The notes under the pieces: generated by a model
Database searches by the model: none
What the model was told of the DNA's origin: nothing
The model's input: only the letters and a program-made list of their open reading frames with translations
Shown: positions 1-64,000 of the stretch, in pieces
Layout: each line of letters opens with the position of its first letter
How positions within the stretch are numbered: position 1 is the first letter of the stretch
Program-made: the position numbers and the translations under genes
NCBI RefSeq assembly: GCF_012274265.1
Contig: NZ_JAANYY010000002.1
Span: forward strand, 186,001-250,000
Length of the DNA: 64,000 bases
Reading direction: 5' to 3'
Origin: Sphingopyxis microcysteis
GTDB lineage: Bacteria; Pseudomonadota; Alphaproteobacteria; Sphingomonadales; Sphingomonadaceae

Positions 1-525
1 CGGCTGTCGATCCATGCCGGTGACCGGATCCGGTGGACCGAGAATGATCATCGCCGAGGACTATTCAATGCTGACCAGGCAAGGATCGAGGCCGTTGAAG
101 GTTCTCGAGTGACTGTGGTCACCTCTACGGGCCTACGGCACGAGTTGGAGCGCTCTGACCCGATGCTCAGGCGGCTTGACCTCGCGTACGCGCTCAATGC
201 CCATATGGCGCAAGGTTTGACTTCGGATCGAGGTATTGCTGTCATGGATAGCCGGGAGCGCAATCTGGCCAATCAGCAAACCTTTCTCGTGACCGTGACT
301 CGGCTGCGGGACCACCTGACGCTCGTCGTCGACAGTGCGGACAAGCTTGGAAGGGCAGTATCGCAGAACACCGGTGAGAAGACCTCGGCGCTGGAAGTGA
401 CCGAGCGTCTGCGAGAGGCTGCAGCGAGAGGCCAGGCTGCCGGGTCACCAAGCAAGGAGGATCTTTCCAAAAAGCCGCCAGAACTGGTCAAGGAGCGTAC
501 CAAGCCATTCGAAATCGGTATTTAA
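1..525 (+). CDS. traI: MobF relaxase TraI, C-terminal part (5' truncated by window)
   Basis: The reading frame is open from base 1 and ends at 525, so only the last 174 residues are present. They contain the end of a UvrD/RecD-type helicase: a GDRIRW segment, then AYALNAHMAQGLT (the late helicase motif that binds DNA and ATP), then VTRLRDHLTLVVDS (final motif), followed by a charged, disordered tail ending KPFEIGI. This order is typical of the helicase half of MobF conjugative relaxases, which nick oriT, stay bound to the 5' end and unwind the transferred strand in the donor cytoplasm. It fits the F-type transfer operon on the other side of the defence genes. A different RecD-like helicase cannot be excluded without the N-terminus. 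Confidence 0.82.
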   Translation, partial: RLSIHAGDRIRWTENDHRRGLFNADQARIEAVEGSRVTVVTSTGLRHELERSDPMLRRLDLAYALNAHMAQGLTSDRGIAVMDSRERNLANQQTFLVTVTRLRDHLTLVVDSADKLGRAVSQNTGEKTSALEVTERLREAAARGQAAGSPSKEDLSKKPPELVKERTKPFEIGI

Positions 526-540
526 TCTCTGCGAGGTTGA

Positions 541-567
541 GCCTGGACGGCCGGACATTCTCCAGGC
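541..567. terminator. Inverted repeat after traI, possible terminator
   Basis: GCCTGGA, a 13-base loop, then TCCAGGC form a perfect 7-bp inverted repeat 16 bases after the traI stop. No T-tract follows, so a Rho-independent terminator is only a guess; it could be an RNA-stabilising hairpin. Confidence 0.25.
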
Positions 568-603
568 AACCTGGCGCACATTGATTTTGGCTAGGGCGGA
601 ACT

Positions 604-1512
604 GTGAAGGGCGTTTTCGAGGTCAGCGGCAATTCGCGGTACGATGACGCGATCACCGAGCGGTATCACTTTCCGAGCAATTACCTTTCGGTTGCGCGAG
701 AGCTTGAGAGCGACTGGATCGTCTACCGCGAGACGCGAGTTTCTGGCGGTCGCATGGCCTATTTCGCTGCGGCCTTCGTCGAGCGCATCGATGCCGACCC
801 GAGCGATCCTAGCCACTTCTATGCGCGCGTGCGCGACTACCTCGAGTTCGATCAGCCCGTTCCCTACCGCGACGGCAGCGGTCGGTTTGCCGAGCGGTTC
901 CTGCGCGAGATGGCACGGCCTGGCGATGCTGGACGAAGCCTCCGCGGCAAGTCGGTCCGCAGGCTGGAAAACGAGGATTTCGTGGCCATCGTCAATGCGG
1001 GTCTTGCCGAAACTCTCGATCCCGAAAACCGCATCAGACTGGAGCTCGATGCCCCCCGCATCGATCCGGAGACCAATCTGCTTCTGCACGATCAGTTCGC
1101 GGAGCGGCGGGTCGAGCAGATGCTCGTCAACCGCAAGATTCGTGACGCGAACTTCCGCAACCATGTCCTCGATGCGTACGAGAACACCTGCGCCGTGACC
1201 GGGCTTAGGATCGTCAATGGCGGCGGCAAGGCAGAAGCGCAGGCCGCGCACATCTGGTCGGTCGCCGATGGCGGTCCTGACATCATCCAGAACGGGGTCG
1301 CCTTGTCAGCAACAGCCCATTGGCTGTTTGATCGACATCTGATCACCTTCGACGACAACCTCTGTCTGCTCGTGTCACACAACAAGGTGCCGTCCGAGCT
1401 TCTTCAGCTGTTTCCGCCCGCGGGGCAGCAAATCCGGCTGCCGCGTGATCGCGCGCTGCATCCAAGGGCAGACTTCGTGGCCCGCCACCGGGAGCGATTT
1501 GCAGGGATCTGA
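604..1512 (+). CDS. HNH endonuclease (HNH_2 type) with N-terminal PUA/EVE-like region
   Basis: A 302-residue protein starting at GTG 604, with AGGGCGGA just upstream as ribosome binding site. The C-terminal third carries an HNH_2-type core: CAVTG near residue 196, AAHIW near 214, QNGVAL near 230 and a late His-Trp-Leu-Phe-Asp, giving the metal- and DNA-binding His/Asn/His set. The N-terminal about 110 residues (YDDAITERYHFPSNYL, then GRMAYFAAAFVERI) resemble PUA/EVE-like modules that read modified bases in restriction enzymes. Such fusions are usually modification-dependent or orphan restriction nucleases. The gene stands alone between traI and the S24 repressor, convergent with the latter (10 bases apart). 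The nuclease class is clear; the recognition role is inferred. Confidence 0.75.
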   Translation: MKGVFEVSGNSRYDDAITERYHFPSNYLSVARELESDWIVYRETRVSGGRMAYFAAAFVERIDADPSDPSHFYARVRDYLEFDQPVPYRDGSGRFAERFLREMARPGDAGRSLRGKSVRRLENEDFVAIVNAGLAETLDPENRIRLELDAPRIDPETNLLLHDQFAERRVEQMLVNRKIRDANFRNHVLDAYENTCAVTGLRIVNGGGKAEAQAAHIWSVADGGPDIIQNGVALSATAHWLFDRHLITFDDNLCLLVSHNKVPSELLQLFPPAGQQIRLPRDRALHPRADFVARHRERFAGI

Positions 1513-1522
1513 AAGCGGCAGA

Positions 1523-2158
1523 TCAGACAGAACGACCAAACCAGATGACCCGACCGACCACGTGGATCGACGCGCGCTCAACGTCAGTCCAGGTCGGGTA
1601 GGCGGCATTGTCGCTCGAGATGGTGATCTGCCGTCCGCCTGGCTGGATAGTCACACGTTTCACCACCAGCGCATCATCGACACGCAGCACGTAGATTCCG
1701 TCGCGCAGGCGCGAGCCCTGATCCGATGCGTCGACCAGGACCTCATCGCCGTCCCGCAGCGTCGGTTCCATCGACTCCCCATGGACGTGGATGATTGACA
1801 GGCTGGGGCCTTTCGCCCGGGTCAGCTTGCCCAGCCACCGCTCATCGAAACCGAACCGGGTGTGGGCCGTCTCGCTTTCCGCGATCGCACCAAAGCCAGC
1901 AGAAGCATCGACGTTCAGAATTGGTACTTCGACCAGGCCATCGCGCATAGGAAGCGCGGGCCCACCGAGCACCTGCTCATCCACCCCGAAGAACTGGGCA
2001 AGGATACGCCGATCCTCGTCATCCAGCTTGCGCGGCGAACCACGCTTGATGAATTGCTGGATATAAGCGGGGTTGCGATTGAGCAGCCGCGAAACCGCGG
2101 AATAACCCACGTTTCTCTGCCGGATCAGGCGATCCAGCTCTTCTCTGACATTCTCCAT
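1523..2158 (-). CDS. S24-family self-cleaving repressor (LexA/CI-like)
   Basis: A 211-residue regulator. Residues 1-60 form a lambda-repressor-like helix-turn-helix (NVGYSAVSRLLNRNPAYIQQF). Residues 78-211 are a LexA-type peptidase: cleavage-site candidate Ala87-Gly88 (DASAGFGA), catalytic Ser129 in HGESMEPTLRDGD and Lys167 in DALVVKRV. Members bind operators as dimers and lose repression when RecA filaments trigger self-cleavage. The upstream intergenic region holds a GAAC-N7-GAAC box, and two more such boxes lie before traA and the divergent HTH gene near 53 kb. Inference: this protein, or host LexA, links transfer to DNA damage. It has the full active site, so it should be cleavable. Confidence 0.85.
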   Translation of the reverse strand: MENVREELDRLIRQRNVGYSAVSRLLNRNPAYIQQFIKRGSPRKLDDEDRRILAQFFGVDEQVLGGPALPMRDGLVEVPILNVDASAGFGAIAESETAHTRFGFDERWLGKLTRAKGPSLSIIHVHGESMEPTLRDGDEVLVDASDQGSRLRDGIYVLRVDDALVVKRVTIQPGGRQITISSDNAAYPTWTDVERASIHVVGRVIWFGRSV

Positions 2159-2233
2159 CGGCAGCGCCTTTCGAGGGGCGGTCCAGGTGAGGTGTAGGAA
2201 TTCATCCTAGACTCGATAGGGTCCTCCTAATAA

Positions 2234-2248
2234 GAACATAACAAGAAC
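2234..2248. promoter_or_regulatory. LexA-type box GAAC-N7-GAAC
   Basis: GAACATAACAAGAAC reads on the minus strand as GTTC-N7-GTTC, the direct-repeat form known for alphaproteobacterial LexA. It lies 75 bp before the S24 repressor start (2158) and 28 bp before the small gene at 2277. It shares the sequence GTTC..N..TTATGTTCTT with the box at 52982. Confidence 0.6.
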
Positions 2249-2276
2249 ACAAGTTGAATCTGATTCGAGGTAGACC

Positions 2277-2453
2277 ATGAAGCTTCTGGACCGCATCGAG
2301 CGTCATCTCAAGGAGACCCACATGTCCGCGACCCGGTTCGGGAGACGGGCGGTCGGCGATCCGCGCTTTGTGCTGGACCTGCGGTTGGGACGGCGGCCCC
2401 GGCGACGGACGCTGGAGAAGGTCGAGGCGTACTTGGGAAGTTTTCTCGAATGA
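2277..2453 (+). CDS. Small basic protein beside S24 repressor, function unknown
   Basis: A 58-residue ORF, MKLLDRIERHLKETHMSATRF at the start, with GAGG 7 bases before the ATG. It is strongly basic in the middle (LGRRPRRRT) and ends in a short helix (EKVEAYLGSFLE). From memory, short proteins of the form MKLLDRIERHL...MSATRFGR...GDPRFV occur widely in sphingomonads and relatives, usually annotated hypothetical; the pattern suggests a compact HTH fold (THMSATRFG as turn-helix). It is divergent from the S24 gene and shares the LexA-type box, so it may be damage-inducible. The function is not known. Confidence 0.6.
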   Translation: MKLLDRIERHLKETHMSATRFGRRAVGDPRFVLDLRLGRRPRRRTLEKVEAYLGSFLE

Positions 2454-2462
2454 TGCCGTAGA

Positions 2463-2495
2463 TCTGTCCGAAAAAAAAGCAGCGCTCCAGGAATG
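2463..2495 (-). terminator. T8 tract after the UvrD-like gene, weak terminator candidate
   Basis: Just past the minus-strand stop at 2500 the minus strand reads GGAGCGCTGC then eight T. The stem is very short (AGCGCT), so this is a weak call. Confidence 0.25.
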
Positions 2496-2499
2496 AAAA

Positions 2500-4677
2500 T
2501 TAGTGCTCATTCGGAATCAGACTCGTGATCTGGCCTGACCAAGAAACCCGGAGTGCTTTCTTTGCTCGGGTTGCGGCCACATGTAGAAGCGAACGATACT
2601 GATCAAGAATATCGACCCGGTCAGCTGCATCTACCGCTGATTTCAGAGCCACTGATGGCGGAAACGAGGCGTCAGCCATGAATGGAATGGCAACGGCAAA
2701 AAATTCAAGTCCCTTCGCCCGGTGCATCGTAGTGATCCTCACCCCAGGTACTGAACGGTCGTCCGCGCCAGACTGAAGTATAACGGTCTCGATACCAGCT
2801 TGCCGTAGTGCGCCTTGGACCCTGTCCGTGTCCGCTCGGCGGGCGCAGAGGACACCGATCTCAGCGAGCCGAATTTGATCGGTCGGGAGTGACCTGACCC
2901 AAGCCACCAACCCATCCAATTCTTCTGCCTCAGATCGACATCCGACCAGCTCCGGAGCAACCCCGCGCATGAGGCTGACGTAGCCGCGCAAGCTATCTTT
3001 ACCCTCATCGAGGTCATCCACGTTGACCCCCTCAAGGATGGAGACGGCCCAAGCACGGATCTCCTGCGTCGTGCGGTAGTTGAGCCGAAGCCGCTTCGAA
3101 CGTCCTCGGACGTTGATCCCGCATGCGGACATGGCGGCCCGCCGCCCGTAGATCCGCTGATGCGCATCCCCCACGATGAAAAGTGAGTTTTTGTCCCCGG
3201 ACAGGTTCTCCGGAACGATCGCTCTGATCAATCTGAAAGCCTGTTCCCCCATGTCCTGTGCCTCGTCCACGATCACGGCCGAATAGGGAAGATTCGGCGC
3301 CTCGGCGGACAAGATCTCGGTTGCCTCCCGGTACGCGTCATCCGGCTCTGCGAGCCGCTCGCTGATCAGTCGGGCCCGATAATCGGCGAAGATATCCCAC
3401 AGGGCAGCCCGCTTCTTCCGATCGAGTGGGGTGCCACGTCCGGCTCGGGACGCCTTCAGGTATGCCTTCTGGTCGACAAGCCCTTTCGCCTGAATGATCT
3501 GCGACCACTCCGCCCGCACAAATGCCTCGGATAGCCCCTCGGGCAGCTCATGATCGTCAAACACTTCTTGCCAGACTTGGTCGAGCCGATCTCGCGCCTC
3601 TCCGAAGAAGGCAACCTCGCGGGTGAAACTCTTTCGCTTTAGGTACTGGAAAACCCATCGATCGAGATTGATGACCTCGATCCGAGGTGGCCGTGCATCA
3701 AGATGGGCTGGACAGAGAGTCCGCAGGTTGGCCTCGATGTCATGGGCCAGGCTGGTGGTGAAGGTAGTTAAAAGGACTCTCTGGCCCACAAGGCTCAGGT
3801 TCCTTTCGATCTGGTCCGCCAGGTGCTTCGCCCTGTGCATCGCGACGACTGTTTTGCCGGTCCCAGCACCACCTCGGACTAAGGCCGGGCCATTATAGTC
3901 CCGGTAGGCGATCTTGCGCTGTTCCGGATGCAGGAAAATGCGCCATCCTTCGAGCCCTTCCTCGAAAACACGACGCAGCTCGGCTTCGCTGTCTGGGATG
4001 AAGATTGTCTGGCGGCTCTGCTCCGTCTCGATCATCTGACCGAATGTTAGCTCAGTCGCAGGCACTTGGGCTACTGCCTCAGTCTCTCCGCCGATCCCGG
4101 TCAGGGACCGGATTTCTTCGTCCTCATAGCCGGCAGCGACCGCGTAGAGGACTTGGTAGGTGAGCGGATCGAACCGGTCTTCAGCCGCCTCCAGATGATC
4201 GATTGTCGGGACGAGGTAAACCGCGGCGAGTTCTTCCTCAGGTACGCCGAGCGTCCGCAAACGCGCGTTAGGAACACCTTCGAAGAGACGTGGGGCGGCT
4301 ACAGCCGGGGTTGCCACCAGCTCTGGCACTACCTCAACCTCTTCGATGATCCGAACGCGGTTTGTCTCCGGATCCAGCTTGACCCGGCGTCCAGCTGCCC
4401 ATCGGTATGCTTTGTCGTGCTCGTTTACGTGCACAAACATGATGTCGCGGCCCACCTCAAAGGCGATTGCACGGTAACCCTGATCGACACGCAGTGACTT
4501 GATTGAGTTGTCCTTTGCACCTTCCACGGTTTCGAGGTTGAGCCCGTTCGCGGACGGGTCGGACATGTAGCGGGTCATCATGTCCATGAACTTGAGCGCC
4601 ACCCGATCCGGCAGCTTCCGCAAGCTCTTCATGCAGCCGATGTCATAGGAGACCCGTTTGTTCATTGTGTCCGTCAT
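2500..4677 (-). CDS. UvrD-like helicase with N-terminal RelE/ParE-like domain
   Basis: A 725-residue SF1 helicase. Residues about 10-95 (MKSLRKLPDRVALKFMDMM, then SIKSLRVDQGYRAIAF, then IMFVHVNEHDKAYRWA) have the order of a RelE/ParE-type toxin fold: strand-helix pair, basic strand, then HxxAY. The helicase follows: Walker A GGAGTGKT near 270, VDEAQDM near 468, NYRTTQEI near 533, MHRAKGLEFF near 650 and VAATRAKKAL near 703. The start overlaps the stop of the upstream 2133-residue gene by 4 bases (ATGA), so it is the last cistron of the DISARM-like operon. RelE-helicase fusions exist in some defence islands; whether the toxin-like domain still cleaves RNA or only binds is unknown. All core helicase motifs look intact. 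Confidence 0.85.
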   Translation of the reverse strand: MTDTMNKRVSYDIGCMKSLRKLPDRVALKFMDMMTRYMSDPSANGLNLETVEGAKDNSIKSLRVDQGYRAIAFEVGRDIMFVHVNEHDKAYRWAAGRRVKLDPETNRVRIIEEVEVVPELVATPAVAAPRLFEGVPNARLRTLGVPEEELAAVYLVPTIDHLEAAEDRFDPLTYQVLYAVAAGYEDEEIRSLTGIGGETEAVAQVPATELTFGQMIETEQSRQTIFIPDSEAELRRVFEEGLEGWRIFLHPEQRKIAYRDYNGPALVRGGAGTGKTVVAMHRAKHLADQIERNLSLVGQRVLLTTFTTSLAHDIEANLRTLCPAHLDARPPRIEVINLDRWVFQYLKRKSFTREVAFFGEARDRLDQVWQEVFDDHELPEGLSEAFVRAEWSQIIQAKGLVDQKAYLKASRAGRGTPLDRKKRAALWDIFADYRARLISERLAEPDDAYREATEILSAEAPNLPYSAVIVDEAQDMGEQAFRLIRAIVPENLSGDKNSLFIVGDAHQRIYGRRAAMSACGINVRGRSKRLRLNYRTTQEIRAWAVSILEGVNVDDLDEGKDSLRGYVSLMRGVAPELVGCRSEAEELDGLVAWVRSLPTDQIRLAEIGVLCARRADTDRVQGALRQAGIETVILQSGADDRSVPGVRITTMHRAKGLEFFAVAIPFMADASFPPSVALKSAVDAADRVDILDQYRSLLHVAATRAKKALRVSWSGQITSLIPNEH

Positions 4678-7600
4678 TTCCGCGCCTCCTGAAGGGCTGT
4701 AATAACTCTCGAAACCGTCTCTCCGACTTGGTCCGTCTCTGGGTCAAACTGGATAAGGACCCAGCCAACCTCATCTACGGTCATCTCAGCGACAGCTACG
4801 CGCGCGTCCGCCCAGCCAAACTCCATCATCCCAATTACGCGGCCACCTGCTAGCAAGTCGTCCCCAATCCGGTCCGGCCCGGGTGTCTCTGCGGCTATCA
4901 GTGCATCGATCAGAGTATGGAATGCTTCGTCGCAGAGGGCGCGCGCCTCCTCCCACGCGGCGGCCCCAGCACCAAGTTCATCGTGCTCAACGGGGTCCAG
5001 CATGTCCGGCGGGGCAAGCGTGTCGAGCCCATCGAACTCAACATGAAGCCCTCGTGCGCCCTGGAACAGGTTTACCAGCCGCCAAAGCCCCCGCCATGCC
5101 TCGGTGTAAAGGGTTTTAGCAGCCGGGACCTCGCCTGGGTCGGGAAGGACAGCATGCAGCAGAAGCCGGATATCACTATCTGACTGGGCCCATTCGGTTG
5201 GCGAGATTTTCTTGCAAGCTAAATAGAGATCGAGCGCGCCGGTTCCCACATGTTCTGCAGCCTCAGATGATGCAAGGAACGAGCGACCTGTTTCGGACAG
5301 GGCAGCATGCCTTGGCAGCTGGTCGAGTGGCCGCCCCCCTTTCACAAGGCCCCGGACCAGAACCGAACGGATCGCTGTCTCGCTGTCGTCTTCGCCGTCT
5401 AGGAGGTGTTTCAGCGCATCGAGAGTGCTAACCGTCTGAAGGGCGCGCACCGCTTCCGCATGCGCAGAAAAAAGCGGGTTAGCGAGCGCGTGTCCGAGAG
5501 GCCCGGTCATTTGGGCACCGAGAGAGTTCTCCGAGAGCGGGTTCAAGTAGCCCTTATCTTCCGGGACGAGGTCTCGCCAGGATAGCGTCCAGACTCGTAC
5601 CTGCCCGGACCGGATCATCAGCATCCGATCCAGGAGATCCTGGGCGACTGAGTTCGCATGATACTCGATCCCGTCCATTTCGATAACGACCGGCAGTCCC
5701 CCGCTTCGCCCCACGGGCGTGAGCAGAAAGTCTACCCGCTTGCGAGGCAGCCCCCGGTATCGGGCGTCGATCTGAACTTGTGGCTCGATCGTCCATAGAC
5801 GCGGTGCATCCAAACGACCCGCGCGCAGCACGAAGCCGCGTCGGCCACCGGGAAGGACTTGCGGGGAGAGCGCCCCGTCACCGTAAAAGTCGCAGAGCGC
5901 CCTGAGAAGCCGCTTCTCGAGGACGCTTTCAACCAGCGCACCGCGAATTGACTCGTCGATCCCGGTTTCGGTCCGAGTCAGGCTGTCCCATTTTTCAAGG
6001 ATCACCTCCATCATCTGCCGCGCCCGGTCCCGGTCCGGCTCGCCTGGTCCGAATTGAGAACGGTAAGGTTTAACGCAGCGAAAGCACCCGTTCCGGTCCG
6101 GCTCCTGGTTGCAAGAACAGTCTCGAAGAGCATCTGCTGCGCTCTTAATGACCTGGCGCATCGTATCCGGATGCTCGCCGATTTGGCGAAGATACCCTGA
6201 TCCTCCAGGGACGGAATCATAGAGGTAAAGGCTGCGTACTTTCGTCATTCCGTTCAGCTGCGCCTGGAAGATGGTCGACCGGATATGGTCTACCTTCCCA
6301 GCGAAATGTCGCCTCATGCCGAGATTTATGGCTGCCACGAAGCTCTTGAGGTCGTCGTCATCTGCGTCCCCGACGACCGGGATCACTATGCGGATCGCCT
6401 CCGTGTCGAACTTGCGCATCAGGAAAACGCCAGTCTCCCATCGGTCCCGAGGCATATCCGTTTCGCGATTGACGATGCAGCTTGGCGGATGTGTACCCCG
6501 GTCTTCCTCTCCCCTGGGCGGTCCCTGAAGGGCCCCACAATGTTTGCAGATCAGGAACGGCTGTGACGGTCGTCTATCTCCAGCGATCTTCGGTCCCGGG
6601 AGAGTTGATTTCGAGCCGAAATTGAAATCTCGAAAAGTGCAGCTGGGAAGGAACTCGAATCCGAACGGGGCGCCAGTCTCTTTGCTTGTGAACCAGGATG
6701 TCGCGATGTCCTCCGGTCCGTGGAACGGCATGAGGACTCGATCGAACTGACGCTGATCCCGCTGATCGCCGTCCCGGATCGCTGCCTTTTCCTCGCTGTT
6801 TACCGAAATTACCGACTTGAGCTGGACAACGTCATGCTCAGATCCGCTATCCGACCACATCTCATCGCCGCATTGCGGGCAAGTGCGGCTCGCCGCTCCA
6901 TCAATCCGGTTCGCTACATGGGAACAAGCCGGGCAGAAGGTCCAGCGATCCAGATCCTCTTTCCCGATCTCGATCCGGTCAATCTTCACCTGACGGCCGT
7001 TCGCGTAAAAGAACTGCCCTGGCGCGAATTCTGACAGGGCGGAACTGGCCGGGCGAGAGTATTCAACGTGCAAGAGCCCGTCCTCGTCGCGCGGGACCGC
7101 ACCGTCGTTGCGTCGCGACAGGATCGATGTCAGCTTCACCCCCTCTTCTGGGAAGGCGTAGTTCGGCAGGACACCCTTGTCGGTGAGAAACTTGATCACC
7201 GGTACTTCGTCGATTCCGCTTCGGATCAGGCGGTTGATCTCGGACCTGTCGCGATTGATTTCTTGCTCTCGACGCAGGAACTCTTCCTCCGTGATTTCAG
7301 CACGCCGCTTCTGGAGGCGCTTGAGCTCCTTGCTCGCCTCTTCCCGCTTATCCGCCAGCCGGGCCCGCTCGGTTGCAACCGCATCAAACGCCTCACCGAC
7401 ACGCCACCCGATCGACTTTGTGTCGGTTCCGGTCAGATAAGATCGGATCCGGTTCACCAGATCTGTTCGGTCTCGAACCTGCTGCGGCAGTCCGGACAGG
7501 AACCGCTCCGCGAGTTCGGACCCGGTCTCCCGGACTTGATCGAGCCATTCAATCGGGAACCCCTCTGTGGCTCCGCTGCCCCGACGTTTCAGGACATCCC

Positions 7601-10600
7601 GGACCTTCCCGTAATCCCCGCTCTCCTTCGAGGCTGCCACGTAGGCATCAAGGGTGAACGCGGTCACCTGACGCAGCAACACCTCCTCAGCGGCAAGGAA
7701 CACACCCGGCGGGCGCACCTGACCGGACAGCATCGGTGTAGGGTCCTCCCAGAACTGGAGGTCGTGGGCGCGTGCATTTGCGAGAACCATGTTAAGCGCG
7801 TTCCCATCGCGCCGTCCGCTACGCCCCATCCGTTGAACGTAATTGGCTTCCTCTGGGGGGACCGAGCTCAGGAGCAGGGTGGACAGGTCTCCGATATCGA
7901 TCCCCATCTCCAGCGTCGGGGTGGCTGAGATGAGGTTCGGGGCCCAGCGGGTCTCTCCTTTGATGAAACCAGCTTCAACCCGCAGCCGCTCATTAGTTTC
8001 AAGGATCCCCGTGTGTTCGCGGGCGACCACGCGATGATTGCGGTCCGAAAGGAGCGCCCTGCGCAGGGCTGGCCGGTCTAGCTGGTCCGCCTCGACAAGG
8101 CTCCCATCGCAGCCGATACGGCTGCAGCGTGAACCGACCGCGACCGCGGCGTTCTTGGCCAATCCGGTTTCACGTCGTCCGCACCGGTCGCAAGTGAGCC
8201 CAATCGTAACGGTGGAGACGGTTACCCGCTCTGGTACAAGGAGCCATGCGTGCCGGTTCAGTCCCTCCGGTCCATTGACGCGGCGTACGATATCGTCCGC
8301 CTCCAGCCTGCGCATCAACATGGGGTAGATCGTGTCCGGATCAGTCCCATACCGTAAGTCAGCCGGAGCAATAGTTCGGAAGAGCCAGTCCCGGTACCAA
8401 CTGCCATTCCCGGGCCGGGTGATCCGTTCAAACCCGTTCGGTGCTTGACCGAGCGTGACCGGGATTGGAGCAAGGCCTCGCCGACCGTCAGGGCTCGGGA
8501 GGGAGCTGGTCTTGCCGACCCCCATCTGGATCGCAGCCGCGTACCAGTTCAGACCGTAGCTGCCCTTGCCGGTTGCAATCGCACTCTCGAGATAGGGGTG
8601 GGCCACCGATCCCTGCCGACGCATCTGCTGTGTAACTCCGGCGAGGAGCCTAGTCAGAAGGACCGTATCGAACTCTGGCGCGCCCGGCAGTTCATTGCGC
8701 AATTCGCGTGAGAGCCGATCTGCCGAGAGGCGCAACAAGTCCACTGGGACCTCTGCTGCGACCATTCCGTTCAGCTCAAGCGTGTGGTTGAAATGTGACC
8801 GATAGCTCAGGTCGACAAAATACTCCCAGCCAAGCCGTAGACGGATGTGGTCGAGGAAGACTGGATCGGTAATTGACGTGTTGTTCTCGATCAGCTCGCG
8901 ATACCGGTGCCGCCAGGTCTGTTCTTTTGGAATGAATTGCGCGGTGAAGCCGTCTGGTCCGAGCTCGGCCAGTTGCGTCCGGGGGACATCTTCGATCACC
9001 TCATGCAGGCTCATCTCGCCTGCCTCAGTGCCATGGAGGGCAGAGAAGAGGGCTTTCTGGTAGACCGAGAGGGCGTTCCGGGTCTCGGCGACTGCTGCCC
9101 GGTGGGCGGCGTCCTGAACTGAATCCGAGAACATCAGGAAACGCGGTTTCGCCTCCGGCAGCTCCTCGTTCTGCGCCGAGGTGTAAAGGGTCCCGGTGAT
9201 TCCGGTCGTAAGGCGCGCTGCACGCATCCCGAAAAGGAGGAGCCCACGAGCCTGGCCGCAAGCAGGGCATGTCCTATCAATGCGCCCGTTTGCATCGGTC
9301 GGGTTATAGATCCAGACTGGGGAGGCAGGCCCAGGATCAAGCTGATTGTGATCAGCTGGTGTAAATTCGACCGTCTCTGCGTTCAGGAGGCCCTTCACAA
9401 TCTGGCCCCCGGCGCCACTCGCCTGGACCAGCCGGTCGATTGATTCGTGGTAGATTAGCCGGATCCGGCCCGCCCCGTTTTCGTCGAAGAACTCCTGATA
9501 GAGCTGTTCGAGATCGGCATGGAGCGACTTCGATCGGGCGTCCTGCCGGCCCAGATGCGCCGTCGCTCCACACCTGTTGCAGTTAACGACCGGCAATGCC
9601 CTCCGGAGCATGTGACGATCCAGGTCGAGCGCATGGAAAAGGTCAAGCTGCGAGCGAACCCCGTCTGCTTCAAGTCGAGGCAGGGTCGTGACCATCCGGG
9701 ACATCTCCCGGATCCAGAGCTGGAGCCTGACGTTGAAGAGGGGGCGTGGGCTCTCGACAACACCTGACCGCGCCCAAGCCACCAGTGCTACCACCAGCTC
9801 GGTAAGAGCACGCAAGTCCGCTTCCGGCCAGTCCCGGAGAACCCGGACCTGAGCAAGCCCAGCCGCCACTGTTTCAAGCGAGGCGGGCGCCTTGTTCTCA
9901 GCGATGATCTTCAGCGTCCGCTGACACAGATGATGCTGGACCAGCCGGTCCCCTAGCGCGATTCTCCAGCCCGGGTCTGCGGGATCACCCGCGTCTATGA
10001 AAGTGAGATCTGGGTCGTCACGCTCCGGAAAGAGGCAAACAGCCAATCGTCGTGCCGCATCCGGCTGATCCATCTCCGCAGCCTCATGCAGTGCACGATG
10101 AATTTCCGACGGGTCTGGCCGGTCCAAGTACTCCGGGTCAGCGAACACCTGGTTAGGCGTCTTCCGTGTTTCCCTGACCACCGCACCAGCATCGAACGGC
10201 TCACCGAAGATGGTCTCAGCGTAGCTGCGCAGCTCTTGTGCTGCTTCATCGCCAGAACCAAGCGTGGCCGACGAGCCGACGCATATCAGATGAACGTCCG
10301 GCGTGTTGAGGCGGTATTTCAGACGGCGCAGCAAAAGAGCGAGGTCCGCCCCTTGGGCCCCGTCAAACGTGTGCATCTCGTCGACCACCAAGAACCGTAA
10401 GGTTTCAGGGTCGTTCTGCGCCCAGAGCGTCTTGTCTCGACCCCGCAGCAGCAGATAGTCGAGCATCTTGTAGTTGGTGAGCAGGATGTCCGGTGGGTTC
10501 TTCCGCATCGTTTCGCGATGGGTGATTACGCTGTCCTTGGTCACCTCATATGTCGGATCCTTCGGCTCCGCGTCTGCATAAATGCCCGCTCGCACGCCAT

Positions 10601-11075
10601 GCAGTGATGTTATTCCAGAAATGGCCGCCGCAATGCGGCGTGCCTGGTCGGTCGCAAGCGCGTTCATCGGGTAGATCAGGATCGCCTTGATCCCGGGCTT
10701 CCCCTTGTTTTTCCGACAATGCTCCAGGATCGGCCAGAGGTAGGATTCCGTTTTGCCTGACCCGGTCCCAGTCGCGACCAGTGTCGAACGCATCGCCTCG
10801 CCACTCAGCCGGGCGAAGGCGTCCGTCTGGTGCTGGTAGGGCGCGAACTTCAGCGGCACCTCAGGGAAAGGCTGCGCCCATGTCCCGTCCGCCGCGCCCT
10901 CGATCTGCCGAAACGGCATATCAACGGAGATCCACGGCCCCTTCATAAAGTTTTTCGGCTCAGCAATGAACCGGTCCACCATCCCCTCAAAGGCGGAACT
11001 GGTGCTGTTCAGCGTTGTGTGGACCAGCTCGCGCAGGCTGTCCTGGACATGACGGGCAAGGAGGATAGGGTTCAT
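4674..11075 (-). CDS. DEAD/DEAH-family helicase fused to DUF1998 and a PD-(D/E)XK-like nuclease (DrmA/DrmB-like fusion)
   Basis: A 2133-residue protein. Residues about 85-300: SF2 helicase with Walker A ATGTGSGKTESYLWP (near 98) and a DEMH box (VVDEMHTFDGAQGADLA, near 233). Residues about 1040-1095: second helicase lobe, TPTLEMGIDIGDL and QRMGRSGRRDG. Residues about 1605-1680: DUF1998 with YDSVPGGSGYLRQI and the Cys cluster CSC..CFRC. Residues about 1770-1830: RVDFLL...VVIEMDGIEYH, a D...ExD arrangement like the DUF559/Vsr-type nuclease fold. A middle region has two more CxxC pairs. In DISARM, the helicase (DrmA) and DUF1998 protein (DrmB) are separate; here they are one chain with an added nuclease. 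It sits 1 base after the methyltransferase stop and overlaps the next gene by 4 bases. Confidence 0.85.
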   Translation of the reverse strand: MNPILLARHVQDSLRELVHTTLNSTSSAFEGMVDRFIAEPKNFMKGPWISVDMPFRQIEGAADGTWAQPFPEVPLKFAPYQHQTDAFARLSGEAMRSTLVATGTGSGKTESYLWPILEHCRKNKGKPGIKAILIYPMNALATDQARRIAAAISGITSLHGVRAGIYADAEPKDPTYEVTKDSVITHRETMRKNPPDILLTNYKMLDYLLLRGRDKTLWAQNDPETLRFLVVDEMHTFDGAQGADLALLLRRLKYRLNTPDVHLICVGSSATLGSGDEAAQELRSYAETIFGEPFDAGAVVRETRKTPNQVFADPEYLDRPDPSEIHRALHEAAEMDQPDAARRLAVCLFPERDDPDLTFIDAGDPADPGWRIALGDRLVQHHLCQRTLKIIAENKAPASLETVAAGLAQVRVLRDWPEADLRALTELVVALVAWARSGVVESPRPLFNVRLQLWIREMSRMVTTLPRLEADGVRSQLDLFHALDLDRHMLRRALPVVNCNRCGATAHLGRQDARSKSLHADLEQLYQEFFDENGAGRIRLIYHESIDRLVQASGAGGQIVKGLLNAETVEFTPADHNQLDPGPASPVWIYNPTDANGRIDRTCPACGQARGLLLFGMRAARLTTGITGTLYTSAQNEELPEAKPRFLMFSDSVQDAAHRAAVAETRNALSVYQKALFSALHGTEAGEMSLHEVIEDVPRTQLAELGPDGFTAQFIPKEQTWRHRYRELIENNTSITDPVFLDHIRLRLGWEYFVDLSYRSHFNHTLELNGMVAAEVPVDLLRLSADRLSRELRNELPGAPEFDTVLLTRLLAGVTQQMRRQGSVAHPYLESAIATGKGSYGLNWYAAAIQMGVGKTSSLPSPDGRRGLAPIPVTLGQAPNGFERITRPGNGSWYRDWLFRTIAPADLRYGTDPDTIYPMLMRRLEADDIVRRVNGPEGLNRHAWLLVPERVTVSTVTIGLTCDRCGRRETGLAKNAAVAVGSRCSRIGCDGSLVEADQLDRPALRRALLSDRNHRVVAREHTGILETNERLRVEAGFIKGETRWAPNLISATPTLEMGIDIGDLSTLLLSSVPPEEANYVQRMGRSGRRDGNALNMVLANARAHDLQFWEDPTPMLSGQVRPPGVFLAAEEVLLRQVTAFTLDAYVAASKESGDYGKVRDVLKRRGSGATEGFPIEWLDQVRETGSELAERFLSGLPQQVRDRTDLVNRIRSYLTGTDTKSIGWRVGEAFDAVATERARLADKREEASKELKRLQKRRAEITEEEFLRREQEINRDRSEINRLIRSGIDEVPVIKFLTDKGVLPNYAFPEEGVKLTSILSRRNDGAVPRDEDGLLHVEYSRPASSALSEFAPGQFFYANGRQVKIDRIEIGKEDLDRWTFCPACSHVANRIDGAASRTCPQCGDEMWSDSGSEHDVVQLKSVISVNSEEKAAIRDGDQRDQRQFDRVLMPFHGPEDIATSWFTSKETGAPFGFEFLPSCTFRDFNFGSKSTLPGPKIAGDRRPSQPFLICKHCGALQGPPRGEEDRGTHPPSCIVNRETDMPRDRWETGVFLMRKFDTEAIRIVIPVVGDADDDDLKSFVAAINLGMRRHFAGKVDHIRSTIFQAQLNGMTKVRSLYLYDSVPGGSGYLRQIGEHPDTMRQVIKSAADALRDCSCNQEPDRNGCFRCVKPYRSQFGPGEPDRDRARQMMEVILEKWDSLTRTETGIDESIRGALVESVLEKRLLRALCDFYGDGALSPQVLPGGRRGFVLRAGRLDAPRLWTIEPQVQIDARYRGLPRKRVDFLLTPVGRSGGLPVVIEMDGIEYHANSVAQDLLDRMLMIRSGQVRVWTLSWRDLVPEDKGYLNPLSENSLGAQMTGPLGHALANPLFSAHAEAVRALQTVSTLDALKHLLDGEDDSETAIRSVLVRGLVKGGRPLDQLPRHAALSETGRSFLASSEAAEHVGTGALDLYLACKKISPTEWAQSDSDIRLLLHAVLPDPGEVPAAKTLYTEAWRGLWRLVNLFQGARGLHVEFDGLDTLAPPDMLDPVEHDELGAGAAAWEEARALCDEAFHTLIDALIAAETPGPDRIGDDLLAGGRVIGMMEFGWADARVAVAEMTVDEVGWVLIQFDPETDQVGETVSRVITALQEARK

Positions 11076-11076
11076 C

Positions 11077-14000
11077 TCAGGCGGCCTTTGCGGATTTCAG
11101 CCGCTCGAAATGGGCCCAGGCGCGACGGTAGTCTTCTATCCGATCGCACTGGGTAAATGGGCCAACGAAGTGGCGGGTAACGGTGCGAGGTCCGCCCGGC
11201 ATTGTGTCGTCGATGGCGGTGCAGGTCAGCGCTGGCGGGTTGTCGACAATGTTCCGCTCCCAGGCGGCGCGGCCGGGACTCTTGCCGCGGTCGTCTAGCC
11301 AGCCAACACCGGGCAGGCCCTTAGAGCACGTCCAGACAATCCGGCCGTTCTGATCGTACCAAGTGCCCGCCTCGTTCTCCTGAAGGACCGGGAAGTAGAT
11401 CCGGTAAATCTCGATTAACTGGTCGAGGGTCAGGCCGAGCGCCTGCGCGACCAGCACGTCAATTTCGACCAGCGCCATGCGGCGGGCGAATTCGGTCCGG
11501 AGGCCTGCGGTCCGGTCCCAGGCGGCCGGGCCTTCGACCGGGCCTTCGAGGTGGAGGCGGGGGTCTGGAGAGGACCAAGGGAGGACGTCGAGGGTTGGGG
11601 CTTGGCTGTTCCAGAGGTCTACGTAGGCTATCGTCAAACTGGCGAGGCGCAACGAACGACTTAGGGCAGTATCGTCTACAATGACCCAAGGCAGACTCTC
11701 AGCCATAAGGTTAAAATTTTGTTTCCCTGCGGCCTTGATTAGAAAGTCGATTGGTAGTGAGCACAGCAACGCGCTCGCGTTGATCAGATTCTCGTCTTGA
11801 TGAAAGGCCATGCTCTCGACACCGTGAACATGTGCGACACCGGGCGAAATAATCGCAGAAATCAAGCTGCGCTCGGTATTCAAGTTAATCATACCACGGA
11901 CAGCCACTCGATAGAAATCAGTGTGGACTTTTGTTGAGTCCCAACGACATCGTGTCAACCTTCTTTGATACTCCTCAAAATGTACTGCCGGCCCATAATT
12001 CGTGCGAGGCTGATAATCATCTGGGACACATGTAAGGTCGATTACATCATATGCTTTGTTCGAGTTACAAACGGCTCTCGGTGTTTTTGAAAGTGGGTTT
12101 CCGACATGGAACAACGGACCCTGTAAAACCATCTCACTTGATGAGCGAAATTTTGTCTCCCGGTAAATGGTGCCATCCTTTTGCGCACCAGTTTCATCCC
12201 ACAAGCGATTTACTTGCCAACTTGGTCGCCCTTCAAAACCCTTTTGCGAAGTGCCGAGTCCTGTGATCGACTGGGAGAAATTTTTATGGTGCGAAAGTCT
12301 GCGGAAAACCTCCAAGATACCTGTCGAAAAAGGCTGAACGAACCGAGCTTCTTCGACCGGGCATTCACCCTCTTCAGTAAGAGCATGAATTACAGACAAG
12401 GCGTCACGATCAATGTGGATGACACGAGCCTTGTGGCCCTGAATGTTCCATTTCCCATCATCGCCCTTAATTCCTTTCGCCGACCCCACGCCGTCGTGCG
12501 CATAAGAGTCTTCGATTTGCGATGGCAGAAAGGCTTGAGAAAATTGATCGAACAAAACTAGTCCGTCCTCACCTCGATAGAGGTTTACAGAGAAGTTCGT
12601 CTCATTGTGAACTTCGGCAAACATCTTCCGCTTCATCTCATTTCGGAAGTGAAAATGCTTTGCGATCCGCGCATACCAGTGCCGCCGGAACGCCCCAGAC
12701 TTCGGGTCCCCCAGATGTCCATCCTGATGGATCAGCGCCGCATAGCCTTGCGGTGCAACAAGCCGGAACGAAAGGTCGATGAAGCAGCGATAGAGGTTGT
12801 TTGACCCGCCCCCGGCGAAGGGGTTCATCACCTCGGACGAGGTCACCTCCATCGCCCCCCGGGTCGACACGAAGTCCTGAAGGAACGCCTCTAAAGCTGG
12901 AACGAGCCGCCCCTCCCGCCGCACGGGCGGCGCTTTCGGCAGCGCCTCACCCAGAACCTTCTTTGCGTCCGCCGCCGATAGCCCCGCATAAAGCGGGTCG
13001 ATATCTGCCAGCACCAGCCCCTCGTTCCACGAGGGCTTGGCCCAGGGCGGGTTCCCCACGATCACGTCGAACCCTCCCCGCGCCTTCATCACGTCGGCGA
13101 AGATCAGATCAAAGTGGACGAAACGCTCGCGCTCGGCGACCTCGGCCGCGGTCTTTAGCCAGTCGAAGTTCTCGATCAGCGCCTCGACGTTCGTTTCCCG
13201 GAATAGACCCTCTTGCCGCTTGGCGGCTGCCTTGAACAGGTCACGCGCGGGCGCGTCCGGTTCCAGCAAGTCTAGGAAGTCAGGGGCCGGATCGGCGAAT
13301 TCCGCTACGCTGGGGGCGGCCAGCGACCCGTCGGCGGTGAACCCTCCCTCAAGGATCATCGCCATTCCCTGAAGGAACTCTGCCCGGCCGGGCAGCATGT
13401 CTGCCTTGTCCAGCGGCCAGAGCCAGAGGGCGCACCACGCGTCCATCGCGGTTTTCAGCCGCTTGTAGGGAAGTGTGTTGGTGGCGTGATCGGCCCCGAT
13501 CAGGTGGGCGTTCAGGCGGGCCTTCTCGTGAAAGTCCAGCCGCTTGTTCCCGGGCATGACCTTGTCCGGCCAGAGGGTGATCTCATCATTCGCGGCGGCT
13601 CGCGTCTTGGCGAGATCCTCGGCGACCTGATCGAACAGGGCCTCGGCGACCCGGCTGAGTTTCTGAACCAGCTTGACCTCGTGGGGTTCGAGCTTCTTGA
13701 AGAAGCCGTCCTTGCGCCACGCCTTGATCTGGTCCTGTGCGGATTTCGCGAAGGGGGCGATCGACTTTTCCTTGTCGAAGTTCGCCATGTCCTTGGCGGG
13801 CAGGAGCCATTGCCAGACGTACCCGTCCGGCAGGCGTTTGCGCCAGCCGATCTCATCTGGTTTCCCATTGAACCAGAGGTCGCCCTGCGCCTTGGCGCTG
13901 AGTAGCGCGGGGGCATAGGCGGCCCGGCGCGCGCCGATCAGGGAGTTCCCGGCATGAAGCTGGTCCCCGAACCAAGGCGAGAACTCACTGCCATGCAGGC

Positions 14001-16005
14001 TGTTCAGCCAGAGCGAGATTGCCCCCAGCTCGACCGCGATTGGATTCAGGTCGACCCCGAAGCAGTTCCGGTCCGCGATATAGGCCCGGACCCGCTGCTT
14101 CTCGAGGACGATATCCTCCTGCGGGATGGTTCGGCCTACCTCCTTCTGCTTGCGCTCGAGATAGAGATCGGCGAGCTGGTTCGTTGTCTCGACCAGGAAG
14201 GCGGCGGACCCCATCGCAGGCTCTAGGATTTTCAGATCAAGAAGCCCGTCGGCGGTGAGGTCCCGGCACCGCTCCATAAGTGCGTGCTTGACGAGCAGTC
14301 GGGCCAGAGGTTCCGGTGTGTAGTAGGACGCGGATTTCTCGCGGTCCCGGCCCGCCAGTCGGTAAATGAAGGTTCCTTTCGGATAGACGAGCGCCTCCGG
14401 CCCGTTAAACACGATCTCGTCCGGGGCAAACTCGTTGATGCGAGTGCGAGGGACGAACCAGCTAGGGGATAGTTTGTCCACCTTGTCACGGCGGAAGGCA
14501 TCCTCCTGGTCAGGCTCGTCAGTGTCAAACAGCTCCTCCTCGACGTCTTCGTCCGCTTCGGATTCTTCGGCTTGACTCCCTTCCTCTGCGGCTTCGTTTG
14601 ACCGCCCTTTGCGGGGCTTCAGTTCGATCAAGTCAGTCTTGGCGACAACTCCGGTGAAGGAGATCAGGGTCTCGTAGACCGCGCCTAACTGGCCAATCCC
14701 GAGCTTGGCATATGAGATCCGGCCAGTGCTTTTTCCGGTGGACCGGAGAGAGAGGAGCCGGATCACCTGCTGAACCGCCTCGTTGCGCAGCCGCAGTCCG
14801 TTCAAAAGTGGCGTGCTCTCCGGGTCAAGCAGGGCCACCTTGACCGCAGGGAGGCGAAGACCGGTTCCCCTTTCCTCGTCGGCGAGGTCAAGGCCCGTAT
14901 AGAGCAAACTGAGGGTCCGCTGAAGGCTCTCCCAAAGGAAGCCTCCCTCACGGTCCGCCGTTGTTCGGAGTGGCACGGATTCGAGCTCGCGCAGCGCCTC
15001 GAGGGAGTAGCCGGTCGTGTAGATCGGATTGCGCATATCCAAGAGGTTAAGGCGCGGGTTAGCCTCCGCGTAGAACAGGAACAGCAGCCGGTACATGTAG
15101 CGCAGGCACTCACGCGACAACTCCGGCCCGTCGATCCAGACACCACGCCGTGACGGCTCTGGGAAAGTTGACGGATACTTTCCGCCTGTCACCGCAATGA
15201 CCTCCTGCCCCAGCAGCTCAATCGCGTCCCTAACGGTCCGTTTCAGGGAAGTTGTAACCGCGTTCGCGTTTCGCTGCGCCTCCTCCTCGAGCCGATCTGA
15301 GATCGGCGCACCTTGTTCCGGGACGCGCGCTTCACGGGAGATCAGGCAGGCCATGACGGTCAGCGTGTCACGGTCAGCGCGGGTGAATATCTCTTGGAGA
15401 TCAAACCGCAGGGCGGACCGCGCAGGCCACTTCCGTTTATCGATCAGGACGATCTGTGATAGGCCGAGGACCAGTACGTGACGCGGCCCATCGGACAGCT
15501 CAAAAACACCTTCCGCAAGGATGGACTCGATGGTCCGGTCAAGCAGGACCGCCTCGCGCAGATCCGGCGGAACTTGGTCCGCGATGAAGCAGGCGCCGAG
15601 CGGGTCGGATGCCTCGTCTTCCGGGGCCGGGATCGGCGCCTCGATAACCCAAAGCGCGTCTCGGCCGGACCCGTCTGCAGCGCGGGACACAAGCGGGATA
15701 ACTGGTGCCCCGTCGAGCGCCGTAAAGGCACCTTCACGTCGCCAAGTATACCCAAGGGCAAGCAACACAGCATGACGTGCGTCACGGACCAGCTCAGCGC
15801 GCCGCAACGGGTCCGAATTGTTCCGGACCTGGCGCAGCGCCTCGACGGTAGGGCCAGCCACGCGAGCGAGCCGCTCAACCGGATGGGCCGTGCGGTCCAG
15901 GCCAGCCCATCGGACGGTTATGTCCTGGAGCTCTTCCTTCAGCACATCCGACAGGGTCCCAGACGGGAAGAACTCAGCCTCGTTATCGATCCCAATCAGG
16001 TCCAT
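11077..16005 (-). CDS. Large Eco57I/PglX-type adenine DNA methyltransferase (DISARM DrmMI-like)
   Basis: A 1642-residue protein. Residues 1-500 form an N-terminal region found in large class IIG/PglX-like enzymes. The SAM-binding motif KILEPAMGSAAFLVET lies near 590, a second anchor NCFGVDLNPIAVELGAISLW near 645-670, and the catalytic NPPW (FDVIVGNPPWAKPSW) near 986, which marks an N6-adenine methylase. The C-terminal 500 residues hold the predicted target-recognition domain. An acidic linker (EEGSQAEESEADEDVEEELF) lies near 475. I see no obvious nuclease motif, so it probably only marks self DNA, as DrmMI does in class 1 DISARM. It lies 4 bases after the SNF2 gene. Bases about 11,700-12,700, which encode the recognition part, are clearly poorer in GC than the rest. 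Confidence 0.85.
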   Translation of the reverse strand: MDLIGIDNEAEFFPSGTLSDVLKEELQDITVRWAGLDRTAHPVERLARVAGPTVEALRQVRNNSDPLRRAELVRDARHAVLLALGYTWRREGAFTALDGAPVIPLVSRAADGSGRDALWVIEAPIPAPEDEASDPLGACFIADQVPPDLREAVLLDRTIESILAEGVFELSDGPRHVLVLGLSQIVLIDKRKWPARSALRFDLQEIFTRADRDTLTVMACLISREARVPEQGAPISDRLEEEAQRNANAVTTSLKRTVRDAIELLGQEVIAVTGGKYPSTFPEPSRRGVWIDGPELSRECLRYMYRLLFLFYAEANPRLNLLDMRNPIYTTGYSLEALRELESVPLRTTADREGGFLWESLQRTLSLLYTGLDLADEERGTGLRLPAVKVALLDPESTPLLNGLRLRNEAVQQVIRLLSLRSTGKSTGRISYAKLGIGQLGAVYETLISFTGVVAKTDLIELKPRKGRSNEAAEEGSQAEESEADEDVEEELFDTDEPDQEDAFRRDKVDKLSPSWFVPRTRINEFAPDEIVFNGPEALVYPKGTFIYRLAGRDREKSASYYTPEPLARLLVKHALMERCRDLTADGLLDLKILEPAMGSAAFLVETTNQLADLYLERKQKEVGRTIPQEDIVLEKQRVRAYIADRNCFGVDLNPIAVELGAISLWLNSLHGSEFSPWFGDQLHAGNSLIGARRAAYAPALLSAKAQGDLWFNGKPDEIGWRKRLPDGYVWQWLLPAKDMANFDKEKSIAPFAKSAQDQIKAWRKDGFFKKLEPHEVKLVQKLSRVAEALFDQVAEDLAKTRAAANDEITLWPDKVMPGNKRLDFHEKARLNAHLIGADHATNTLPYKRLKTAMDAWCALWLWPLDKADMLPGRAEFLQGMAMILEGGFTADGSLAAPSVAEFADPAPDFLDLLEPDAPARDLFKAAAKRQEGLFRETNVEALIENFDWLKTAAEVAERERFVHFDLIFADVMKARGGFDVIVGNPPWAKPSWNEGLVLADIDPLYAGLSAADAKKVLGEALPKAPPVRREGRLVPALEAFLQDFVSTRGAMEVTSSEVMNPFAGGGSNNLYRCFIDLSFRLVAPQGYAALIHQDGHLGDPKSGAFRRHWYARIAKHFHFRNEMKRKMFAEVHNETNFSVNLYRGEDGLVLFDQFSQAFLPSQIEDSYAHDGVGSAKGIKGDDGKWNIQGHKARVIHIDRDALSVIHALTEEGECPVEEARFVQPFSTGILEVFRRLSHHKNFSQSITGLGTSQKGFEGRPSWQVNRLWDETGAQKDGTIYRETKFRSSSEMVLQGPLFHVGNPLSKTPRAVCNSNKAYDVIDLTCVPDDYQPRTNYGPAVHFEEYQRRLTRCRWDSTKVHTDFYRVAVRGMINLNTERSLISAIISPGVAHVHGVESMAFHQDENLINASALLCSLPIDFLIKAAGKQNFNLMAESLPWVIVDDTALSRSLRLASLTIAYVDLWNSQAPTLDVLPWSSPDPRLHLEGPVEGPAAWDRTAGLRTEFARRMALVEIDVLVAQALGLTLDQLIEIYRIYFPVLQENEAGTWYDQNGRIVWTCSKGLPGVGWLDDRGKSPGRAAWERNIVDNPPALTCTAIDDTMPGGPRTVTRHFVGPFTQCDRIEDYRRAWAHFERLKSAKAA

Positions 16006-16009
16006 CAGG

Positions 16010-18958
16010 TCACCCTACAAATACGGCTTTGACGTCAACGTGCGGGTTCGGATCAGCCACCATCTTTCGGGTGCGCTCGAACCATTCCGTCCAGTCGTGG
16101 AATAGCTTGTCGATTTCCTGCTCACGCTTGCGGCGCATCGTCAGGCGTCTCTTCTCGGCTGAGGTTAACTCCTGCCCCCCCTCGGCAAGGCCCCCTAGAT
16201 CAAGCGTCAGCTGGGCTCGGAACCGCTTCTCGAGGGCAGACAGCCGGCCAAGGACTGCGTCAAGGTCTCGTTGGATATCGGCTTCCCGGGCTTTCCGCAG
16301 CTCGACCAGATGCGTCTGGAACCGATCCACTGCGATCGGGATCGCCGCTTGAGCAGCCGACAGATCCTCCAGTATCCGGCTTGGGGTGTCCTCCGCCAGC
16401 CGGGTCCGCTCGAGGAACGTGCCCACATCCTCGATCCGGACCGTCCCCTCAGGAGAACAGATCACTGCGGCCCACTGATCCACTACCGGGGCCCCATTCT
16501 CGTTAGGAACCGCTCCATGCAGGATGACAGCAACCTCACCCTCAGGAAGACGTCCGATAAGCGGGGCTACTGGCGCGGAATGCTCCGGAAAGAAGGTGCT
16601 CGCCCGATCCGCAAACCATTCAAGGATCGGGTGCCCATCCCAAAGATACTGCACGGTCGGCCAAGCCCGTTCCTGAGCCTTCGCGTCGCTGATGGCCTGG
16701 CTGATCACACCAGACTGGTCGGTCAATTCAATCCGATCCCCGGGGCCGACAGCCTCCTCGGGCATAAACCGCCCGTCTACCGCCCCCTCGCTCGCGTAGC
16801 CAAACCCGTCTCGGGCTCGCATATCTGCTGGAATGGCGAGCTGGATCAGCCGGTCCGCCTCATGAATACGCGGAGCCTCCGGGAAGGCGTTCTCCTCAGG
16901 GCGGGACAGCCGCTCAATCATCGCACGTGCGTAGGCAAACGTGTCACGGTATAGACGGGGCGGTCCTTGATCTTTCGAGGTTAAAACCTCGGCGGGGGCA
17001 GGTGAGGCGTAATCGCCGAAGAGAGCAGCAAACTCGTCGTCAACCGACATGTGCGTCACCACCTCTGCGGCTCGCTCATCCATCTGGCGCTCGAATGCCT
17101 CCGCACCGATCCCGGCCGCGATGGCCTCGGCGACGATGACCTCCTCTGCATCCGCGTCTCCAGCGCCGAGAAAAACGGCCGGGTCTCCGACACCAGCTTG
17201 GGCCGCTTCATCCTTGGCAACCAGCTTCTCAAGAACCCACATCTGACGCACTTTCGGGTGCGAGCTCTCTCCAACGAAGTAACTGATTTGGGGCGGACGG
17301 TCCTGACCATATCGATCGATCCTCCCGTTCCGCTGCTGGAAACGCAAAAGGGACCAAGGCAAGTCGAAATGGATCAGACGGTGACACTGGAAGTGAAGGT
17401 TGAGGCCCTCGGACGCCATGTCAGAGGCGATTAGAATTCGGATTGGGGAACGCTCTTGGCCGAACGCCTCAATCACCTCCTGGGTTTTGACGTCTGCCTC
17501 GACGCTGCCCCCATCCACCCGCGCTACCTGCTCCGGTGAAAGATCAAGGTCCTCTCGCAGCCGCTCGGCCAACCACGAAACTGTCGCGATCCGTTCCGAG
17601 AAGATCACCAACCGGTCGCGGGGCGATTTTCCGGTCCACCGCAGCTCGCGAAGGAGCTTCAAGAGCTGCTGATACTTGCTGAAAGTGTCAGTATCGATTG
17701 CCGCAACCAGGTGAGCTAGAGCGCGCAGACGATTGAGGTCCGCGTCAGTGCCGCGCGAGGTGCCTTTCTCGATCCCGCGTATACGCCGCTCGAGCGTCTC
17801 ATGGCACGCAACGGGACTGGAAAAGATCGCCTTGGCAATTGTAGTCCGAAACAAGTCAATCGCGCGCCCCCGCGTTTGCTCCTCGTCGAGATCGAGGTGC
17901 AAGTCGGCGATCGCTTGATAGGCGACTTCCTCCTCCGCGCTGAGCGGGAAGTGTCGTGGGAACAGTTCCCGCTTTGGCACCTCACAACCGATATCAGCGA
18001 CGACTTCGGGCGATGACCTGAACCGGCGGACCACCAGATCCTCGATATCGGACCGATGCAGCCTGCTTGGGTCTGGAACCCGGGTCGGGTCTAGCATGCG
18101 GATCAGGCTCGCAAAGCTCTCCTGCGAACCATCATGCGGCGTTGCGGTCAGGAGGAGCAAGGAGTCGGTCCGGCGCGACAACAGCTGCGCTAGCTCTGCC
18201 CGTTGCGAGTTCGATCCGGCCGCCGACTTCCTTTGGGCAGCGTTATGGGCCTCGTCGATAATGATCAGATCCCAATAGGAATTTTTAATTGCATCCCGGA
18301 TCTGTGTGTCCCGCTTCAGTGTATCGATCGAAACGATTGACCGATCGAACTGGTCGAAGACGTTGTAGTGGGCCGGGATCCGGTTCCGCATCCTTCTGAT
18401 CGCGGCACTATCGAGCCGAGATAGTGGTATGGAAAACCTGGTCCAGAATTCCTTTTGGAACTGGGTTAGCATCGCGCGCGTCGTAACAACCAATATACGA
18501 TTGGCTCGACCTCGCAGGGCGAGCTCCGAAGCAATGAGGCCCGCCTCTAGCGTCTTACCGAGACCGACGTCGTCCGCAATCAGAAGCCGTACCCGGTCCT
18601 GGGAGAGGGCCCGCTCTACCGGCAAGTGCTGGAAAGTGAGATCATCGATCGCTGCCCTTCCCAGTGCAAGCGGTACGCGGGTAGTCGTTGACGTGTGGCG
18701 AAATGCGGCCTCAAGATGAAGTTTCGTATCGATCAAACCAGCCGAGGTGTCCGGTACCAGCTGGATCGCGCTTGGGTTTAGGACGCGAGCATTCTTCTCA
18801 AGATCCCAAATGAACCTTGCCTCTTTATCTCGCACAATGCCTGAGACTCCACGGCAATGGATTTCTCGATAGCCCTGCTTGAGCGTCGAAGTGCCAAGCA
18901 CTTTCCAAATTGCAGATCGGAGCTCAATTACCGAGCCGGGCTGTGGCGTCGAATACAT
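16010..18958 (-). CDS. SNF2-family helicase, DISARM DrmD-like
   Basis: A 982-residue SF2 translocase. The N-terminus (PGSVIELRSAIWKVLG) is a small barrel-like module. Helicase motifs: LLIADDVGLGKTLEAGL near 130, IIIDEAHNAAQ near 232, LLTATPHDG near 272, then the C-terminal lobe with DMASEGLNLHFQ and QRNGRIDRYGQ near 545. A coiled, charged tail (EKRRLTMRRKREQEIDKLF) closes it. Length, N-terminal module and the following large methyltransferase match DrmD of class 1 DISARM, where it is thought to act on incoming DNA with the DrmAB complex. It is the first gene of the four-gene operon; a TTGACA-like element containing the WYL half-site TGACAG lies about 50 bases upstream. RapA-type or DpdE-type relatives are the main alternative. 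Confidence 0.85.
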   Translation of the reverse strand: MYSTPQPGSVIELRSAIWKVLGTSTLKQGYREIHCRGVSGIVRDKEARFIWDLEKNARVLNPSAIQLVPDTSAGLIDTKLHLEAAFRHTSTTTRVPLALGRAAIDDLTFQHLPVERALSQDRVRLLIADDVGLGKTLEAGLIASELALRGRANRILVVTTRAMLTQFQKEFWTRFSIPLSRLDSAAIRRMRNRIPAHYNVFDQFDRSIVSIDTLKRDTQIRDAIKNSYWDLIIIDEAHNAAQRKSAAGSNSQRAELAQLLSRRTDSLLLLTATPHDGSQESFASLIRMLDPTRVPDPSRLHRSDIEDLVVRRFRSSPEVVADIGCEVPKRELFPRHFPLSAEEEVAYQAIADLHLDLDEEQTRGRAIDLFRTTIAKAIFSSPVACHETLERRIRGIEKGTSRGTDADLNRLRALAHLVAAIDTDTFSKYQQLLKLLRELRWTGKSPRDRLVIFSERIATVSWLAERLREDLDLSPEQVARVDGGSVEADVKTQEVIEAFGQERSPIRILIASDMASEGLNLHFQCHRLIHFDLPWSLLRFQQRNGRIDRYGQDRPPQISYFVGESSHPKVRQMWVLEKLVAKDEAAQAGVGDPAVFLGAGDADAEEVIVAEAIAAGIGAEAFERQMDERAAEVVTHMSVDDEFAALFGDYASPAPAEVLTSKDQGPPRLYRDTFAYARAMIERLSRPEENAFPEAPRIHEADRLIQLAIPADMRARDGFGYASEGAVDGRFMPEEAVGPGDRIELTDQSGVISQAISDAKAQERAWPTVQYLWDGHPILEWFADRASTFFPEHSAPVAPLIGRLPEGEVAVILHGAVPNENGAPVVDQWAAVICSPEGTVRIEDVGTFLERTRLAEDTPSRILEDLSAAQAAIPIAVDRFQTHLVELRKAREADIQRDLDAVLGRLSALEKRFRAQLTLDLGGLAEGGQELTSAEKRRLTMRRKREQEIDKLFHDWTEWFERTRKMVADPNPHVDVKAVFVG

Positions 18959-19004
18959 TTAAAGGTCCCTGCTGTCCTAGCGCGCCAAATAGAAAAAATA
19001 ATTT

Positions 19005-19011
19005 CTGTCAA
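19005..19011 (-). promoter_or_regulatory. Possible -35 element with WYL half-site before the SNF2 gene
   Basis: The minus strand reads TTGACAG, a consensus -35 hexamer that also contains the TGACAG half-site of the palindromes at 20030 and 25416. It lies between the WYL gene stop and the SNF2 gene start. No convincing -10 at standard spacing was found, so this is a weak call. Confidence 0.3.
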
Positions 19012-19023
19012 TATACTTACAGA

Positions 19024-20016
19024 TCATGGCAGCGCAGCAAAATCAGAGCGCCTGTAGGGGTGGACCATGGCCGCAAGACCGCTCGGACTGATAACCTCAA
19101 CGCTGTCGCCCCAAGCATAAAGGTGCCAGCTCATTTCAAGGTGGCCTGACGCCTTGAAGCGTACCAGCATGGCGCCGTCATCCAGATGCTCAATCTCTTG
19201 CCTCGGATGGAATTGGAACCTTGCGGCCCGATCCGCCGCTTCAGGCGAAAATCTCCAGACCACTTCCCCATACTCGGCCTCGTGGTGATATGATCCAAAG
19301 GCACGGGTGGCATATTCTCGAAGATCGAAATCGTCCGGATAGGCGAAGATCTTCGCCTGCACCTGCGCCTCCATGATGTCTTCGACCCGGTAGTGGCGAT
19401 AGCGCCCGTCACGCTTGGCCGTATCGATGCCGACGAGATAGCGGCGAGAGCCCAAGAGCAGGCCAAGCGGTTCGATCGTTCGCCAGGTTGGCTTCGCATC
19501 CCCTCTGCCTTGGTAGTGAATTTTGAGCTCGAACGGCCCCTTGATTGCCTCCGAGATGGCGAGATCCACAGCCTCGTTCATCGACGGACGTGGGCCAGGT
19601 CTGGCAGCAAAGCCCATGGCTTCGAGCAGAGCTTCCTCATCAGTCGCCAGACGAAGGGTTCGATCGCTGGGAATTAGAGCCCTGACTTTGCGCTCAAGGC
19701 TGCGCAGCTGGATAGCCTCGCCGTTCATGTCGACCCGCTCGAGTTCGCTGATCGCGGACTTGAGGCTTACAAGTTCTTCTGCAGATGGGGTAAGAAGTGG
19801 CGCGACAGCCCGAGACGGCAGGCGCCAATAGTGTCGGCCGTCGTCACCCACATAGTGTTCGGTCGCAGGAAACGCCTCTTCGAGAGCCGCGATCATGCGC
19901 TGTGCCGTCCGCCGGACGCCGCCGAATTCTGCTTCCACATCACTGAGACAAACCCCCTGTCGGGACGTGGCCATCATTGCGAGGCGCAAGAGATCCACCG
20001 CCTTGGCAAATGACAT
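19024..20016 (-). CDS. WYL-domain transcriptional regulator of the defence island
   Basis: A 330-residue protein starting at ATG 20016 (MSFAKAVDLLRLAMM), chosen because GGGGGAG lies 7-8 bases upstream; the open frame runs further upstream without a comparable ribosome site. Residues 1-70 form a winged helix (GVCLSDVEAEFGGVRRTAQRMIAALEE). Residues about 160-250 are the WYL domain (LKIHYQGRG, EPLGLLLGSRRYLVGID, RHYRVEDI), followed by a WCX-like C-terminal region. Proteins of this build (BrxR, CapW) repress BREX, CBASS and other defence operons and bind inverted repeats near their own promoters. It lies 65 bp before the DISARM-like operon on the same strand and is divergent from the 20092 gene. 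The palindrome at 20030-20044, 13 bp before its start, is the likely autoregulatory operator. Confidence 0.88.
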   Translation of the reverse strand: MSFAKAVDLLRLAMMATSRQGVCLSDVEAEFGGVRRTAQRMIAALEEAFPATEHYVGDDGRHYWRLPSRAVAPLLTPSAEELVSLKSAISELERVDMNGEAIQLRSLERKVRALIPSDRTLRLATDEEALLEAMGFAARPGPRPSMNEAVDLAISEAIKGPFELKIHYQGRGDAKPTWRTIEPLGLLLGSRRYLVGIDTAKRDGRYRHYRVEDIMEAQVQAKIFAYPDDFDLREYATRAFGSYHHEAEYGEVVWRFSPEAADRAARFQFHPRQEIEHLDDGAMLVRFKASGHLEMSWHLYAWGDSVEVISPSGLAAMVHPYRRSDFAALP

Positions 20017-20029
20017 AGAGGCTCCCCCA

Positions 20030-20044
20030 TGACAGTTTCTGTCA
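20030..20044. promoter_or_regulatory. 15-bp palindrome, candidate WYL operator 1
   Basis: TGACAGTTTCTGTCA is a perfect inverted repeat (6-bp arms, 3-base centre) in the 75-bp gap between the divergent WYL gene and the 20092 gene. It differs in only two positions from the palindrome at 25416. Binding by the WYL protein is inferred. Confidence 0.65.
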
Positions 20045-20091
20045 CCCCCGTGATTTAGACACAAATCATCATCAAGGGAAAGGACGATCAG

Positions 20092-20358
20092 ATGTTTACG
20101 CACCACGCCGAAGCCCGCATGCAGCAGCGCGCGATTTCTCATCAGGCCGTCGATGCCCTGATGGCCTACGGAGAGTATCGTCGTCATCGTGGCGCCGAGG
20201 TTTGCTATCTCACCCGGCAAAGCCGGTCCCGCATGCTCAAGGACATGGGCAAATCGGCGTTTCTCAAGCTGGAAAAGGCGCTCGATGCTTACCTCGTGGT
20301 AGGCGATGACGGAGCAATCATTACTGCGGCACATCGCCATCATCGACTTAAATTCTGA
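20092..20358 (+). CDS. Small DUF4258-like protein
   Basis: An 88-residue protein (MFTHHAEARMQQRAIS at the start) with the pattern H-x-x-A-R-M-x-Q-R-x-I followed by a helix and a C-terminal beta region ending in HRHHRLKF. This resembles DUF4258 proteins, small RelE/BrnT-like folds that sometimes act as toxins or toxin-derived partners. AAGGG stands 12 bases before the ATG. It is divergent from the WYL gene across the palindromic operator and is 77 bp before the SNF2 gene, so it may head that operon. No separate antitoxin is visible; the WYL protein could serve as its transcriptional brake. Family assignment is from a weak motif. Confidence 0.6.
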   Translation: MFTHHAEARMQQRAISHQAVDALMAYGEYRRHRGAEVCYLTRQSRSRMLKDMGKSAFLKLEKALDAYLVVGDDGAIITAAHRHHRLKF

Positions 20359-20369
20359 TGGTTTACTCC

Positions 20370-20387
20370 GCGGTCAGACTTGACCGC
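20370..20387. repeat. Perfect 7-bp inverted repeat before the SNF2 gene
   Basis: GCGGTCA-GACT-TGACCGC lies in the 77-bp gap between the 88-residue gene and the SNF2 gene. It could be an attenuating hairpin or an operator. No T-tract follows. Confidence 0.35.
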
Positions 20388-20435
20388 CAAGGTGCGCTTC
20401 GAACAAATTTGTGACTCGGAATTAGGGGGACGACT

Positions 20436-23400
20436 TTGCAACCTGGTACGCGCGTTCGGCTCAAAGGTGATCCGTCCTCGATTGGCGTGATCACGACGAA
20501 GCCGCCATTGGAGCGGGCCGGACGCACCTTCATCGAGATTGAACTGCCTGCGGGACGCAGAACTGTACCTCTTATCGAACTCGAGGAAGTTCCAGAAACA
20601 GCCAACGCATTGGCCGACTTCGCATCAGGCAAGCTCTCCGGCCCAGACGATTTGCGGCGGACCCTGACGCACATGCGCATGACCGGCAAGCTCGCTGACA
20701 TCATCTACAGCATCGGCGCGACAAACACCGAATTTCATGCCTACCAGTTCAAGCCGGTCCTGAAGCTGCTCAATTCGCCGTCACGTGGCGTGCTGATCGC
20801 CGACGAGGTGGGTCTCGGTAAGACAATCGAGGCGGGCCTCATATGGACCGAGCTGGTTGCACGATTCGACAGCCGCAGATTGCTGATCGTCTGCCCCAAA
20901 CCCCTGACAGAAAAGTGGCGCGAAGAGCTCCGCTCAAAGTTCAATGTCGATGCCCGCATCTGCGATGCAGCCGACCTCTTGGACCGAATCAAGGACGATC
21001 AGGTCAGGCGCGAGGGCTTTGCCGCGATCGCCTCGATCTCGGCAATCCGGCCGCCGAAGAACTGGAACAATCCCGATGAACCCGCCAAGGGGCCGCGAGC
21101 AGAGCTCGCACGCTACATGGCCGATGCTGAGGAAGAGCTGTTCGACCTCGCTGTGTTCGACGAGGCGCATCACCTCCGCAACACTGAAACGCTCAATCAT
21201 AAGCTTGGGCAAATGGTGAGCGAGGCGTCCGACTATTCGGTTTTCCTCTCGGCGACACCAATCAATCTGCGGGCAAACGACCTTCGCGCGATCCTCAAGC
21301 TGATCGATCCCGAAACGTTCGAGCGCGAGTGGCTTTTCGACGTCTTGCAGGCTGAGAACGCTCCGATGATCGCGGCCTGGGAAGCCGCGCGCGATCCGCG
21401 GACATCGATGGGTGACCTCATCAAATTGGTGGATGAGCTGCCGGAAGGCCAGGTGCTCAAGACCGGGGGGCGCCTCAAGCGCCTGCGCCATGAACTCGCG
21501 CAGGGGATGGAGGATACGCCGGCCAATCGGGTGGCAGTGGCAGCCCGCATCGAGGAAATGTCGCTGCTGGGCTCGCTTATCAACCGCACGCGCCGGCGCG
21601 ATGTCGCCGAGTTTCGCGTGGAGCGGCGTCCCCAGGCTCCGCGCTGGGAGATGTCCGATACCGAGCGAGACTTTTACGATGCCGCTACGCAACGGATCGA
21701 GGAGTACGCCTACACCCACGACATCAACGAGCGGTTCCTGCTTGCCCAAACCCAGCGCTTTCTCGCTTCGAGCTTGCCTTCAGCCTACCGTCACTGGGGC
21801 GAGCGCAGCGGCTCACTCGACCTCGATGAGGAAGAGGATGACCGCCCGCCGTCGAAAGTTCCTGGCCCCCTGATCCAGGCGCTCGGCGAGATTTGCGACG
21901 ATCCCGCCATCCTCAAGGAGCTTGAAGCCTCCGACACCAAATTTGCGCGATTGGTCGAATGGCTCGGCCGTGTCCGTGAGGCAGACGGTGATCAACGCAT
22001 CATCGTCTTCTCCAGCTTCCGCCGGACAATCTCGTACCTCGCTCGTCGCCTCAAAGCCGCTGGTTTTGGCGTGATGGAACTGCACGGCGGTATCAAGGAC
22101 GATCGCCAGGCGACGATTGCGCGCTTTGCCGATTCACCCGGCGGGACCATCCTGCTGACTTCGGAAGTCGGCGGTGAAGGCCTCGACCTTCAGTTCTGCC
22201 GCATCCTTTTCAACTGGGATCTCCCCTGGAACCCGATGAAGGTCGAGCAGCGCATCGGTCGTATTGATCGTATCGGCCAGCGATCCCCGTCGATCGAGAT
22301 CATCAATTTGATCGCCGCCGAAACAATCGAGGAGCAGGTGTACAATCGGCTCTACGAGCGCTTGGGCATCATTCGTGAAGCCCTCGGGGATTTCGAGCCG
22401 ATCCTGGGCGACATCATCCGCGACATCGAACTGGTTCTCACCGATCCGGAGCTCAGCCCCGACCGGCGGGCTGCAGAGCTCGATCGTGCCACCCAGGCTG
22501 CTGAACAGCGTAAGCGCGAGAGCGACGAACTTGAACGCGAAGCACCGGGTCTGGTCGCCCATGGCGATAGCATCCTTCAGAAGATCAAGGATGCTCAGGC
22601 ACCCTACAAGCGGCTGACCGGCGATGATTTGCGGGACTATGTGTCCGCTGTCTTGACGCACAGCTATCCCGGCACACGGATTGAGCCGATCGCGAACCTC
22701 GACATCGACGCCTACGACATCCGCTTGTCACCGAAAGGGCAGGCCGACTTCGAACGCTACCGTTCGCAACACATCCGCCGCTACCCCACGCGCTTCAGCC
22801 GTGACGCTGCGAGTGGGGTGAAAGTCATATTCGGGAGCAATCCCGAGCCCTTGCGCTATCGTGCGCTAGAAGCAGTTCCGATGACCCACCCGTTGGCGAG
22901 GTTTTGTGCGCGGATTCTTGATGATCGACAGGCAGGGATGGCTCCGCGCCCGGCTACTGCGTTCCATATTCCCAAGCCTGCCGGACTGAAACTCAAGGCG
23001 GGCACCTATGCTGTGGCTGTCCAGCGCTGGTCGATTGACGGGCTCTTGCCGATTGATCGTTTGACCTTTCTGGGCGTGAACCTGTCGACGCAGACCATTG
23101 TCCCGGAAGACGATGCAGAACGCCTTCTCATGGAGGCGCTCGCCGCCGCGCCGCGTTTGCATGGCCTCGATCCGGCCGAGCGCGATTCAGCCAGCGCGGT
23201 GATCTCGGATAGGCTTCTGCCGTCGCTCGAGGCCATGTGGGACGACTTTCAGCAGGCGACCGCCGCCGATCACTATGACCGCGTCGAGACGCAACGCGCG
23301 CTGATTGTCGAACATAAGGAGCGCAGGCGCCGCGAAGCCGAGAGCAGGATCCGGGATCTGCGGCTGACCGGCGGCGATGGACGCATGCGCATTGCCCTTC

Positions 23401-23537
23401 TTGAGCAAGGCAAGCTCAACAAGTTCCTCGCCCGAATGGACGTCAAGTTGGACGAGATCGCCGAGCGAGAAAGGCGACTGACGTTCGAGGAGCCCATCCT
23501 CGCAGGCATTGCGCTCATTAAAGTTGGGGGGCGGTGA
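20436..23537 (+). CDS. SNF2-family helicase of the second defence block
   Basis: A 1033-residue SF2 helicase, starting at TTG 20436 with AGGGGGA 5 bases upstream; no better start exists nearby. Residues 1-55 form a Tudor/SH3-like barrel (GTRVRLKGDPSSIGVI). Motifs: Walker A IADEVGLGKTIEAGL (near 130), FDEAHHLRN (DEAH at 242-245), FLSATPINLRA (near 275), then SEVGGEGLDLQFC and QRIGRIDRIGQRS (near 605). The C-terminal 350 residues are helical and charged and may contact partners. Overall it resembles DrmD/RapA-type translocases but is only distantly like the DrmD-like gene at 16010. It overlaps the Hsp70-like gene by 4 bases, so the two are translationally coupled and probably work together. Confidence 0.85.
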   Translation: MQPGTRVRLKGDPSSIGVITTKPPLERAGRTFIEIELPAGRRTVPLIELEEVPETANALADFASGKLSGPDDLRRTLTHMRMTGKLADIIYSIGATNTEFHAYQFKPVLKLLNSPSRGVLIADEVGLGKTIEAGLIWTELVARFDSRRLLIVCPKPLTEKWREELRSKFNVDARICDAADLLDRIKDDQVRREGFAAIASISAIRPPKNWNNPDEPAKGPRAELARYMADAEEELFDLAVFDEAHHLRNTETLNHKLGQMVSEASDYSVFLSATPINLRANDLRAILKLIDPETFEREWLFDVLQAENAPMIAAWEAARDPRTSMGDLIKLVDELPEGQVLKTGGRLKRLRHELAQGMEDTPANRVAVAARIEEMSLLGSLINRTRRRDVAEFRVERRPQAPRWEMSDTERDFYDAATQRIEEYAYTHDINERFLLAQTQRFLASSLPSAYRHWGERSGSLDLDEEEDDRPPSKVPGPLIQALGEICDDPAILKELEASDTKFARLVEWLGRVREADGDQRIIVFSSFRRTISYLARRLKAAGFGVMELHGGIKDDRQATIARFADSPGGTILLTSEVGGEGLDLQFCRILFNWDLPWNPMKVEQRIGRIDRIGQRSPSIEIINLIAAETIEEQVYNRLYERLGIIREALGDFEPILGDIIRDIELVLTDPELSPDRRAAELDRATQAAEQRKRESDELEREAPGLVAHGDSILQKIKDAQAPYKRLTGDDLRDYVSAVLTHSYPGTRIEPIANLDIDAYDIRLSPKGQADFERYRSQHIRRYPTRFSRDAASGVKVIFGSNPEPLRYRALEAVPMTHPLARFCARILDDRQAGMAPRPATAFHIPKPAGLKLKAGTYAVAVQRWSIDGLLPIDRLTFLGVNLSTQTIVPEDDAERLLMEALAAAPRLHGLDPAERDSASAVISDRLLPSLEAMWDDFQQATAADHYDRVETQRALIVEHKERRRREAESRIRDLRLTGGDGRMRIALLEQGKLNKFLARMDVKLDEIAERERRLTFEEPILAGIALIKVGGR

Positions 23538-25408
23538 GCATGGGAAAGAAGGGGCAGACATTCGGATCGTTTGCTGACGCAGCCGAGGCTTTGAAGAAAC
23601 TCAAGGGCGCGCCCGGCGCTGCTCAGCACCGGCGGATCGACCCGCGAGCAAAGCCCAATCACTCCCATACAAACGGGTTTGCCGATGTCGAGGCAGCCAT
23701 GAAGAGCAAGGCCGAAGGTCAGGTCGCAAGCGCGCCGCCGAAAGCCAAGCGTCAGGAGTTTGAGGTTCGGCCGACTGGCCGCGGACGATCCAAAGTCGTT
23801 CCGGTCGAGACGGCGGCGCCTCTCCCGCATCAAATCAAGGCCGGTTTGCTACCCAAGCGGCCTCTCGACGAACGCAAGAAGCCCGAACTTTCCTCGCCCA
23901 TCGCCATGCAGGGGCCGCCCGCCGCTTCGCCCCCGCCAACGGTTGAAGCCGCCAATGGAAAGAAGGCTGGTAACGGGCAGGCTCGATTGCCACTCCTTCC
24001 TAATCTCATCGTCGCCAAGCCAAAACGGGTCCCGCATCCGGTCGAAAGCACACCCGCAGTCCCGGTAGCCCCTCCACCACCGCCGCCGCCAACGACCAAA
24101 CAGCTCATTGAGCGAATTCGAGTGCTGTTCGGCGAGGCACCGCCTCCGATAGAGACGCGGCCGCAGCGCACTCTCCCCTGGGTTCGGACCGGCGTCGAAG
24201 AGTGCATTGCGCTCGGCTCCGAGCTCATTCGGGCAAAGCCGGAGCCTGACCACTCAGGGTACATCATAGGCTGCGACTTCGGGACGAGTTCAATCAAGCT
24301 TGCCGTTCGCCAGCCTTACCGGGCGGGCAATCCGACCGCCGCACGACCTGCACCCAATTTGCTGCAATCGAACCGGCATCCCTATTTGTGGCAGAGCGTG
24401 ATCTGGTTTTCGCCAGATTCTGAGGAATTCTCCCTTCTGCCCGGCAAGGGCAAGGTGGCACTGGAAGGCTTCAAGGCAGGCATTCTCGCCGGTGGCGGCG
24501 GCAAGCGCATTCTGCCGGACTTGGCGGTCACGCGAAACGAAGCCGCGGCAGCGTTCCTGGCGCTGCAGCTGGCCCATTGCCTGGGATGGTACGAGAAGAC
24601 CCAGCCGCTGGGGGGCGACGCAACCAGAAATTTCCTGGCCATCAACATCGGCATTCCCGTTGCCGCCCAGGATGATACCAAGACCTACCGGGATTTCAGG
24701 CACATTGTCAGCGCCGCGCGTGCCCTTATGCCGCACGCGACCTGCCTCACCCACAGCAAGGTTCGAGAATGCTATCAGGCCTCGACGCATGACTTGCCGG
24801 CGGGCTTTGACCTCGTACCCGAACTGACCGCGGCGATCTCAGGCTACGCCAACGAGCCGTTTGCCAGAGATGGCGCTCATATCCTCATCGACGTCGGAGC
24901 ATCCACGCTCGACGTAGTAGCGTTTAACCTCGTCAATCGCGAGCGCGTCGCGGCCTTTGCCGCCGAGGTGAAGCTGCTCGGTGCCGCAGCACTTGAAGCT
25001 GCCCGAAGTGACGGATTTCCAGACGATTTGTTTCGGCGGGCATGCATCGAGCAGTACGATCAGGTCTTCAATTACGCGCGGCATCCCCGCGTTGCTCCGC
25101 GCAATTTCGATGCAACCCTGCGCCGCAATCCTGTGCAGCTCATGGCGATCGGTGGCGGTTGCAAGACCGCGGTGCACAAGGAATTTATTGCTCGGGTACA
25201 CCCCACACTTGGCGATCTAAAGCTCATGCACCCAAGCCCTCCCGCGCAGATGACGAGCATTAAATGCGATACCTCCCGACTGCTCCTGGCCTATGGCCTT
25301 ACCTCGGATATTCCCGAGCAGCTCGAACTGCGCCGACCGTCGGAGATACCGCTGATCAATGATCAGCAGAGCGCCCCGATCTCTTTCATCTCGAAGGATG
25401 ATGTTTAA
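23534..25408 (+). CDS. Hsp70/actin-like ATPase with disordered proline-rich N-terminus
   Basis: About 624 residues from GTG 23534, which overlaps the previous stop (GTGA); an ATG at 23540 has better spacing from the GGGGGG run and may be the true start. Residues 1-210 are low complexity, rich in Lys, Pro and Ala, with a run of seven prolines near 180. The ATPase follows: phosphate-1 loop IIGCDFGTSSIKLAVR near 247, NIGIPVAA near 372, phosphate-2 loop ILIDVGASTLDVVAF near 452 and an adenosine-type segment LMAIGGGCK near 537. There is no C-terminal Hsp70 substrate domain, so it is an Hsp70/FtsA/MreB-like nucleotide switch and not a full chaperone. Coupling to the SNF2 gene suggests a regulatory or scaffold role. 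Confidence 0.75.
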   Translation: MSMGKKGQTFGSFADAAEALKKLKGAPGAAQHRRIDPRAKPNHSHTNGFADVEAAMKSKAEGQVASAPPKAKRQEFEVRPTGRGRSKVVPVETAAPLPHQIKAGLLPKRPLDERKKPELSSPIAMQGPPAASPPPTVEAANGKKAGNGQARLPLLPNLIVAKPKRVPHPVESTPAVPVAPPPPPPPTTKQLIERIRVLFGEAPPPIETRPQRTLPWVRTGVEECIALGSELIRAKPEPDHSGYIIGCDFGTSSIKLAVRQPYRAGNPTAARPAPNLLQSNRHPYLWQSVIWFSPDSEEFSLLPGKGKVALEGFKAGILAGGGGKRILPDLAVTRNEAAAAFLALQLAHCLGWYEKTQPLGGDATRNFLAINIGIPVAAQDDTKTYRDFRHIVSAARALMPHATCLTHSKVRECYQASTHDLPAGFDLVPELTAAISGYANEPFARDGAHILIDVGASTLDVVAFNLVNRERVAAFAAEVKLLGAAALEAARSDGFPDDLFRRACIEQYDQVFNYARHPRVAPRNFDATLRRNPVQLMAIGGGCKTAVHKEFIARVHPTLGDLKLMHPSPPAQMTSIKCDTSRLLLAYGLTSDIPEQLELRRPSEIPLINDQQSAPISFISKDDV

Positions 25409-25415
25409 CCCGGGG

Positions 25416-25430
25416 TGACAGATTTTGTCA
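25416..25430. promoter_or_regulatory. 15-bp palindrome, candidate WYL operator 2
   Basis: TGACAGATTTTGTCA has perfect TGACA/TGTCA arms around a 5-base centre, and its first six bases and last five match operator 1. It lies in the 80-bp gap before the DUF2779 gene, that is, at the head of the second half of the block. Confidence 0.6.
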
Positions 25431-25488
25431 TCCAACAGTGCTAGAGTGCACGCTGGGCATTGGGAATGAGGGGGCATGACGTAGTTCA

Positions 25489-26976
25489 ATGAGTTCTGGC
25501 AGCCGGAAGTTCGGCCTTTCCAAATCTAAGATCACCTCCTTCGAGCAGTGCCCGAAGCGATTGTGGCTGCAGACGCATCGGCCTGACCTTGCAGAGCTCG
25601 ATGCAGGTGCTGAGGCGCGCTTCGCTGCTGGTCATGAAGTTGGGGACGCTGCCTGTTTACTGTGCTCCGGCGGCATTATGATCGAGGCCGAGCCGGACCT
25701 TGCCGCTGCGCTTCAGCGGACCCAGGAACTCACGTCCGCATCAGCTCAAGACCCGCTGTTCGAAGCTACCTTTGCCCACGATGGTGTGCTCGTTCGCGTC
25801 GATATCATGGAACCCGACGGGCTTGGGGGCTGGCACGTGGCCGAAGTGAAGAGTTCGACGAGCCGCAAGGATTATCATGTCGCCGACCTAGCGACCCAGC
25901 TCTGGGTGCTGCGTGAGGCCGGGGTCCAGGTGAGTTCGGCCGCCATCCGGCATCTCAACAACCAGTTCTTCCTGACGGAGGAAGGAAACTACCACGGCGC
26001 ATTCGTGGATACGCCATCTCTGGAGGATGCCAAGCCGATCGCCCTCAAGCGCCCAAAGTTGGTCGCTGAAATCAGGTCTGTCCTTGATGGCGAAGAGCCC
26101 GCTCGCGATCCCGGCGGTCATTGCCATGATCCTTTCCCGTGCGAATTTGTGGCCTATTGCTCGCGCGATCTGGAAACGGCGCGATATCCGATCTCCTCGC
26201 TGCCCCGGACAGGCAAGCAGCTAGCGGCCAAGTGGGCCGAACATGGCATTGCCGAGCTCAAGGACGTGCCGGCTGGCAGCTTCACCAATGCCGTTCACGC
26301 GAGAATTCACGAGGCTGTCTTGTCCGGCGTCGCCTACCACGACGTCGACGGAGCGCGGCGGATCGTCGAAGATTGGACATTTCCTCGAACCTATCTCGAT
26401 TTCGAGACGATCGCCTTTGCCTTGCCTCGCTGGCTCGGAACGAAACCCTGGGAACAAGTCCCCTTTCAATTTTCAGCCCACATCGAAGATTGCGAAGGGC
26501 AGGTCACTCATCGTGAGTTCTTAAGCCTGGATGGCAAAGATCCTCGTCGCGCCTGCGCCGAGGCACTGGTGGCCCAGATCCCCCAGGATGGGACCGTCAT
26601 CGCGTATAATGCAGCCTTCGAGCGGACATGCATCCTCCGGCTGGCGGAGCGGTTTTCGGATCTCGCCGACGATCTCAAGGCGATCGCAGCGCGCATTGTT
26701 GATCTTCTGCCGGTTACCCGCGAGCACTGGTACCACCGCGATCAGGGCGGCAGTTGGTCTATCAAGGCTGTCCTGCCGACCATCAGCAATAGCGGCGACT
26801 ATGCCATGCTGGACGTCTCGGATGGCTCCGCGGCACAGCTCGCCTATCTCGAAGCAATTGCACCAGCGACCTCCGAGGCCCGAGTAGCTGAGCTAGCGCA
26901 ATCGCTTAGGACTTACTGTGCCAAAGACACATACGCCATGATCGAGGTGCTTTGGCATCTCATTGGCGCGAAATAG
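25489..26976 (+). CDS. DUF2779 protein: Cas4-like PD-(D/E)XK nuclease plus DEDD-type exonuclease
   Basis: A 495-residue protein. The N-terminal half is a Cas4/RecB-like nuclease: SKITSFEQCPKRLWL at 10-25, then catalytic-type LVRVDIME (near 104) and HVAEVKSS (near 122), and further Cys residues (CHDPFPCEFVAYC, 212-224) fitting an iron-sulfur cluster. The C-terminal half has an RNase H-fold exonuclease pattern: YLDFETIAF near 304, VIAYNAAFERTC near 370 and YCAKDTYAMIEVLW near 480. This two-part layout is DUF2779. Both active sites look complete. It follows the palindromic operator and precedes the McrB-like gene by 48 bases. A role in degrading or processing invader DNA ends is inferred. The ribosome site before ATG 25489 is poor. 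Confidence 0.8.
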   Translation: MSSGSRKFGLSKSKITSFEQCPKRLWLQTHRPDLAELDAGAEARFAAGHEVGDAACLLCSGGIMIEAEPDLAAALQRTQELTSASAQDPLFEATFAHDGVLVRVDIMEPDGLGGWHVAEVKSSTSRKDYHVADLATQLWVLREAGVQVSSAAIRHLNNQFFLTEEGNYHGAFVDTPSLEDAKPIALKRPKLVAEIRSVLDGEEPARDPGGHCHDPFPCEFVAYCSRDLETARYPISSLPRTGKQLAAKWAEHGIAELKDVPAGSFTNAVHARIHEAVLSGVAYHDVDGARRIVEDWTFPRTYLDFETIAFALPRWLGTKPWEQVPFQFSAHIEDCEGQVTHREFLSLDGKDPRRACAEALVAQIPQDGTVIAYNAAFERTCILRLAERFSDLADDLKAIAARIVDLLPVTREHWYHRDQGGSWSIKAVLPTISNSGDYAMLDVSDGSAAQLAYLEAIAPATSEARVAELAQSLRTYCAKDTYAMIEVLWHLIGAK

Positions 26977-27024
26977 ACAGCGCCCATTTCACCGATCCAT
27001 TTAAAGATTTTTGAGAAAGCACAG

Positions 27025-29904
27025 ATGCAAGAAGCCGAATTTCGAGAGTGGATCGCGAAGAAGGGAGGTTCCCCCTCCACGCAAAACACGCGAGTGCAAG
27101 ACGCGAAGCGCGTAGAAGCGCATTATGGCGACCTTGACGAAGCCTTCGACGCTGATGGTCTCGAAGGCTTCAAGGCCGCACTTGCCTATTCTAAGGCCGA
27201 CGAACGTGCCGGTCGGGAAAACCCGGCTCGCTTTCCGATCGATGGCAATCTTTATGCGAACCTCTCGCACTATCGCTCGACGCTTAACGATTACGCTCAG
27301 TTCCGCTCAGGGACTGCGGGTGACGCATTCGACAGTGTCGATGCCGAGAAGCGCATCGCACTCTTTGATGATTCCAGAACGGTTCACTGGCCCATTCGCC
27401 AAACCAACCGGCAGTCGGGGGTCAAAGCGTTCCGGATCATGGGCGCCTCGAACAAAACTGAAGATGCCATTGAAACCGACGATGTCTTGGCGGTGGCTCG
27501 GGCTCTGCTCAAGGAGCAGCGTCTGGTCCGGGTGCTGCGGTCCAACAACGGCCGGCGGCCCTATCTGGGATACGGCAAACAGAAACTGACTTCCTATGAA
27601 ATCGACCCAGAGATTGCCCGAGCTCTGGGCATTCCCGCGAAGGGTTCAATTCACGGGAATGACCTGATCCTCGACGCCGCCGTGCTTGCGGACCTCAAGG
27701 CTCGTTTCCTGCGGACCTATCCCGATTTTGAACCGGAAGGATTTGCCGGTGCGACCTCGCAAGTTTTCAGCGATGTCATCAACTACAAGCGGGAGGCGAT
27801 CGCCAAGGTTGCGGCGCTCCTGCAGTCAGAGCCGCCGCTGGCGCCCGAGGCGCTGGGCGGCGCCTTGTTCGACATCCTGACGGGTATCGATCTTCCCGGT
27901 TGGCGGACCAACAACCGTCTCGCCGCCATTCGCCAGCAGCATCCGAATGTTCTCGAACTGGCAGCAGCCCAATTGGCCCGCTCAAGCGATGACCCGCCGG
28001 CGGCGGCTAAACAAATGGTCGACGCGATCTGGCCCGTCCTTCTGGAGGGCCAAGAGAAGAGCAAGCCCTACTCGGAGAGCCGCAATATCCCGTCGATGTT
28101 CCTGGCGCTGGTCAGACCGCGCGATGCCCTGGGCATCAACACCGACCCGCTCTCGAGGGCCTATAAGGCTTTGGTTCACAAGCCGCTGTTCGGCTGGAGC
28201 CCGCTGTCAGCCGAAGAATATGCCGAAGTGCTCCGCTTCGCGCACAAGCTCTACGAGGAAATGGCCGGTTGGGGATGGCAGCCCCGAGACCTGTGGGACG
28301 TCCAGAGCTTCCTCTGGGTCGTGAGCCAGGAAGACCAAGCTGCCGATGCAACGCAAGAAATTTCAGAAATGAGGCCAGCCATGCCGACTGCAACCAACCT
28401 GATCCTTTACGGGCCTCCGGGAACGGGAAAGACCTATGCGACAGCCGCCGAGGCCGTGGAAATCTGCAACGGTCCAGGATCGGCGCAGCTTGGCCGCAAG
28501 GAACTGATGGATGTCTATCAGTCCCTGCATCGCAAGGGGCGCATCGGCTTTGTCACGTTTCACCAGTCCTTCTCCTACGAAGAGTTCGTCGAAGGACTGA
28601 GGCCCGTCACGGGCGAGGAGAGCGACGATGGTCCGGCCAGTGGAGGGTTCAGCCTGAAGCCCCACGACGGCATCTTCAAGCAGATTGCCAATCTTGCCTC
28701 TGAAAACCGCGGCCATGCAGTCGACGCCGAGAAGCCGCTGCTCGATCGAAGCCAGAAGATCTTCAAGATGTCGCTCGGGCGAAGCTGGGCAGCAGAAGAT
28801 GACGCAATCTTTCAGGATGCAATCCGCGATGGGTACATTGTCCTGGGATATGGCGGCGACGTCGACTGGTCTGATCCCCGCTTCGACAAATGGGAAGCGA
28901 TCAAGGAACGGTGGCGCGAGGATCACCCCGAGGCGACCGGTAACGATCCCAACATGTCCCAGATGTATGCCTTCCGAATCAACATGGAGGTTGGTTCCCT
29001 AGTCGTTGTGTCAGACGGCAACCGGAAGTTCCGGGCGATTGGCGAGGTCACCGGGGGCTATCGTTTCGTGCCCGGTCCCAACGGTGAGTACAATCATCGC
29101 CGATCGGTCAAATGGCTGTGGCACTCTGATGAGAGCCTCCCGCGCGAACGCATTTACGGGAAAATCTTCAGCCAGGTTTCCGTCTACCAGCTGAACAGCC
29201 GATACATCGACTGGGACGCGCTGGAACAGATCGTCACCTCAGGTGGCGACGCGGTGGCTACCACGGGGGTTCCCGAACCCTACGTGCTCATCATCGACGA
29301 GATCAACCGCGCGAATATTTCGAAGGTCTTCGGTGAGCTCATCACCTTGCTCGAGCCGGACAAGCGGATCGGCGAGGAAAACGAGCTTCGCGTGAAATTG
29401 CCCTACTCGGGCGAGATCTTCGGCGTTCCGTCGAACCTCCACATCATCGGCACGATGAACACGGCGGATCGCTCCATCGCCTTACTCGACACCGCTCTGC
29501 GCCGGCGCTTCACCTTCCGAGAGCTCATGCCGGACACCGAGGCGCTGCCTGAGGATGTCGATGGCATTGCGCTCAGAAAGCTCCTTGCCATTCTCAACGA
29601 GCGCATCGAGTATCTCTTCGACCGGGAACACCAGATCGGGCACGCCTACTTCATGGGGTGTGCGACCCGCTCCGACGTCGATGAATGCATGCGACACAAG
29701 GTAATCCCACTCCTCGCCGAGTACTTCTACGAGGACTGGTCCAAGGTCGCCGCCGTGCTTGGTGATACGACGGGCGAGCGCTTCTTGGAACGACGGGAAC
29801 TGAAGGCCCCCAACGGCCTCGACTCCGATGGCGACGCTCCAGCTCGCTGGCGCTGGCAGGTCCGGCAGCCGTTTGCAGACGACGCCTACAAGGGCTTTGC
29901 GTGA
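27025..29904 (+). CDS. mcrB: McrB-type AAA+ NTPase with inserted EVE-like domain
   Basis: A 959-residue protein. Residues 1-420 are a long N-terminal region of no family that I can name, likely for DNA or partner binding. The McrB motor follows: Walker A LYGPPGTGKTYAT near 462, TFHQSFSYEEFVEGLRP near 512, then Walker B VLIIDEINRANISKVFGEL near 755 and sensor GTMNTADRSIALLDTALRRRF near 812. Between Walker A and B lies an extra block of about 170 residues (570-740) with GYIVLGYGGDVDWSD, RINMEVGSLVVVSDGNRKFRAIGEV and a final YIDW, which reads as an EVE/PUA-like modified-base reader. The stop overlaps the start of mcrC by 4 bases. It should form a GTP- or ATP-driven ring feeding the McrC nuclease. 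Confidence 0.88.
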   Translation: MQEAEFREWIAKKGGSPSTQNTRVQDAKRVEAHYGDLDEAFDADGLEGFKAALAYSKADERAGRENPARFPIDGNLYANLSHYRSTLNDYAQFRSGTAGDAFDSVDAEKRIALFDDSRTVHWPIRQTNRQSGVKAFRIMGASNKTEDAIETDDVLAVARALLKEQRLVRVLRSNNGRRPYLGYGKQKLTSYEIDPEIARALGIPAKGSIHGNDLILDAAVLADLKARFLRTYPDFEPEGFAGATSQVFSDVINYKREAIAKVAALLQSEPPLAPEALGGALFDILTGIDLPGWRTNNRLAAIRQQHPNVLELAAAQLARSSDDPPAAAKQMVDAIWPVLLEGQEKSKPYSESRNIPSMFLALVRPRDALGINTDPLSRAYKALVHKPLFGWSPLSAEEYAEVLRFAHKLYEEMAGWGWQPRDLWDVQSFLWVVSQEDQAADATQEISEMRPAMPTATNLILYGPPGTGKTYATAAEAVEICNGPGSAQLGRKELMDVYQSLHRKGRIGFVTFHQSFSYEEFVEGLRPVTGEESDDGPASGGFSLKPHDGIFKQIANLASENRGHAVDAEKPLLDRSQKIFKMSLGRSWAAEDDAIFQDAIRDGYIVLGYGGDVDWSDPRFDKWEAIKERWREDHPEATGNDPNMSQMYAFRINMEVGSLVVVSDGNRKFRAIGEVTGGYRFVPGPNGEYNHRRSVKWLWHSDESLPRERIYGKIFSQVSVYQLNSRYIDWDALEQIVTSGGDAVATTGVPEPYVLIIDEINRANISKVFGELITLLEPDKRIGEENELRVKLPYSGEIFGVPSNLHIIGTMNTADRSIALLDTALRRRFTFRELMPDTEALPEDVDGIALRKLLAILNERIEYLFDREHQIGHAYFMGCATRSDVDECMRHKVIPLLAEYFYEDWSKVAAVLGDTTGERFLERRELKAPNGLDSDGDAPARWRWQVRQPFADDAYKGFA

Positions 29905-31208
29905 TCCGGCGATCGCTCCTCGAATGGCAATCGCTCGCTTATGGCGAGGGTGAGGAATGCATCCCTGAATGGGCAGCAGACAGGCTTGTCGCCGTTGCGC
30001 GCCGCTCTCCTTTGGCCGGCAAGAATGGCAAGGGAATCCTGGAGCATGGCCGGCATTCCCTTGGGGCGCGTCAGGTCGTGGGCGTGATTGTCGCTGATGG
30101 GTGTGCGCTGGAGATCCTGCCCAAGATCGATGCGAAGCCTTCAGCGAGCGATCCCGACAATCGCGGCTACTTACGGGATCGCCTGGTGCATATGCTGGCC
30201 GTCGCGCTCGATCTGGAAATCGACAGCGGGACGTTGACGGCGCTTGGCTCTCAACGCGACACATTGCTTGAAGTCCTGATCGGGCTGTTTTCCCGAAAGC
30301 TCGCCGACGCCCTGCGTCAGGGCATGCCGCGTCGCTACATGGCCTGCGAGGATGAATTGCCCGCGCTTCGCGGCCGACTTGATGTTGCGCGACAGTTTAC
30401 GCGTCTCGCCGCTTCGCCGCAGCGTCTCGCTTGCCGTTTCGACGAGCTGTCGCCTGAAACTCCGCTCAATCAGATCATGAAAGCCGCTGTTTCCCGGTTG
30501 CTGCGCGTTTCGAACAATGCGGATAACCAGCGCAGGCTGGCCGAGCTGGGCTTCGCCTATGCCGACATTGCCGATGTTCCGGTAAGCGGGTTGCGCTGGG
30601 ATGACGTGCATCTCGATCGCACCAACGCGCGCTGGAAAGAGCTGATCACCTTAGCCCGGCTTCTTCTCGGCGACCGGTTCCAGACGAGTTCGATGGGCCG
30701 GCAGGACGGCTTTTCCCTTCTTTTTGAAATGAATACTCTTTTCGAGGAGTATGTCGGGCGCCTGCTCAAGCGCGCGCTCTCGGGCACAGGATTTAGCGTC
30801 AGCCTTCAAGGTGGACGTCTCTTTTGTCTCGAGAATGAGACCGACGGCCGGCAGGTGTTTCAGACGAGGCCCGATATCCTGGTGAAGCGTGGCAACGAGG
30901 TCGTGCAGATTATAGACACCAAGTGGAAGCGGATTTCCTCCCGGATCGATGATCCCAAGCAGGGGGTCTCCCAGGCCGACGTCTATCAGATGATGGCCTA
31001 TGGTCAGATCTACCACTGCAACTGCCTCAGTCTGCTCTATCCGCATCACTTCGCACTGGCTGACAGCCCTGGTGCTCTGGCTTCGCACCGGATCGGCGCG
31101 GATCAGGCCCGGCTCCACACGATGAGCGTCGAACTCGGCTCCCGGCAGGCCGTCATCCAACAATTACGGCAGCTCACGCTCGAGTTTGCCGAAGCTGAAG
31201 TGTGCTGA
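29901..31208 (+). CDS. mcrC: McrC-type nuclease subunit
   Basis: A 435-residue protein from GTG 29901, overlapping the mcrB stop (GTGA). The N-terminus (RRSLLEWQSLAYGE, then VGVIVADGCALEILPKID) is the McrC arm that touches the McrB ring. Central FSRKLADALRQGMPRRY and CRFDELSPETPLNQIMKAA are typical of the family. The C-terminal PD-(D/E)XK site is clear: RPDILVK near 325 and QIIDTKWKRI near 338, giving D...D-x-K. McrC cuts DNA when the McrB motor stalls at or meets a target. Here targets are presumably chosen by the EVE-like insert of McrB and the unknown N-terminal domain. Confidence 0.9.
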   Translation: MIRRSLLEWQSLAYGEGEECIPEWAADRLVAVARRSPLAGKNGKGILEHGRHSLGARQVVGVIVADGCALEILPKIDAKPSASDPDNRGYLRDRLVHMLAVALDLEIDSGTLTALGSQRDTLLEVLIGLFSRKLADALRQGMPRRYMACEDELPALRGRLDVARQFTRLAASPQRLACRFDELSPETPLNQIMKAAVSRLLRVSNNADNQRRLAELGFAYADIADVPVSGLRWDDVHLDRTNARWKELITLARLLLGDRFQTSSMGRQDGFSLLFEMNTLFEEYVGRLLKRALSGTGFSVSLQGGRLFCLENETDGRQVFQTRPDILVKRGNEVVQIIDTKWKRISSRIDDPKQGVSQADVYQMMAYGQIYHCNCLSLLYPHHFALADSPGALASHRIGADQARLHTMSVELGSRQAVIQQLRQLTLEFAEAEVC

Positions 31209-31226
31209 GTTTTCGGGGACTAAATC

Positions 31227-34200
31227 GTGCAAATTCAAAATGGAACGCCGCGCCTCAGCGCTACCGATCTGGTCGGATATCTGAACTGCCGGCACTTGAC
31301 CCAGTTGGAACATGCGGCAGCGCGCGGTAAGCTTTCACGTCCGAAATTCTTCGATCCCGCGCTCGAGGCGCTCTGGGAGCGCGGCAAGCAGCACGAACTG
31401 GCCTATGTGGACCATCTGCGCGCCCAAGGCCTTTCATGCGTCGTGGTTGAAGGCGTGGACGTCAGCGACGAGGCCGTCGCTCAAACAATCGCCGCCATGC
31501 GGGCGGGCGTTGACGTGATCGTCCAGGGCGCGCTGCGAGGCGGATCCTGGGCAGGCCGTGCCGACATTCTGCAGCGCGTCGATACGCCAAGCGACCTTGG
31601 CGATTGGTCCTATGAAGCTGCCGACACCAAGCTCGCCCGGGAAACGAAGGGCGGCACCGTCCTTCAGCTCTGCCTTTACTCCGAGCTCATTGGCGAAGTG
31701 CAAGGCACCATGCCGATCTTCGCCAGCGTCATCCCGCCCTGGACCGACTTTGCACCGGAGCGGTATCGGCTTGCCGATTTCGCCGCCTATCATCGTCAGG
31801 TGAAGCAGGGATTGCTCGGAGCGATCGGAACCGACAAGCCCGCACAGACCTACCCGGAGCCGACGTCAAACTGTGACATCTGCAATTGGAGCACGCGCTG
31901 CGACAAGCAACGCCGGGATGACGATCACCTTTGCCTTGTGGCGGGCATCTCCTCAATGCAGATCGCAGAGCTCAAGGATCACGGCGTCACCACGGCAACG
32001 GCGCTGGCGGAACTGCCGGTGCCCCTGCAATGGAAGCCGGAGCGTGGCTCGAAAGAATCTCTGACCCGCGTCCGCGAGCAGGCTAGGATCCAGCTTGAAA
32101 CCAGAGTCAGTGGCGAACTGCGCTACGAACTGCTGGCGCCGGTGGCAGGTTTCGGCCTCAATTGCCTACCTGAGCCTTGCGAGGGCGATATCTTTCTAGA
32201 CTTCGAGGGGGATTCCTTCGTTGGCCAGCATGGGCTGGAATATCTCCTGGGCTTCCACTTCCGCGAGAAGGGTGAGCCACAGTACCGCGGGCTGTGGGCG
32301 CTTGACCGTGCCGGCGAGAAGGCAGCCTTCGAGACATTCATCGATTTCGTGCTCGAGCGGAAGAAGGTCTTCCCGCAGCTCCATGTCTATCACTACGGCG
32401 GATACGAGCCGGGCGCGCTGAAACGGCTGATGGGACGATATGGTACGCGCGAAGACGAACTGGATTCGCTGCTGCGTGGTCTCGTGTTCGTCGATTTGCT
32501 GAGCGTTGTCCGGCATTCGCTGCGTGCGGGCGTCGAGAGCTATTCCATCAAGAAGCTCGAGCCGCTTTACGGCTATGTTCGTGACGCAAGCCTTCCCGAT
32601 GCGAACCTTGCGCTTAACCGGCTGCAGGTGAGCCTCGAACTGAACGACGCGGCGGGAATTCTGCCGGAGGATAAGCAAACCGTCGAAGCCTACAACCGCG
32701 ACGACTGTGTCTCGACCGAGGCTCTGCGCGATTGGCTGGAGGCCGAACGCAGCAAGCTCATCGATCGAGGCATCGAGTTTACGAGACCGGAGCCAGGGGA
32801 AAGCGGACCGAGCGAAGGCCTTTCCGAATGGCTGGAGCGGATCACGCCGCTAATTGAGCAGCTGACTGTCGATGTCCCGGTCGATCCGGAAGAGCGCACC
32901 TCCGAGCAGCATGCGCGCTGGCTTCTTGCCAATCTTCTCGAGTGGCATCGCCGCGAGGAAAAGGCGACCTGGTGGGAATACTTCCGCCTCTGTGATCTGT
33001 CCGCGGAGGAGCTCCTCGATGAGCGGGCAGGTCTCGCTGGCCTCACCTACCTTGAAACGGTGGGGGGCACAGCCAAATGCCCCATCGACCGCTACAGCTT
33101 TCCGGTCCAGGAAGCCGATATTCGAGCAGGTAAAGGGCTCAGAGCGCAGGGCGGCCAGACCTTGGGGACCGTTGAGGATATCTCACGGGAACAGCGCACA
33201 ATCGACATCAAGAAGAGTTCGGCAATGGCGGCGGAACACCCTGCTGCAGTCTTTGTCCACGAGCATGTCCCGTCAAAGCCGATGCAGGAGGCACTCGTCA
33301 GGCTCGCAACATACGTGTGTGAGAACGGCATGGCTGAGGGGAAAGCCTACCAGGCGGCACGAGACATGCTGATGCGGGTGGCTCCGCGCATTGCAGAGGG
33401 CAGCCCAGTTCGGCTTGAAAAAGAAAAGCCACTCGATGCCGGTGTGCGTATCGCCCCTCTGATCTCAGCAGGCGTATTGCCGATCCAAGGCCCCCCAGGC
33501 ACCGGCAAGACCCACACGGGTGGGCACATGATTTGCGAGCTTGTCCGCCAAGGCAAGAAGGTCGGGATCGTGGCCAATGGTCACGAGGTGATCCGCAATC
33601 TCATGAACAAAGTCATTGATGTCGCTGAGGAGACCAATACCCCCCTGGTCTGTATCCAGAAGCCGAAGGCCGGGTCCAAAGAGGACGCAACCGAGCGGCT
33701 GCGGTTCGCGAAGAAGAGCAATGCGGAGGTCTTCGCCGCGCTCAAAGCGGATTGCAGCGTCGCAGGAGGAACAGCATGGCTGTGGTCGACAGAGGATGCC
33801 TTCGAAAGTCTCGACGTTCTCTTTGTCGACGAGGCCGCGCAGATGTCGCTGGCGAATGTGCTTGCCGTTTCGCAGGCGGCCAAAACGCTGGTTCTGCTTG
33901 GAGACCCTCAACAGCTTGACCAGCCCATGCAAGGCAGCCATCCGGACGGCACCGGCTGCTCTGCGCTCGACCACCTGCTCTCGGGCAAGCAAACCATCGC
34001 ACCTGACGAAGGCCTGTTTCTGGACGTCACCTGGCGACTGCATCCGGAGATCTGTGCGTTCACATCCGAACTCTTTTACGAGGGCAAGCTCGGGGCAAAG
34101 GCAGAAGCAGCCGGGCAGCGGGTCAACGCGAACGGGATCGCCAATGGCACGGGTCTGAGGTTTCTACCCGTCGAGCATTCCGGCAATCAGAATTGCTCGT

Positions 34201-34625
34201 CCGAAGAGGCTGACGTTATCGCCGAACTGGTCTCCGACATACTGGCACAAGGTGCGACCTGGATCGATCGCGAGGGGAACGAAAAGCCGCTTGGGATCGC
34301 GGACATACTGATCATCGCCCCGTACAATGCGCAGGTGTTCGAGATCCAACGTCGCCTACCCCAGGCGCGGGTCGGGACGGTCGATAAGTTCCAGGGCCAG
34401 GAGGCGCCGATCTCGATCTATTCGCTCGCCAGCTCTTCGCATGCTGATGCGCCGCGCGGGATGGAATTCCTCTACAGTCTCAACCGCTTGAACGTTGCGA
34501 CCTCACGCGCGAAATGCGTAACCATCCTCGTGGGATCGCCAAAAGTTTTTGAGGCCGAATGCCGGACGCCTCGTCAGATGCAGCTCGCGAATGCCTTCTG
34601 CCGGTATCTTGAACTGAGTTCATGA
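31227..34625 (+). CDS. TM0106-type RecB-like nuclease fused to SF1 (Dna2/Upf1-like) helicase
   Basis: A 1132-residue protein from GTG 31227, with CGGGGA about 8 bases upstream. Residues about 8-245: Cas4/RecB-like nuclease (SATDLVGYLNCRHLTQLEH, YEAADTKLARE near 134) with clustered Cys (CDICNWSTRC near 216). Residues about 310-500: RNase H-fold exonuclease (IFLDFEGDSF, VYHYGGYEPGALKRL, YNRDDCVSTEALRDWL). Residues about 740-1130: SF1B helicase, Walker A IQGPPGTGKTHTGG near 752, FVDEAAQMSLANVL near 865, LGDPQQLDQPM, VDKFQGQEAPI near 1052 and LNVATSRAK near 1090. This is the TM0106 family architecture. It follows mcrC by 18 bases and ends the block. With the DUF2779 gene it gives the system two Cas4-plus-exonuclease proteins. 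Confidence 0.85.
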   Translation: MQIQNGTPRLSATDLVGYLNCRHLTQLEHAAARGKLSRPKFFDPALEALWERGKQHELAYVDHLRAQGLSCVVVEGVDVSDEAVAQTIAAMRAGVDVIVQGALRGGSWAGRADILQRVDTPSDLGDWSYEAADTKLARETKGGTVLQLCLYSELIGEVQGTMPIFASVIPPWTDFAPERYRLADFAAYHRQVKQGLLGAIGTDKPAQTYPEPTSNCDICNWSTRCDKQRRDDDHLCLVAGISSMQIAELKDHGVTTATALAELPVPLQWKPERGSKESLTRVREQARIQLETRVSGELRYELLAPVAGFGLNCLPEPCEGDIFLDFEGDSFVGQHGLEYLLGFHFREKGEPQYRGLWALDRAGEKAAFETFIDFVLERKKVFPQLHVYHYGGYEPGALKRLMGRYGTREDELDSLLRGLVFVDLLSVVRHSLRAGVESYSIKKLEPLYGYVRDASLPDANLALNRLQVSLELNDAAGILPEDKQTVEAYNRDDCVSTEALRDWLEAERSKLIDRGIEFTRPEPGESGPSEGLSEWLERITPLIEQLTVDVPVDPEERTSEQHARWLLANLLEWHRREEKATWWEYFRLCDLSAEELLDERAGLAGLTYLETVGGTAKCPIDRYSFPVQEADIRAGKGLRAQGGQTLGTVEDISREQRTIDIKKSSAMAAEHPAAVFVHEHVPSKPMQEALVRLATYVCENGMAEGKAYQAARDMLMRVAPRIAEGSPVRLEKEKPLDAGVRIAPLISAGVLPIQGPPGTGKTHTGGHMICELVRQGKKVGIVANGHEVIRNLMNKVIDVAEETNTPLVCIQKPKAGSKEDATERLRFAKKSNAEVFAALKADCSVAGGTAWLWSTEDAFESLDVLFVDEAAQMSLANVLAVSQAAKTLVLLGDPQQLDQPMQGSHPDGTGCSALDHLLSGKQTIAPDEGLFLDVTWRLHPEICAFTSELFYEGKLGAKAEAAGQRVNANGIANGTGLRFLPVEHSGNQNCSSEEADVIAELVSDILAQGATWIDREGNEKPLGIADILIIAPYNAQVFEIQRRLPQARVGTVDKFQGQEAPISIYSLASSSHADAPRGMEFLYSLNRLNVATSRAKCVTILVGSPKVFEAECRTPRQMQLANAFCRYLELSS

Positions 34626-34670
34626 AATTGCAGCCGAACATCGCTTGGCACCCGGGATTTTGTGTGTCAG

Positions 34671-34713
34671 AATCGCTACATTAAGCCCGGAAATCTGGGA
34701 TAATGTAGCGATT
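34671..34713. terminator. Long perfect hairpin after the defence block
   Basis: AATCGCTACATTA and TAATGTAGCGATT form a perfect 13-bp stem around a 17-base loop that itself holds CCC...GGG. TTTG follows on the plus strand. It lies 46 bases after the last gene of the block, a good position for a terminator. The stem is AT-rich for one, and it could instead be a protein-binding or recombination site. Confidence 0.55.
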
Positions 34714-34745
34714 TTGAAGCAGTATTTCTTCTGAATGGGTGCCTC

Positions 34746-34952
34746 ATGTTGAAGCCATCTGACGACCCTACTGCGACCGAGGACTGGAAGGGCCTCAGAG
34801 AGCTTGATCGAGCCATCGCAGAAGATCGTCTAACTGCCTACACGTGGAAGAAAACCTGGGCTGACCCTTGGGGGCGCATCAAGCTGATCGCCATCTTCGT
34901 CGGCCTCACTGCTTTTGCGGCATTCGTTGTCATCAACGATCTGATCCTCTGA
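34746..34952 (+). CDS. Small single-pass membrane protein, unknown
   Basis: A 68-residue ORF: a charged N-terminus (EDWKGLRELDRAIAEDRL), a Trp-rich stretch (TWKKTWADPWGR) and a C-terminal transmembrane helix (LIAIFVGLTAFAAFVVI). It has only a weak ribosome site (GGGTG). It lies between the defence block hairpin and the convergent traG. Small membrane proteins of this kind in transfer regions can be entry-exclusion or accessory factors, but nothing in the sequence shows that. It may not be expressed. Confidence 0.5.
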   Translation: MLKPSDDPTATEDWKGLRELDRAIAEDRLTAYTWKKTWADPWGRIKLIAIFVGLTAFAAFVVINDLIL

Positions 34953-34954
34953 TC

Positions 34955-37657
34955 CTACCATTCTTTGACCTCGTCCGCGGCCTCCTCGCTTGCGCCCTTA
35001 GCTCCACGGGTGACAGCATCGAGGTTGCCTCTCGACTGATCGATCATCCCGCGGCCCCGCGCCTGTGCCGCGCGCACCTCTTGCCTGATCCCCGATGGAT
35101 CGGGGGCAGCGCCAAGATTTCCTGATCCACCGCCTCCACTCGGTCCTCGGGCGCGGACGTCGCCTTGGCTCGCAACAGTGGGGCGGCTAACCGGCGCGAA
35201 CTCAGGCAGCGTCAGCTCTCCTTCGATCTCATCGTGAAGTCGGTCAGCGTAGCTCTCCACAAACCGGGCCTGGAGCTGCTGTCCCTGCGCGCTCATCTGG
35301 AAATTGATGTCGTCGAACCGGACCGGGCCATAATAATCTCGGTTCGCCTCGATCTCTGCCATGCCCCATTCGCGGTAGGCCTGACTGAGGTTGAGCGAAC
35401 CGGCAGCGTTGGCGCCTTCATACCAGGAGGCTTGGTTCTCGAGGCGGCTTGCTAGCTCTTCAGCGCGCCGTGCCTCGACCGAGTAGGTCTGCGCTTCGGT
35501 CAAAGAGCGGCTAAGGCCCGCCGCGCTGGTCGAAACCTGGGAGCTCGAGCTCGAGCTCGTCTGGCGCAGAAAGCCCTCACGCGTGCTGGACCAGTTCCGG
35601 GTGTCCGAAAGTTGCTCCAATGTCCCGGTAATCCGATTGCGGTCTTCGGAGGCAATGCCGACGTCACTGTCCGTCCAGCTTTGATTTCGCCCACCTTTGG
35701 CACCGATCGAGGCGCTGCCTACTCCCTTGTCTCCTCCCAAACTAAGCGAACCTTCACCGTTCAAGAACCACGAAACGGTAATGTCGTCAGCCGCACGACG
35801 CGATAGGCCGAACTGGCGCTGCAGGGTGGTGGAGGCGTTGTCGACCTCGCTGAAGGCGGTGCCGATGCTGTCGTTGCTGCCAGTGCCGCTGACCGTCTCC
35901 GAGGATCGGCCCTGGCTGTAGGCATTGCGGATCTCGTTGAACCGGGTGACAGCCGAGCTGGTCGATTGCTGGGCAAGGTTCGAATAGGTCTCGCTCTGAC
36001 CGCGGCTCTGGCTTGCCATGGTCGATAGCCTGCTCGTGAAATCCTGCCCCAGCGTGGGTGTAAACGGGTACTGCGAACTTGGCACCGTCGCGAATTCCGC
36101 CCCGCTGAAGCTCGTCGTCTGGGTACCCACATCACTAAATCCGCGGGTCTGTGGAGCACCGTAGGAAATGCTCGGATTGAGCGCGCCTTGCGCAAACTGG
36201 CGGGAGAACACTGTCGAATTGTCGAGGTTGCTGTTGCCGAGCGAGACATTGCCGGTGCTGGCCTCTCGGGCCGCTTCCTCTGCCGCATTCTGCGACGGGT
36301 TGAGGTAGGAGGTCGCCTGTCCAGAGATCGCAAGCGCGCCCTTGGCGATACCGCCAGCAAGGAACGGAACCGAAGCGACGAGATAGCCAGCCAAAAGCCC
36401 GATATCGCGGTTCACGTCGGTCATGCCCGCAAAGGTCGCAAGCGACAGGCCCGTTCCGCTCCCAGCTGCCGCCACATCGCTCGCGCCCTTGAACATCAAG
36501 ATCATGTGCAGGATCACGAAGAGCGGGCCCCAGGCCGCCAGGTAGAAGAACCCGGTCACATAGCCGCGCAGCGCAATCGGCCCGGTCTTGGGCATCAGGA
36601 AAAGCGGAAAGATCACCGGGAACATCGCGTAGAACACGACCGTCAGCACGACGTTGAGGATGGGGACCCACTTCATCGCGTTCTCGGCGATCGAGGCATA
36701 GGTCCGCTCGGTCTGAATGTCGGCACGGGTCTGGGCGAAGACATCGACGCTCGAGGTCCCGCTCGCGCCCGCAAACCCGTGCATCGCCTGATTCATCGCG
36801 TTGATCGTCAGGACCTGGCGGAAGATGTCGCTCGCGTTCTTCGAGACCCCCGAGAGATATTGGTAGGCCACCGGCAGATCAGCGAGCAGCTTGGTCTTGG
36901 CGAGCGCCGCCGTCTGGCGCGGATAGAGTTGCCGACCGGCGCTGAGCGCCATGGAATCGACCAGCCCCGCCCATTGGTTCGAAAGGCTGGTGTAGGCATC
37001 GCGGCAAGTCACGATCGACGCCGTTACGCTGTCATCGGCCTGCCGGGTCACAAACTTCTGCGCCCGCGCCGCGCTACCAGGGGCGATTGTCGTCCAGATA
37101 TCATCGCTCTCTGCCAGCTGCTTCATCGAATAGCGGCCGAGCAGCAGATCATAGAACACGCATTGCCGGATGTGCTCGTCGAGATTGGCCGCAAACTCGG
37201 GGTCCGAGATGCGCAAGGAGCGCGTCGCTTCGATGAGCCGCGCGCCGTAGATCATGCCGTTCTTCGAGTAGTTGAGGTCGTCCGGCAGGCCGAAGACCAG
37301 CTCGGCCGAGCGCGTAAGATAATCGCCGACCTGGCTCGTGAAGCTGGCCATGAGCGCGAGACCCAAGGGCACGTTCGCGACGTTCGCCGGCGCAAGGCTC
37401 GGGTTGACCCGGTCGGTCACATGGACGTCCATGCGCGGCACCATCAGGCACATGTAGATGAGCGTCGCACCAAGGAACCAGTTGAGCCAGGCCCGCCAGT
37501 CCTGGTTGAAGGCGAGTACGATGACCGCAAGCGCCAGGCCCATGACCATGGTCACCTGGATCAGGCTTTTGTAGCCGCCGGCACCAGTCCAGCTGGCGAC
37601 GGCATTCAGGACATTGACGATGTACTCGCCGCCGCCGACCGTGAAGATCTCGATCAT
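34955..37657 (-). CDS. traG: TraG, mating-pair formation and stabilisation protein
   Basis: A 900-residue inner-membrane protein. Hydrophobic segments lie near residues 30-55 (LIQVTMVMGLALAVIVLAF), 60-80, 330-360 (WVPILNVVLTVVFYAMF), 365-395 (FFYLAAWGPLFVILHMIL) and 420-445. The C-terminal half is a Ser/Gln/Thr-rich periplasmic domain ending in a Gly-rich tail. This is the TraG layout of F-type systems, where the N-terminal part aids pilus assembly and the periplasmic part stabilises mating pairs. It is the last gene of the transfer operon, 14 bases after traH. TraG of F also works in exclusion with TraS; no TraS is seen, although the small gene at 34746 is a neighbour. Confidence 0.88.
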   Translation of the reverse strand: MIEIFTVGGGEYIVNVLNAVASWTGAGGYKSLIQVTMVMGLALAVIVLAFNQDWRAWLNWFLGATLIYMCLMVPRMDVHVTDRVNPSLAPANVANVPLGLALMASFTSQVGDYLTRSAELVFGLPDDLNYSKNGMIYGARLIEATRSLRISDPEFAANLDEHIRQCVFYDLLLGRYSMKQLAESDDIWTTIAPGSAARAQKFVTRQADDSVTASIVTCRDAYTSLSNQWAGLVDSMALSAGRQLYPRQTAALAKTKLLADLPVAYQYLSGVSKNASDIFRQVLTINAMNQAMHGFAGASGTSSVDVFAQTRADIQTERTYASIAENAMKWVPILNVVLTVVFYAMFPVIFPLFLMPKTGPIALRGYVTGFFYLAAWGPLFVILHMILMFKGASDVAAAGSGTGLSLATFAGMTDVNRDIGLLAGYLVASVPFLAGGIAKGALAISGQATSYLNPSQNAAEEAAREASTGNVSLGNSNLDNSTVFSRQFAQGALNPSISYGAPQTRGFSDVGTQTTSFSGAEFATVPSSQYPFTPTLGQDFTSRLSTMASQSRGQSETYSNLAQQSTSSAVTRFNEIRNAYSQGRSSETVSGTGSNDSIGTAFSEVDNASTTLQRQFGLSRRAADDITVSWFLNGEGSLSLGGDKGVGSASIGAKGGRNQSWTDSDVGIASEDRNRITGTLEQLSDTRNWSSTREGFLRQTSSSSSSQVSTSAAGLSRSLTEAQTYSVEARRAEELASRLENQASWYEGANAAGSLNLSQAYREWGMAEIEANRDYYGPVRFDDINFQMSAQGQQLQARFVESYADRLHDEIEGELTLPEFAPVSRPTVASQGDVRARGPSGGGGSGNLGAAPDPSGIRQEVRAAQARGRGMIDQSRGNLDAVTRGAKGASEEAADEVKEW

Positions 37658-37671
37658 GGATTGTCTCGCCT

Positions 37672-39108
37672 TTAAGGGACGATGGAACGGGACTGGAGCG
37701 CGCGCGACCAGTCGAGCGATGCCGCCATCGAGGGCGACATCGAGGCTGCCAGCATGTTCTCGATCATCGCTGTCTTTTCGATGATCTGCATGATGGCCGA
37801 GACCTTGGCTTGGCCCGTTGCCTGGCGCTGCGCGAGGCTTGAGCGGACGTCCGCGACCTGCGAACGCCAGATGGCGAGCTTGGCTTCGTCGGCTGCGATG
37901 AAGCTCGCCATCGAGCGGCCGGCCTCGGACACGATCCGGTCGAGCACCGCGTAGAGCAGATCGATGCTGGTGATCTCGGCGAGCGTGTCGCGGTCATCGG
38001 TCGCCATGCCCCGGCCATAGGCGGCCTGGACCGTCAGAATCTTGTAGAGCGGGACCGAGGCAACCTGGAGCAGTTCCTTCTCGGCATCGCCGATCGCCGT
38101 ATCCGTGCGGATCGCAGCCACCATGCTGCCGATGAGCGCGGCCACCCTGGGTCGGATGGCCTTGGCTGAACTGAGGCTCATGTCCCGAAACGTGGGATTG
38201 AGGCACTGGTCCGGCTCGTCGCAGGCAAAGACCCTGACCGTCTGGCCCTGCGTGCCATCGAGCAGCGCGGTCACCAGCGTTGAGGAGGCATCGCCAGCAA
38301 AGGGCACGAACTTGCCCGGCTCGTCGTCCTTCGGCGGCACGTAGATCACCGTGCCGATCAGCGTCATCGCATATTCGGCAAGATCGCGGTCGAACGTGCC
38401 ATTGGGCGAGAAGAAGGCCGACTTCTTGAGGACGTGCCAGGTGTAGTTGCGCGGCACAGCCGGGTTCACATCGGCATAGTTTGCCCCGGCCCCGGAGTTG
38501 GTCGAGCTCCTTTGACCGCGCGTCCCGCAGCCATGCTTGGCCGCCGCATAGTCTGTGAAGATGCCCTCGCTGTTACCAATTGCCTCGCAGATCGCCTTGT
38601 CGGCAAGGTCACCCTTGGGCCAGATCCCGCCGACCAGCCCTTGGGCCATTTCGCAGCTGTTGATCGACAGGTTGTTCATGAGCTGCGCCTTCTGCGCAAA
38701 CTCCTGCATGATCTTCGAGCACTCGGGGCAGACCGTGTCGATCGCCAGGCTGAAGGCAAAGCCAACAGCATTGTTGGCGACTGCCTTCAGCAGCGCGACG
38801 ATTTCGCTCGCGTTGATGAAGCTGAAGCTGCCGGCAAAAATGTCGATGCCGCCGCAGCCTGCCCGGGCCCGGGGCAGCTGGAGATTGGCGATGTTGGTCG
38901 TCTTTTGCGGGAAGCGCGTCCAGACATTGCCGAGGCTATAGTAGCCCGCCGACTGGCCCTGGAAGGCGCTCGGACCGGTGACATTCGCGGCTCCGCCCAT
39001 GTCGTTCATGAAACGGTCCATGCTGTCGCCGACATTGGCCTGGAGCGGAGTTACAACGAGGCTCGTGGCGGCAAGAGCAAGCGCCGCCGTGCGCAGCTTA
39101 GAAATCAT
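37672..39108 (-). CDS. traH: TraH, conjugal pilus assembly protein
   Basis: A 478-residue exported protein. A signal peptide is clear (LALAATSLVVTPLQA), then the family hallmarks: MDRFMNDMGGAANVTGPSAFQGQSAGYY, RFPQKTTNIANLQLPRARAGCGGIDIFAGSFSFI, and CPECSKIMQEF. TraH acts in the periplasm and outer membrane with TraF and TraW in F-pilus assembly. Its start overlaps the traF stop by 11 bases. Conserved Cys residues are likely paired by the two thioredoxin-like proteins in this operon. Confidence 0.92.
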   Translation of the reverse strand: MISKLRTAALALAATSLVVTPLQANVGDSMDRFMNDMGGAANVTGPSAFQGQSAGYYSLGNVWTRFPQKTTNIANLQLPRARAGCGGIDIFAGSFSFINASEIVALLKAVANNAVGFAFSLAIDTVCPECSKIMQEFAQKAQLMNNLSINSCEMAQGLVGGIWPKGDLADKAICEAIGNSEGIFTDYAAAKHGCGTRGQRSSTNSGAGANYADVNPAVPRNYTWHVLKKSAFFSPNGTFDRDLAEYAMTLIGTVIYVPPKDDEPGKFVPFAGDASSTLVTALLDGTQGQTVRVFACDEPDQCLNPTFRDMSLSSAKAIRPRVAALIGSMVAAIRTDTAIGDAEKELLQVASVPLYKILTVQAAYGRGMATDDRDTLAEITSIDLLYAVLDRIVSEAGRSMASFIAADEAKLAIWRSQVADVRSSLAQRQATGQAKVSAIMQIIEKTAMIENMLAASMSPSMAASLDWSRALQSRSIVP

Positions 39109-39922
39109 GGCCGGCTTCCTTCGAGGTCAGGAGAAAGATGCGGTCCTGCAGTTCATCGGCCGACAGGACGCCGTATCCGATCGGGATCGCGCGCGCCGCT
39201 TCGCTGTCCCACAGGACCAGGGCCGGCGTGATCTTGGGCTCAAGGCCCATGCGCGGGCGCTGCCCGCTCTCGACCGTGTAATTCGGGAAATGACGCGACG
39301 GCCCGCCGTCGGTCGAGATCGCTCTCACCGTGAGCTGCCACCGATCGGCGACCGCCTTGACGATCGGGCTCATCACCTCGCAGGCCCCACAGGTCTGGGC
39401 GAAGAAGTAGAACAGCCCGTAGCGATCGCCGAGATGCGCCATCACGCTATCGCGCTCGGCAGTCCGAGCATCCTGCCATTGCCGCTTGGCCACCGCTCCA
39501 ACCGGGCGCTCGAGCGTGTAGTCGAGCCCCGGATCCTGCCAGATCGCCCGCTGCCAGACATCCGAGAACAACGAAGCCCGATCGAGTTGCTCGCGTTGGA
39601 AGCGGATATAGGCAGTCACGTTCTCAGGTGTAGGCTCGATGATCGCCCGAGCCTTGAGCTCACGCAGCGTCGCGGTGATCGCATCGAGGGCGGCCGTGGC
39701 GGTCGGTGCCTGGGACTTCGGCTCGGCGGTCTGCGACGGCGCGGGTTTCGGCCGCACGCAGTAGAACCAGTAGCCGAGCCGCCGCTCGCCGCAGTAGAAG
39801 GCGTCACCGGCCTCAGTGGCGGCAGCGCCGGGGAGCGTGGCCGCGTCCTGGGCAGCGCTCGGGACTGCTTGACCAAGCATGGCGGCCAGCATGATGGCCG
39901 TGCGGGTGCGACGGGCGCTCAT
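39098..39922 (-). CDS. traF: TraF, periplasmic thioredoxin-like pilus assembly protein
   Basis: A 274-residue protein with a signal peptide (AIMLAAMLGQAVPSAAQ), a Trp/Tyr segment (GERRLGYWFYC) and a C-terminal thioredoxin fold: LFYFFAQTCGACEVMSPIVKAV near 180-200 carries a Cys-Gly-Ala-Cys site. Many TraF homologues have lost the CxxC; here it is kept, so redox activity is plausible. It overlaps traH by 11 bases and traN by 4, in the usual F-type order. Confidence 0.88.
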   Translation of the reverse strand: MSARRTRTAIMLAAMLGQAVPSAAQDAATLPGAAATEAGDAFYCGERRLGYWFYCVRPKPAPSQTAEPKSQAPTATAALDAITATLRELKARAIIEPTPENVTAYIRFQREQLDRASLFSDVWQRAIWQDPGLDYTLERPVGAVAKRQWQDARTAERDSVMAHLGDRYGLFYFFAQTCGACEVMSPIVKAVADRWQLTVRAISTDGGPSRHFPNYTVESGQRPRMGLEPKITPALVLWDSEAARAIPIGYGVLSADELQDRIFLLTSKEAGHDF

Positions 39923-41649
39923 TGGCTGCTCCTTTCGTAATAGTCGCGGATTTTCTGCTGGATGAGCTCGGAGGTCTGGAGCTCGTCGGGGAGCCGCGCC
40001 GCATCGGTGAACTCGGCATAGACCTCGGAGAAATCCATGCGGCTGAGATCAAGCCGGGCGAACTCGTCGAGGGTGAAGCCAAGACACTGCTCGGTCTTGG
40101 GCTTGCCCCAGGGCTTGGGAAGCTGCGCGCGGCCCTGTTCCTGCAGGATGCGGGTCAGCTTGGACTCAAAGCAGCAGTAGACCTTCTTCTTGGTCAGGCA
40201 GACGCCGAGGAAGCTCGAAGAGCAATAGGTCCCGACATAGGCGCAAAGCCCTTGCGCATCGCGCTGGTGGAGCAGGACCTCCTCCCGGCTGCAGCCCAGC
40301 ATGACCAGGAACTGGATGCCAGGGATCAGCGGGAAGCCTTTGCCCTTGCAGCAGTTGAGCACCCCGAAGACCTTGGACGAGCAGGTCTCGCGCTCACCCT
40401 TGAAGAGGGTCATGGTCGCAGGGTCGAACTCGCGCCGCGCCTGGTCCATCGCGTTCAGGGCCACGACCGCATCCTTGAATTCGTCGTTGGCCTCGCGGGT
40501 GATCGTCTCGCACGAGCCGTCGATGCAGTAGACGTCGCCGTCGCAGACATATTGCTGGCCTGCGTTCTCGCCTGGAGGCACCGGGCACTCATAGACCCGC
40601 TCAGCCGTCGAGCAGGGGCTGTCGCCCGTCAGGCAATCCTCGCGCACGAAGCGGCAGCTGCCGTTTGCCTCCAGTTCGCCGCAGTCATTGCCGGGCATCT
40701 TGGCCGAGCAGGTATAGCTGCGCTGCCAGGCCCAGCATGGCTGGGTAACCGCGACGCCATCGACGATCCGGGTGACGGGGTCGCTATCGGTGCAGACTTC
40801 GGTGTCGAGTGTGCAGTTGGCATCGCCAGCCAGCGCGGAGCACTGGCTCTCGTTTCGTTCGGCGGTGACCACGGTTTCGGTGGTGGTCGTGTAAGGCGTG
40901 GCCCCTTCGACTGGCGCGGTGCAGCTCACGAGGTCGACGCGCAGGTCACCCGAGTTGCAGCCCCAGTAGATCCCGAAATAGGGATCGCAGAGGTTAATCG
41001 GCCAGGACTGCGTCACCGTGCACTGCGGCGCTGGATAGTGGTTGCAGGCATAAATCCCGGTCGGATCGACCCCGCTTCCCGCAACGCAGTAGTAGCCATA
41101 GACTTGGCGCGGCTCGGCGCGCACATCGAGGGGCACTTGGCACGTCGCCGTCTTCTGCTCGGCCGTATAGCCGGTGTTGCAAGTCGCCATGTAGGTGCCG
41201 ACCGAGCCAGTTCCAGGCGGAAGCGGGACGCAATTGCCCTTCGAGCCGGAGACCGACATGCCGCTCGTGTAATCGAGCGGGGTCTCGCTGATTTCGCCCG
41301 AGCGGGCGAGAATGCTCTTGATCTCCTGGGGTGAAAACCGGGCGCGGTTATCCATGCTGTCCTCGATCGTCCGGATCGCGGTGTTGCCGGTTGCCGCGCT
41401 ACGGGCGGCGCCCTCGATCCGATCGGGATGGTCGGCCAGGTCCTCAAGGCCTTGCGTGGCGGCAGGATTGAATCCGGGAACGCGCGAAGCATCTGGCGCC
41501 GTGGTAGCCGCGCCCTTGGCGCGATCGATTACGCTGTTGCCGAACGCTTTGCCGTCGGCTTTTGCATCGGCAGTCGTCTGAGCGGAGGCCGCCTGGGCCG
41601 TTCCTGCCAGAAGCAGCAGGGCGCCAAGTATCGAGCGAAGCCATGTCAT
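39919..41649 (-). CDS. traN: TraN, outer-membrane mating-pair stabilisation protein
   Basis: A 576-residue, Cys-rich exported protein with a signal peptide (LGALLLLAGTAQAASAQ). Dozens of Cys residues are spread over the central and C-terminal parts, for example CSSKVFGVLNCCKGKGF, QGLCAYVGTYCSSSF and KKKVYCCFESKLTRILQEQG, which are TraN signatures. TraN sits in the outer membrane and contacts recipient surface proteins. It is shorter than some F-family TraN, with the variable recognition part in the middle. It overlaps both trbC and traF by 4 bases. Confidence 0.9.
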   Translation of the reverse strand: MTWLRSILGALLLLAGTAQAASAQTTADAKADGKAFGNSVIDRAKGAATTAPDASRVPGFNPAATQGLEDLADHPDRIEGAARSAATGNTAIRTIEDSMDNRARFSPQEIKSILARSGEISETPLDYTSGMSVSGSKGNCVPLPPGTGSVGTYMATCNTGYTAEQKTATCQVPLDVRAEPRQVYGYYCVAGSGVDPTGIYACNHYPAPQCTVTQSWPINLCDPYFGIYWGCNSGDLRVDLVSCTAPVEGATPYTTTTETVVTAERNESQCSALAGDANCTLDTEVCTDSDPVTRIVDGVAVTQPCWAWQRSYTCSAKMPGNDCGELEANGSCRFVREDCLTGDSPCSTAERVYECPVPPGENAGQQYVCDGDVYCIDGSCETITREANDEFKDAVVALNAMDQARREFDPATMTLFKGERETCSSKVFGVLNCCKGKGFPLIPGIQFLVMLGCSREEVLLHQRDAQGLCAYVGTYCSSSFLGVCLTKKKVYCCFESKLTRILQEQGRAQLPKPWGKPKTEQCLGFTLDEFARLDLSRMDFSEVYAEFTDAARLPDELQTSELIQQKIRDYYERSSQ

Positions 41650-42401
41650 GGGCGCTGCTCCTGTTCGAGGCGAGTAAGGTGCAGCCGGGCCAGCTGGGCG
41701 CCTGGGCCGTTGCCATCGCGGAAGGTCTCGAGGACCTGGCTCACCGTCACATTGCCGGTGAGCCGGTCATGCGGCGGAGGCGCGTCGCGGCAGTCAAAGC
41801 CATCACACGGCGCAAAGTCGCTGCCGACCATCACGAAGCTGGGGGCGGCCTCGATGCCGAAAGCCCGGAACAGGCGAGGATCGATCCCGAGCGCATGGGG
41901 GGCATCATCGCCCTGCCAGATCGCCGCCAGCGTTGCCTTGAACTTTGCAGAGTCCCCGGCCGGGAAGCCGCGCAGCACAGTCACGCCGCCTGCGCGCCCC
42001 ATGTCCCGAACCAGCGCTTTGAGCGCCTCGGGCGGCATCGACAGGCTCGCAAAGGCTATGAAGCGCGGGCTTTGGGAGAGCGGCGCCTTCTCTGCCTCGG
42101 CGCGCTCGCGCACCATCGCGTCGAAGTCGAAGACCTCTGGACCTTTGGCCGACGCCGGGACAGTCTCGGCAAACCGCGTGGCCGCGGCCTGTGCGGCATT
42201 CTGGCTCTGCAATGCCTCGTCATGCACGACCTCCGCCCGGGTGCGGACCGTGGTTGCCAGCGCCTCGGCATCCTTAGCATGCTCAGCCGAGCGGGCACGG
42301 ATGGCTTCGAGGTCGATACCTTCGGGCGCGCTTTGGGCCAGCGCCAGGCCTGCGAGAGAAATGCCCGCAGCGAGCGGGATCAGGAGAAGTTTCCGGTTCA
42401 T
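41646..42401 (-). CDS. trbC: TrbC, F-type pilus assembly protein
   Basis: A 251-residue periplasmic protein with a signal peptide (LLLIPLAAGISLAGLALAQ), a helical acidic region, then RFIAFASLSMPPEALKALVRDMGRAGGVTVLRGFPAGD, the hallmark of the type-F TrbC family, with a thioredoxin-like fold but no CxxC at the standard place. It overlaps traU and traN by 4 bases. It works with TraW in F-pilus assembly. Confidence 0.88.
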   Translation of the reverse strand: MNRKLLLIPLAAGISLAGLALAQSAPEGIDLEAIRARSAEHAKDAEALATTVRTRAEVVHDEALQSQNAAQAAATRFAETVPASAKGPEVFDFDAMVRERAEAEKAPLSQSPRFIAFASLSMPPEALKALVRDMGRAGGVTVLRGFPAGDSAKFKATLAAIWQGDDAPHALGIDPRLFRAFGIEAAPSFVMVGSDFAPCDGFDCRDAPPPHDRLTGNVTVSQVLETFRDGNGPGAQLARLHLTRLEQEQRP

Positions 42402-43411
42402 AGCGCGCAGCAGTTCCGCTTGCGCCAGACGAGGTATCCCATGTCTTCACCGATCGCGGGGACGACCTGTCCAGCTGATTGAAAGGTGGTGGCGGCGCCA
42501 ATCGGCGGGCACGCGTAGCGCCCCTTGGTCGCCGGGTTCGGGTTGGTGGCCTGGAACCGGTATTGCTGCTTGCGCATCACCGGCATCAGGTACTTGCCGC
42601 AAAGCCCTTTGCCGCCCATCGTGCCCCAGGCAACGAGTTCGCGGTGCAGCTTGTAGGCAAAGCGCGAGAGCACGAGCCGCGAAGCCTGGACATGGCCGAT
42701 CGACGCCGAGACGTTGCCGTTCATCGGGTACATCGAGCCCTGGCAGCCAGCGCACCAGAACATCTCGTCGACCGGCAAATTGACCGTGGCTGAGACGCAG
42801 TCGGCCGCGCAGGCAGCTAGTGCCAGCGGGTTCGCAAAAAGCACCGCCTCAGGGTTGATGATCGCGGTAAGCTCGCTGTCCTGCCAGAGCGGATCGATCT
42901 CGGAAATGTAGAGGATATCGATCGAGCCGGACTCAAGGCACAGGAAATCAGCGATGATCTCCATCCAGTAGATCAAGGGGTAAGCGTACCAATGAACGTG
43001 CCAGCTCGAATAGTTCTGGCTGGCCCCGCCCACGGCCGAGGGCCCCTTGATCGAGCGGAAGCCGATGTCGAACCCAGGATCGAGCTTCATCCCGCCCAGA
43101 TTGACGAAGCACCATGGCTTCATGCTGACGTCGGCAAGCCGGACCGGCTCCCAGAAGCCCATGGCTATCCCTGGCCGCAGGCCGCACAAACAGAGCGGCA
43201 GATCGGGGTTGTCAGGATCGGGCCGGTTCGAAGGCCAGATCTTGAGACCCCCGACCGAGATCGGAAACAGGCACGACCAACAGATATCCGTGATCGGGTT
43301 GACGAAGCTGCCGGTGCAGCGACCGGGCCCGGCATCGGCGCTGACCGGACTGGCCAACGCCAGCCCCAGGCCTGCGAGCAGGGTCGCGACGAGGCGACGA
43401 AGCGATTTCAT
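42398..43411 (-). CDS. traU: TraU, pilus assembly/DNA transfer protein
   Basis: A 337-residue exported protein. After a signal peptide (LVATLLAGLGLALASPVSA) come the conserved TraU blocks: GSFVNPITDICWSCLFPISVGG, CLCGLRPGIAMGFWEPVRLADV, and DPLWQDSELTAIINPEAVLFANPLA with CAADC. The many Cys residues need DsbC-type folding. It overlaps traW and trbC by 4 bases, in the usual order. Confidence 0.92.
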   Translation of the reverse strand: MKSLRRLVATLLAGLGLALASPVSADAGPGRCTGSFVNPITDICWSCLFPISVGGLKIWPSNRPDPDNPDLPLCLCGLRPGIAMGFWEPVRLADVSMKPWCFVNLGGMKLDPGFDIGFRSIKGPSAVGGASQNYSSWHVHWYAYPLIYWMEIIADFLCLESGSIDILYISEIDPLWQDSELTAIINPEAVLFANPLALAACAADCVSATVNLPVDEMFWCAGCQGSMYPMNGNVSASIGHVQASRLVLSRFAYKLHRELVAWGTMGGKGLCGKYLMPVMRKQQYRFQATNPNPATKGRYACPPIGAATTFQSAGQVVPAIGEDMGYLVWRKRNCCAL

Positions 43412-44037
43412 GGGCGTGCTCCTTGTCGGGAAGCCAAGGCGACCTCGCTGACCTCGAGCACCCGGCCATTCTGGCGCACGCGAGCCGGCAGCGCCCTGAT
43501 CCCGAAATGCGCGATCAACTTGCCACCCTGGTCGAAGTAAAAGCGCCGCTGCCGCGCCTTCATCAGCTCGAGCGGTGCGCCCTTGGTCAGGATGAGCTTG
43601 GCGCCCAGCGAAACCCTGAGCGCCCAGGCGAGCTGGTCAGGATCGTCACCATCGAAAAACAGGAGCTCGCTGCGCAGCGGCACGCTGTCGAGCGGGTTCA
43701 CCCGGGTCCCGCGGGCATGGATGAGCTCGCCCTTGGCGCCCCGGATATCGGTCTCGAGTGTGATCGTCGGATCAAAGCTCCAGCGGCGAGCGGCGCTCGC
43801 CCGGACGAGGCCCGCGACCGGCTCGGGCCGGTTGACGCGCGCCGTCGTGCGCCGCCTCAGCTCTTGGTTGAGCCGCTTGGTCTCACCTGATTTTTCCATG
43901 GCAGTGAGCCGCGTGTGGATCTGTTCCAGGAGATCGCGTTCGATCACCGGGAACACGGCACCTTGCTGGCCATAGTCCCGCGCATCGGCCGGAACGGCGA
44001 GGACAAGCGCAAAGGTTACAAGCAGGGCGCGCTTCAC
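43408..44037 (-). CDS. traW: TraW, pilus assembly protein
   Basis: A 209-residue exported protein with a signal peptide (ALLVTFALVLAVPADA). Family features include DYGQQGAVFPVIERDLLEQI, RRWSFDPTITLETDI, LFFDGDDPDQLAWAL and RRFYFDQGGKLIAHFGIRALPARV. TraW acts with TrbC in the periplasm during pilus extension. It overlaps its neighbours by 4 bases on both sides. Confidence 0.9.
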   Translation of the reverse strand: MKRALLVTFALVLAVPADARDYGQQGAVFPVIERDLLEQIHTRLTAMEKSGETKRLNQELRRRTTARVNRPEPVAGLVRASAARRWSFDPTITLETDIRGAKGELIHARGTRVNPLDSVPLRSELLFFDGDDPDQLAWALRVSLGAKLILTKGAPLELMKARQRRFYFDQGGKLIAHFGIRALPARVRQNGRVLEVSEVALASRQGARP

Positions 44038-44552
44038 AGCACCGCCCTCCCGCTGCCGAGAATTTGCCCGCGGCAGGCAAAGCCCACCTCGGCATAGCGG
44101 CTGTCGAACCCGCGCGGATGGTCGCTGCCGACATAGTAGCAGCCGCGCGGGATCACCCCTTCCGGCCCCGGACTGAGCCTGAGCCCAAGCCGGGTCTGTT
44201 CGAGACGCGTGCCAACAACCCGGCCATTCACCAGGACTTGGTCGCCCTCATGGCTTACAACATCGCCCGGCAGACCGAGGACGCGCTTGCCGAAGAGGTG
44301 CGGCCCTTCGCCGAAATGCCTATCAAGCAGCGGTGAGCTGGGCGGCTCGAAGAAGATCAGACTGCCACGCGCAATCGGCGCCGACTTGTCGAGCCAGAAG
44401 GCCCAGTTTGGCAGGCTCGGGCTCGAATTGATCAGGAAGGCATGGTCCTCGCTGAAGGCCGCAAGCGGCGCCCAGGCGAATGGCAAGGCAACAAGTCCCG
44501 TCAGGAGCAGCGGACGCCGGGCTCCGCGCAGCAGGTGGGCGATGCGGATCAT
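44034..44552 (-). CDS. Conjugative transfer signal peptidase (S26, TraF/TrhF-type)
   Basis: A 172-residue membrane protease. One N-terminal transmembrane helix (PLLLTGLVALPFAWAPLAA) is followed by the S26 fold: FLINSSPSLPNWAFWLD with the nucleophile Ser near 42, KRVLGLPGDVV with the Lys near 88, and CYYVGSDHPRGFDSRY. Such enzymes mature pilin or other transfer proteins. TraA in this operon has a leader-like N-terminus and could be its substrate. It overlaps trbI and traW by 4 bases. Confidence 0.88.
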   Translation of the reverse strand: MIRIAHLLRGARRPLLLTGLVALPFAWAPLAAFSEDHAFLINSSPSLPNWAFWLDKSAPIARGSLIFFEPPSSPLLDRHFGEGPHLFGKRVLGLPGDVVSHEGDQVLVNGRVVGTRLEQTRLGLRLSPGPEGVIPRGCYYVGSDHPRGFDSRYAEVGFACRGQILGSGRAVL

Positions 44553-44935
44553 GGCTTCGGCTCCCGGCCGAGCCGCGCGGCAATGCGCTGCTCCAGCTCA
44601 GCGGTCGCGTCGGGCACTTCACCCGCAAGGACCGCCTCGGCCACCAGCACCACGCGGCCATTCTTGCCCATGTCCTGGACCGCCGCTTCGGCCGCCTTGA
44701 GATAGGCGAGCGTGCGGGCCTGGCCGACTTCAGGGTCTCGGGCCGCGCGGGCTTCAGCATCGACGAACCGCGCGATGGTCTCAGCCAAGCGCACCGTGAC
44801 GATCTGTTCACGGGGACGGGCCACTTCGCGGCTGACCCAGGCCCCCCACAGCAGAATGGAAACCGTGAGCAGAACCCCGCCAAGACGGAGCGCGAGCGGG
44901 CGATTAAAAGATTGCAATCGGCGAGCGTCAGCCAT
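44549..44935 (-). CDS. trbI: TrbI-like F-type transfer protein
   Basis: A 128-residue bitopic protein: one transmembrane helix (LGGVLLTVSILLWGAWVS) then a periplasmic region with VTVRLAETIARFVDAEARAA and GRVVLVAEAVLAGEVPDAT. This matches the small type-F TrbI family, thought to influence pilus retraction. It overlaps the upstream unknown gene by 8 bases and the S26 peptidase gene by 4. Confidence 0.78.
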   Translation of the reverse strand: MADARRLQSFNRPLALRLGGVLLTVSILLWGAWVSREVARPREQIVTVRLAETIARFVDAEARAARDPEVGQARTLAYLKAAEAAVQDMGKNGRVVLVAEAVLAGEVPDATAELEQRIAARLGREPKP

Positions 44936-45314
44936 TGACAGTCTCCTTGGGACTGGCCGGAGCGAGGGCTGTTTCGAGGCGTTTCAGGAAGCGCGGGGTC
45001 CGCACCAACACCACGCCCAGCACGGCGGCGATGAAGGCACCCTGCAGGTCCTGGGAGAAAGCGATCCGGCGGATCGCGTCCGCCTCGCGGTAGTGATCGG
45101 CAAGGTTGCCGAGCTGGGCGAACAGGAGACCCATGTCCCAGCCCGCGAGGAACAGGAACGCAAACAGCGGGAGGCCCAGGACGATGAGCAGACTCGAGGC
45201 CGCAAAGCGCGATGCCTCGATGAGGACAAGGCAGGTGCCCTGCAGGAACGGGATGAACCGCATCGGCGGCGACCACACACCGATGTGGTCGAACGGGGTT
45301 TGATGGAAGGCCAT
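44928..45314 (-). CDS. Membrane protein in the tra operon, unknown
   Basis: A 128-residue protein with two to three hydrophobic segments (FAASSLLIVLGLPLFAFLFLAGW and AFIAAVLGVVLVRTPRFL). I do not recognise the family. It lies between traC and trbI and overlaps trbI by 8 bases, so it is translated as part of the transfer apparatus. Position suggests an inner-membrane accessory of the TraC motor. Confidence 0.75.
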   Translation of the reverse strand: MAFHQTPFDHIGVWSPPMRFIPFLQGTCLVLIEASRFAASSLLIVLGLPLFAFLFLAGWDMGLLFAQLGNLADHYREADAIRRIAFSQDLQGAFIAAVLGVVLVRTPRFLKRLETALAPASPKETVNG

Positions 45315-47866
45315 CAGCGCTCTCCCGGAGCCAGGCCGGCGACCTTGCGGATCGCCTCGGCGAGCGGCATGCCCCGGGCTTCAAGCGCCTGGATGGCCGC
45401 ATAGGTATTGGGATCGGACGAGAAGATCGTCGCCGAGAGCGGATCGAGCACGAGGCGGCCGATCGCTTCGGTCTCCGGACCCTTGATGAAGATCTCGGAA
45501 TATTCCGCACCTGAGCGCTTCAGCGAACGGATCAGCGTCTCGGTCCGGTCGTCCATGTCGAGCCGGGCGCTCTGCCGGAAGTCCGAGATTGTCTCGGCCT
45601 TCTGCTGGAGGATCAGCATCCAGTCGCTGTTCTCAAGCGCGGCGCGCGCGCCGTCAGACTTGTAATAATCATTCAGGGACTGGGTCGCGGTTGCGAGCGC
45701 GCCCCCGTATTTGCGGGCGGTGCGGGCATAGGTCTCGACGAACTCGCCCATCGAGCCGCCCTTCAACATCGACCAGGCCTCGTCGATCAGCAGCAGCTTG
45801 CGGGTGGCTCTCGAGGTCCGCGTCATGGCCTGGCCGGTCATGAACATGATCGCCGAAAGAACGACGCTTCTGAGCTCCTCGCGGCTCGAAAGATCACTCA
45901 TCTCGAAGACGGTGAAATCATCGTCGAGCGCGAAGCTGGCCTTTCCTGAGAAGAACCCGCCATAGCTGCCGCCCCGGCAATAGGGCGCAATCGCGGTCGC
46001 GAGATTGACGCCGAGCTCGCCGCCGCCTTGTTCGAGAGCGCCTGCGATATCGTCGATGCTGCCGCCGCTGCCGAGCGTGTCCCAGACAGTGGTGACCGCG
46101 CGGTCGATCAGCCCCCGCTCGGTGTCGCTGGGCTTGTCGTCGTGGCGGGCCATTTGTCCAATGATCGCCTTGATCATGGCAAAGCAGTCGAGGCGGTAAT
46201 CCTCGTCGGCCTCAGCCCGGGCATCGTCGACCATCGAGAAGGGATTGAGCGAAAAGCCCGCAGCAAGCGTGAACTCGACGAAGCGCCCGCCCTGCAACTT
46301 GACCGAGTGCTCGAACGAGCGGCCATCGTCGATCACCACGACCTTTGCGCCTGCACCGCGCAGAGCCGCACAGAGCTCCTGGAGCAGGACCGACTTGCCC
46401 GAGCCGGACTTGCCGCAAATCGCGATGTTGTGGTTGCCAGCCCCGTTCTCGAACGGCGACCACCAGAACGGCTGGCCCCGCCGGCCGACAAGCAGGAGGT
46501 GGGGAACCGTGCGGCCCAGGTACTCGCCCTGCATTGGCGCAATATTGGCCGCAGTGGTCGAGAGCATGGTGCGCATGCGCTTCAGACGCAGCATGTCGTC
46601 CGCCAGCCCGTCGGCGAGGCTCAAGGGGAATGCGGCGACCAAACCCTGGAGCTGAAGGAACCGCTCATCGGTGAGGTCCCAGCCTGCCGCCTTGAAGATC
46701 GCCTTGATCACGCGCTCATGGGCATCACCCGAGCCCAGCGGCGAATAGCTGGTCAGCCCATAGAACAGCTTCACCAGCTTCTTTCCGGCCTGGAGCTCGT
46801 TCTGGACGTGACGCCACTCGGCCGACTGGTCGGCAAGCTTGGGGAGGAAGCGCGCACTCTTCGTCTGGGACAGGCTCGTCGTGCGCATGAACTTGTAGCC
46901 CGCGCGGGCTGAAGCTGCATCCTGGTCGGGATAGACGAGGCACAACATGGTGGCCGTCGGGCAGGGAAACCGCAGCTTGTCGGCAAACATGTCACCGATC
47001 AGCCGCGCGCACTCCCACGGCGCCCAGCGCTCGGGAAACGAACGCACGGCAAAGTGGCGTACGTCGAACGTATCGGGGAGGCACACCCCGACATCCGGGT
47101 TCCCAGCGCTGTCGCGGCCCATCTCACGAAACCGCTCGGTCCTCAGCACCATGCGGTCGTCCTCGACCTCAAGCTCGATATCGGAGCGGATCGCCTGGAC
47201 ATCGATCTGCTCGAGCGGATTCCAGGTCTGGCGCTCAGGCTCGCGCGCCGTGGTTGGCGAGGTCAGCTCGTCAACGAGGCCGATCAGTGCCGAAGGACGC
47301 AGCGGATGCGCATCGAGCCCCAGCGAATGGATGAGACCCAGCAGAGCCTCGCGGCATTCGGCAAGCTCGGCATCGGTGACGTTCGTGTGTTCCGGGACAC
47401 CGAGCGAGACGATCAGGCGGCTGCTGCGCACATGGAAAGGGGCAAAGGCCGAGCCGCTTTCCCAGACCAGATCGTAGAACCGGGCAAGCCGCTCCCGCGC
47501 GATCGCTTCGTAGATGCCGCCTTGTTCATAGCGCGGCGCAAACCACGGGGAGACGATCTGCCCGATCCGCGGGCTCGCGAAATTGAGCACCTGCAGGCAG
47601 GCCCCTTGGGGCAGTCCTTCAGAGAAGAACTGACCCAGGATTTCGCCGGTGCGCTCGTCGGCGCCGATCAACGGGGTCACCTCGAGGATGAAACCCTTTG
47701 AACGAGCGTTGCGGTAGAGCCCGGCACTCTCGTCGAAGACCCGGTAAGGCAGCCAATCGGACAGCATGTCGAGACCGAAGCGCGCCCGCGGCTTCTCCGC
47801 TGACGCCGTATCGGCAAACAGCGCACCCATCAGGGCATCGCGGGCTTTGGCAAGGGAGAGGCTCAC
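45314..47866 (-). CDS. traC: TraC, VirB4-family ATPase of the F-type T4SS
   Basis: An 850-residue cytoplasmic ATPase. Walker A IAICGKSGSGKSVLLQEL near 485, Walker B LLLIDEAWSML near 690 and a C-terminal ATATQSLNDYYKS near 720. The N-terminal half carries the VirB4/TraC family region (GLYRNARSKGFILEVTPLIGADERTGEILGQFF in part). It powers pilin handling and substrate transfer at the inner membrane. It overlaps traV by 4 bases and abuts the unknown membrane gene. Confidence 0.93.
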   Translation of the reverse strand: MSLSLAKARDALMGALFADTASAEKPRARFGLDMLSDWLPYRVFDESAGLYRNARSKGFILEVTPLIGADERTGEILGQFFSEGLPQGACLQVLNFASPRIGQIVSPWFAPRYEQGGIYEAIARERLARFYDLVWESGSAFAPFHVRSSRLIVSLGVPEHTNVTDAELAECREALLGLIHSLGLDAHPLRPSALIGLVDELTSPTTAREPERQTWNPLEQIDVQAIRSDIELEVEDDRMVLRTERFREMGRDSAGNPDVGVCLPDTFDVRHFAVRSFPERWAPWECARLIGDMFADKLRFPCPTATMLCLVYPDQDAASARAGYKFMRTTSLSQTKSARFLPKLADQSAEWRHVQNELQAGKKLVKLFYGLTSYSPLGSGDAHERVIKAIFKAAGWDLTDERFLQLQGLVAAFPLSLADGLADDMLRLKRMRTMLSTTAANIAPMQGEYLGRTVPHLLLVGRRGQPFWWSPFENGAGNHNIAICGKSGSGKSVLLQELCAALRGAGAKVVVIDDGRSFEHSVKLQGGRFVEFTLAAGFSLNPFSMVDDARAEADEDYRLDCFAMIKAIIGQMARHDDKPSDTERGLIDRAVTTVWDTLGSGGSIDDIAGALEQGGGELGVNLATAIAPYCRGGSYGGFFSGKASFALDDDFTVFEMSDLSSREELRSVVLSAIMFMTGQAMTRTSRATRKLLLIDEAWSMLKGGSMGEFVETYARTARKYGGALATATQSLNDYYKSDGARAALENSDWMLILQQKAETISDFRQSARLDMDDRTETLIRSLKRSGAEYSEIFIKGPETEAIGRLVLDPLSATIFSSDPNTYAAIQALEARGMPLAEAIRKVAGLAPGER

Positions 47867-48453
47867 GGCACGTTTCCTTCCTGGGGAGCAGGCTCCCCTT
47901 GTCCAGCGATTGGTTGGGGGACCCGGGGCGGGAGGGAGGCAGTCCCGGATCCCCCGGCCGGCGCGTGCTGCAAGGGGGCAGTAAGCACGTCCGGCAAGGC
48001 GGAGTTGGCGGTGTCGGTGGTGTCAGCGACGGGCGGCGGCGCTTCGCCCTGCGGCTCGCGTGCCGTGGCGACGGCCCGCGCAAGCGCCCGCGCAACCTCG
48101 CGGCGGCTTGCCGGATTCTGGAAGTGCGCGCTTGCCGGCTCGGGCAGCGGCACTTCGACCACCCGCGCCGCATGGCTGCGGCCCTGCCCATCGCGATAGG
48201 CGGCCAGGACAATCTTAAGGCTGCCCGAAGTCGGAGCGGCGTCCCCCGGACGCTGCGCTAGGAGATCGTCGGCCTTTTCACCGACAGTCTCGGTCGCCCG
48301 GCCATCGATCACCGAGGTCGGCGCGCAGTCGCCCTCCGGTGCCCGGCAGGAGAAGTTGCCCTTGACGTTGCCGCCGAGCACCGCGCAGCCGCTGGTCGCC
48401 AGCAGAAGGCCGAGCAGCGCCGCGGAGCGAGGCACATGGCTGAAGCTACGCAT
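47863..48453 (-). CDS. traV: TraV, outer-membrane lipoprotein
   Basis: A 196-residue lipoprotein with the signal and lipobox LLGLLLATSGCAVLGG (Cys near 23), then NVKGNFSCRAPEGDCAPTS, the TraV signature with two Cys. The rest is low-complexity, Ala/Pro-rich, as in the family. TraV anchors the TraK/TraB core complex in the outer membrane. It shares one base with dsbC and overlaps traC by 4. Confidence 0.88.
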   Translation of the reverse strand: MRSFSHVPRSAALLGLLLATSGCAVLGGNVKGNFSCRAPEGDCAPTSVIDGRATETVGEKADDLLAQRPGDAAPTSGSLKIVLAAYRDGQGRSHAARVVEVPLPEPASAHFQNPASRREVARALARAVATAREPQGEAPPPVADTTDTANSALPDVLTAPLQHAPAGGSGTASLPPRVPQPIAGQGEPAPQEGNVP

Positions 48454-49325
48454 CAGCGGCCTCCCTTGTTCGAAGCGAGACCAAGAAATTTGCGGATTTC
48501 AGCAGCCGGGCGATAACCCTGCAGCACGGCGCCATCGCTGGCGCGCACCACGACTGGCGTGCCCGAGAAACCCTGCGCCCGGGCAAACGCCTCATTCGCA
48601 TCGAGGCCCTTGGCCTTGCAGCCCTTACGCTGCGGCACAGCCTCTCCTGCATAAGCCCGGTGCAGGGCCGCGACTGGATCGGTAGCGCACAGCACCGCTT
48701 CAGAAATCTCGCGGCTCTTGGCCCCGAAGATCGAAATCGGCCGCTCCTCGACCCGGACGCCTGCCTTGACCAGTTCGCCGGTCAGGCGCTGGCAGTAACC
48801 GCACTGGAAATCCGAAAAAACGACGACCTTGGGAGCATTCGCCGGTCCCCACTGGATCGCGCCTTCCGCCGGCAGACCGGTCAGGTCGACCTTGGTTGCC
48901 GTCGGTCGAGCTTCGGGCCCAGTCTCGTGCCGGGCATTGTCTGCGTCCGCGCGTGCGGCCCCTGCCGCCAGGAGATCCGGGTTGAGCTCGAGCAGCCGCG
49001 CTGCCGTGACATCGCGTCGCGTCTCCATGTCATAGAGGCGGCCGACCATGAGATATCGGGCAGTCTCATCGACGTAGAACAGCGTGTTTCCCGAGACCAC
49101 TTCGCACAGCCCGCCAAAGCCTTCACAGGACAGGCCGGTGATCGGCGTCTTGGGCAGGCGGGCCATGAGCGCTGCGCGCACATCGCTCGCCATGCCCTCG
49201 GCCCGTGCCGGCTCAGCGGTGACCGCGGCGAGGCCGAGGCTGATCACGGTGAAGGCTGTGGTGACAGCGAGGGCCGCAGTCGCGGCGCGCGCCTTCAGTC
49301 CCGGCTGGAATTCCGAGTAATTCAT
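48453..49325 (-). CDS. dsbC: DsbC-like disulfide isomerase of the tra operon
   Basis: A 290-residue exported protein. After a membrane anchor or signal (TAAIAVTTAFTVISLGLAA in similar form) comes a DsbC dimerisation-type domain (LPKTPITGLSCEGFGGLCEVVSGNTLFYVDE) and a thioredoxin domain with the site FSDFQCGYCQRLTGEL near 176. The cis-Pro loop GTPVVV follows near 255. It should correct disulfides in TraN, TraU and TraH. It overlaps traB by 4 bases. Confidence 0.88.
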   Translation of the reverse strand: MNYSEFQPGLKARAATAALAVTTAFTVISLGLAAVTAEPARAEGMASDVRAALMARLPKTPITGLSCEGFGGLCEVVSGNTLFYVDETARYLMVGRLYDMETRRDVTAARLLELNPDLLAAGAARADADNARHETGPEARPTATKVDLTGLPAEGAIQWGPANAPKVVVFSDFQCGYCQRLTGELVKAGVRVEERPISIFGAKSREISEAVLCATDPVAALHRAYAGEAVPQRKGCKAKGLDANEAFARAQGFSGTPVVVRASDGAVLQGYRPAAEIRKFLGLASNKGGR

Positions 49326-50665
49326 TTCGTATTGCTCCTGACATGAACGCCGTCGAGGAAGACGATCTCGACCTCGATGCCGGTCGGCATCTCGACGACG
49401 GGTTGGTATTGTTCGGCGCGTTCGATGAGGTATTTGCTCACCGTGTCGGCAGCTTCGCCCGCGCCCTGGCCAAAGCCGCCCGCGACAATGTCGGTGGGCG
49501 AGAGCGCCTGGCGCTTGCCGTCAGCGCCGATCTGGCCCGTGAAGACGCCATTGGCGTTGGCGGAAAAGCCGCGACCAAAGCCGCCGACGATCCCGGCAAG
49601 CAGGGCCTGGCCCACGAGGCTGCCCTCGCGGCTGACGACGCGGCCGCGCACGCCCGACTTGCCGGCAAAGCTGATGAAGCCCTTGACCTCGCTCACCGCA
49701 TAGCGCCCGCCGGGCTGCGCGCAGGTCATGCGGGCAAGCTTTACGTAGACCTTCTCGCTGCTGAGGTCGCCGCGCGCTGCGCCATTGACGAGACAGCCGG
49801 TGAGATCGGTCGTCAGCACCTTGCCGCGCCGCATGACCGAACGCGCTGGCCCGGTAATCCTGAGGACCACGGGCAATGGATCGGTCTGGCTGGCAACGCC
49901 GGTCGAGGCATCGACGCCAACGATCACGCGCGCCGGCGCATAGCTGTTGGGCGGCAGGTAATCCCGGCTGTCCTGCAAGACGAGAGGCGGGGCTGCATTG
50001 TCGGCGGCGGGCTTCTTCGGACCGGCAGCGCCGGTCTCGAAGCTCGTCAGGCTGACCTTGCCCTCTTCCGGCAACGGACCGCTCGCTGCCGTCCGGCCAG
50101 CGGCAGGCGCAGCGCCAGTGGCGACGCCAGGACCATAAGCCGGGGGCGGCGGAGCCGCGGCAGCTGAGGCGCGCGCAGCCTGGTCGAGCTGCGCCTTCAA
50201 GGCGGCATTCTCGGCCGAGATGGCGTCGATCGCGGTCTGGCCGTCGGTCCGCATCTGGCTGTTCTCGGCCTTGAGCGCGGCGAGCTGCTGCTCGAGCTCG
50301 GGCCGCGAAACCTGGCCCTCCTTGAGCGCCTTGATCTCCCGGTCCTGGGCATCGGCCCGGTTGCCGTAGGTCGCGACGAACTCGCGTTCGGACAGGTTGC
50401 GATTGACCAGCCCGCCCGTGTCGATGCTCACGGTATCGCCGGAGGCGCCCGCGTGTCTGTCGTCGTCGCCGCTGAACAGGAAGGCTGCCCCGCCGATCAG
50501 CGCAATAGCGCCGACGCCTGCGAGCAAGGCCTTCTGCCGCTGCGCGATCTGGTGGTTCAGATTCCGCCTGCCAACCTCACGCCGGCTTTCCGGAGTGGCG
50601 CTGGCATCAGCCGTCTCAGGGGTCTGGGGAACCGGATCGGTCGCCGGCTTGTCTGCGCTTGCCAT
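49322..50665 (-). CDS. traB: TraB, T4SS core scaffold (VirB10-like)
   Basis: A 447-residue bitopic protein: cytoplasmic N-terminus, one transmembrane helix (LLAGVGAIALIGGAAFLF near 48-66), a coiled coil (ALKAENSQMRTDGQTAIDAI region), a Pro/Ala-rich linker, then the TrbI/VirB10 barrel with RVIVGVDASTGVASQTDPLPVVLRI and ARGDLSSEKVYVKLARMTC. It spans inner to outer membrane and links the motors to the TraK/TraV ring. It shares one base with traK and overlaps dsbC by 4. Confidence 0.92.
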   Translation of the reverse strand: MASADKPATDPVPQTPETADASATPESRREVGRRNLNHQIAQRQKALLAGVGAIALIGGAAFLFSGDDDRHAGASGDTVSIDTGGLVNRNLSEREFVATYGNRADAQDREIKALKEGQVSRPELEQQLAALKAENSQMRTDGQTAIDAISAENAALKAQLDQAARASAAAAPPPPAYGPGVATGAAPAAGRTAASGPLPEEGKVSLTSFETGAAGPKKPAADNAAPPLVLQDSRDYLPPNSYAPARVIVGVDASTGVASQTDPLPVVLRITGPARSVMRRGKVLTTDLTGCLVNGAARGDLSSEKVYVKLARMTCAQPGGRYAVSEVKGFISFAGKSGVRGRVVSREGSLVGQALLAGIVGGFGRGFSANANGVFTGQIGADGKRQALSPTDIVAGGFGQGAGEAADTVSKYLIERAEQYQPVVEMPTGIEVEIVFLDGVHVRSNTK

Positions 50666-51489
50666 TACTCCAGCCCTCCCTTGCGGAAGACGAGGAAGGC
50701 GCTGGTCACCTCGCTGGGGGCGAGGATGTCCCGGCCGTAGGCAAAGGCTATGGCGCCAGCGGGGCCTTCGCGATCCTGACCCAGCTCGAGCGGCACCTTG
50801 CCGAGATTGCGCAGGCGAAAGCGCTGACCGGTCAGCTCGGCGCCGGAGTATTCTGCAACCAGCTGGACCTCGATGGTGCCAGTCTTGCGCGGCAACCCGA
50901 GTTCGGTCCGTCCGGTAAAGCCCGGAAGCACCGCATCCCCTGCCATGGCCTCGATCAGCCGGATGGCCGCATCGTCAGGGCCGCTGGTCTGCTCCCATTC
51001 TTCGGCCTCGCGCACCTTGAGGGCCGGATTGGTGACGAAGACCTGGCTCGCTTCCTGGGAGACCGTCCGACACGCAAACTTGTAGACAAACCCGGCCTTG
51101 CTCGTGGCAAAGAAACTCACCCGGTCCGAGGCGAATTGCGGCGGCACCGAGATGTAGATGTCGCCGCGAACCGGCTCATGGGTGATCGTGAAATCGTTAT
51201 AGGGATAGGCGCTCGCGATCTTCGAGACGTTGGCAAAGCCATCGTCGATGAGCGCAATGCGGGTCAGTTCACCGCGCGAGAGCGTGCAGTCGATCTTGGC
51301 ATTGTCAGCCGCCTCGACGAACTGGTCGGCACGCGCTGGCGCCGCGCTGAACGCGAGGGCGCAAAGGGCGATGCCCAGCGCTTTCCAGCCCGTATCGATG
51401 CGGCGCGTCGCGCCTAGGGAAAGGCAGGCAACACCGGCGCCAAGCGCCGATGAAGCACAGGGTGTGAGAGCGCTCATGGCTGTGTTCAA
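50665..51489 (-). CDS. traK: TraK, T4SS outer-membrane core protein (VirB9-like)
   Basis: A 274-residue exported protein with a hydrophobic leader ending in AFSAAPARA. It shows the TraK pattern: CTLSRGELTRIALIDDGFANVSKI, GDIYISVPPQFASDRVSFFATSKAGFVYKF, and a C-terminal LRNLGKVPLELGQ...FLVFRKGG. TraK forms the secretin-like ring with TraV and TraB. It overlaps traE by 4 bases. Confidence 0.9.
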   Translation of the reverse strand: MNTAMSALTPCASSALGAGVACLSLGATRRIDTGWKALGIALCALAFSAAPARADQFVEAADNAKIDCTLSRGELTRIALIDDGFANVSKIASAYPYNDFTITHEPVRGDIYISVPPQFASDRVSFFATSKAGFVYKFACRTVSQEASQVFVTNPALKVREAEEWEQTSGPDDAAIRLIEAMAGDAVLPGFTGRTELGLPRKTGTIEVQLVAEYSGAELTGQRFRLRNLGKVPLELGQDREGPAGAIAFAYGRDILAPSEVTSAFLVFRKGGLE

Positions 51490-52049
51490 TCCTTCTGGCT
51501 GGGGTCGGGCAGCTGCTCGAAGCCGGTGAGCGCGAGGGAGAGGCCCCGCTTGCTCCAGCTCAGCCGGAAGCTGCGATCGTTGCTGGCGATCACCTGCGCG
51601 CCGACGAAGGTCTTGAGCGTGCCGGTGACAGTCGAAGTGAGGCCGCCTGGATCGACATCCATTCGGCGGATGACGAAGGCCTGGGAAATGTCGGAGCCGC
51701 GCTGCTCCTCGACGATCTTGACGAGCTCGGCCTTGAGCTGCCCATGAGCCGCTGGATCGGCGAGCTTCAGGATCTCGCCCATCCAGTAATCGAGGCCCTG
51801 CGGGCTGCGATTGAGCAGCATCAGCGCGGTGTCGCGGGTGACGAGCTCGAGATAGTGGGCGTCGGGTCCCGCGCTGGTGAGCGACAGCCGCTCGCTCGTC
51901 ACGGGCACGAGGACAACCTCGCGGTCCCGTGTGGCAGCAGCCCCAAGCCCAAGCAGGCTCGCAAGCCCGAGCACCCCGGCTACCACCGCAAGGCGATTGC
52001 GCTGGCGCAGGTATTTCTGGGCCTCTTCGTAGGCGAATTCAGCGCGCAT
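51486..52049 (-). CDS. traE: TraE, inner-membrane pilus assembly protein (VirB5/8-like)
   Basis: A 187-residue protein with one N-terminal transmembrane helix (LAVVAGVLGLASLLGLGAA) and a periplasmic domain (VVLVPVTSERLSLTSAGPD, YLELVTRDTALMLLNRSPQGLDYW, GTLKTFVGAQVIAS) that matches TraE. It lies 11 bases after traL and overlaps traK by 4. Confidence 0.9.
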   Translation of the reverse strand: MRAEFAYEEAQKYLRQRNRLAVVAGVLGLASLLGLGAAATRDREVVLVPVTSERLSLTSAGPDAHYLELVTRDTALMLLNRSPQGLDYWMGEILKLADPAAHGQLKAELVKIVEEQRGSDISQAFVIRRMDVDPGGLTSTVTGTLKTFVGAQVIASNDRSFRLSWSKRGLSLALTGFEQLPDPSQKD

Positions 52050-52060
52050 GGCGTCCTCCC

Positions 52061-52348
52061 TCAGCCGGCCAGGAGACGGCAGTGGGAGGGCGGCGTGGCC
52101 TTGAGCCCGAGGAAGCCCCCGGGCAGGTACCAGTAGGCAGCATGCACCAGCGCCGAGCCCGCGTTTCCGGATTTCGCCTTCCGCAAGACGAACCAGGCCG
52201 CAAAGGCGAGAGCGATCCCGATGAAGATGTGCTGCGCGAGGATCCCCCAGGCAAAGGGGATCAGCAGCCCCGCGAACTCGTCGATGGTCCAGAAGCCGAT
52301 GAGCTCCGGATCGTCGAGCCGTTGGGGTACGAGGTACTTGTCAGCCAT
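52061..52348 (-). CDS. traL: TraL, small inner-membrane T4SS protein (VirB3-like)
   Basis: A 95-residue protein that opens with YLVPQRLDDPELIGFWTIDEF, the TraL hallmark, followed by two hydrophobic stretches (AGLLIPFAWGILAQHIFIGIALAFAAWF). It ends near a C-terminal PSHCRLLAG. It lies 34 bases after traA. Confidence 0.9.
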   Translation of the reverse strand: MADKYLVPQRLDDPELIGFWTIDEFAGLLIPFAWGILAQHIFIGIALAFAAWFVLRKAKSGNAGSALVHAAYWYLPGGFLGLKATPPSHCRLLAG

Positions 52349-52382
52349 GATGCCGCCCTCCCGCCGTGACCGGATCCGCTGT

Positions 52383-52697
52383 TCAGATGACCGCGGTCAC
52401 GACCGAGGTGACGATCGGAACGCCGGTGCCGACGCCGATGCCGACGCCCACGGGAACGGCGACCTGGCCGAGCGAGAAGCGCCCGGAGGCAAGGCCGATG
52501 AGGCCGCCTGCAAGGCTGAGGACGGTGATGATCTTGCCGCCCGAGCCTTCGAGGAAATCAGTGAACTTGGTGAGAGCCGGATCGAAGGTGGTGTCAGCGC
52601 CGGCATAGGCCGCACCGGCGCCGGCGAGCGCCACGAGAGTGGGCAGGATATAGTCCTTGAGCCGGGTACGGCGGGCAAGCGGAACAGGGGTATTCAT
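52383..52697 (-). CDS. traA: TraA-type pilin precursor
   Basis: A 104-residue protein starting at ATG 52697 (MNTPVPLARRTRLKDY), with AAAGGT about 8 bases upstream; a longer frame to 52739 lacks a ribosome site. A basic N-terminus and hydrophobic LPTLVALAGAGAAYAGADTTFD form a long leader with an AxA-type cleavage site, followed by two hydrophobic segments (IITVLSLAGGLIGLASG and VAVPVGVGIGVGTGVPIVTSVVTAVI) as in F-like pilins. It is the first gene of the operon and probably the most highly expressed. The S26 peptidase at 44034 is the likely processing enzyme. Confidence 0.82.
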   Translation of the reverse strand: MNTPVPLARRTRLKDYILPTLVALAGAGAAYAGADTTFDPALTKFTDFLEGSGGKIITVLSLAGGLIGLASGRFSLGQVAVPVGVGIGVGTGVPIVTSVVTAVI

Positions 52698-52742
52698 GGG
52701 CAGGACCTTTCGAAGGTTGGTCAAACAGCAAGCGGCCACGCC

Positions 52743-52757
52743 GTTCGCTGTCTGTTC
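52743..52757. promoter_or_regulatory. LexA-type box GTTC-N7-GTTC before traA
   Basis: GTTCGCTGTCTGTTC, followed by TT, lies 46 bp before the traA start. It has the direct-repeat geometry of the alphaproteobacterial LexA box. Its central seven bases differ from those of the other two boxes, so it is the weakest of the three. Confidence 0.45.
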
Positions 52758-52981
52758 TTCGTGATCCCTCGATGTGCCTGTAGGAAATCCAGACCTACGC
52801 TCTCGCCACTTCGACCAAGCAAAAAGCGACGGGAAAGACCTGTCGGGCCGACCTTCGCGCCAGCTCGCTCGTCCTGAGCGCGAATTCAGCCGGAAACTGC
52901 GCGGACCATGCCGAAATGTGCGGGTACGCGTCGGATTTCTGCGCGAATCACTGAACGCGGGCGATTCGGGGCTTCCTCAAT

Positions 52982-52996
52982 GTTCCGTTTATGTTC
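52982..52996. promoter_or_regulatory. LexA-type box GTTC-N7-GTTC before the HTH regulator
   Basis: GTTCCGTTTATGTTC, followed by TTTT, lies 72 bp before the HTH gene. It matches the box at 2234-2248 (minus strand GTTCTTGTTATGTTCTT) in all but four of seventeen positions, which supports a common regulator. Confidence 0.55.
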
Positions 52997-53068
52997 TTTT
53001 CGTTTTCCTACACCCTTCCTCTTCGCATAGCCGATGAGTCGGTCATTTCAGCCAGAGGAGAAACAGCA

Positions 53069-53560
53069 ATGATCGACATGGGCGTACTTGGTGAAACCCA
53101 GACCCGACAGGAGCTCGCAAACCTGCTGCACACCGCCGTTGAACTGAGCGGTCGCAATCGCTGCGAAATCGCGCGCGAGGCCGATATTCATAAGGATGCG
53201 CTGCGCCGGACGCTGATGGGGGAGCGCAGCCCCAGTGTAGGAGAAGCGCTTCGGATTCTGGCGTCCTCCGGGATGGCCCCGCACGCCCACATGCTGTTGT
53301 TCCTCGGGGCTGGCGGCGATCAGGCGACCCGCTGGCTTCAGACCGACATCGCCAAGTTCTTCGAGGAACTCATCTGCGAATTGCCTGCCGCCCTCGAGCG
53401 CGTCCTTGGCAACCAGGTGCATGACGTGAAGCCGCGCTGGGCCAAGGGAACCGCGCACCGGGTGGCACGGCTGCTTGCCGATCATATCGACGAACTTGAG
53501 CGTAAGGATGCCCTGCTGGGAGATATCTTTGCCGCTACCGTTGGAGGCCGTCATGACTGA
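53069..53560 (+). CDS. HTH (XRE-like) regulator beside the tra operon
   Basis: A 163-residue protein. The start is ATG 53069 (MIDMGVLGETQTRQEL), chosen for AGAGGAG 8 bases upstream over a longer frame from 52991. An XRE-type helix-turn-helix lies at about 25-65 (RCEIAREADIHKDALRRTLMGERSPSVGEALRIL). The C-terminal half is helical (WLQTDIAKFFEELICELPAALERVLG). It is divergent from traA and overlaps the AlpA-like gene by 8 bases, so both probably regulate transfer. The DNA target is not known. Confidence 0.8.
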   Translation: MIDMGVLGETQTRQELANLLHTAVELSGRNRCEIAREADIHKDALRRTLMGERSPSVGEALRILASSGMAPHAHMLLFLGAGGDQATRWLQTDIAKFFEELICELPAALERVLGNQVHDVKPRWAKGTAHRVARLLADHIDELERKDALLGDIFAATVGGRHD

Positions 53561-53771
53561 AGGTGCCGTGCCGCCGGCCGCAGAGCCGAAGCGCGTGACA
53601 CGCCTCATCCGCTTCAAGGAAGTACAGCACCGCGTCGGGCTCGGCCGATCAACGATCTATCGCTGGATGGCCGAAGGGAAGTTTCCGAGGCCGGTCCAAC
53701 TCGGTGGCTATGCAGTTGCTTGGGCGCAGGAGGACATCGACGCGTGGATCTGCAATAAGGGCCACAACTGA
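53553..53771 (+). CDS. AlpA-family regulator
   Basis: A 72-residue protein from ATG 53553, with GGAGG 6 bases upstream. It carries the AlpA/MerR-like winged helix: RLIRFKEVQHRVGLGRSTIYRWMAEGKFPRPVQLG, then AVAWAQEDIDAWI. AlpA proteins are common control factors of integrases and mobile elements. It overlaps the preceding regulator by 8 bases. No integrase is present in the window, so its target may be elsewhere on the element or the tra region. Confidence 0.88.
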   Translation: MTEGAVPPAAEPKRVTRLIRFKEVQHRVGLGRSTIYRWMAEGKFPRPVQLGGYAVAWAQEDIDAWICNKGHN

Positions 53772-53785
53772 TTACAAGGCTCTCC

Positions 53786-54583
53786 ATGTCCCTGACGATA
53801 TTTGAAGAATTTGTCCCCGTCCTCACCGGCCTGAGCGATGCGGAAATCGAAGATCCGCAAGCAGTTCAAAGATTGAGAATGGCCAGCGAACGCGTCGGCG
53901 CGAGGCATGTGGAGATGATCTACGCGCCATTCGATCACATCAACACATCAGCGCGCGTCGTCATTGTCGGCATGACCCCCGGCCGGTTCCAGGCAGCTAA
54001 TGCGCTGCGCGCCGCGCGGAAGGCCTTGCTGGAAGGGCAAACGGTTGCGGAGGCCGCCGCTGCCGCGAAGACCTTTGCCAGCTTCTCGGGTGAACCCATG
54101 CGGACCAATCTCGTCCGCATGCTCGACCTAATCGGTGTCGGACAATGGTTGGGCTTGGCATCAACGGCTTCGCTGTGGTCCGACAAAGGCGACCTCGTGC
54201 ATTTCACATCGGCGCTGCGGTATCCCGTGTTCGTCGATGGACAGAACTGGTCAGGGCAGCCCGATATGGTCAAGACGCCCGCTTTGCGAGGTTGGCTCGA
54301 GGCCTATACTGGCCAAGAGCTTCGTGCGCTGTGCGATGCGGTGATTGTCCCTCTGGGGCCGAAGGTCGCCGCGGCTATGCAAGTTCTTGCGGCCCAGGGA
54401 CTGGTAGATGGTCGCCGCATATTGGAGGGGCTACCCCATCCCAGTGGGGCGAATGCTGAGCGGATCGCCTTTTTCCTTGGCGACAAAGCCGCCGAACGCT
54501 GTTCAACAAAGACCAACACCGCCGCACTTTCGAGGGCAAAGGCGGATCTGACGGCTCGCGTAGCCTCGCTCACAAAGCCCTGA
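53786..54583 (+). CDS. Uracil-DNA-glycosylase-superfamily protein (SMUG1-like motifs)
   Basis: A 265-residue protein. VVIVGMTPGRFQAANAL near 54-70 resembles motif I of the UDG fold (SMUG1 has GMNPG; here Thr replaces Asn), and LEGLPHPSGANAERIAFFLG near 212-230 resembles motif II (HPS). VIVPLGPKVAAAM near 186 fits the strand between. Enzymes of this fold flip and remove damaged or modified bases. The changed motif I may alter base choice or catalysis. It follows the AlpA-like gene by 14 bases and may be co-transcribed, but it is also next to the repair-type helicase operon. Confidence 0.7.
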   Translation: MSLTIFEEFVPVLTGLSDAEIEDPQAVQRLRMASERVGARHVEMIYAPFDHINTSARVVIVGMTPGRFQAANALRAARKALLEGQTVAEAAAAAKTFASFSGEPMRTNLVRMLDLIGVGQWLGLASTASLWSDKGDLVHFTSALRYPVFVDGQNWSGQPDMVKTPALRGWLEAYTGQELRALCDAVIVPLGPKVAAAMQVLAAQGLVDGRRILEGLPHPSGANAERIAFFLGDKAAERCSTKTNTAALSRAKADLTARVASLTKP

Positions 54584-54613
54584 ATCTTCGAGGGCAAGGC
54601 CTCCAATCGTTCG

Positions 54614-57385
54614 TCAGGCCCGTGCGAGTTCGGCGTTGGCCTGACGTGTATGGCGGCATTCCGGAAACTGGTTGCAGCCAAAGAATGTCGTGTTGTTCCG
54701 CCCTTGGCGCTCGACCATCTGCCCGACATGGCAGCTTGGACACTGATCCAGTTCTTTGCCGTCGACCGTCTCGAAGCGGACGTCCTCCCCGGCAATTTCC
54801 CGAAGCTCGCGGATGTATCGCGAGGGCTTGCGGCGATTGCACAGGATGAAGGTCCCTCTGCTGGCGCGGGTCAGTGCCACATAGAAAAGACGGCGCTCCT
54901 CGGCGTAGGCATAGGTTTCCGGCCGCGGGATGACGAGGTTGAGAAGCTCGTCATCCTCGATTCGGCTCGGAACGCCGTAGTCGCCTTCGCTGACGTCGAG
55001 CAGGATCGTGTAGTCTGCTTCCAGGCCTTTGGACCGATGAAAGGACAGGCCCGTGACCTCGATGTTCGAGAAGTGCGGCATCTGTCCGCCGAACGGATCA
55101 AGCAGGTTATAACGCCACAGCACGAGGACCTTCAGCTTCTGCCCTTCGTGCTGGCGCCATTGGGAGGCAATGCTTTCCAGGAAAGTGTCGAGGCGCTCGA
55201 GCAGCTGGAAACATGCAGCCGGAAAACTCGGCTTACGCCATTCGACGGTGACAGGGATCACGCGAATTGAACGCGGGATGGCGGCACGCGTCGAGCGAAC
55301 AGTTTTCGTGATCTGCGCGGGATTGCGCTGAACGAAGCGTGCGGCCGTATCAGCCAGGAGCTGGTTGCATCGGTAGGTTTGCTCGAGGCGTCCTTGCCAG
55401 CAGGCTCCAAAGTTGGCCTCGAACTGAGTGAAGATCGTGATATCGGATCCGGCAAAGCGATAAATCGACTGCCAATCGTCTCCGACGGCGAAGACCTTGG
55501 TGAATGGCTTTTGGTGCTTGAGCGCCTTGATCAGGTTGGCCCGCGGATCCGAGATGTCCTGGAATTCATCGACGAGAATGAGCGAATAGGGGCTCTGATA
55601 ACGGCCCGTCTCAACGAGGCGCACCGCGTCGCCGATCATCGAATCGAAATCGATCCGCTTGGCCTCGTCGAGCTTGCGCGAGTAGGCTTGCGTGATCAGC
55701 CAGACCGCCCGCGCGAAATATTGGGCGCGAGGCTTGTCATGCAGGGTTTTTGCCCGCTCTAGCAGCATTTCCAAGGTCAGCTGACTGGCCCTGATGTGCT
55801 TGATGCAGACGCCGATCAGCTTCTGGTAGTGCGTAATCACCACCGGCTCGATCGCTTTCAGGATTTCCTCGGTGCTCTTCTCGGTCAGCGGGATATCCCG
55901 CTTGACCAGTTCGGCCTCGAGCCGCTGCAACAACGTCCCGTCTCGTGCCTGTGCCGAGGTCGTCTCGAAGAAATCCAGTTCTTCGCGTTGGTACCCTGCG
56001 CGTTTGCCCTTCATGTGTTCGACGTAATTGTCGAACGGTGAGGAGCCATCCGCGTTGATGGCGAAATGCTCATGGAATGTGTCGGTCAGAGGGTAGTGGA
56101 AGTCAGGCTGAACGAACCGCTCGCTTCCGTCCTCCTCCTCGAATGAGATCTGCTTCTCATACTCGAACTCGACCGAGTGGACCCACAGCCAGTTCGCGAT
56201 CCGTTGCTCCTGAAGCGATCGAACATAAATTTCAGCAAGGGTGCCGATGGTGCTGCCACCTCGGTCGTTTCGATCCGCGATGTAGCGATTGTAGTCCGCT
56301 TCGGAGTCAAAGGCCTCAACGGGAATATCGGCTTTGGGCAGGATCGAAAGTAGGTCGATCCAGAGCCGCTTGAACTCGTCGTTCGTATTCATCAGCTCGC
56401 GAATGATCTTGTCGATCACGCGGGCTTCACCAGCCGGGTGCTCGACCCAGTTGGCCAGCTGCGGCGGCCGTCCCTCGGTCTCCTCGATTATTCCCCGACC
56501 CAAGGCGTGAAAGGTGGTTACCCGGCATTCCAAGGCGTCCTCGTCGATGCCGAGCTGCTTCGCGATCCGCTCCTTCAGCTCGTCGGCCGCACTCTTATTG
56601 AAGGCAAGAACGAGAATTTCGCCGGGCTGGTACAATCCTTTCTCCAGGACGTAGGCTACTTTCCCGACCATCGTCGCGGATTTGCCAGAGCCGGCTGACG
56701 CCACGAGGAGATTGTTGTCTTCAAGTCGGATGCAAGCCTCTCGCTGCTCCTGCGAGAGCGAGAATCCGCCAAGGTTGGAAAAGAACCCGTCGAACTTTTG
56801 CAGCTCGTGAACCACGAAGCTCTCGTTGTAGCGGCTGCGAACAGCCGGATCGGTGAGCATGGCAAACGAAGTGGGGAGATATTCTTTCAGCGAAGCCGGG
56901 ATCAGATTGGCGTCAAACAGAGGGTGGGCCAGGGCAACCGAGGCGCTGCCGGGAACGCTGGCAATTGCCCGGCTCACATCAGCATGGGCCAGGTACTGCT
57001 GGTTGCTGTCCGTTATGGCGCGGATCTTGGTGTCCACCTCACGGAGACGTTCCTTGTCGGAATCGATCAGCTCCGCGAGATGCTGGTTCACGAAAGCCAG
57101 CAAATCCTGGCGTAATGTCTGAGCGGACTTGGCAGTCAGGCCTGACAACGCATCGACGCGGCCCTTCGACCGGATTTCGACTGTATGCCATAGCAGCGCC
57201 TTGGTCGATGATACGTCTGTGACATCGAGGCATAGGACCTCGTCGTCAGCCTTTAATTTCAGCCGAATGCGGTCCGACGTGGATGCGCTAAGGACCAGCT
57301 TCCAGTTTTCCGACAGGAAGATGCGTGCCCACAGGCTGGGCCGATATGTCCGGGATCTTCCAATCATCGCCAAGCTCGCTGCCAC
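54614..57385 (-). CDS. Helicase IV-like (HelD/UvrD) helicase with C-terminal zinc ribbon
   Basis: A 923-residue SF1A helicase. The N-terminal about 100 residues (WARIFLSENWKLVLSAS...) match the helicase IV accessory region. Motifs: Walker A LLVASAGSGKSATMVGK near 228, LVDEFQDISDPRANLIKAL near 603, TGLSFHRSKGLEADYTILLD near 790 and FYVALTRASRGTFIL near 850. A topoisomerase-type zinc ribbon ends the chain (CPSCHVGQMV...FFGCNQFPEC, four Cys, about 885-912). It is the last gene of a three-gene unit with a nuclease and a TPR-like protein. Repair or defence roles are both possible; the partner genes favour a defence or DNA-processing module. Confidence 0.85.
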   Translation of the reverse strand: MAASLAMIGRSRTYRPSLWARIFLSENWKLVLSASTSDRIRLKLKADDEVLCLDVTDVSSTKALLWHTVEIRSKGRVDALSGLTAKSAQTLRQDLLAFVNQHLAELIDSDKERLREVDTKIRAITDSNQQYLAHADVSRAIASVPGSASVALAHPLFDANLIPASLKEYLPTSFAMLTDPAVRSRYNESFVVHELQKFDGFFSNLGGFSLSQEQREACIRLEDNNLLVASAGSGKSATMVGKVAYVLEKGLYQPGEILVLAFNKSAADELKERIAKQLGIDEDALECRVTTFHALGRGIIEETEGRPPQLANWVEHPAGEARVIDKIIRELMNTNDEFKRLWIDLLSILPKADIPVEAFDSEADYNRYIADRNDRGGSTIGTLAEIYVRSLQEQRIANWLWVHSVEFEYEKQISFEEEDGSERFVQPDFHYPLTDTFHEHFAINADGSSPFDNYVEHMKGKRAGYQREELDFFETTSAQARDGTLLQRLEAELVKRDIPLTEKSTEEILKAIEPVVITHYQKLIGVCIKHIRASQLTLEMLLERAKTLHDKPRAQYFARAVWLITQAYSRKLDEAKRIDFDSMIGDAVRLVETGRYQSPYSLILVDEFQDISDPRANLIKALKHQKPFTKVFAVGDDWQSIYRFAGSDITIFTQFEANFGACWQGRLEQTYRCNQLLADTAARFVQRNPAQITKTVRSTRAAIPRSIRVIPVTVEWRKPSFPAACFQLLERLDTFLESIASQWRQHEGQKLKVLVLWRYNLLDPFGGQMPHFSNIEVTGLSFHRSKGLEADYTILLDVSEGDYGVPSRIEDDELLNLVIPRPETYAYAEERRLFYVALTRASRGTFILCNRRKPSRYIRELREIAGEDVRFETVDGKELDQCPSCHVGQMVERQGRNNTTFFGCNQFPECRHTRQANAELARA

Positions 57386-57433
57386 AGTACCCGCTCTTCG
57401 TCACCTGAGCGGCCGAAGCATTTTCTTTCCGAT

Positions 57434-58054
57434 CTAGAGCAACTGTCCCTGCGCTCGGGAGGATTGCCGGTGGCGTCTTTGTCGTCTTTTGAAGCTCCAC
57501 GGAGGCTCGGGGTTATCCATTTTCCATAGTCCACGCCCATTTTTTCGCGCATCTTCCTGCGCCTCGAAGTACTCGTCTTCCCGTTCGAAGCTGTATTGCT
57601 CGACAACCCATGCCCAGCCGTTCACGATCATTTCGACTTCGATGTTGCGGGTCACCGACCGAGGCCGCTTCACCAAACCGCTGCCGCATTTGCCCTGATG
57701 GTAATAGTCAATCCTGCCGGCTTCCATCTGCTCGGTCAGGAAGCCAACGCAGAGCAGGCGCTTGTAGGGATCGATTGGCATGTAGCCCGTCGATTCCTTG
57801 CCAACCGGATCAAGCCTAAGCTCCTTGCCTGCGATGAGCGCTGCAAGAAAATCCCTCGCTTCGGGACCACAGGGCTGTCCCATCTCTGGTGCATCGATGA
57901 ATGCGAAGCGAAAGGGTATGCGCTCGACCCAAGTATCTCGGAAAGGATGCCATACGTTGGCAAGGAAGCCGTCGCCGTCGAATACCTTTAGCACTGAGGC
58001 CTTCAAGACCTCATCCTGACCTGGCGAGCCAGGATCGTCTGGCACGATAATCAC
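57434..58054 (-). CDS. Staphylococcal nuclease-fold (thermonuclease family) protein
   Basis: A 206-residue protein. SNase-fold blocks: ASVLKVFDGDGFLANV, FRFAFIDAPEMGQPCGPEARDFL, IDPYKRLLCVGFL (the DRYGR-type strand) and a late YFEAQEDARKNGRGLW. No signal peptide is visible, so it is probably cytoplasmic. The C-terminus is basic (FKRRQRRHRQSSR). It overlaps the TPR-like gene by 4 bases and lies 48 bases before the helicase gene. Confidence 0.8.
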   Translation of the reverse strand: MIIVPDDPGSPGQDEVLKASVLKVFDGDGFLANVWHPFRDTWVERIPFRFAFIDAPEMGQPCGPEARDFLAALIAGKELRLDPVGKESTGYMPIDPYKRLLCVGFLTEQMEAGRIDYYHQGKCGSGLVKRPRSVTRNIEVEMIVNGWAWVVEQYSFEREDEYFEAQEDARKNGRGLWKMDNPEPPWSFKRRQRRHRQSSRAQGQLL

Positions 58055-59247
58055 GCAAGCCCAGCCTTTGTGACTCGGCCTTGTCCGCGCTCGCGAGACT
58101 CCCAGCGGCCCAGCAGCCAGGCGAACCTCTCGGGATCTTCAGCGACAAGATAGTCGCAAATCCGCTGCCGCTCTTGCAATGGCAATCGCACCAGCACAGA
58201 TCGCAAATCTTGGTCAATGGCCTTCCGAGACGCGCCCAGCTGCTCGGCCTTGGCGTACCAATCATGCCCTCCCGCAAGGTCACCGCGCTCGAGCAACACA
58301 GCCCCCAGCAGCGTGCAGGGTCGGTAATCTGCCGGCGTCAGACTGTGGGCCTGTCGTCCAAGCGCTTCTGCTTCTTCAAGCCGCCGCAAATCGCGCATCG
58401 CCCCGCCGCGGGTCGTCGAGAGGGCAGATTGCAGCTTCGGCGAGAGGGAGGTTTGTACCAGCGCCTTTTCGGTCACGGATAGAGCTCGCTCGGCATCATT
58501 CGCCTTGCGCCAATGGCCACTGGCGTTGACTACGTTCCAGGCGTCACCAGTGCGTTCCCAGGCTTCGGTTAGTGCTTGGGCCTCCAAGCGATGCCACGCC
58601 TTCTGCAGTTCATCGGTCCAGCAGTATTCGGCCTCGACTCTGAGCCAAGCCACGTCCTCGGTGCGGAGGCGCTGCCCTTTCTCGACTTGCTTCAAAAGAC
58701 CGATGACGCGCCCGTAATGTTCGTCATCGACGTAGCCCAATCCAAAGCGTCGGCGGAGATCTTTTGCCTCGCGCTTTCGACGAAGGACCGGGTCGTTCGC
58801 CATGGCGGCAAAGGTTGCTTTCACTGCGTCGGCTTTGGCGGCAGCAGTTTTAGCGGCTTCAACTTCTGCCTCGGCGGCCTTGATCGATGCTTGCTGGATT
58901 CGTGAATTGCGCTCCTTGGCGGCTTGAGCTTGAAACTCAGCCAGTGGCAGCTGTCCACTTGCCAATGCGTCAAGAGCGAGCAGACCCGTCGATGCAAGAA
59001 ATTGCCGTGCAAGCGGCGTAATCTGAGCTCCGACATCGATCCTCTGGAGAATGCCGTGCAACCGGGCTCCGGGCTGGTGTGCACCAGGGAGGTCATCGAC
59101 CAGGTAGCGCTGCGCCAATGCGGAATTGTGAGCGGGGTTCATGGGCTCCCTGGCAACATCTGTGGTCCTGCTCGCCGCAAGTTCTTTCACAGCGCAGCAG
59201 GTAAAGTCTTCAATCTGGCAGCCCGTTCTTAGAAATCTCTTAAGCAT
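58051..59247 (-). CDS. TPR-like helical protein, unknown
   Basis: A 398-residue ORF. A coiled coil lies at about 115-155 (AEAEVEAAKTAAAKADAV), and repeat-like helices near 230-345 (TGDAWNVVNASGHWRKANDAERAL, LEEAEALGRQAHSLTPADYRPCTLLGAVLLERGDLAGGHDW) resemble tetratricopeptide units. I do not recognise the family. The start is uncertain: ATG 59247 has no ribosome site, while an internal Met at 59139 has GGGAG but at short spacing. It overlaps the nuclease gene by 4 bases. It is likely a sensor or scaffold for the nuclease and helicase. Confidence 0.7.
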   Translation of the reverse strand: MLKRFLRTGCQIEDFTCCAVKELAASRTTDVAREPMNPAHNSALAQRYLVDDLPGAHQPGARLHGILQRIDVGAQITPLARQFLASTGLLALDALASGQLPLAEFQAQAAKERNSRIQQASIKAAEAEVEAAKTAAAKADAVKATFAAMANDPVLRRKREAKDLRRRFGLGYVDDEHYGRVIGLLKQVEKGQRLRTEDVAWLRVEAEYCWTDELQKAWHRLEAQALTEAWERTGDAWNVVNASGHWRKANDAERALSVTEKALVQTSLSPKLQSALSTTRGGAMRDLRRLEEAEALGRQAHSLTPADYRPCTLLGAVLLERGDLAGGHDWYAKAEQLGASRKAIDQDLRSVLVRLPLQERQRICDYLVAEDPERFAWLLGRWESRERGQGRVTKAGLA

Positions 59248-59255
59248 CAGTCATG

Positions 59256-59329
59256 TTCAACTGATTGGTTTCGCGCTCATGCGCCCGCCACCTGCTCAAA
59301 AGCGGTGATCTTCACCGTCGCGTTGCCTG
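59256..59329 (+). repeat. 74-bp imperfect direct repeat, copy A
   Basis: It begins TTCAACTGATTGGTTTC and ends CACCGTCGCGTTGCCTG, and aligns without gaps to copy B at 61121-61194 with about 60 of 74 identities by hand count. The outer thirds are nearly identical; most differences lie in the middle. It bounds the hipBA region on the left. Confidence 0.75.
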
Positions 59330-59408
59330 CCGTAATGAACGGTGACAGCTGGCATAGCCAGAATAGCCATCCGTAATACGGGACGTGCTAAAGGATAATC
59401 GCCTGGCC

Positions 59409-59424
59409 TTACCGCTCGGTAAGA
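59409..59424. promoter_or_regulatory. HipB-type operator O1
   Basis: CTTACCGCTCGGTAAG, a perfect 16-bp palindrome with 6-bp arms. First of three at exact 50-bp steps before hipB. Confidence 0.65.
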
Positions 59425-59447
59425 TTTTCCGCGTAGGGCGATGACTT

Positions 59448-59476
59448 TGAAACCACTCTTCCCGCTCGGTAAGAAA
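59448..59476 (+). promoter_or_regulatory. Candidate hipBA promoter
   Basis: TTGAAA, 17 bases, then TAAGAA. Operator O2 covers most of the spacer and the -10, as expected for autorepression. The predicted start of transcription is about 45 bases before the hipB ATG. Confidence 0.45.
59459..59474. promoter_or_regulatory. HipB-type operator O2
   Basis: CTTCCCGCTCGGTAAG, one arm base changed from O1. It overlaps the candidate promoter. Confidence 0.65.
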
Positions 59477-59508
59477 TGCCCTTGAAGTCTTATGATGGCT
59501 ATGCGATC

Positions 59509-59524
59509 TTCCCGGTCGGTAAGA
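59509..59524. promoter_or_regulatory. HipB-type operator O3
   Basis: CTTCCCGGTCGGTAAG, 5 bases before the hipB ATG, so a bound protein would also block the ribosome site region. Confidence 0.6.
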
Positions 59525-59529
59525 AACGT

Positions 59530-59745
59530 ATGATCGAAAATGCAACCCAGTTCGGCGCAGCCGTCGCCTCTGCCCGCAAGGCCCTCGGCCTTACCCAGCG
59601 GGAGCTGGCGCTCGCCATCAACAGCGGCGAACGCTTCATCGTCGATCTGGAAGCAGGAAAGCCCACCGCGCAACTCGGCAAGGCGCTTGCTGCCGCCAAG
59701 GCGGTAGGCCTGAGGCTTACCGCTACCGGCATTTCGCAGACCTGA
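59530..59745 (+). CDS. hipB: HipB-like antitoxin/repressor
   Basis: A 71-residue XRE-type protein. The start ATG 59530 (MIENATQFGAAVASAR) is preferred: a longer frame from 59476 would place two operators inside or at the edge of the coding region. The helix-turn-helix is LGLTQRELALAINSGERFIVDLEAGKPTAQLGKAL in outline, typical of HipB/y4mF. It ends 2 bases before the GTG of hipA. It should bind O1-O3, repress the operon and neutralise HipA. Confidence 0.88.
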   Translation: MIENATQFGAAVASARKALGLTQRELALAINSGERFIVDLEAGKPTAQLGKALAAAKAVGLRLTATGISQT

Positions 59746-59747
59746 CG

Positions 59748-61073
59748 GTGGAACTTCCGGTTCACTACGAAGACCGTCTGGTCGCCACGATCAGCGCCGA
59801 CCCGCAGGCAACCCGCTTTGCCTATGCGGACGCCTGGCGTTCATCCCCTGACGGCTTCCCGGTCTCGTTGGCGATGCCGATCCGGCCAGAGCCCTATGAA
59901 GGAGAACAGGTCCTTCCCTGGCTGATGAACCTCCTGCCGGAGGGCGAACCGCTGCGCGCCATGACGCGGGCCCTCGGCGCTGCACCGGAAGATGCGCTCA
60001 GCCTGATCGCGCAGACGGGCAGCGATCTGGCAGGCGCGCTCACCATCGTGCGGCAGCAATCGCGCGGCGAGCCCGGCTATCGTCCAATCCCGGATGCCGG
60101 CGCACTGGAGCGGATCATCGAGGAACTGCCCGCACGGCCATTCCTGGTCGGCGAGGACGGCGTCTCGATGAGCCTCGCCGGCGCGCAGGAAAAACTGCCG
60201 GTGGCGATCATCGACGGTCAGGTCGCCGTGCCGATCAACGGCGCGCCGTCCACCCACATCCTCAAGCCCGATAATCCGCGTCTGCCCGGCAGCGTCCAGA
60301 ATGAGATGCTGTGCATGGTCCTTGCCCGCCGCATCGGCCTCAATGTCGCGCCGGTTAAGGCTGGCGTTGCAGGGGAACGCAGCTACCTGCTCGTTGAGCG
60401 CTATGACCGGGTGGGCACCGGCAAGGATGTCCGTCGCTTGCATCAGGAGGATTTCTGCCAGGCTCTCCGCCGTCCGCCTGCTGCCAAGTACGAGTTCAAC
60501 GGCACTGGCATGCGCGGCCCCTCAATCGCCGACATGTTCGCACTCGTCCGCCAGCATATGACCGCGCGCGACATCACGCGGCTGCTCGACGCCGTGATCT
60601 TCAACGTAGCCGTCGGGAACGTCGATTCCCACGCCAAGAATTACTCCATCCTGCTCGGACGGGGCGCTCCGCAGCTCGCACCACTCTACGACCTGATGTC
60701 CGGCCTCGCATGGCCCAACATAACTCAGAACCACGCACAGGCCCTCGGCGGCCAGCGCCGCGGCCGCCACATCTACGGTCGCCACTGGCGTCGCATGGCT
60801 GAAGGCGCAGGCCTCGCAGCACGAGGCACGATCCAACGCGTTGAACAACTGACGGCACGGTTGCTGCGAGAGCTACCTACTGCAGTCGAAGAGGTCGCCG
60901 CCATGGCTGCAGGTTCCGCCATGCTCGCCATTTTCGCGAAGGAGATTGAGGAACGGGCGAGCGAAGTCAGGACGCACGCCGGACAGGAAGGCGTGCCTGA
61001 TCTCGCAGAAATGACCACCGACGATAGCCCGACCGTCGGTGCGAGCGCGTACTCTGCTAACGGGGAAGCTTGA
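59748..61073 (+). CDS. hipA: HipA-like serine/threonine kinase toxin
   Basis: A 441-residue protein from GTG 59748. HipA N-terminal region: PEPYEGEQVLPWLMNLLPEGEPLRAM in outline. Kinase: SMSLAGAQEKLPVAI near 141 (Gly-rich/P-loop-like segment), THILKPDN near 168, YLLVERYDR near 212, catalytic loop GNVDSHAKNYSIL near 289 and metal site LAPLYDLMSG near 308. All key residues are present. HipA kinases phosphorylate tRNA synthetases or other targets and cause growth arrest. It forms a toxin-antitoxin pair with hipB and may stabilise the element. Confidence 0.92.
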   Translation: MELPVHYEDRLVATISADPQATRFAYADAWRSSPDGFPVSLAMPIRPEPYEGEQVLPWLMNLLPEGEPLRAMTRALGAAPEDALSLIAQTGSDLAGALTIVRQQSRGEPGYRPIPDAGALERIIEELPARPFLVGEDGVSMSLAGAQEKLPVAIIDGQVAVPINGAPSTHILKPDNPRLPGSVQNEMLCMVLARRIGLNVAPVKAGVAGERSYLLVERYDRVGTGKDVRRLHQEDFCQALRRPPAAKYEFNGTGMRGPSIADMFALVRQHMTARDITRLLDAVIFNVAVGNVDSHAKNYSILLGRGAPQLAPLYDLMSGLAWPNITQNHAQALGGQRRGRHIYGRHWRRMAEGAGLAARGTIQRVEQLTARLLRELPTAVEEVAAMAAGSAMLAIFAKEIEERASEVRTHAGQEGVPDLAEMTTDDSPTVGASAYSANGEA

Positions 61074-61120
61074 TCGGGATGGCCAAAGGCATCTTGGTCA
61101 GCCGCGGCCACTCGCTGATC

Positions 61121-61194
61121 TTCAACTGATTGGTTTCACGCCCATCGACATGTAGCCTGCTCGAAAGCGGCGATCGTCACCGTCGCGTTGTCTG
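61121..61194 (+). repeat. 74-bp imperfect direct repeat, copy B
   Basis: The partner of copy A (59256-59329), in the same orientation, 47 bases after the hipA stop. Together they enclose about 1.8 kb holding the hipBA promoter, operators and genes. The last bases run into the leader of the 61206 gene. Confidence 0.75.
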
Positions 61195-61205
61195 AGAGAG
61201 CTGCG

Positions 61206-61670
61206 ATGACGAAGACCAGACGCAAAAGGAAGGCTACGCCTAAGCCGGTTTATTCTCTCAGGGCCGAGATTCAGGCGGCCTGGCCCACCTATTACATCGT
61301 CGACGAGCCGGAGCGCCGCTTAGACGAGACATTCGTTCGGCTGAAGTGTGTGATCGTCGAGACCAGTGCAACGCTTGAGCAGCACAGGGGCGAGGAAATT
61401 GAAATACGGCTCGCCTGCGAGCGATTTCTGCCCGACGTCTCCCAATCGGCTCAGCGAGCGCAGCTATCTCTAATTCTTCGCAAGAACCTTCGTTCGATGG
61501 TGGCTTATTTGCCCCCGGACGCAATTTGGGCATTGCCAGGGAACATCGCGTCTAAGGCGATTACCCACGTCCAGGTGGATTGCGATGAACTCTACCGAGG
61601 CGTGGCCACTGGCTTGAGCATCTACCTCTCTACGCTTGCCGAAATGCACTCACTCGAGGCACGCTCGTAG
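61206..61670 (+). CDS. Unknown protein downstream of hipBA
   Basis: A 154-residue ORF from ATG 61206 (MTKTRRKRKATPKPVY), with GAGAG 7 bases before; a TTG start at 61188 would lie in the repeat. The basic N-terminus is followed by a helical, mostly hydrophilic region (RAQLSLILRKNLRSMVAYL, GVATGLSIYLSTLAEMH). I recognise no family. Codon composition looks ordinary for the region. Confidence 0.55.
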   Translation: MTKTRRKRKATPKPVYSLRAEIQAAWPTYYIVDEPERRLDETFVRLKCVIVETSATLEQHRGEEIEIRLACERFLPDVSQSAQRAQLSLILRKNLRSMVAYLPPDAIWALPGNIASKAITHVQVDCDELYRGVATGLSIYLSTLAEMHSLEARS

Positions 61671-62281
61671 AGGGGAGGCAGCAGGATGGACGACGAGGTA
61701 AGGGGGCGTTTCGGAGCCCGAATCAAAAGGCCCACTTTCTGCATTTGTTCCAACGCAAGAATGGCGGAATTCTGAGGCTTTGAAATTGCCAGAGTCCCTA
61801 AAAAGGCATCGAACCAATACCTTAGTTACGTGGCGCGGGCGAAATTGTGGGCCTTTCCGAAAACCACATCGCCTAAAATGCTGATTTAACGACAGAAAGG
61901 ATGGTAGACGTGAGTCCTCTTCTGGGCACCATTTTTCCTTTGCGGGGATTCCGCAAAAGCCCAAAAAATGAACGCCCTCTGCGGGCGTTATTCAACGCCT
62001 TTTCCGGCCTGGGCGCTGCTCGATTGCGACGGTGCGTCGACGGCCGCGCACCGCGTTGGCCCCGTGTTGTCGGAGCCCGGGAATCGTCGCCCGGTTGGGA
62101 CGCACAGGGCGTTTTGACGCCTCATATTCGGGCGGACAAAAGCGGTCTGAATCTATGCGGTTAAATCCCTCAACTTATATGAACTAGCACATTTCCCTTC
62201 CTAGTGATGCGGCGTCCCCGCTCCTAGGGTCCGCCGCGGGCGGTCTTGGTCATTTGATGGACCCCGTGGGGACGGAATATT
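61671..62281. other. Non-coding stretch, possible element boundary
   Basis: 611 bases without a convincing gene. Short frames here (61650-61964 minus, 61901-62164 plus) have no ribosome site or recognisable product. Two tandem small hairpins occur at 61939-61957 and 61971-61989. It separates accessory genes from a large surface protein gene. Confidence 0.6.
61939..61989. repeat. Two tandem hairpins
   Basis: TTTGCGG-GGATT-CCGCAAA (61939-61957) and AACGCCC-TCTGC-GGGCGTT (61971-61989) are perfect 7-bp stems with 5-base loops. They may be a terminator pair or structured RNA; the T-tract is poor. Confidence 0.4.
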
Positions 62282-64000
62282 ATGAAACTGGCGGTTTTGC
62301 GCGTGGCGATGGCGCGGTGGATGGCGATTGCGGTGCTTGTCGCGTTTGGCGCGCTGTTGCCCGAAACTGCCGGCGCGCAGCATACGGCCACCCTGTGTCC
62401 CCCGCAAACGGCCACCGTTGCGTCCGGCGGAGCGGTGACGATTGATATCACCGCCTGTACCTCCGACATTGGCCTTGTCGGAACCGGCCCGGTCGACGGT
62501 GGAAGTTCTCCCGTCGGAGGACCGTATAATCTGCCTGACCACGGCTCCGCCGTCACGCGCCGTGTCGGTAACCAGTGGTTCCTCGACTACAGCCACAATG
62601 GTACGACCGGTATCGGCTCGACCGACGTGTTCGAGTTTACGGAGGCAACCTGGGCGAACGATCGTGACGTGCTGGTCACCATCACGATCACGGCGGCAGC
62701 ATCGCCGTTGACCGTCTCGCCTGGCACATTGCCGACGTTAACCGCTGGTACGCCCTTTACGCAAACGCTGACGACTACCGGCGGTACGGCTCCATATACA
62801 TATGCGCTGCAAGCCGGTGCGCTTCCTGCCGGGTTGTCGCTTTCTCCCAGCGGGATACTGAGCGGAACGCCGACCCAGCGTGGCGGCTATTCTTTCAGCG
62901 TGCGCGCGACGGATAGCACGACGCCAACGGCGCACACCGTGGACAAAGGCTACACCGGATCGGTCCAGAACCCCAGCCTGTCGCTGGCAACGCCGACGGT
63001 CACGCTGGTGTCGGAGCAGGCGGCGTCGGCGCAGCTGGCGACCAATGGCGGGGTGGCGCCCTATATTTATGCAACCGAGCCGCCGGGGACGCCCATGCCC
63101 TTCGGGCTCAGCCTGTCATCAGGCGGCCTTATTACGGGAACGCCCAGCAGCACCGGCACGGCCAACATCCTGCTGCGCGTTACCGACGCCAGCACCGGCC
63201 CCGGACAATATTTCGAAGCGGAGACGCTGACCATCAACGTCATTGCGGCGCCTACCGTCACCATTGCGGTCGCGCCTGCGTCGGTGTCCGAAGATGGCGC
63301 GACCAATCTGGTCTATACCGTCACGCGCAGCGCCGCGAGCGCCAGCGCGCTGACCGTCAACCTGACAACATCGGGAACGGCGACGTCAGGAACGGACTAT
63401 AGCGGTAGCACGCCGTCGGTGACGATTCCGGCCAACGCCACCACCGCGACCGTCACGATCGATCCGACAGCCGATGGAACGGTGGAGGCGAACGAAACCG
63501 TCATCCTGACCGTCGCGGCAGGGGCTGGCTATGTGGTCGGCGCCCCGGCGTCGGCGACCGGCACCATCCTGAACGACGATGTTCCGACCGCTTCGATTTC
63601 GGTGGCCCCGGCCAGCGTGCTCGAAAACGGCGCCGACAATCTGATCTACACTATCGCGCTCAACGCGGCGTCGGCTTCGCCGATCACGATGAACCTGACC
63701 GTCGGTGGTACGGCGACGAACGGTGCCGACTACGCACCGGTCAATTCGCCGGTCACCATCCCCGCCGGGACCACCAGCCACGCCATCGTCGTCAATCCCA
63801 ATTCCGACGGTACGATCGAGGCTGATGAAACGGTCATCATCACTCTCGCGGCGGGAGCGGGCTATACGGTCGGCGCGCCGAACAGCGCGACCGGGACGAT
63901 CCTGAACGATGATTTCCCCAGCGTCGCCGTCAGCAGCGTCACGGCAAATGAAGGCAACAGCGGGACGACCAATATGGTCTTTACGGTCGACCTGTCGGCG
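62282..64000 (+). CDS. Large secreted Ig-like/Calx-beta repeat protein (3' truncated by window)
   Basis: The frame is open from ATG 62282 to the window end (573 residues). A signal peptide is clear (MAIAVLVAFGALLPETAGAQ). Then come Ig-like putative domains (LTVSPGTLPTLTAGTPFTQTL, GLSLSPSGILSGTPTQRGGY; and AQLATNGGVAPYIYA, GLSLSSGGLITGTPSSTG) and, from 63248, Calx-beta domains: two complete 111-residue copies (63248-63580 and 63581-63913) each ending TGTILNDD, and the beginning of a third. GGGGACGG lies about 8 bases before the ATG. Such proteins are surface or secreted adhesins, often very long with C-terminal sorting parts. It is probably a host gene and not part of the transfer module. Confidence 0.85.
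   Translation, partial: MKLAVLRVAMARWMAIAVLVAFGALLPETAGAQHTATLCPPQTATVASGGAVTIDITACTSDIGLVGTGPVDGGSSPVGGPYNLPDHGSAVTRRVGNQWFLDYSHNGTTGIGSTDVFEFTEATWANDRDVLVTITITAAASPLTVSPGTLPTLTAGTPFTQTLTTTGGTAPYTYALQAGALPAGLSLSPSGILSGTPTQRGGYSFSVRATDSTTPTAHTVDKGYTGSVQNPSLSLATPTVTLVSEQAASAQLATNGGVAPYIYATEPPGTPMPFGLSLSSGGLITGTPSSTGTANILLRVTDASTGPGQYFEAETLTINVIAAPTVTIAVAPASVSEDGATNLVYTVTRSAASASALTVNLTTSGTATSGTDYSGSTPSVTIPANATTATVTIDPTADGTVEANETVILTVAAGAGYVVGAPASATGTILNDDVPTASISVAPASVLENGADNLIYTIALNAASASPITMNLTVGGTATNGADYAPVNSPVTIPAGTTSHAIVVNPNSDGTIEADETVIITLAAGAGYTVGAPNSATGTILNDDFPSVAVSSVTANEGNSGTTNMVFTVDLSA
63248..63913 (+). repeat. Tandem 333-bp Calx-beta coding repeats
   Basis: Two head-to-tail units of exactly 333 bp (63248-63580, 63581-63913), each coding one Calx-beta domain with VAPASV near the start, GTDY/GADY in the middle and ILNDD at the end. 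A third begins at 63914. Confidence 0.8.

Follow-up and report, generated by a model that had tools for sequence, protein, structure and literature searches.

Organization of the locus

Within the window, i.e., the whole 64-kb stretch of DNA analyzed, six large genes were located on the plus strand in two tightly coupled groups (20436-25408 and 25489-34625), with 4-base overlaps at two junctions and near-identical palindromes sharing 13 of 15 positions (Table 1). These features, which the original prediction had described, were confirmed, and the domains and gene coupling that it named were supported by profile matches, motifs, and overlaps. Neither the WYL gene nor the adjacent ARMADA Type II-like operon was included in its coordinates. 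The first group encoded an SNF2 motor and an Hsp70-like ATPase (cassette 1, headed by a DUF4258 gene that also precedes the SNF2 gene in several relatives), and the second was ordered DUF2779–McrB(YTH/EVE-like insert)–McrC–TM0106 (cassette 2). Within the 64-kb window there was no tRNA that might serve as a border of the block, and the inverted repeat beyond the TM0106 gene was not called by the terminator scan.

Table 1 Features of the locus
Feature	Position	Strand	Remarks
ARMADA Type II-like operon ArmA-ArmB-ArmC-ArmD, neighbor outside the block	2500..18958	-	Same WYL gene in front
WYL/WCX transcription factor	19024..20016	-	WYL and WCX domains; start (20016) deduced from relatives of 330 aa
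Palindrome 1, TGACAGTTTCTGTCA	20030..20044	.	Between WYL and DUF4258 genes; candidate WYL operator
DUF4258 small protein, head of cassette 1	20092..20358	+	PF14076, 25.6 bits (cut-off 25)
SNF2/DrmD-like motor, gene 1 of the pair	20436..23537	+	Profile matches; Walker A and DEAH present
Hsp70-fold ATPase without substrate-binding domain, orphan family	23534..25408	+	N-terminus mostly low-confidence
Palindrome 2, TGACAGATTTTGTCA	25416..25430	.	Heads cassette 2; candidate WYL operator
DUF2779 protein: Cas4-like nuclease and predicted 3'-5' exonuclease	25489..26976	+	Motifs present
McrB GTPase, NxxD (NTAD) type, YTH/EVE-like insert between Walker A and Walker B	27025..29904	+	
McrC nuclease, PD-(D/E)xK motif	29901..31208	+	PF10117, 248.1 bits; RPDILV...IIDTKWK
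TM0106/COG2251 RecB-like nuclease, RNase_H_2 exonuclease, SF1 helicase	31227..34625	+	TIGR03491, 236.2 bits; PF13482, PF13087; motifs present
17-nt inverted repeat, possible terminator	34667..34717	.	94% complementary; between convergent TM0106 and TraG genes
TraG, TraH, TraF, TraN, F-type conjugation apparatus; right border of the block	34955..41649	-	PF07916; PF06122, PF13728, PF06986

Palindromes and the WYL regulator

The two palindromes were the only exact TGACA-N5-TGTCA sites in the window, and two further exact sites were present elsewhere in the genome (four in total). Palindrome 1 was found with at most one mismatch at the same place in five relatives (L010, L011, L012, L013, and L023), and L033 had the palindrome at the heads of both its WYL and DUF2779 genes. 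At the same stringency, a site lay near the start of 11/20 WYL, 7/12 DUF2779, 8/25 TM0106, and 3/6 DUF4258 genes, as against 0/26 SNF2, 0/23 Hsp70-like, 0/15 McrB, and 5/219 control genes, and was absent within the range tested from 9/20 WYL, 17/25 TM0106, and 3/6 DUF4258 homologues. Since these rows include near-identical relatives, one locus entered twice (L023/L041), and promoters between divergent genes that were scored for each side (L017, L024, and L051), the values for WYL and TM0106 overstate independence. The count of zero for SNF2 is range-dependent: a wider range of 350 bases revealed sites also ahead of SNF2 in L010, L012, L015, and L016. Neither a sigma-70-like promoter nor a terminator was detected at the palindromes in the respective scans.

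The tendency of the palindrome to precede cassette heads (WYL, DUF4258, DUF2779, and TM0106) in relatives suggests a WYL regulon. The WYL protein, which possesses the WYL and WCX domains of BrxR-type WYL regulators, is a likely repressor of both cassettes, and a near-identical palindrome ahead of both gene sets would likely allow one repressor to switch two separable lines against phages. According to passages of PMC9122601, the WYL protein BrxR acts as repressor of an island that combines BREX with a type IV system and has two BrxR boxes; that island of pEFER thus resembles the present locus in having one WYL repressor, two boxes, and two defence systems, whereas the systems differ and the boxes, 11-bp repeats with 5-bp spacers, were compared by description only.

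The SNF2–Hsp70-like pair

An SNF2 gene was adjacent in all 34 distinct Hsp70-like loci examined, which comprised the window, 24 loci drawn with two peptide patterns, L039, L040, L043, L045, and L053-L057. As some of these are short records (L025 and L032) or near duplicates (L015/L016/L053, L017/L024, and L020/L045), 34 is a number of places and not of independent events. L041 and L044 were counted together with L023 and L019, respectively, L058-L064 repeated places already counted, L065-L067 gave weaker SNF2 matches, and the SNF2 gene was cut by the contig end in L009 and L025. The two genes occurred in the identical 7 of 397 related genomes (Fisher p 1.9e-13 without the own genome, in a test that ignores shared ancestry and with an SNF2 cut-off picked after the match list had been seen), and the mirror-tree comparison of the two proteins gave r 0.965 (Mantel p 0.0002; 23 dereplicated rows, L025 omitted).

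The SNF2 motifs were present in all 32 aligned rows covering that part, with no row for L009, L019, and L044 owing to contig end or ORF choice, and the nucleotide-binding motifs of the Hsp70-like protein could be recognized in 36 aligned rows, the most distant of which had substitutions. The SNF2 protein scored 735.4 bits against the PADLOC DrmD model PDLC02623, far above the 174.6 bits for one PADLOC model labelled DrmA, and 399.5 against the NCBIfam DrmD model, below its cut-off of 610. For the Hsp70-like protein there was no match in Pfam, NCBIfam, or PADLOC (PADLOC-DB of 2023), and the best hit of the family profile among PDB sequences had an E value of 0.67; the Hsp70 assignment is thus carried by fold and not by sequence. 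By fold, the protein contains an Hsp70 nucleotide-binding domain, followed by 20 residues to its end and no substrate-binding domain.

The genes beside the pair varied, including ARMADA, BREX, Zac, a PLD-nuclease pair, PDC-S68, and a methylase-DUF499 set, and none of the 32 pattern matches in viral contigs was confirmed as a relative. Motors of the SNF2/RapA type also function in transcription recycling. This role, together with the occurrence of the pair on plasmids typed as conjugative and beside tra genes, would suit a helper of mobile elements in DNA maintenance or anti-restriction; this explanation, which concerns cassette 1 only and is compatible with the other readings, seems very unlikely, given that the recurrent neighbors are defence systems, that the SNF2 protein scores 735 bits against a PADLOC DrmD model, and that in L029 and L030 the pair sits between brxC and pglX. 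Somewhat short of even odds, we tentatively propose that the SNF2 and Hsp70-like genes form a widespread immune module of two genes that has no name so far; the arm-less Hsp70 nucleotide-binding domain would switch a DNA motor on and off, and the module may plug interchangeably into McrBC-TM0106, BREX, ARMADA, and Zac neighborhoods and, in sphingomonads, stand under a movable WYL operator.

The McrBC–nuclease set

The predicted McrB possessed Walker A (GPPGTGKT, 463), Walker B (IIDEIN, 756), and NxxD (MNTADR, 811) motifs, and McrC had both the McrBC domain and the PD-(D/E)xK motif. The insert of McrB is probably YTH/EVE-like as judged from fold comparison: it showed no EVE match in Pfam even at E 1 and no match among PDB sequences, and one comparison returned the EVE-type entries 1zce (E 0.09) and 2gbs (E 0.36). 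DUF2779 has been placed within a 3'-5' exonuclease clade in passages of PMC3985635. McrB and TM0106 genes co-occurred in 16 genomes other than the own one (Fisher p 3e-11), being within about 6 kb of each other in 14 of them.

Separability and union of the two cassettes

The block consists of two separable cassettes, whose union is above chance; a single six-gene system was not supported. In L033, the WYL gene is divergent from genes for DUF2779 (92% identical), McrB (97%), McrC, and TM0106 (95%), and searches of this genome for the pair genes were empty at cut-offs of E 1e-3 (Hsp70-like) and E 1e-40 (SNF2). Conversely, 20 of the 34 pair loci had no DUF2779, McrB, or full TM0106 gene in the DNA covered, weak TM0106 matches in L026 (158-aa fragment, 44 bits) and L057 (33 bits) being left uncounted. 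Among the six non-own genomes carrying the pair, three had TM0106 (Fisher p 0.005) and three McrB (p 0.015); the Fisher tests here and for McrB with TM0106 likewise take no account of shared ancestry. DUF2779 was found in one (p 0.26, not significant), yet in 7/34 loci, and was dropped as a pair partner.

The original prediction had proposed that the six genes act as one system. In such a composite machine, SNF2 and the Hsp70-like ATPase would supply or license McrBC, leaving the final degradation of the DNA to the two Cas4-like proteins. This reading would account for the tight coupling with overlaps, the similar palindromes, and the one-strand arrangement of SNF2, Hsp70-like, McrB, McrC, and TM0106 genes in the divergent L040 and in Aminobacter plasmid pAA03 (order TM0106-McrB-McrC-SNF2-Hsp70-like; 27.4% identity in the Hsp70-like protein). 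However, the complete six-gene order was confined to close relatives (L010 and L013 and, up to the ends of their contigs, L009/L011) and DUF2779 is not tied to the pair, and with cassette 2 alone in L033 and 20 pair loci free of cassette 2 genes, the single machine was rejected as the main reading and is considered quite unlikely. The claim therefore holds only in part: by the original prediction's own criterion, under which parts usually found apart would speak against it, unity fails and the non-random association survives.

Defence genes cluster in general. Independent systems accumulated beside conjugation genes and linked by carriage alone would explain why the neighbors of the pair vary and why several relatives have traG at the edge of the block or next to other defence genes. 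This ordinary island clustering is unlikely as the whole explanation because the McrB-TM0106 and pair-TM0106 associations exceed background, the palindrome stands at the cassette heads, and the union recurs in distant loci of differing gene order, namely L039, L040, pAA03, and G393, the two gene sets being 26 kb apart in the last. The favored reading, to which we assign a probability of about 0.6, is that of two separable cassettes, each behind a near-identical palindrome beside or near the WYL gene, which are likely co-repressed as successive anti-phage lines rather than forming one machine.

Proposed mode of action

In the two-cassette reading, the WYL protein would repress its own gene and both cassettes and let go upon infection. 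McrB might then recognize a modified base by means of its YTH/EVE-like insert, use GTP for translocation, and trigger cutting by McrC. The cut ends could next be degraded by TM0106, which combines nuclease, 3'-5' exonuclease, and helicase, and by DUF2779, with its nuclease and exonuclease, in a role on foreign DNA comparable to that of RecBCD or AddAB on broken DNA. For the SNF2 protein, the proposed role is that of a duplex motor driven by ATP, and its Hsp70-like partner would be a nucleotide-dependent switch or loader for stripping or remodelling protein on phage DNA. If this is true, a chaperone-type ATPase would regularly accompany a DNA motor in phage defence beyond CoCoNuTs, the family in which Hsp70-like proteins were reported; the wiring of islands would rely on a repressor site that remains attached to each exchangeable cassette at its head and would at once place any newly acquired system under local control.

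Comparison with known systems

Cassette 2 shares the NTAD McrB, the McrC nuclease motif, and the YTH/EVE-like insert with the canonical NxxD branch of McrBC Type IV restriction with EVE fusion, but differs from it in having TM0106 and DUF2779 nucleases in the operon and an SNF2-Hsp70-like pair behind a similar palindrome, which were not found in passages of PMC11090510 and PMC7641849. CoCoNuT systems likewise bring McrBC together with Hsp70-like proteins; as described in passages of PMC11090510, however, they have NxD GTPases, Hsp70-like units with NBD and SBD, coiled coils, and RNases, whereas the present block has an NxxD GTPase and an NBD only, beside SNF2. Membership in CoCoNuTs was rejected, NTAD being NxxD and no SBD being present. 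The SNF2 protein is of the helicase class of DrmD (DISARM), ArmA (ARMADA), and BrxHII (BREX), as these are presented in passages of PMC12458937, but its partner is an Hsp70-like ATPase; membership in DISARM, which has DrmA, DrmB and, in Class 1, DrmD with a methylase, was rejected, as no DrmB-, DrmC-, or methylase-type match was obtained among the plus-block proteins. The combination of DUF83 (Cas4-like) and RNase-H-like exonuclease domains in COG2251 (TM0106) and DUF2779, and the AAA tandem in COG2251, are already known from passages of PMC3985635, in which an operon of these genes with McrBC is absent.

The original prediction had also taken the union for a combination without a name. Within the searches made (open-licence literature and few subscription papers), three things appear to be new: the pairing of the SNF2 and Hsp70-like genes, the repeated occurrence of this pair together with TM0106–McrBC, and the movable operator. 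McrBC beside a DISARM-like, YprA-encoding cassette has already been reported.

Neighboring ARMADA operon

The minus-strand operon had the order SNF2, PglX-like, YprA-like, and GajB-like, as in ARMADA Type II, a published system (passages of PMC12458937), and the best PADLOC matches of its products were DrmD, IIG methylase/DrmMI, DruE, and UvrD/GajB. ArmB contained NPPW, ArmA and ArmD contained Walker A, and ArmC, with no match to the strict Walker A pattern, contained DEMH.

Organization of the gene block

The plus-strand block consisted of two cassettes, the first encoding an SNF2 motor (DrmD-like) and a 624-aa Hsp70-like ATPase (the pair), and the second DUF2779, McrB, McrC and TM0106 proteins. 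This two-cassette arrangement is real and conserved. The original prediction described tight gene coupling and near-identical palindromes; 4-base overlaps were indeed present at two gene junctions, and TGACA-N5-TGTCA was located at 20030 and 25416 (13/15 identical), the only exact matches within the window. Among the relatives listed, the closest protein relatives were from Sphingobium and its allies, which suggests a sphingomonad host.

Features of the block and its flanks in the window, and of a gene pair recurring in comparison loci (L numbers)
Feature	Location	Coordinates	Strand	Remark
WYL/WCX regulator, SNF2 motor, IIG/PglX-type methylase, DruE-like (YprA-type) helicase, UvrD/GajB-like helicase	window	2500-20016	-	
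DUF4258	window	20092-20358	+	
SNF2	window	20436-23537	+	
624-aa orphan (Hsp70-like)	window	23534-25408	+	no family assigned by profile searches
DUF2779	window	25489-26976	+	
McrB	window	27025-29904	+	
McrC	window	29901-31208	+	
TM0106 nuclease-helicase	window	31227-34625	+	
TraG, TraH, TraF, TraN, TraC, TrbI-type gene	window			right flank
517-550-aa protein and PLD-domain protein	L014	15388-19381		
	L015	11373-15468		
	L016			
	L035	13822-17821		
	L053	13292-17387		

The SNF2-Hsp70-like pair

A genome-contig scan with two peptide patterns yielded 24 loci, the records extending from sphingomonads as far as SAR116, Desulfocapsaceae and KSB1. Together with the window, genomes L039, L040, L043 and L045, and plasmid records L053-L057, these made 34 places, in all of which the SNF2 gene adjoined the Hsp70-like gene, with the order reversed in Leptolyngbya. 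The Hsp70-like gene occurred in 7 of 397 genomes of the family, the same seven that had SNF2 matches below 1e-250; three weaker SNF2 matches (31-32% identity) were in other genomes. Distances of the two proteins were correlated (r 0.965, 23 rows, Mantel p 0.0002). The pair is a new, consistently paired module; the functions of both cassettes are inferred. Searches of the accessible open-licence literature turned up no account of either the pair or its joining to TM0106-McrBC.

The orphan protein of the window matched no family in profile searches. Its predicted structure is that of an Hsp70 nucleotide-binding domain preceded by a low-confidence N-terminus, with 20 residues remaining behind the matched part. 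The phosphate-1, phosphate-2 and adenosine motifs were recognisable in 36 aligned rows (two representing the same places as other rows), with substitutions in the most distant ones. Two protein searches, with overlapping lists, gave at least 110 and at least 126 relatives, the best 120 being listed for the latter; among the matches listed, none carried a Pfam domain, and the names were mostly "hypothetical protein", one being Hsp70 family protein. Neither the window's Hsp70-like protein, searched at E 1e-3, nor its L029 counterpart, searched at E 1e-6, hit any PADLOC-DB 2023 model.

In L029 and L030 (about 6280-11353), the pair was flanked by brxC and pglX within a BREX operon, whose genes were called by PADLOC in L029 and by similarity in L030. 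Another two-gene unit recurred near the pair or TM0106; one gene encodes the 517-550-aa protein, which had no Pfam match in L015, and the other a PLD-domain protein of 822-828 aa. A methylase, a 330-aa protein and a DUF499 ATPase were encoded on the left flank (about 1-6360) of L010, L012, L013 and L014, adjoining the WYL gene in the first three; this set resembles the COG1743-DUF499-SNF2 operon in the accessible text of PMC7641849.

Relation between the two cassettes

In the DNA examined per place, TM0106 accompanied the pair in 11 of the 34 places, McrB in 8 and DUF2779 in 7, while 20 lacked all three (L026 and L057 having weak TM0106-like fragments). The complete order was found in three places (window, L010, L013) and, as far as the contigs extend, in L009 and L011. 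L012 and L023 had SNF2-Hsp70-like-DUF2779, with McrBC absent within 10 kb, and L014 had SNF2-Hsp70-like-TM0106. Conversely, in L033 a WYL gene was divergent from DUF2779 (92%), McrB (97%), McrC and TM0106 (95%), and neither Hsp70-like nor SNF2 was matched in that genome.

Among the 397 genomes (E 1e-20, partial matches counted), TM0106 was present in 28, McrB in 41 and DUF2779 in 20. With the window's own genome excluded and shared ancestry ignored by the p values, McrB and TM0106 were common to 16 genomes (p 3e-11; 14/16 within about 6 kb), and DUF2779 was associated with McrB (p 2e-5) and TM0106 (p 9e-5); the pair co-occurred with TM0106 in 3/6 genomes (p 0.005), McrB in 3/6 (p 0.015) and DUF2779 in 1/6 (p 0.26). 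The three genomes with both the pair and TM0106-McrB differed in layout: McrC-McrB-TM0106 divergent from DUF4258-SNF2-Hsp70-like with WYL in between (L039), SNF2-Hsp70-like-TM0106-McrB-McrC on one strand (L040), and parts 26 kb apart (G393). Aminobacter plasmid pAA03 carried TM0106-McrB-McrC-SNF2-Hsp70-like on one strand.

Candidate WYL operator

For each gene, the region reaching from 150 bases before its start to 40 bases beyond it was scanned, and the best palindrome match there was counted at one mismatch or fewer, near-identical relatives being included and divergent-promoter sites counted twice. Such sites were found at 11/20 WYL, 7/12 DUF2779, 8/25 TM0106 and 3/6 DUF4258 genes, 0/26 SNF2, 0/23 Hsp70-like and 0/15 McrB genes, and 5/219 controls. 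When the range was widened to 350 bases, palindromes also lay upstream of SNF2 in L010, L012, L015 and L016; in L043 an exact copy followed the Hsp70-like gene. TM0106 headed the operon and had the palindrome in L017, L022 and L039; in the window DUF2779 was the head and TM0106 had none; L033 had one at both the WYL and DUF2779 heads. By this distribution, the palindrome tends to follow whichever gene heads the cassette. The two cassettes are likely one regulon. BrxR is an earlier example of a single WYL repressor having two boxes within the same island (accessible text of PMC9122601). Against the operator reading, however, two of the four exact palindromes in the genome lie elsewhere (C1:960257 and C4:51252), and promoter scans at both palindromes of the window found none.

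Neighbouring genes

According to the accessible parts of the two papers, McrBC beside a DISARM-like cassette was reported in PMC11090510, and PMC12458937 builds on that observation and names ARMADA. The order of the minus-strand genes matches ARMADA Type II as given in the accessible text of the latter. Motif search found NPPW in ArmB and Walker A in ArmA and ArmD, with zero matches to the strict Walker A pattern in ArmC. The pair was near ARMADA-type genes also in L011 and L020, and in L045 near an ArmD homologue only.

Since Tra and TrbI-type genes lie on the right, the block adjoins a conjugation cluster of the F type. Homologues of traG were also located close to the block, or close to other defence genes, in L010, L012, L013, L014, L033, L036, L037 and L045, with a fragment in L034. 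TM0106 was the defence gene closest to traG in the window (34625-34955), L010, L013, L033 and L034, where the two were directly adjacent, and in L036 and L037, where two genes intervened; BREX genes lay behind TM0106 in L036. Beyond the conjugation genes, the window had a HipA-type gene (59748-61073) and a UvrD/GajB-like helicase gene (54614-57385).
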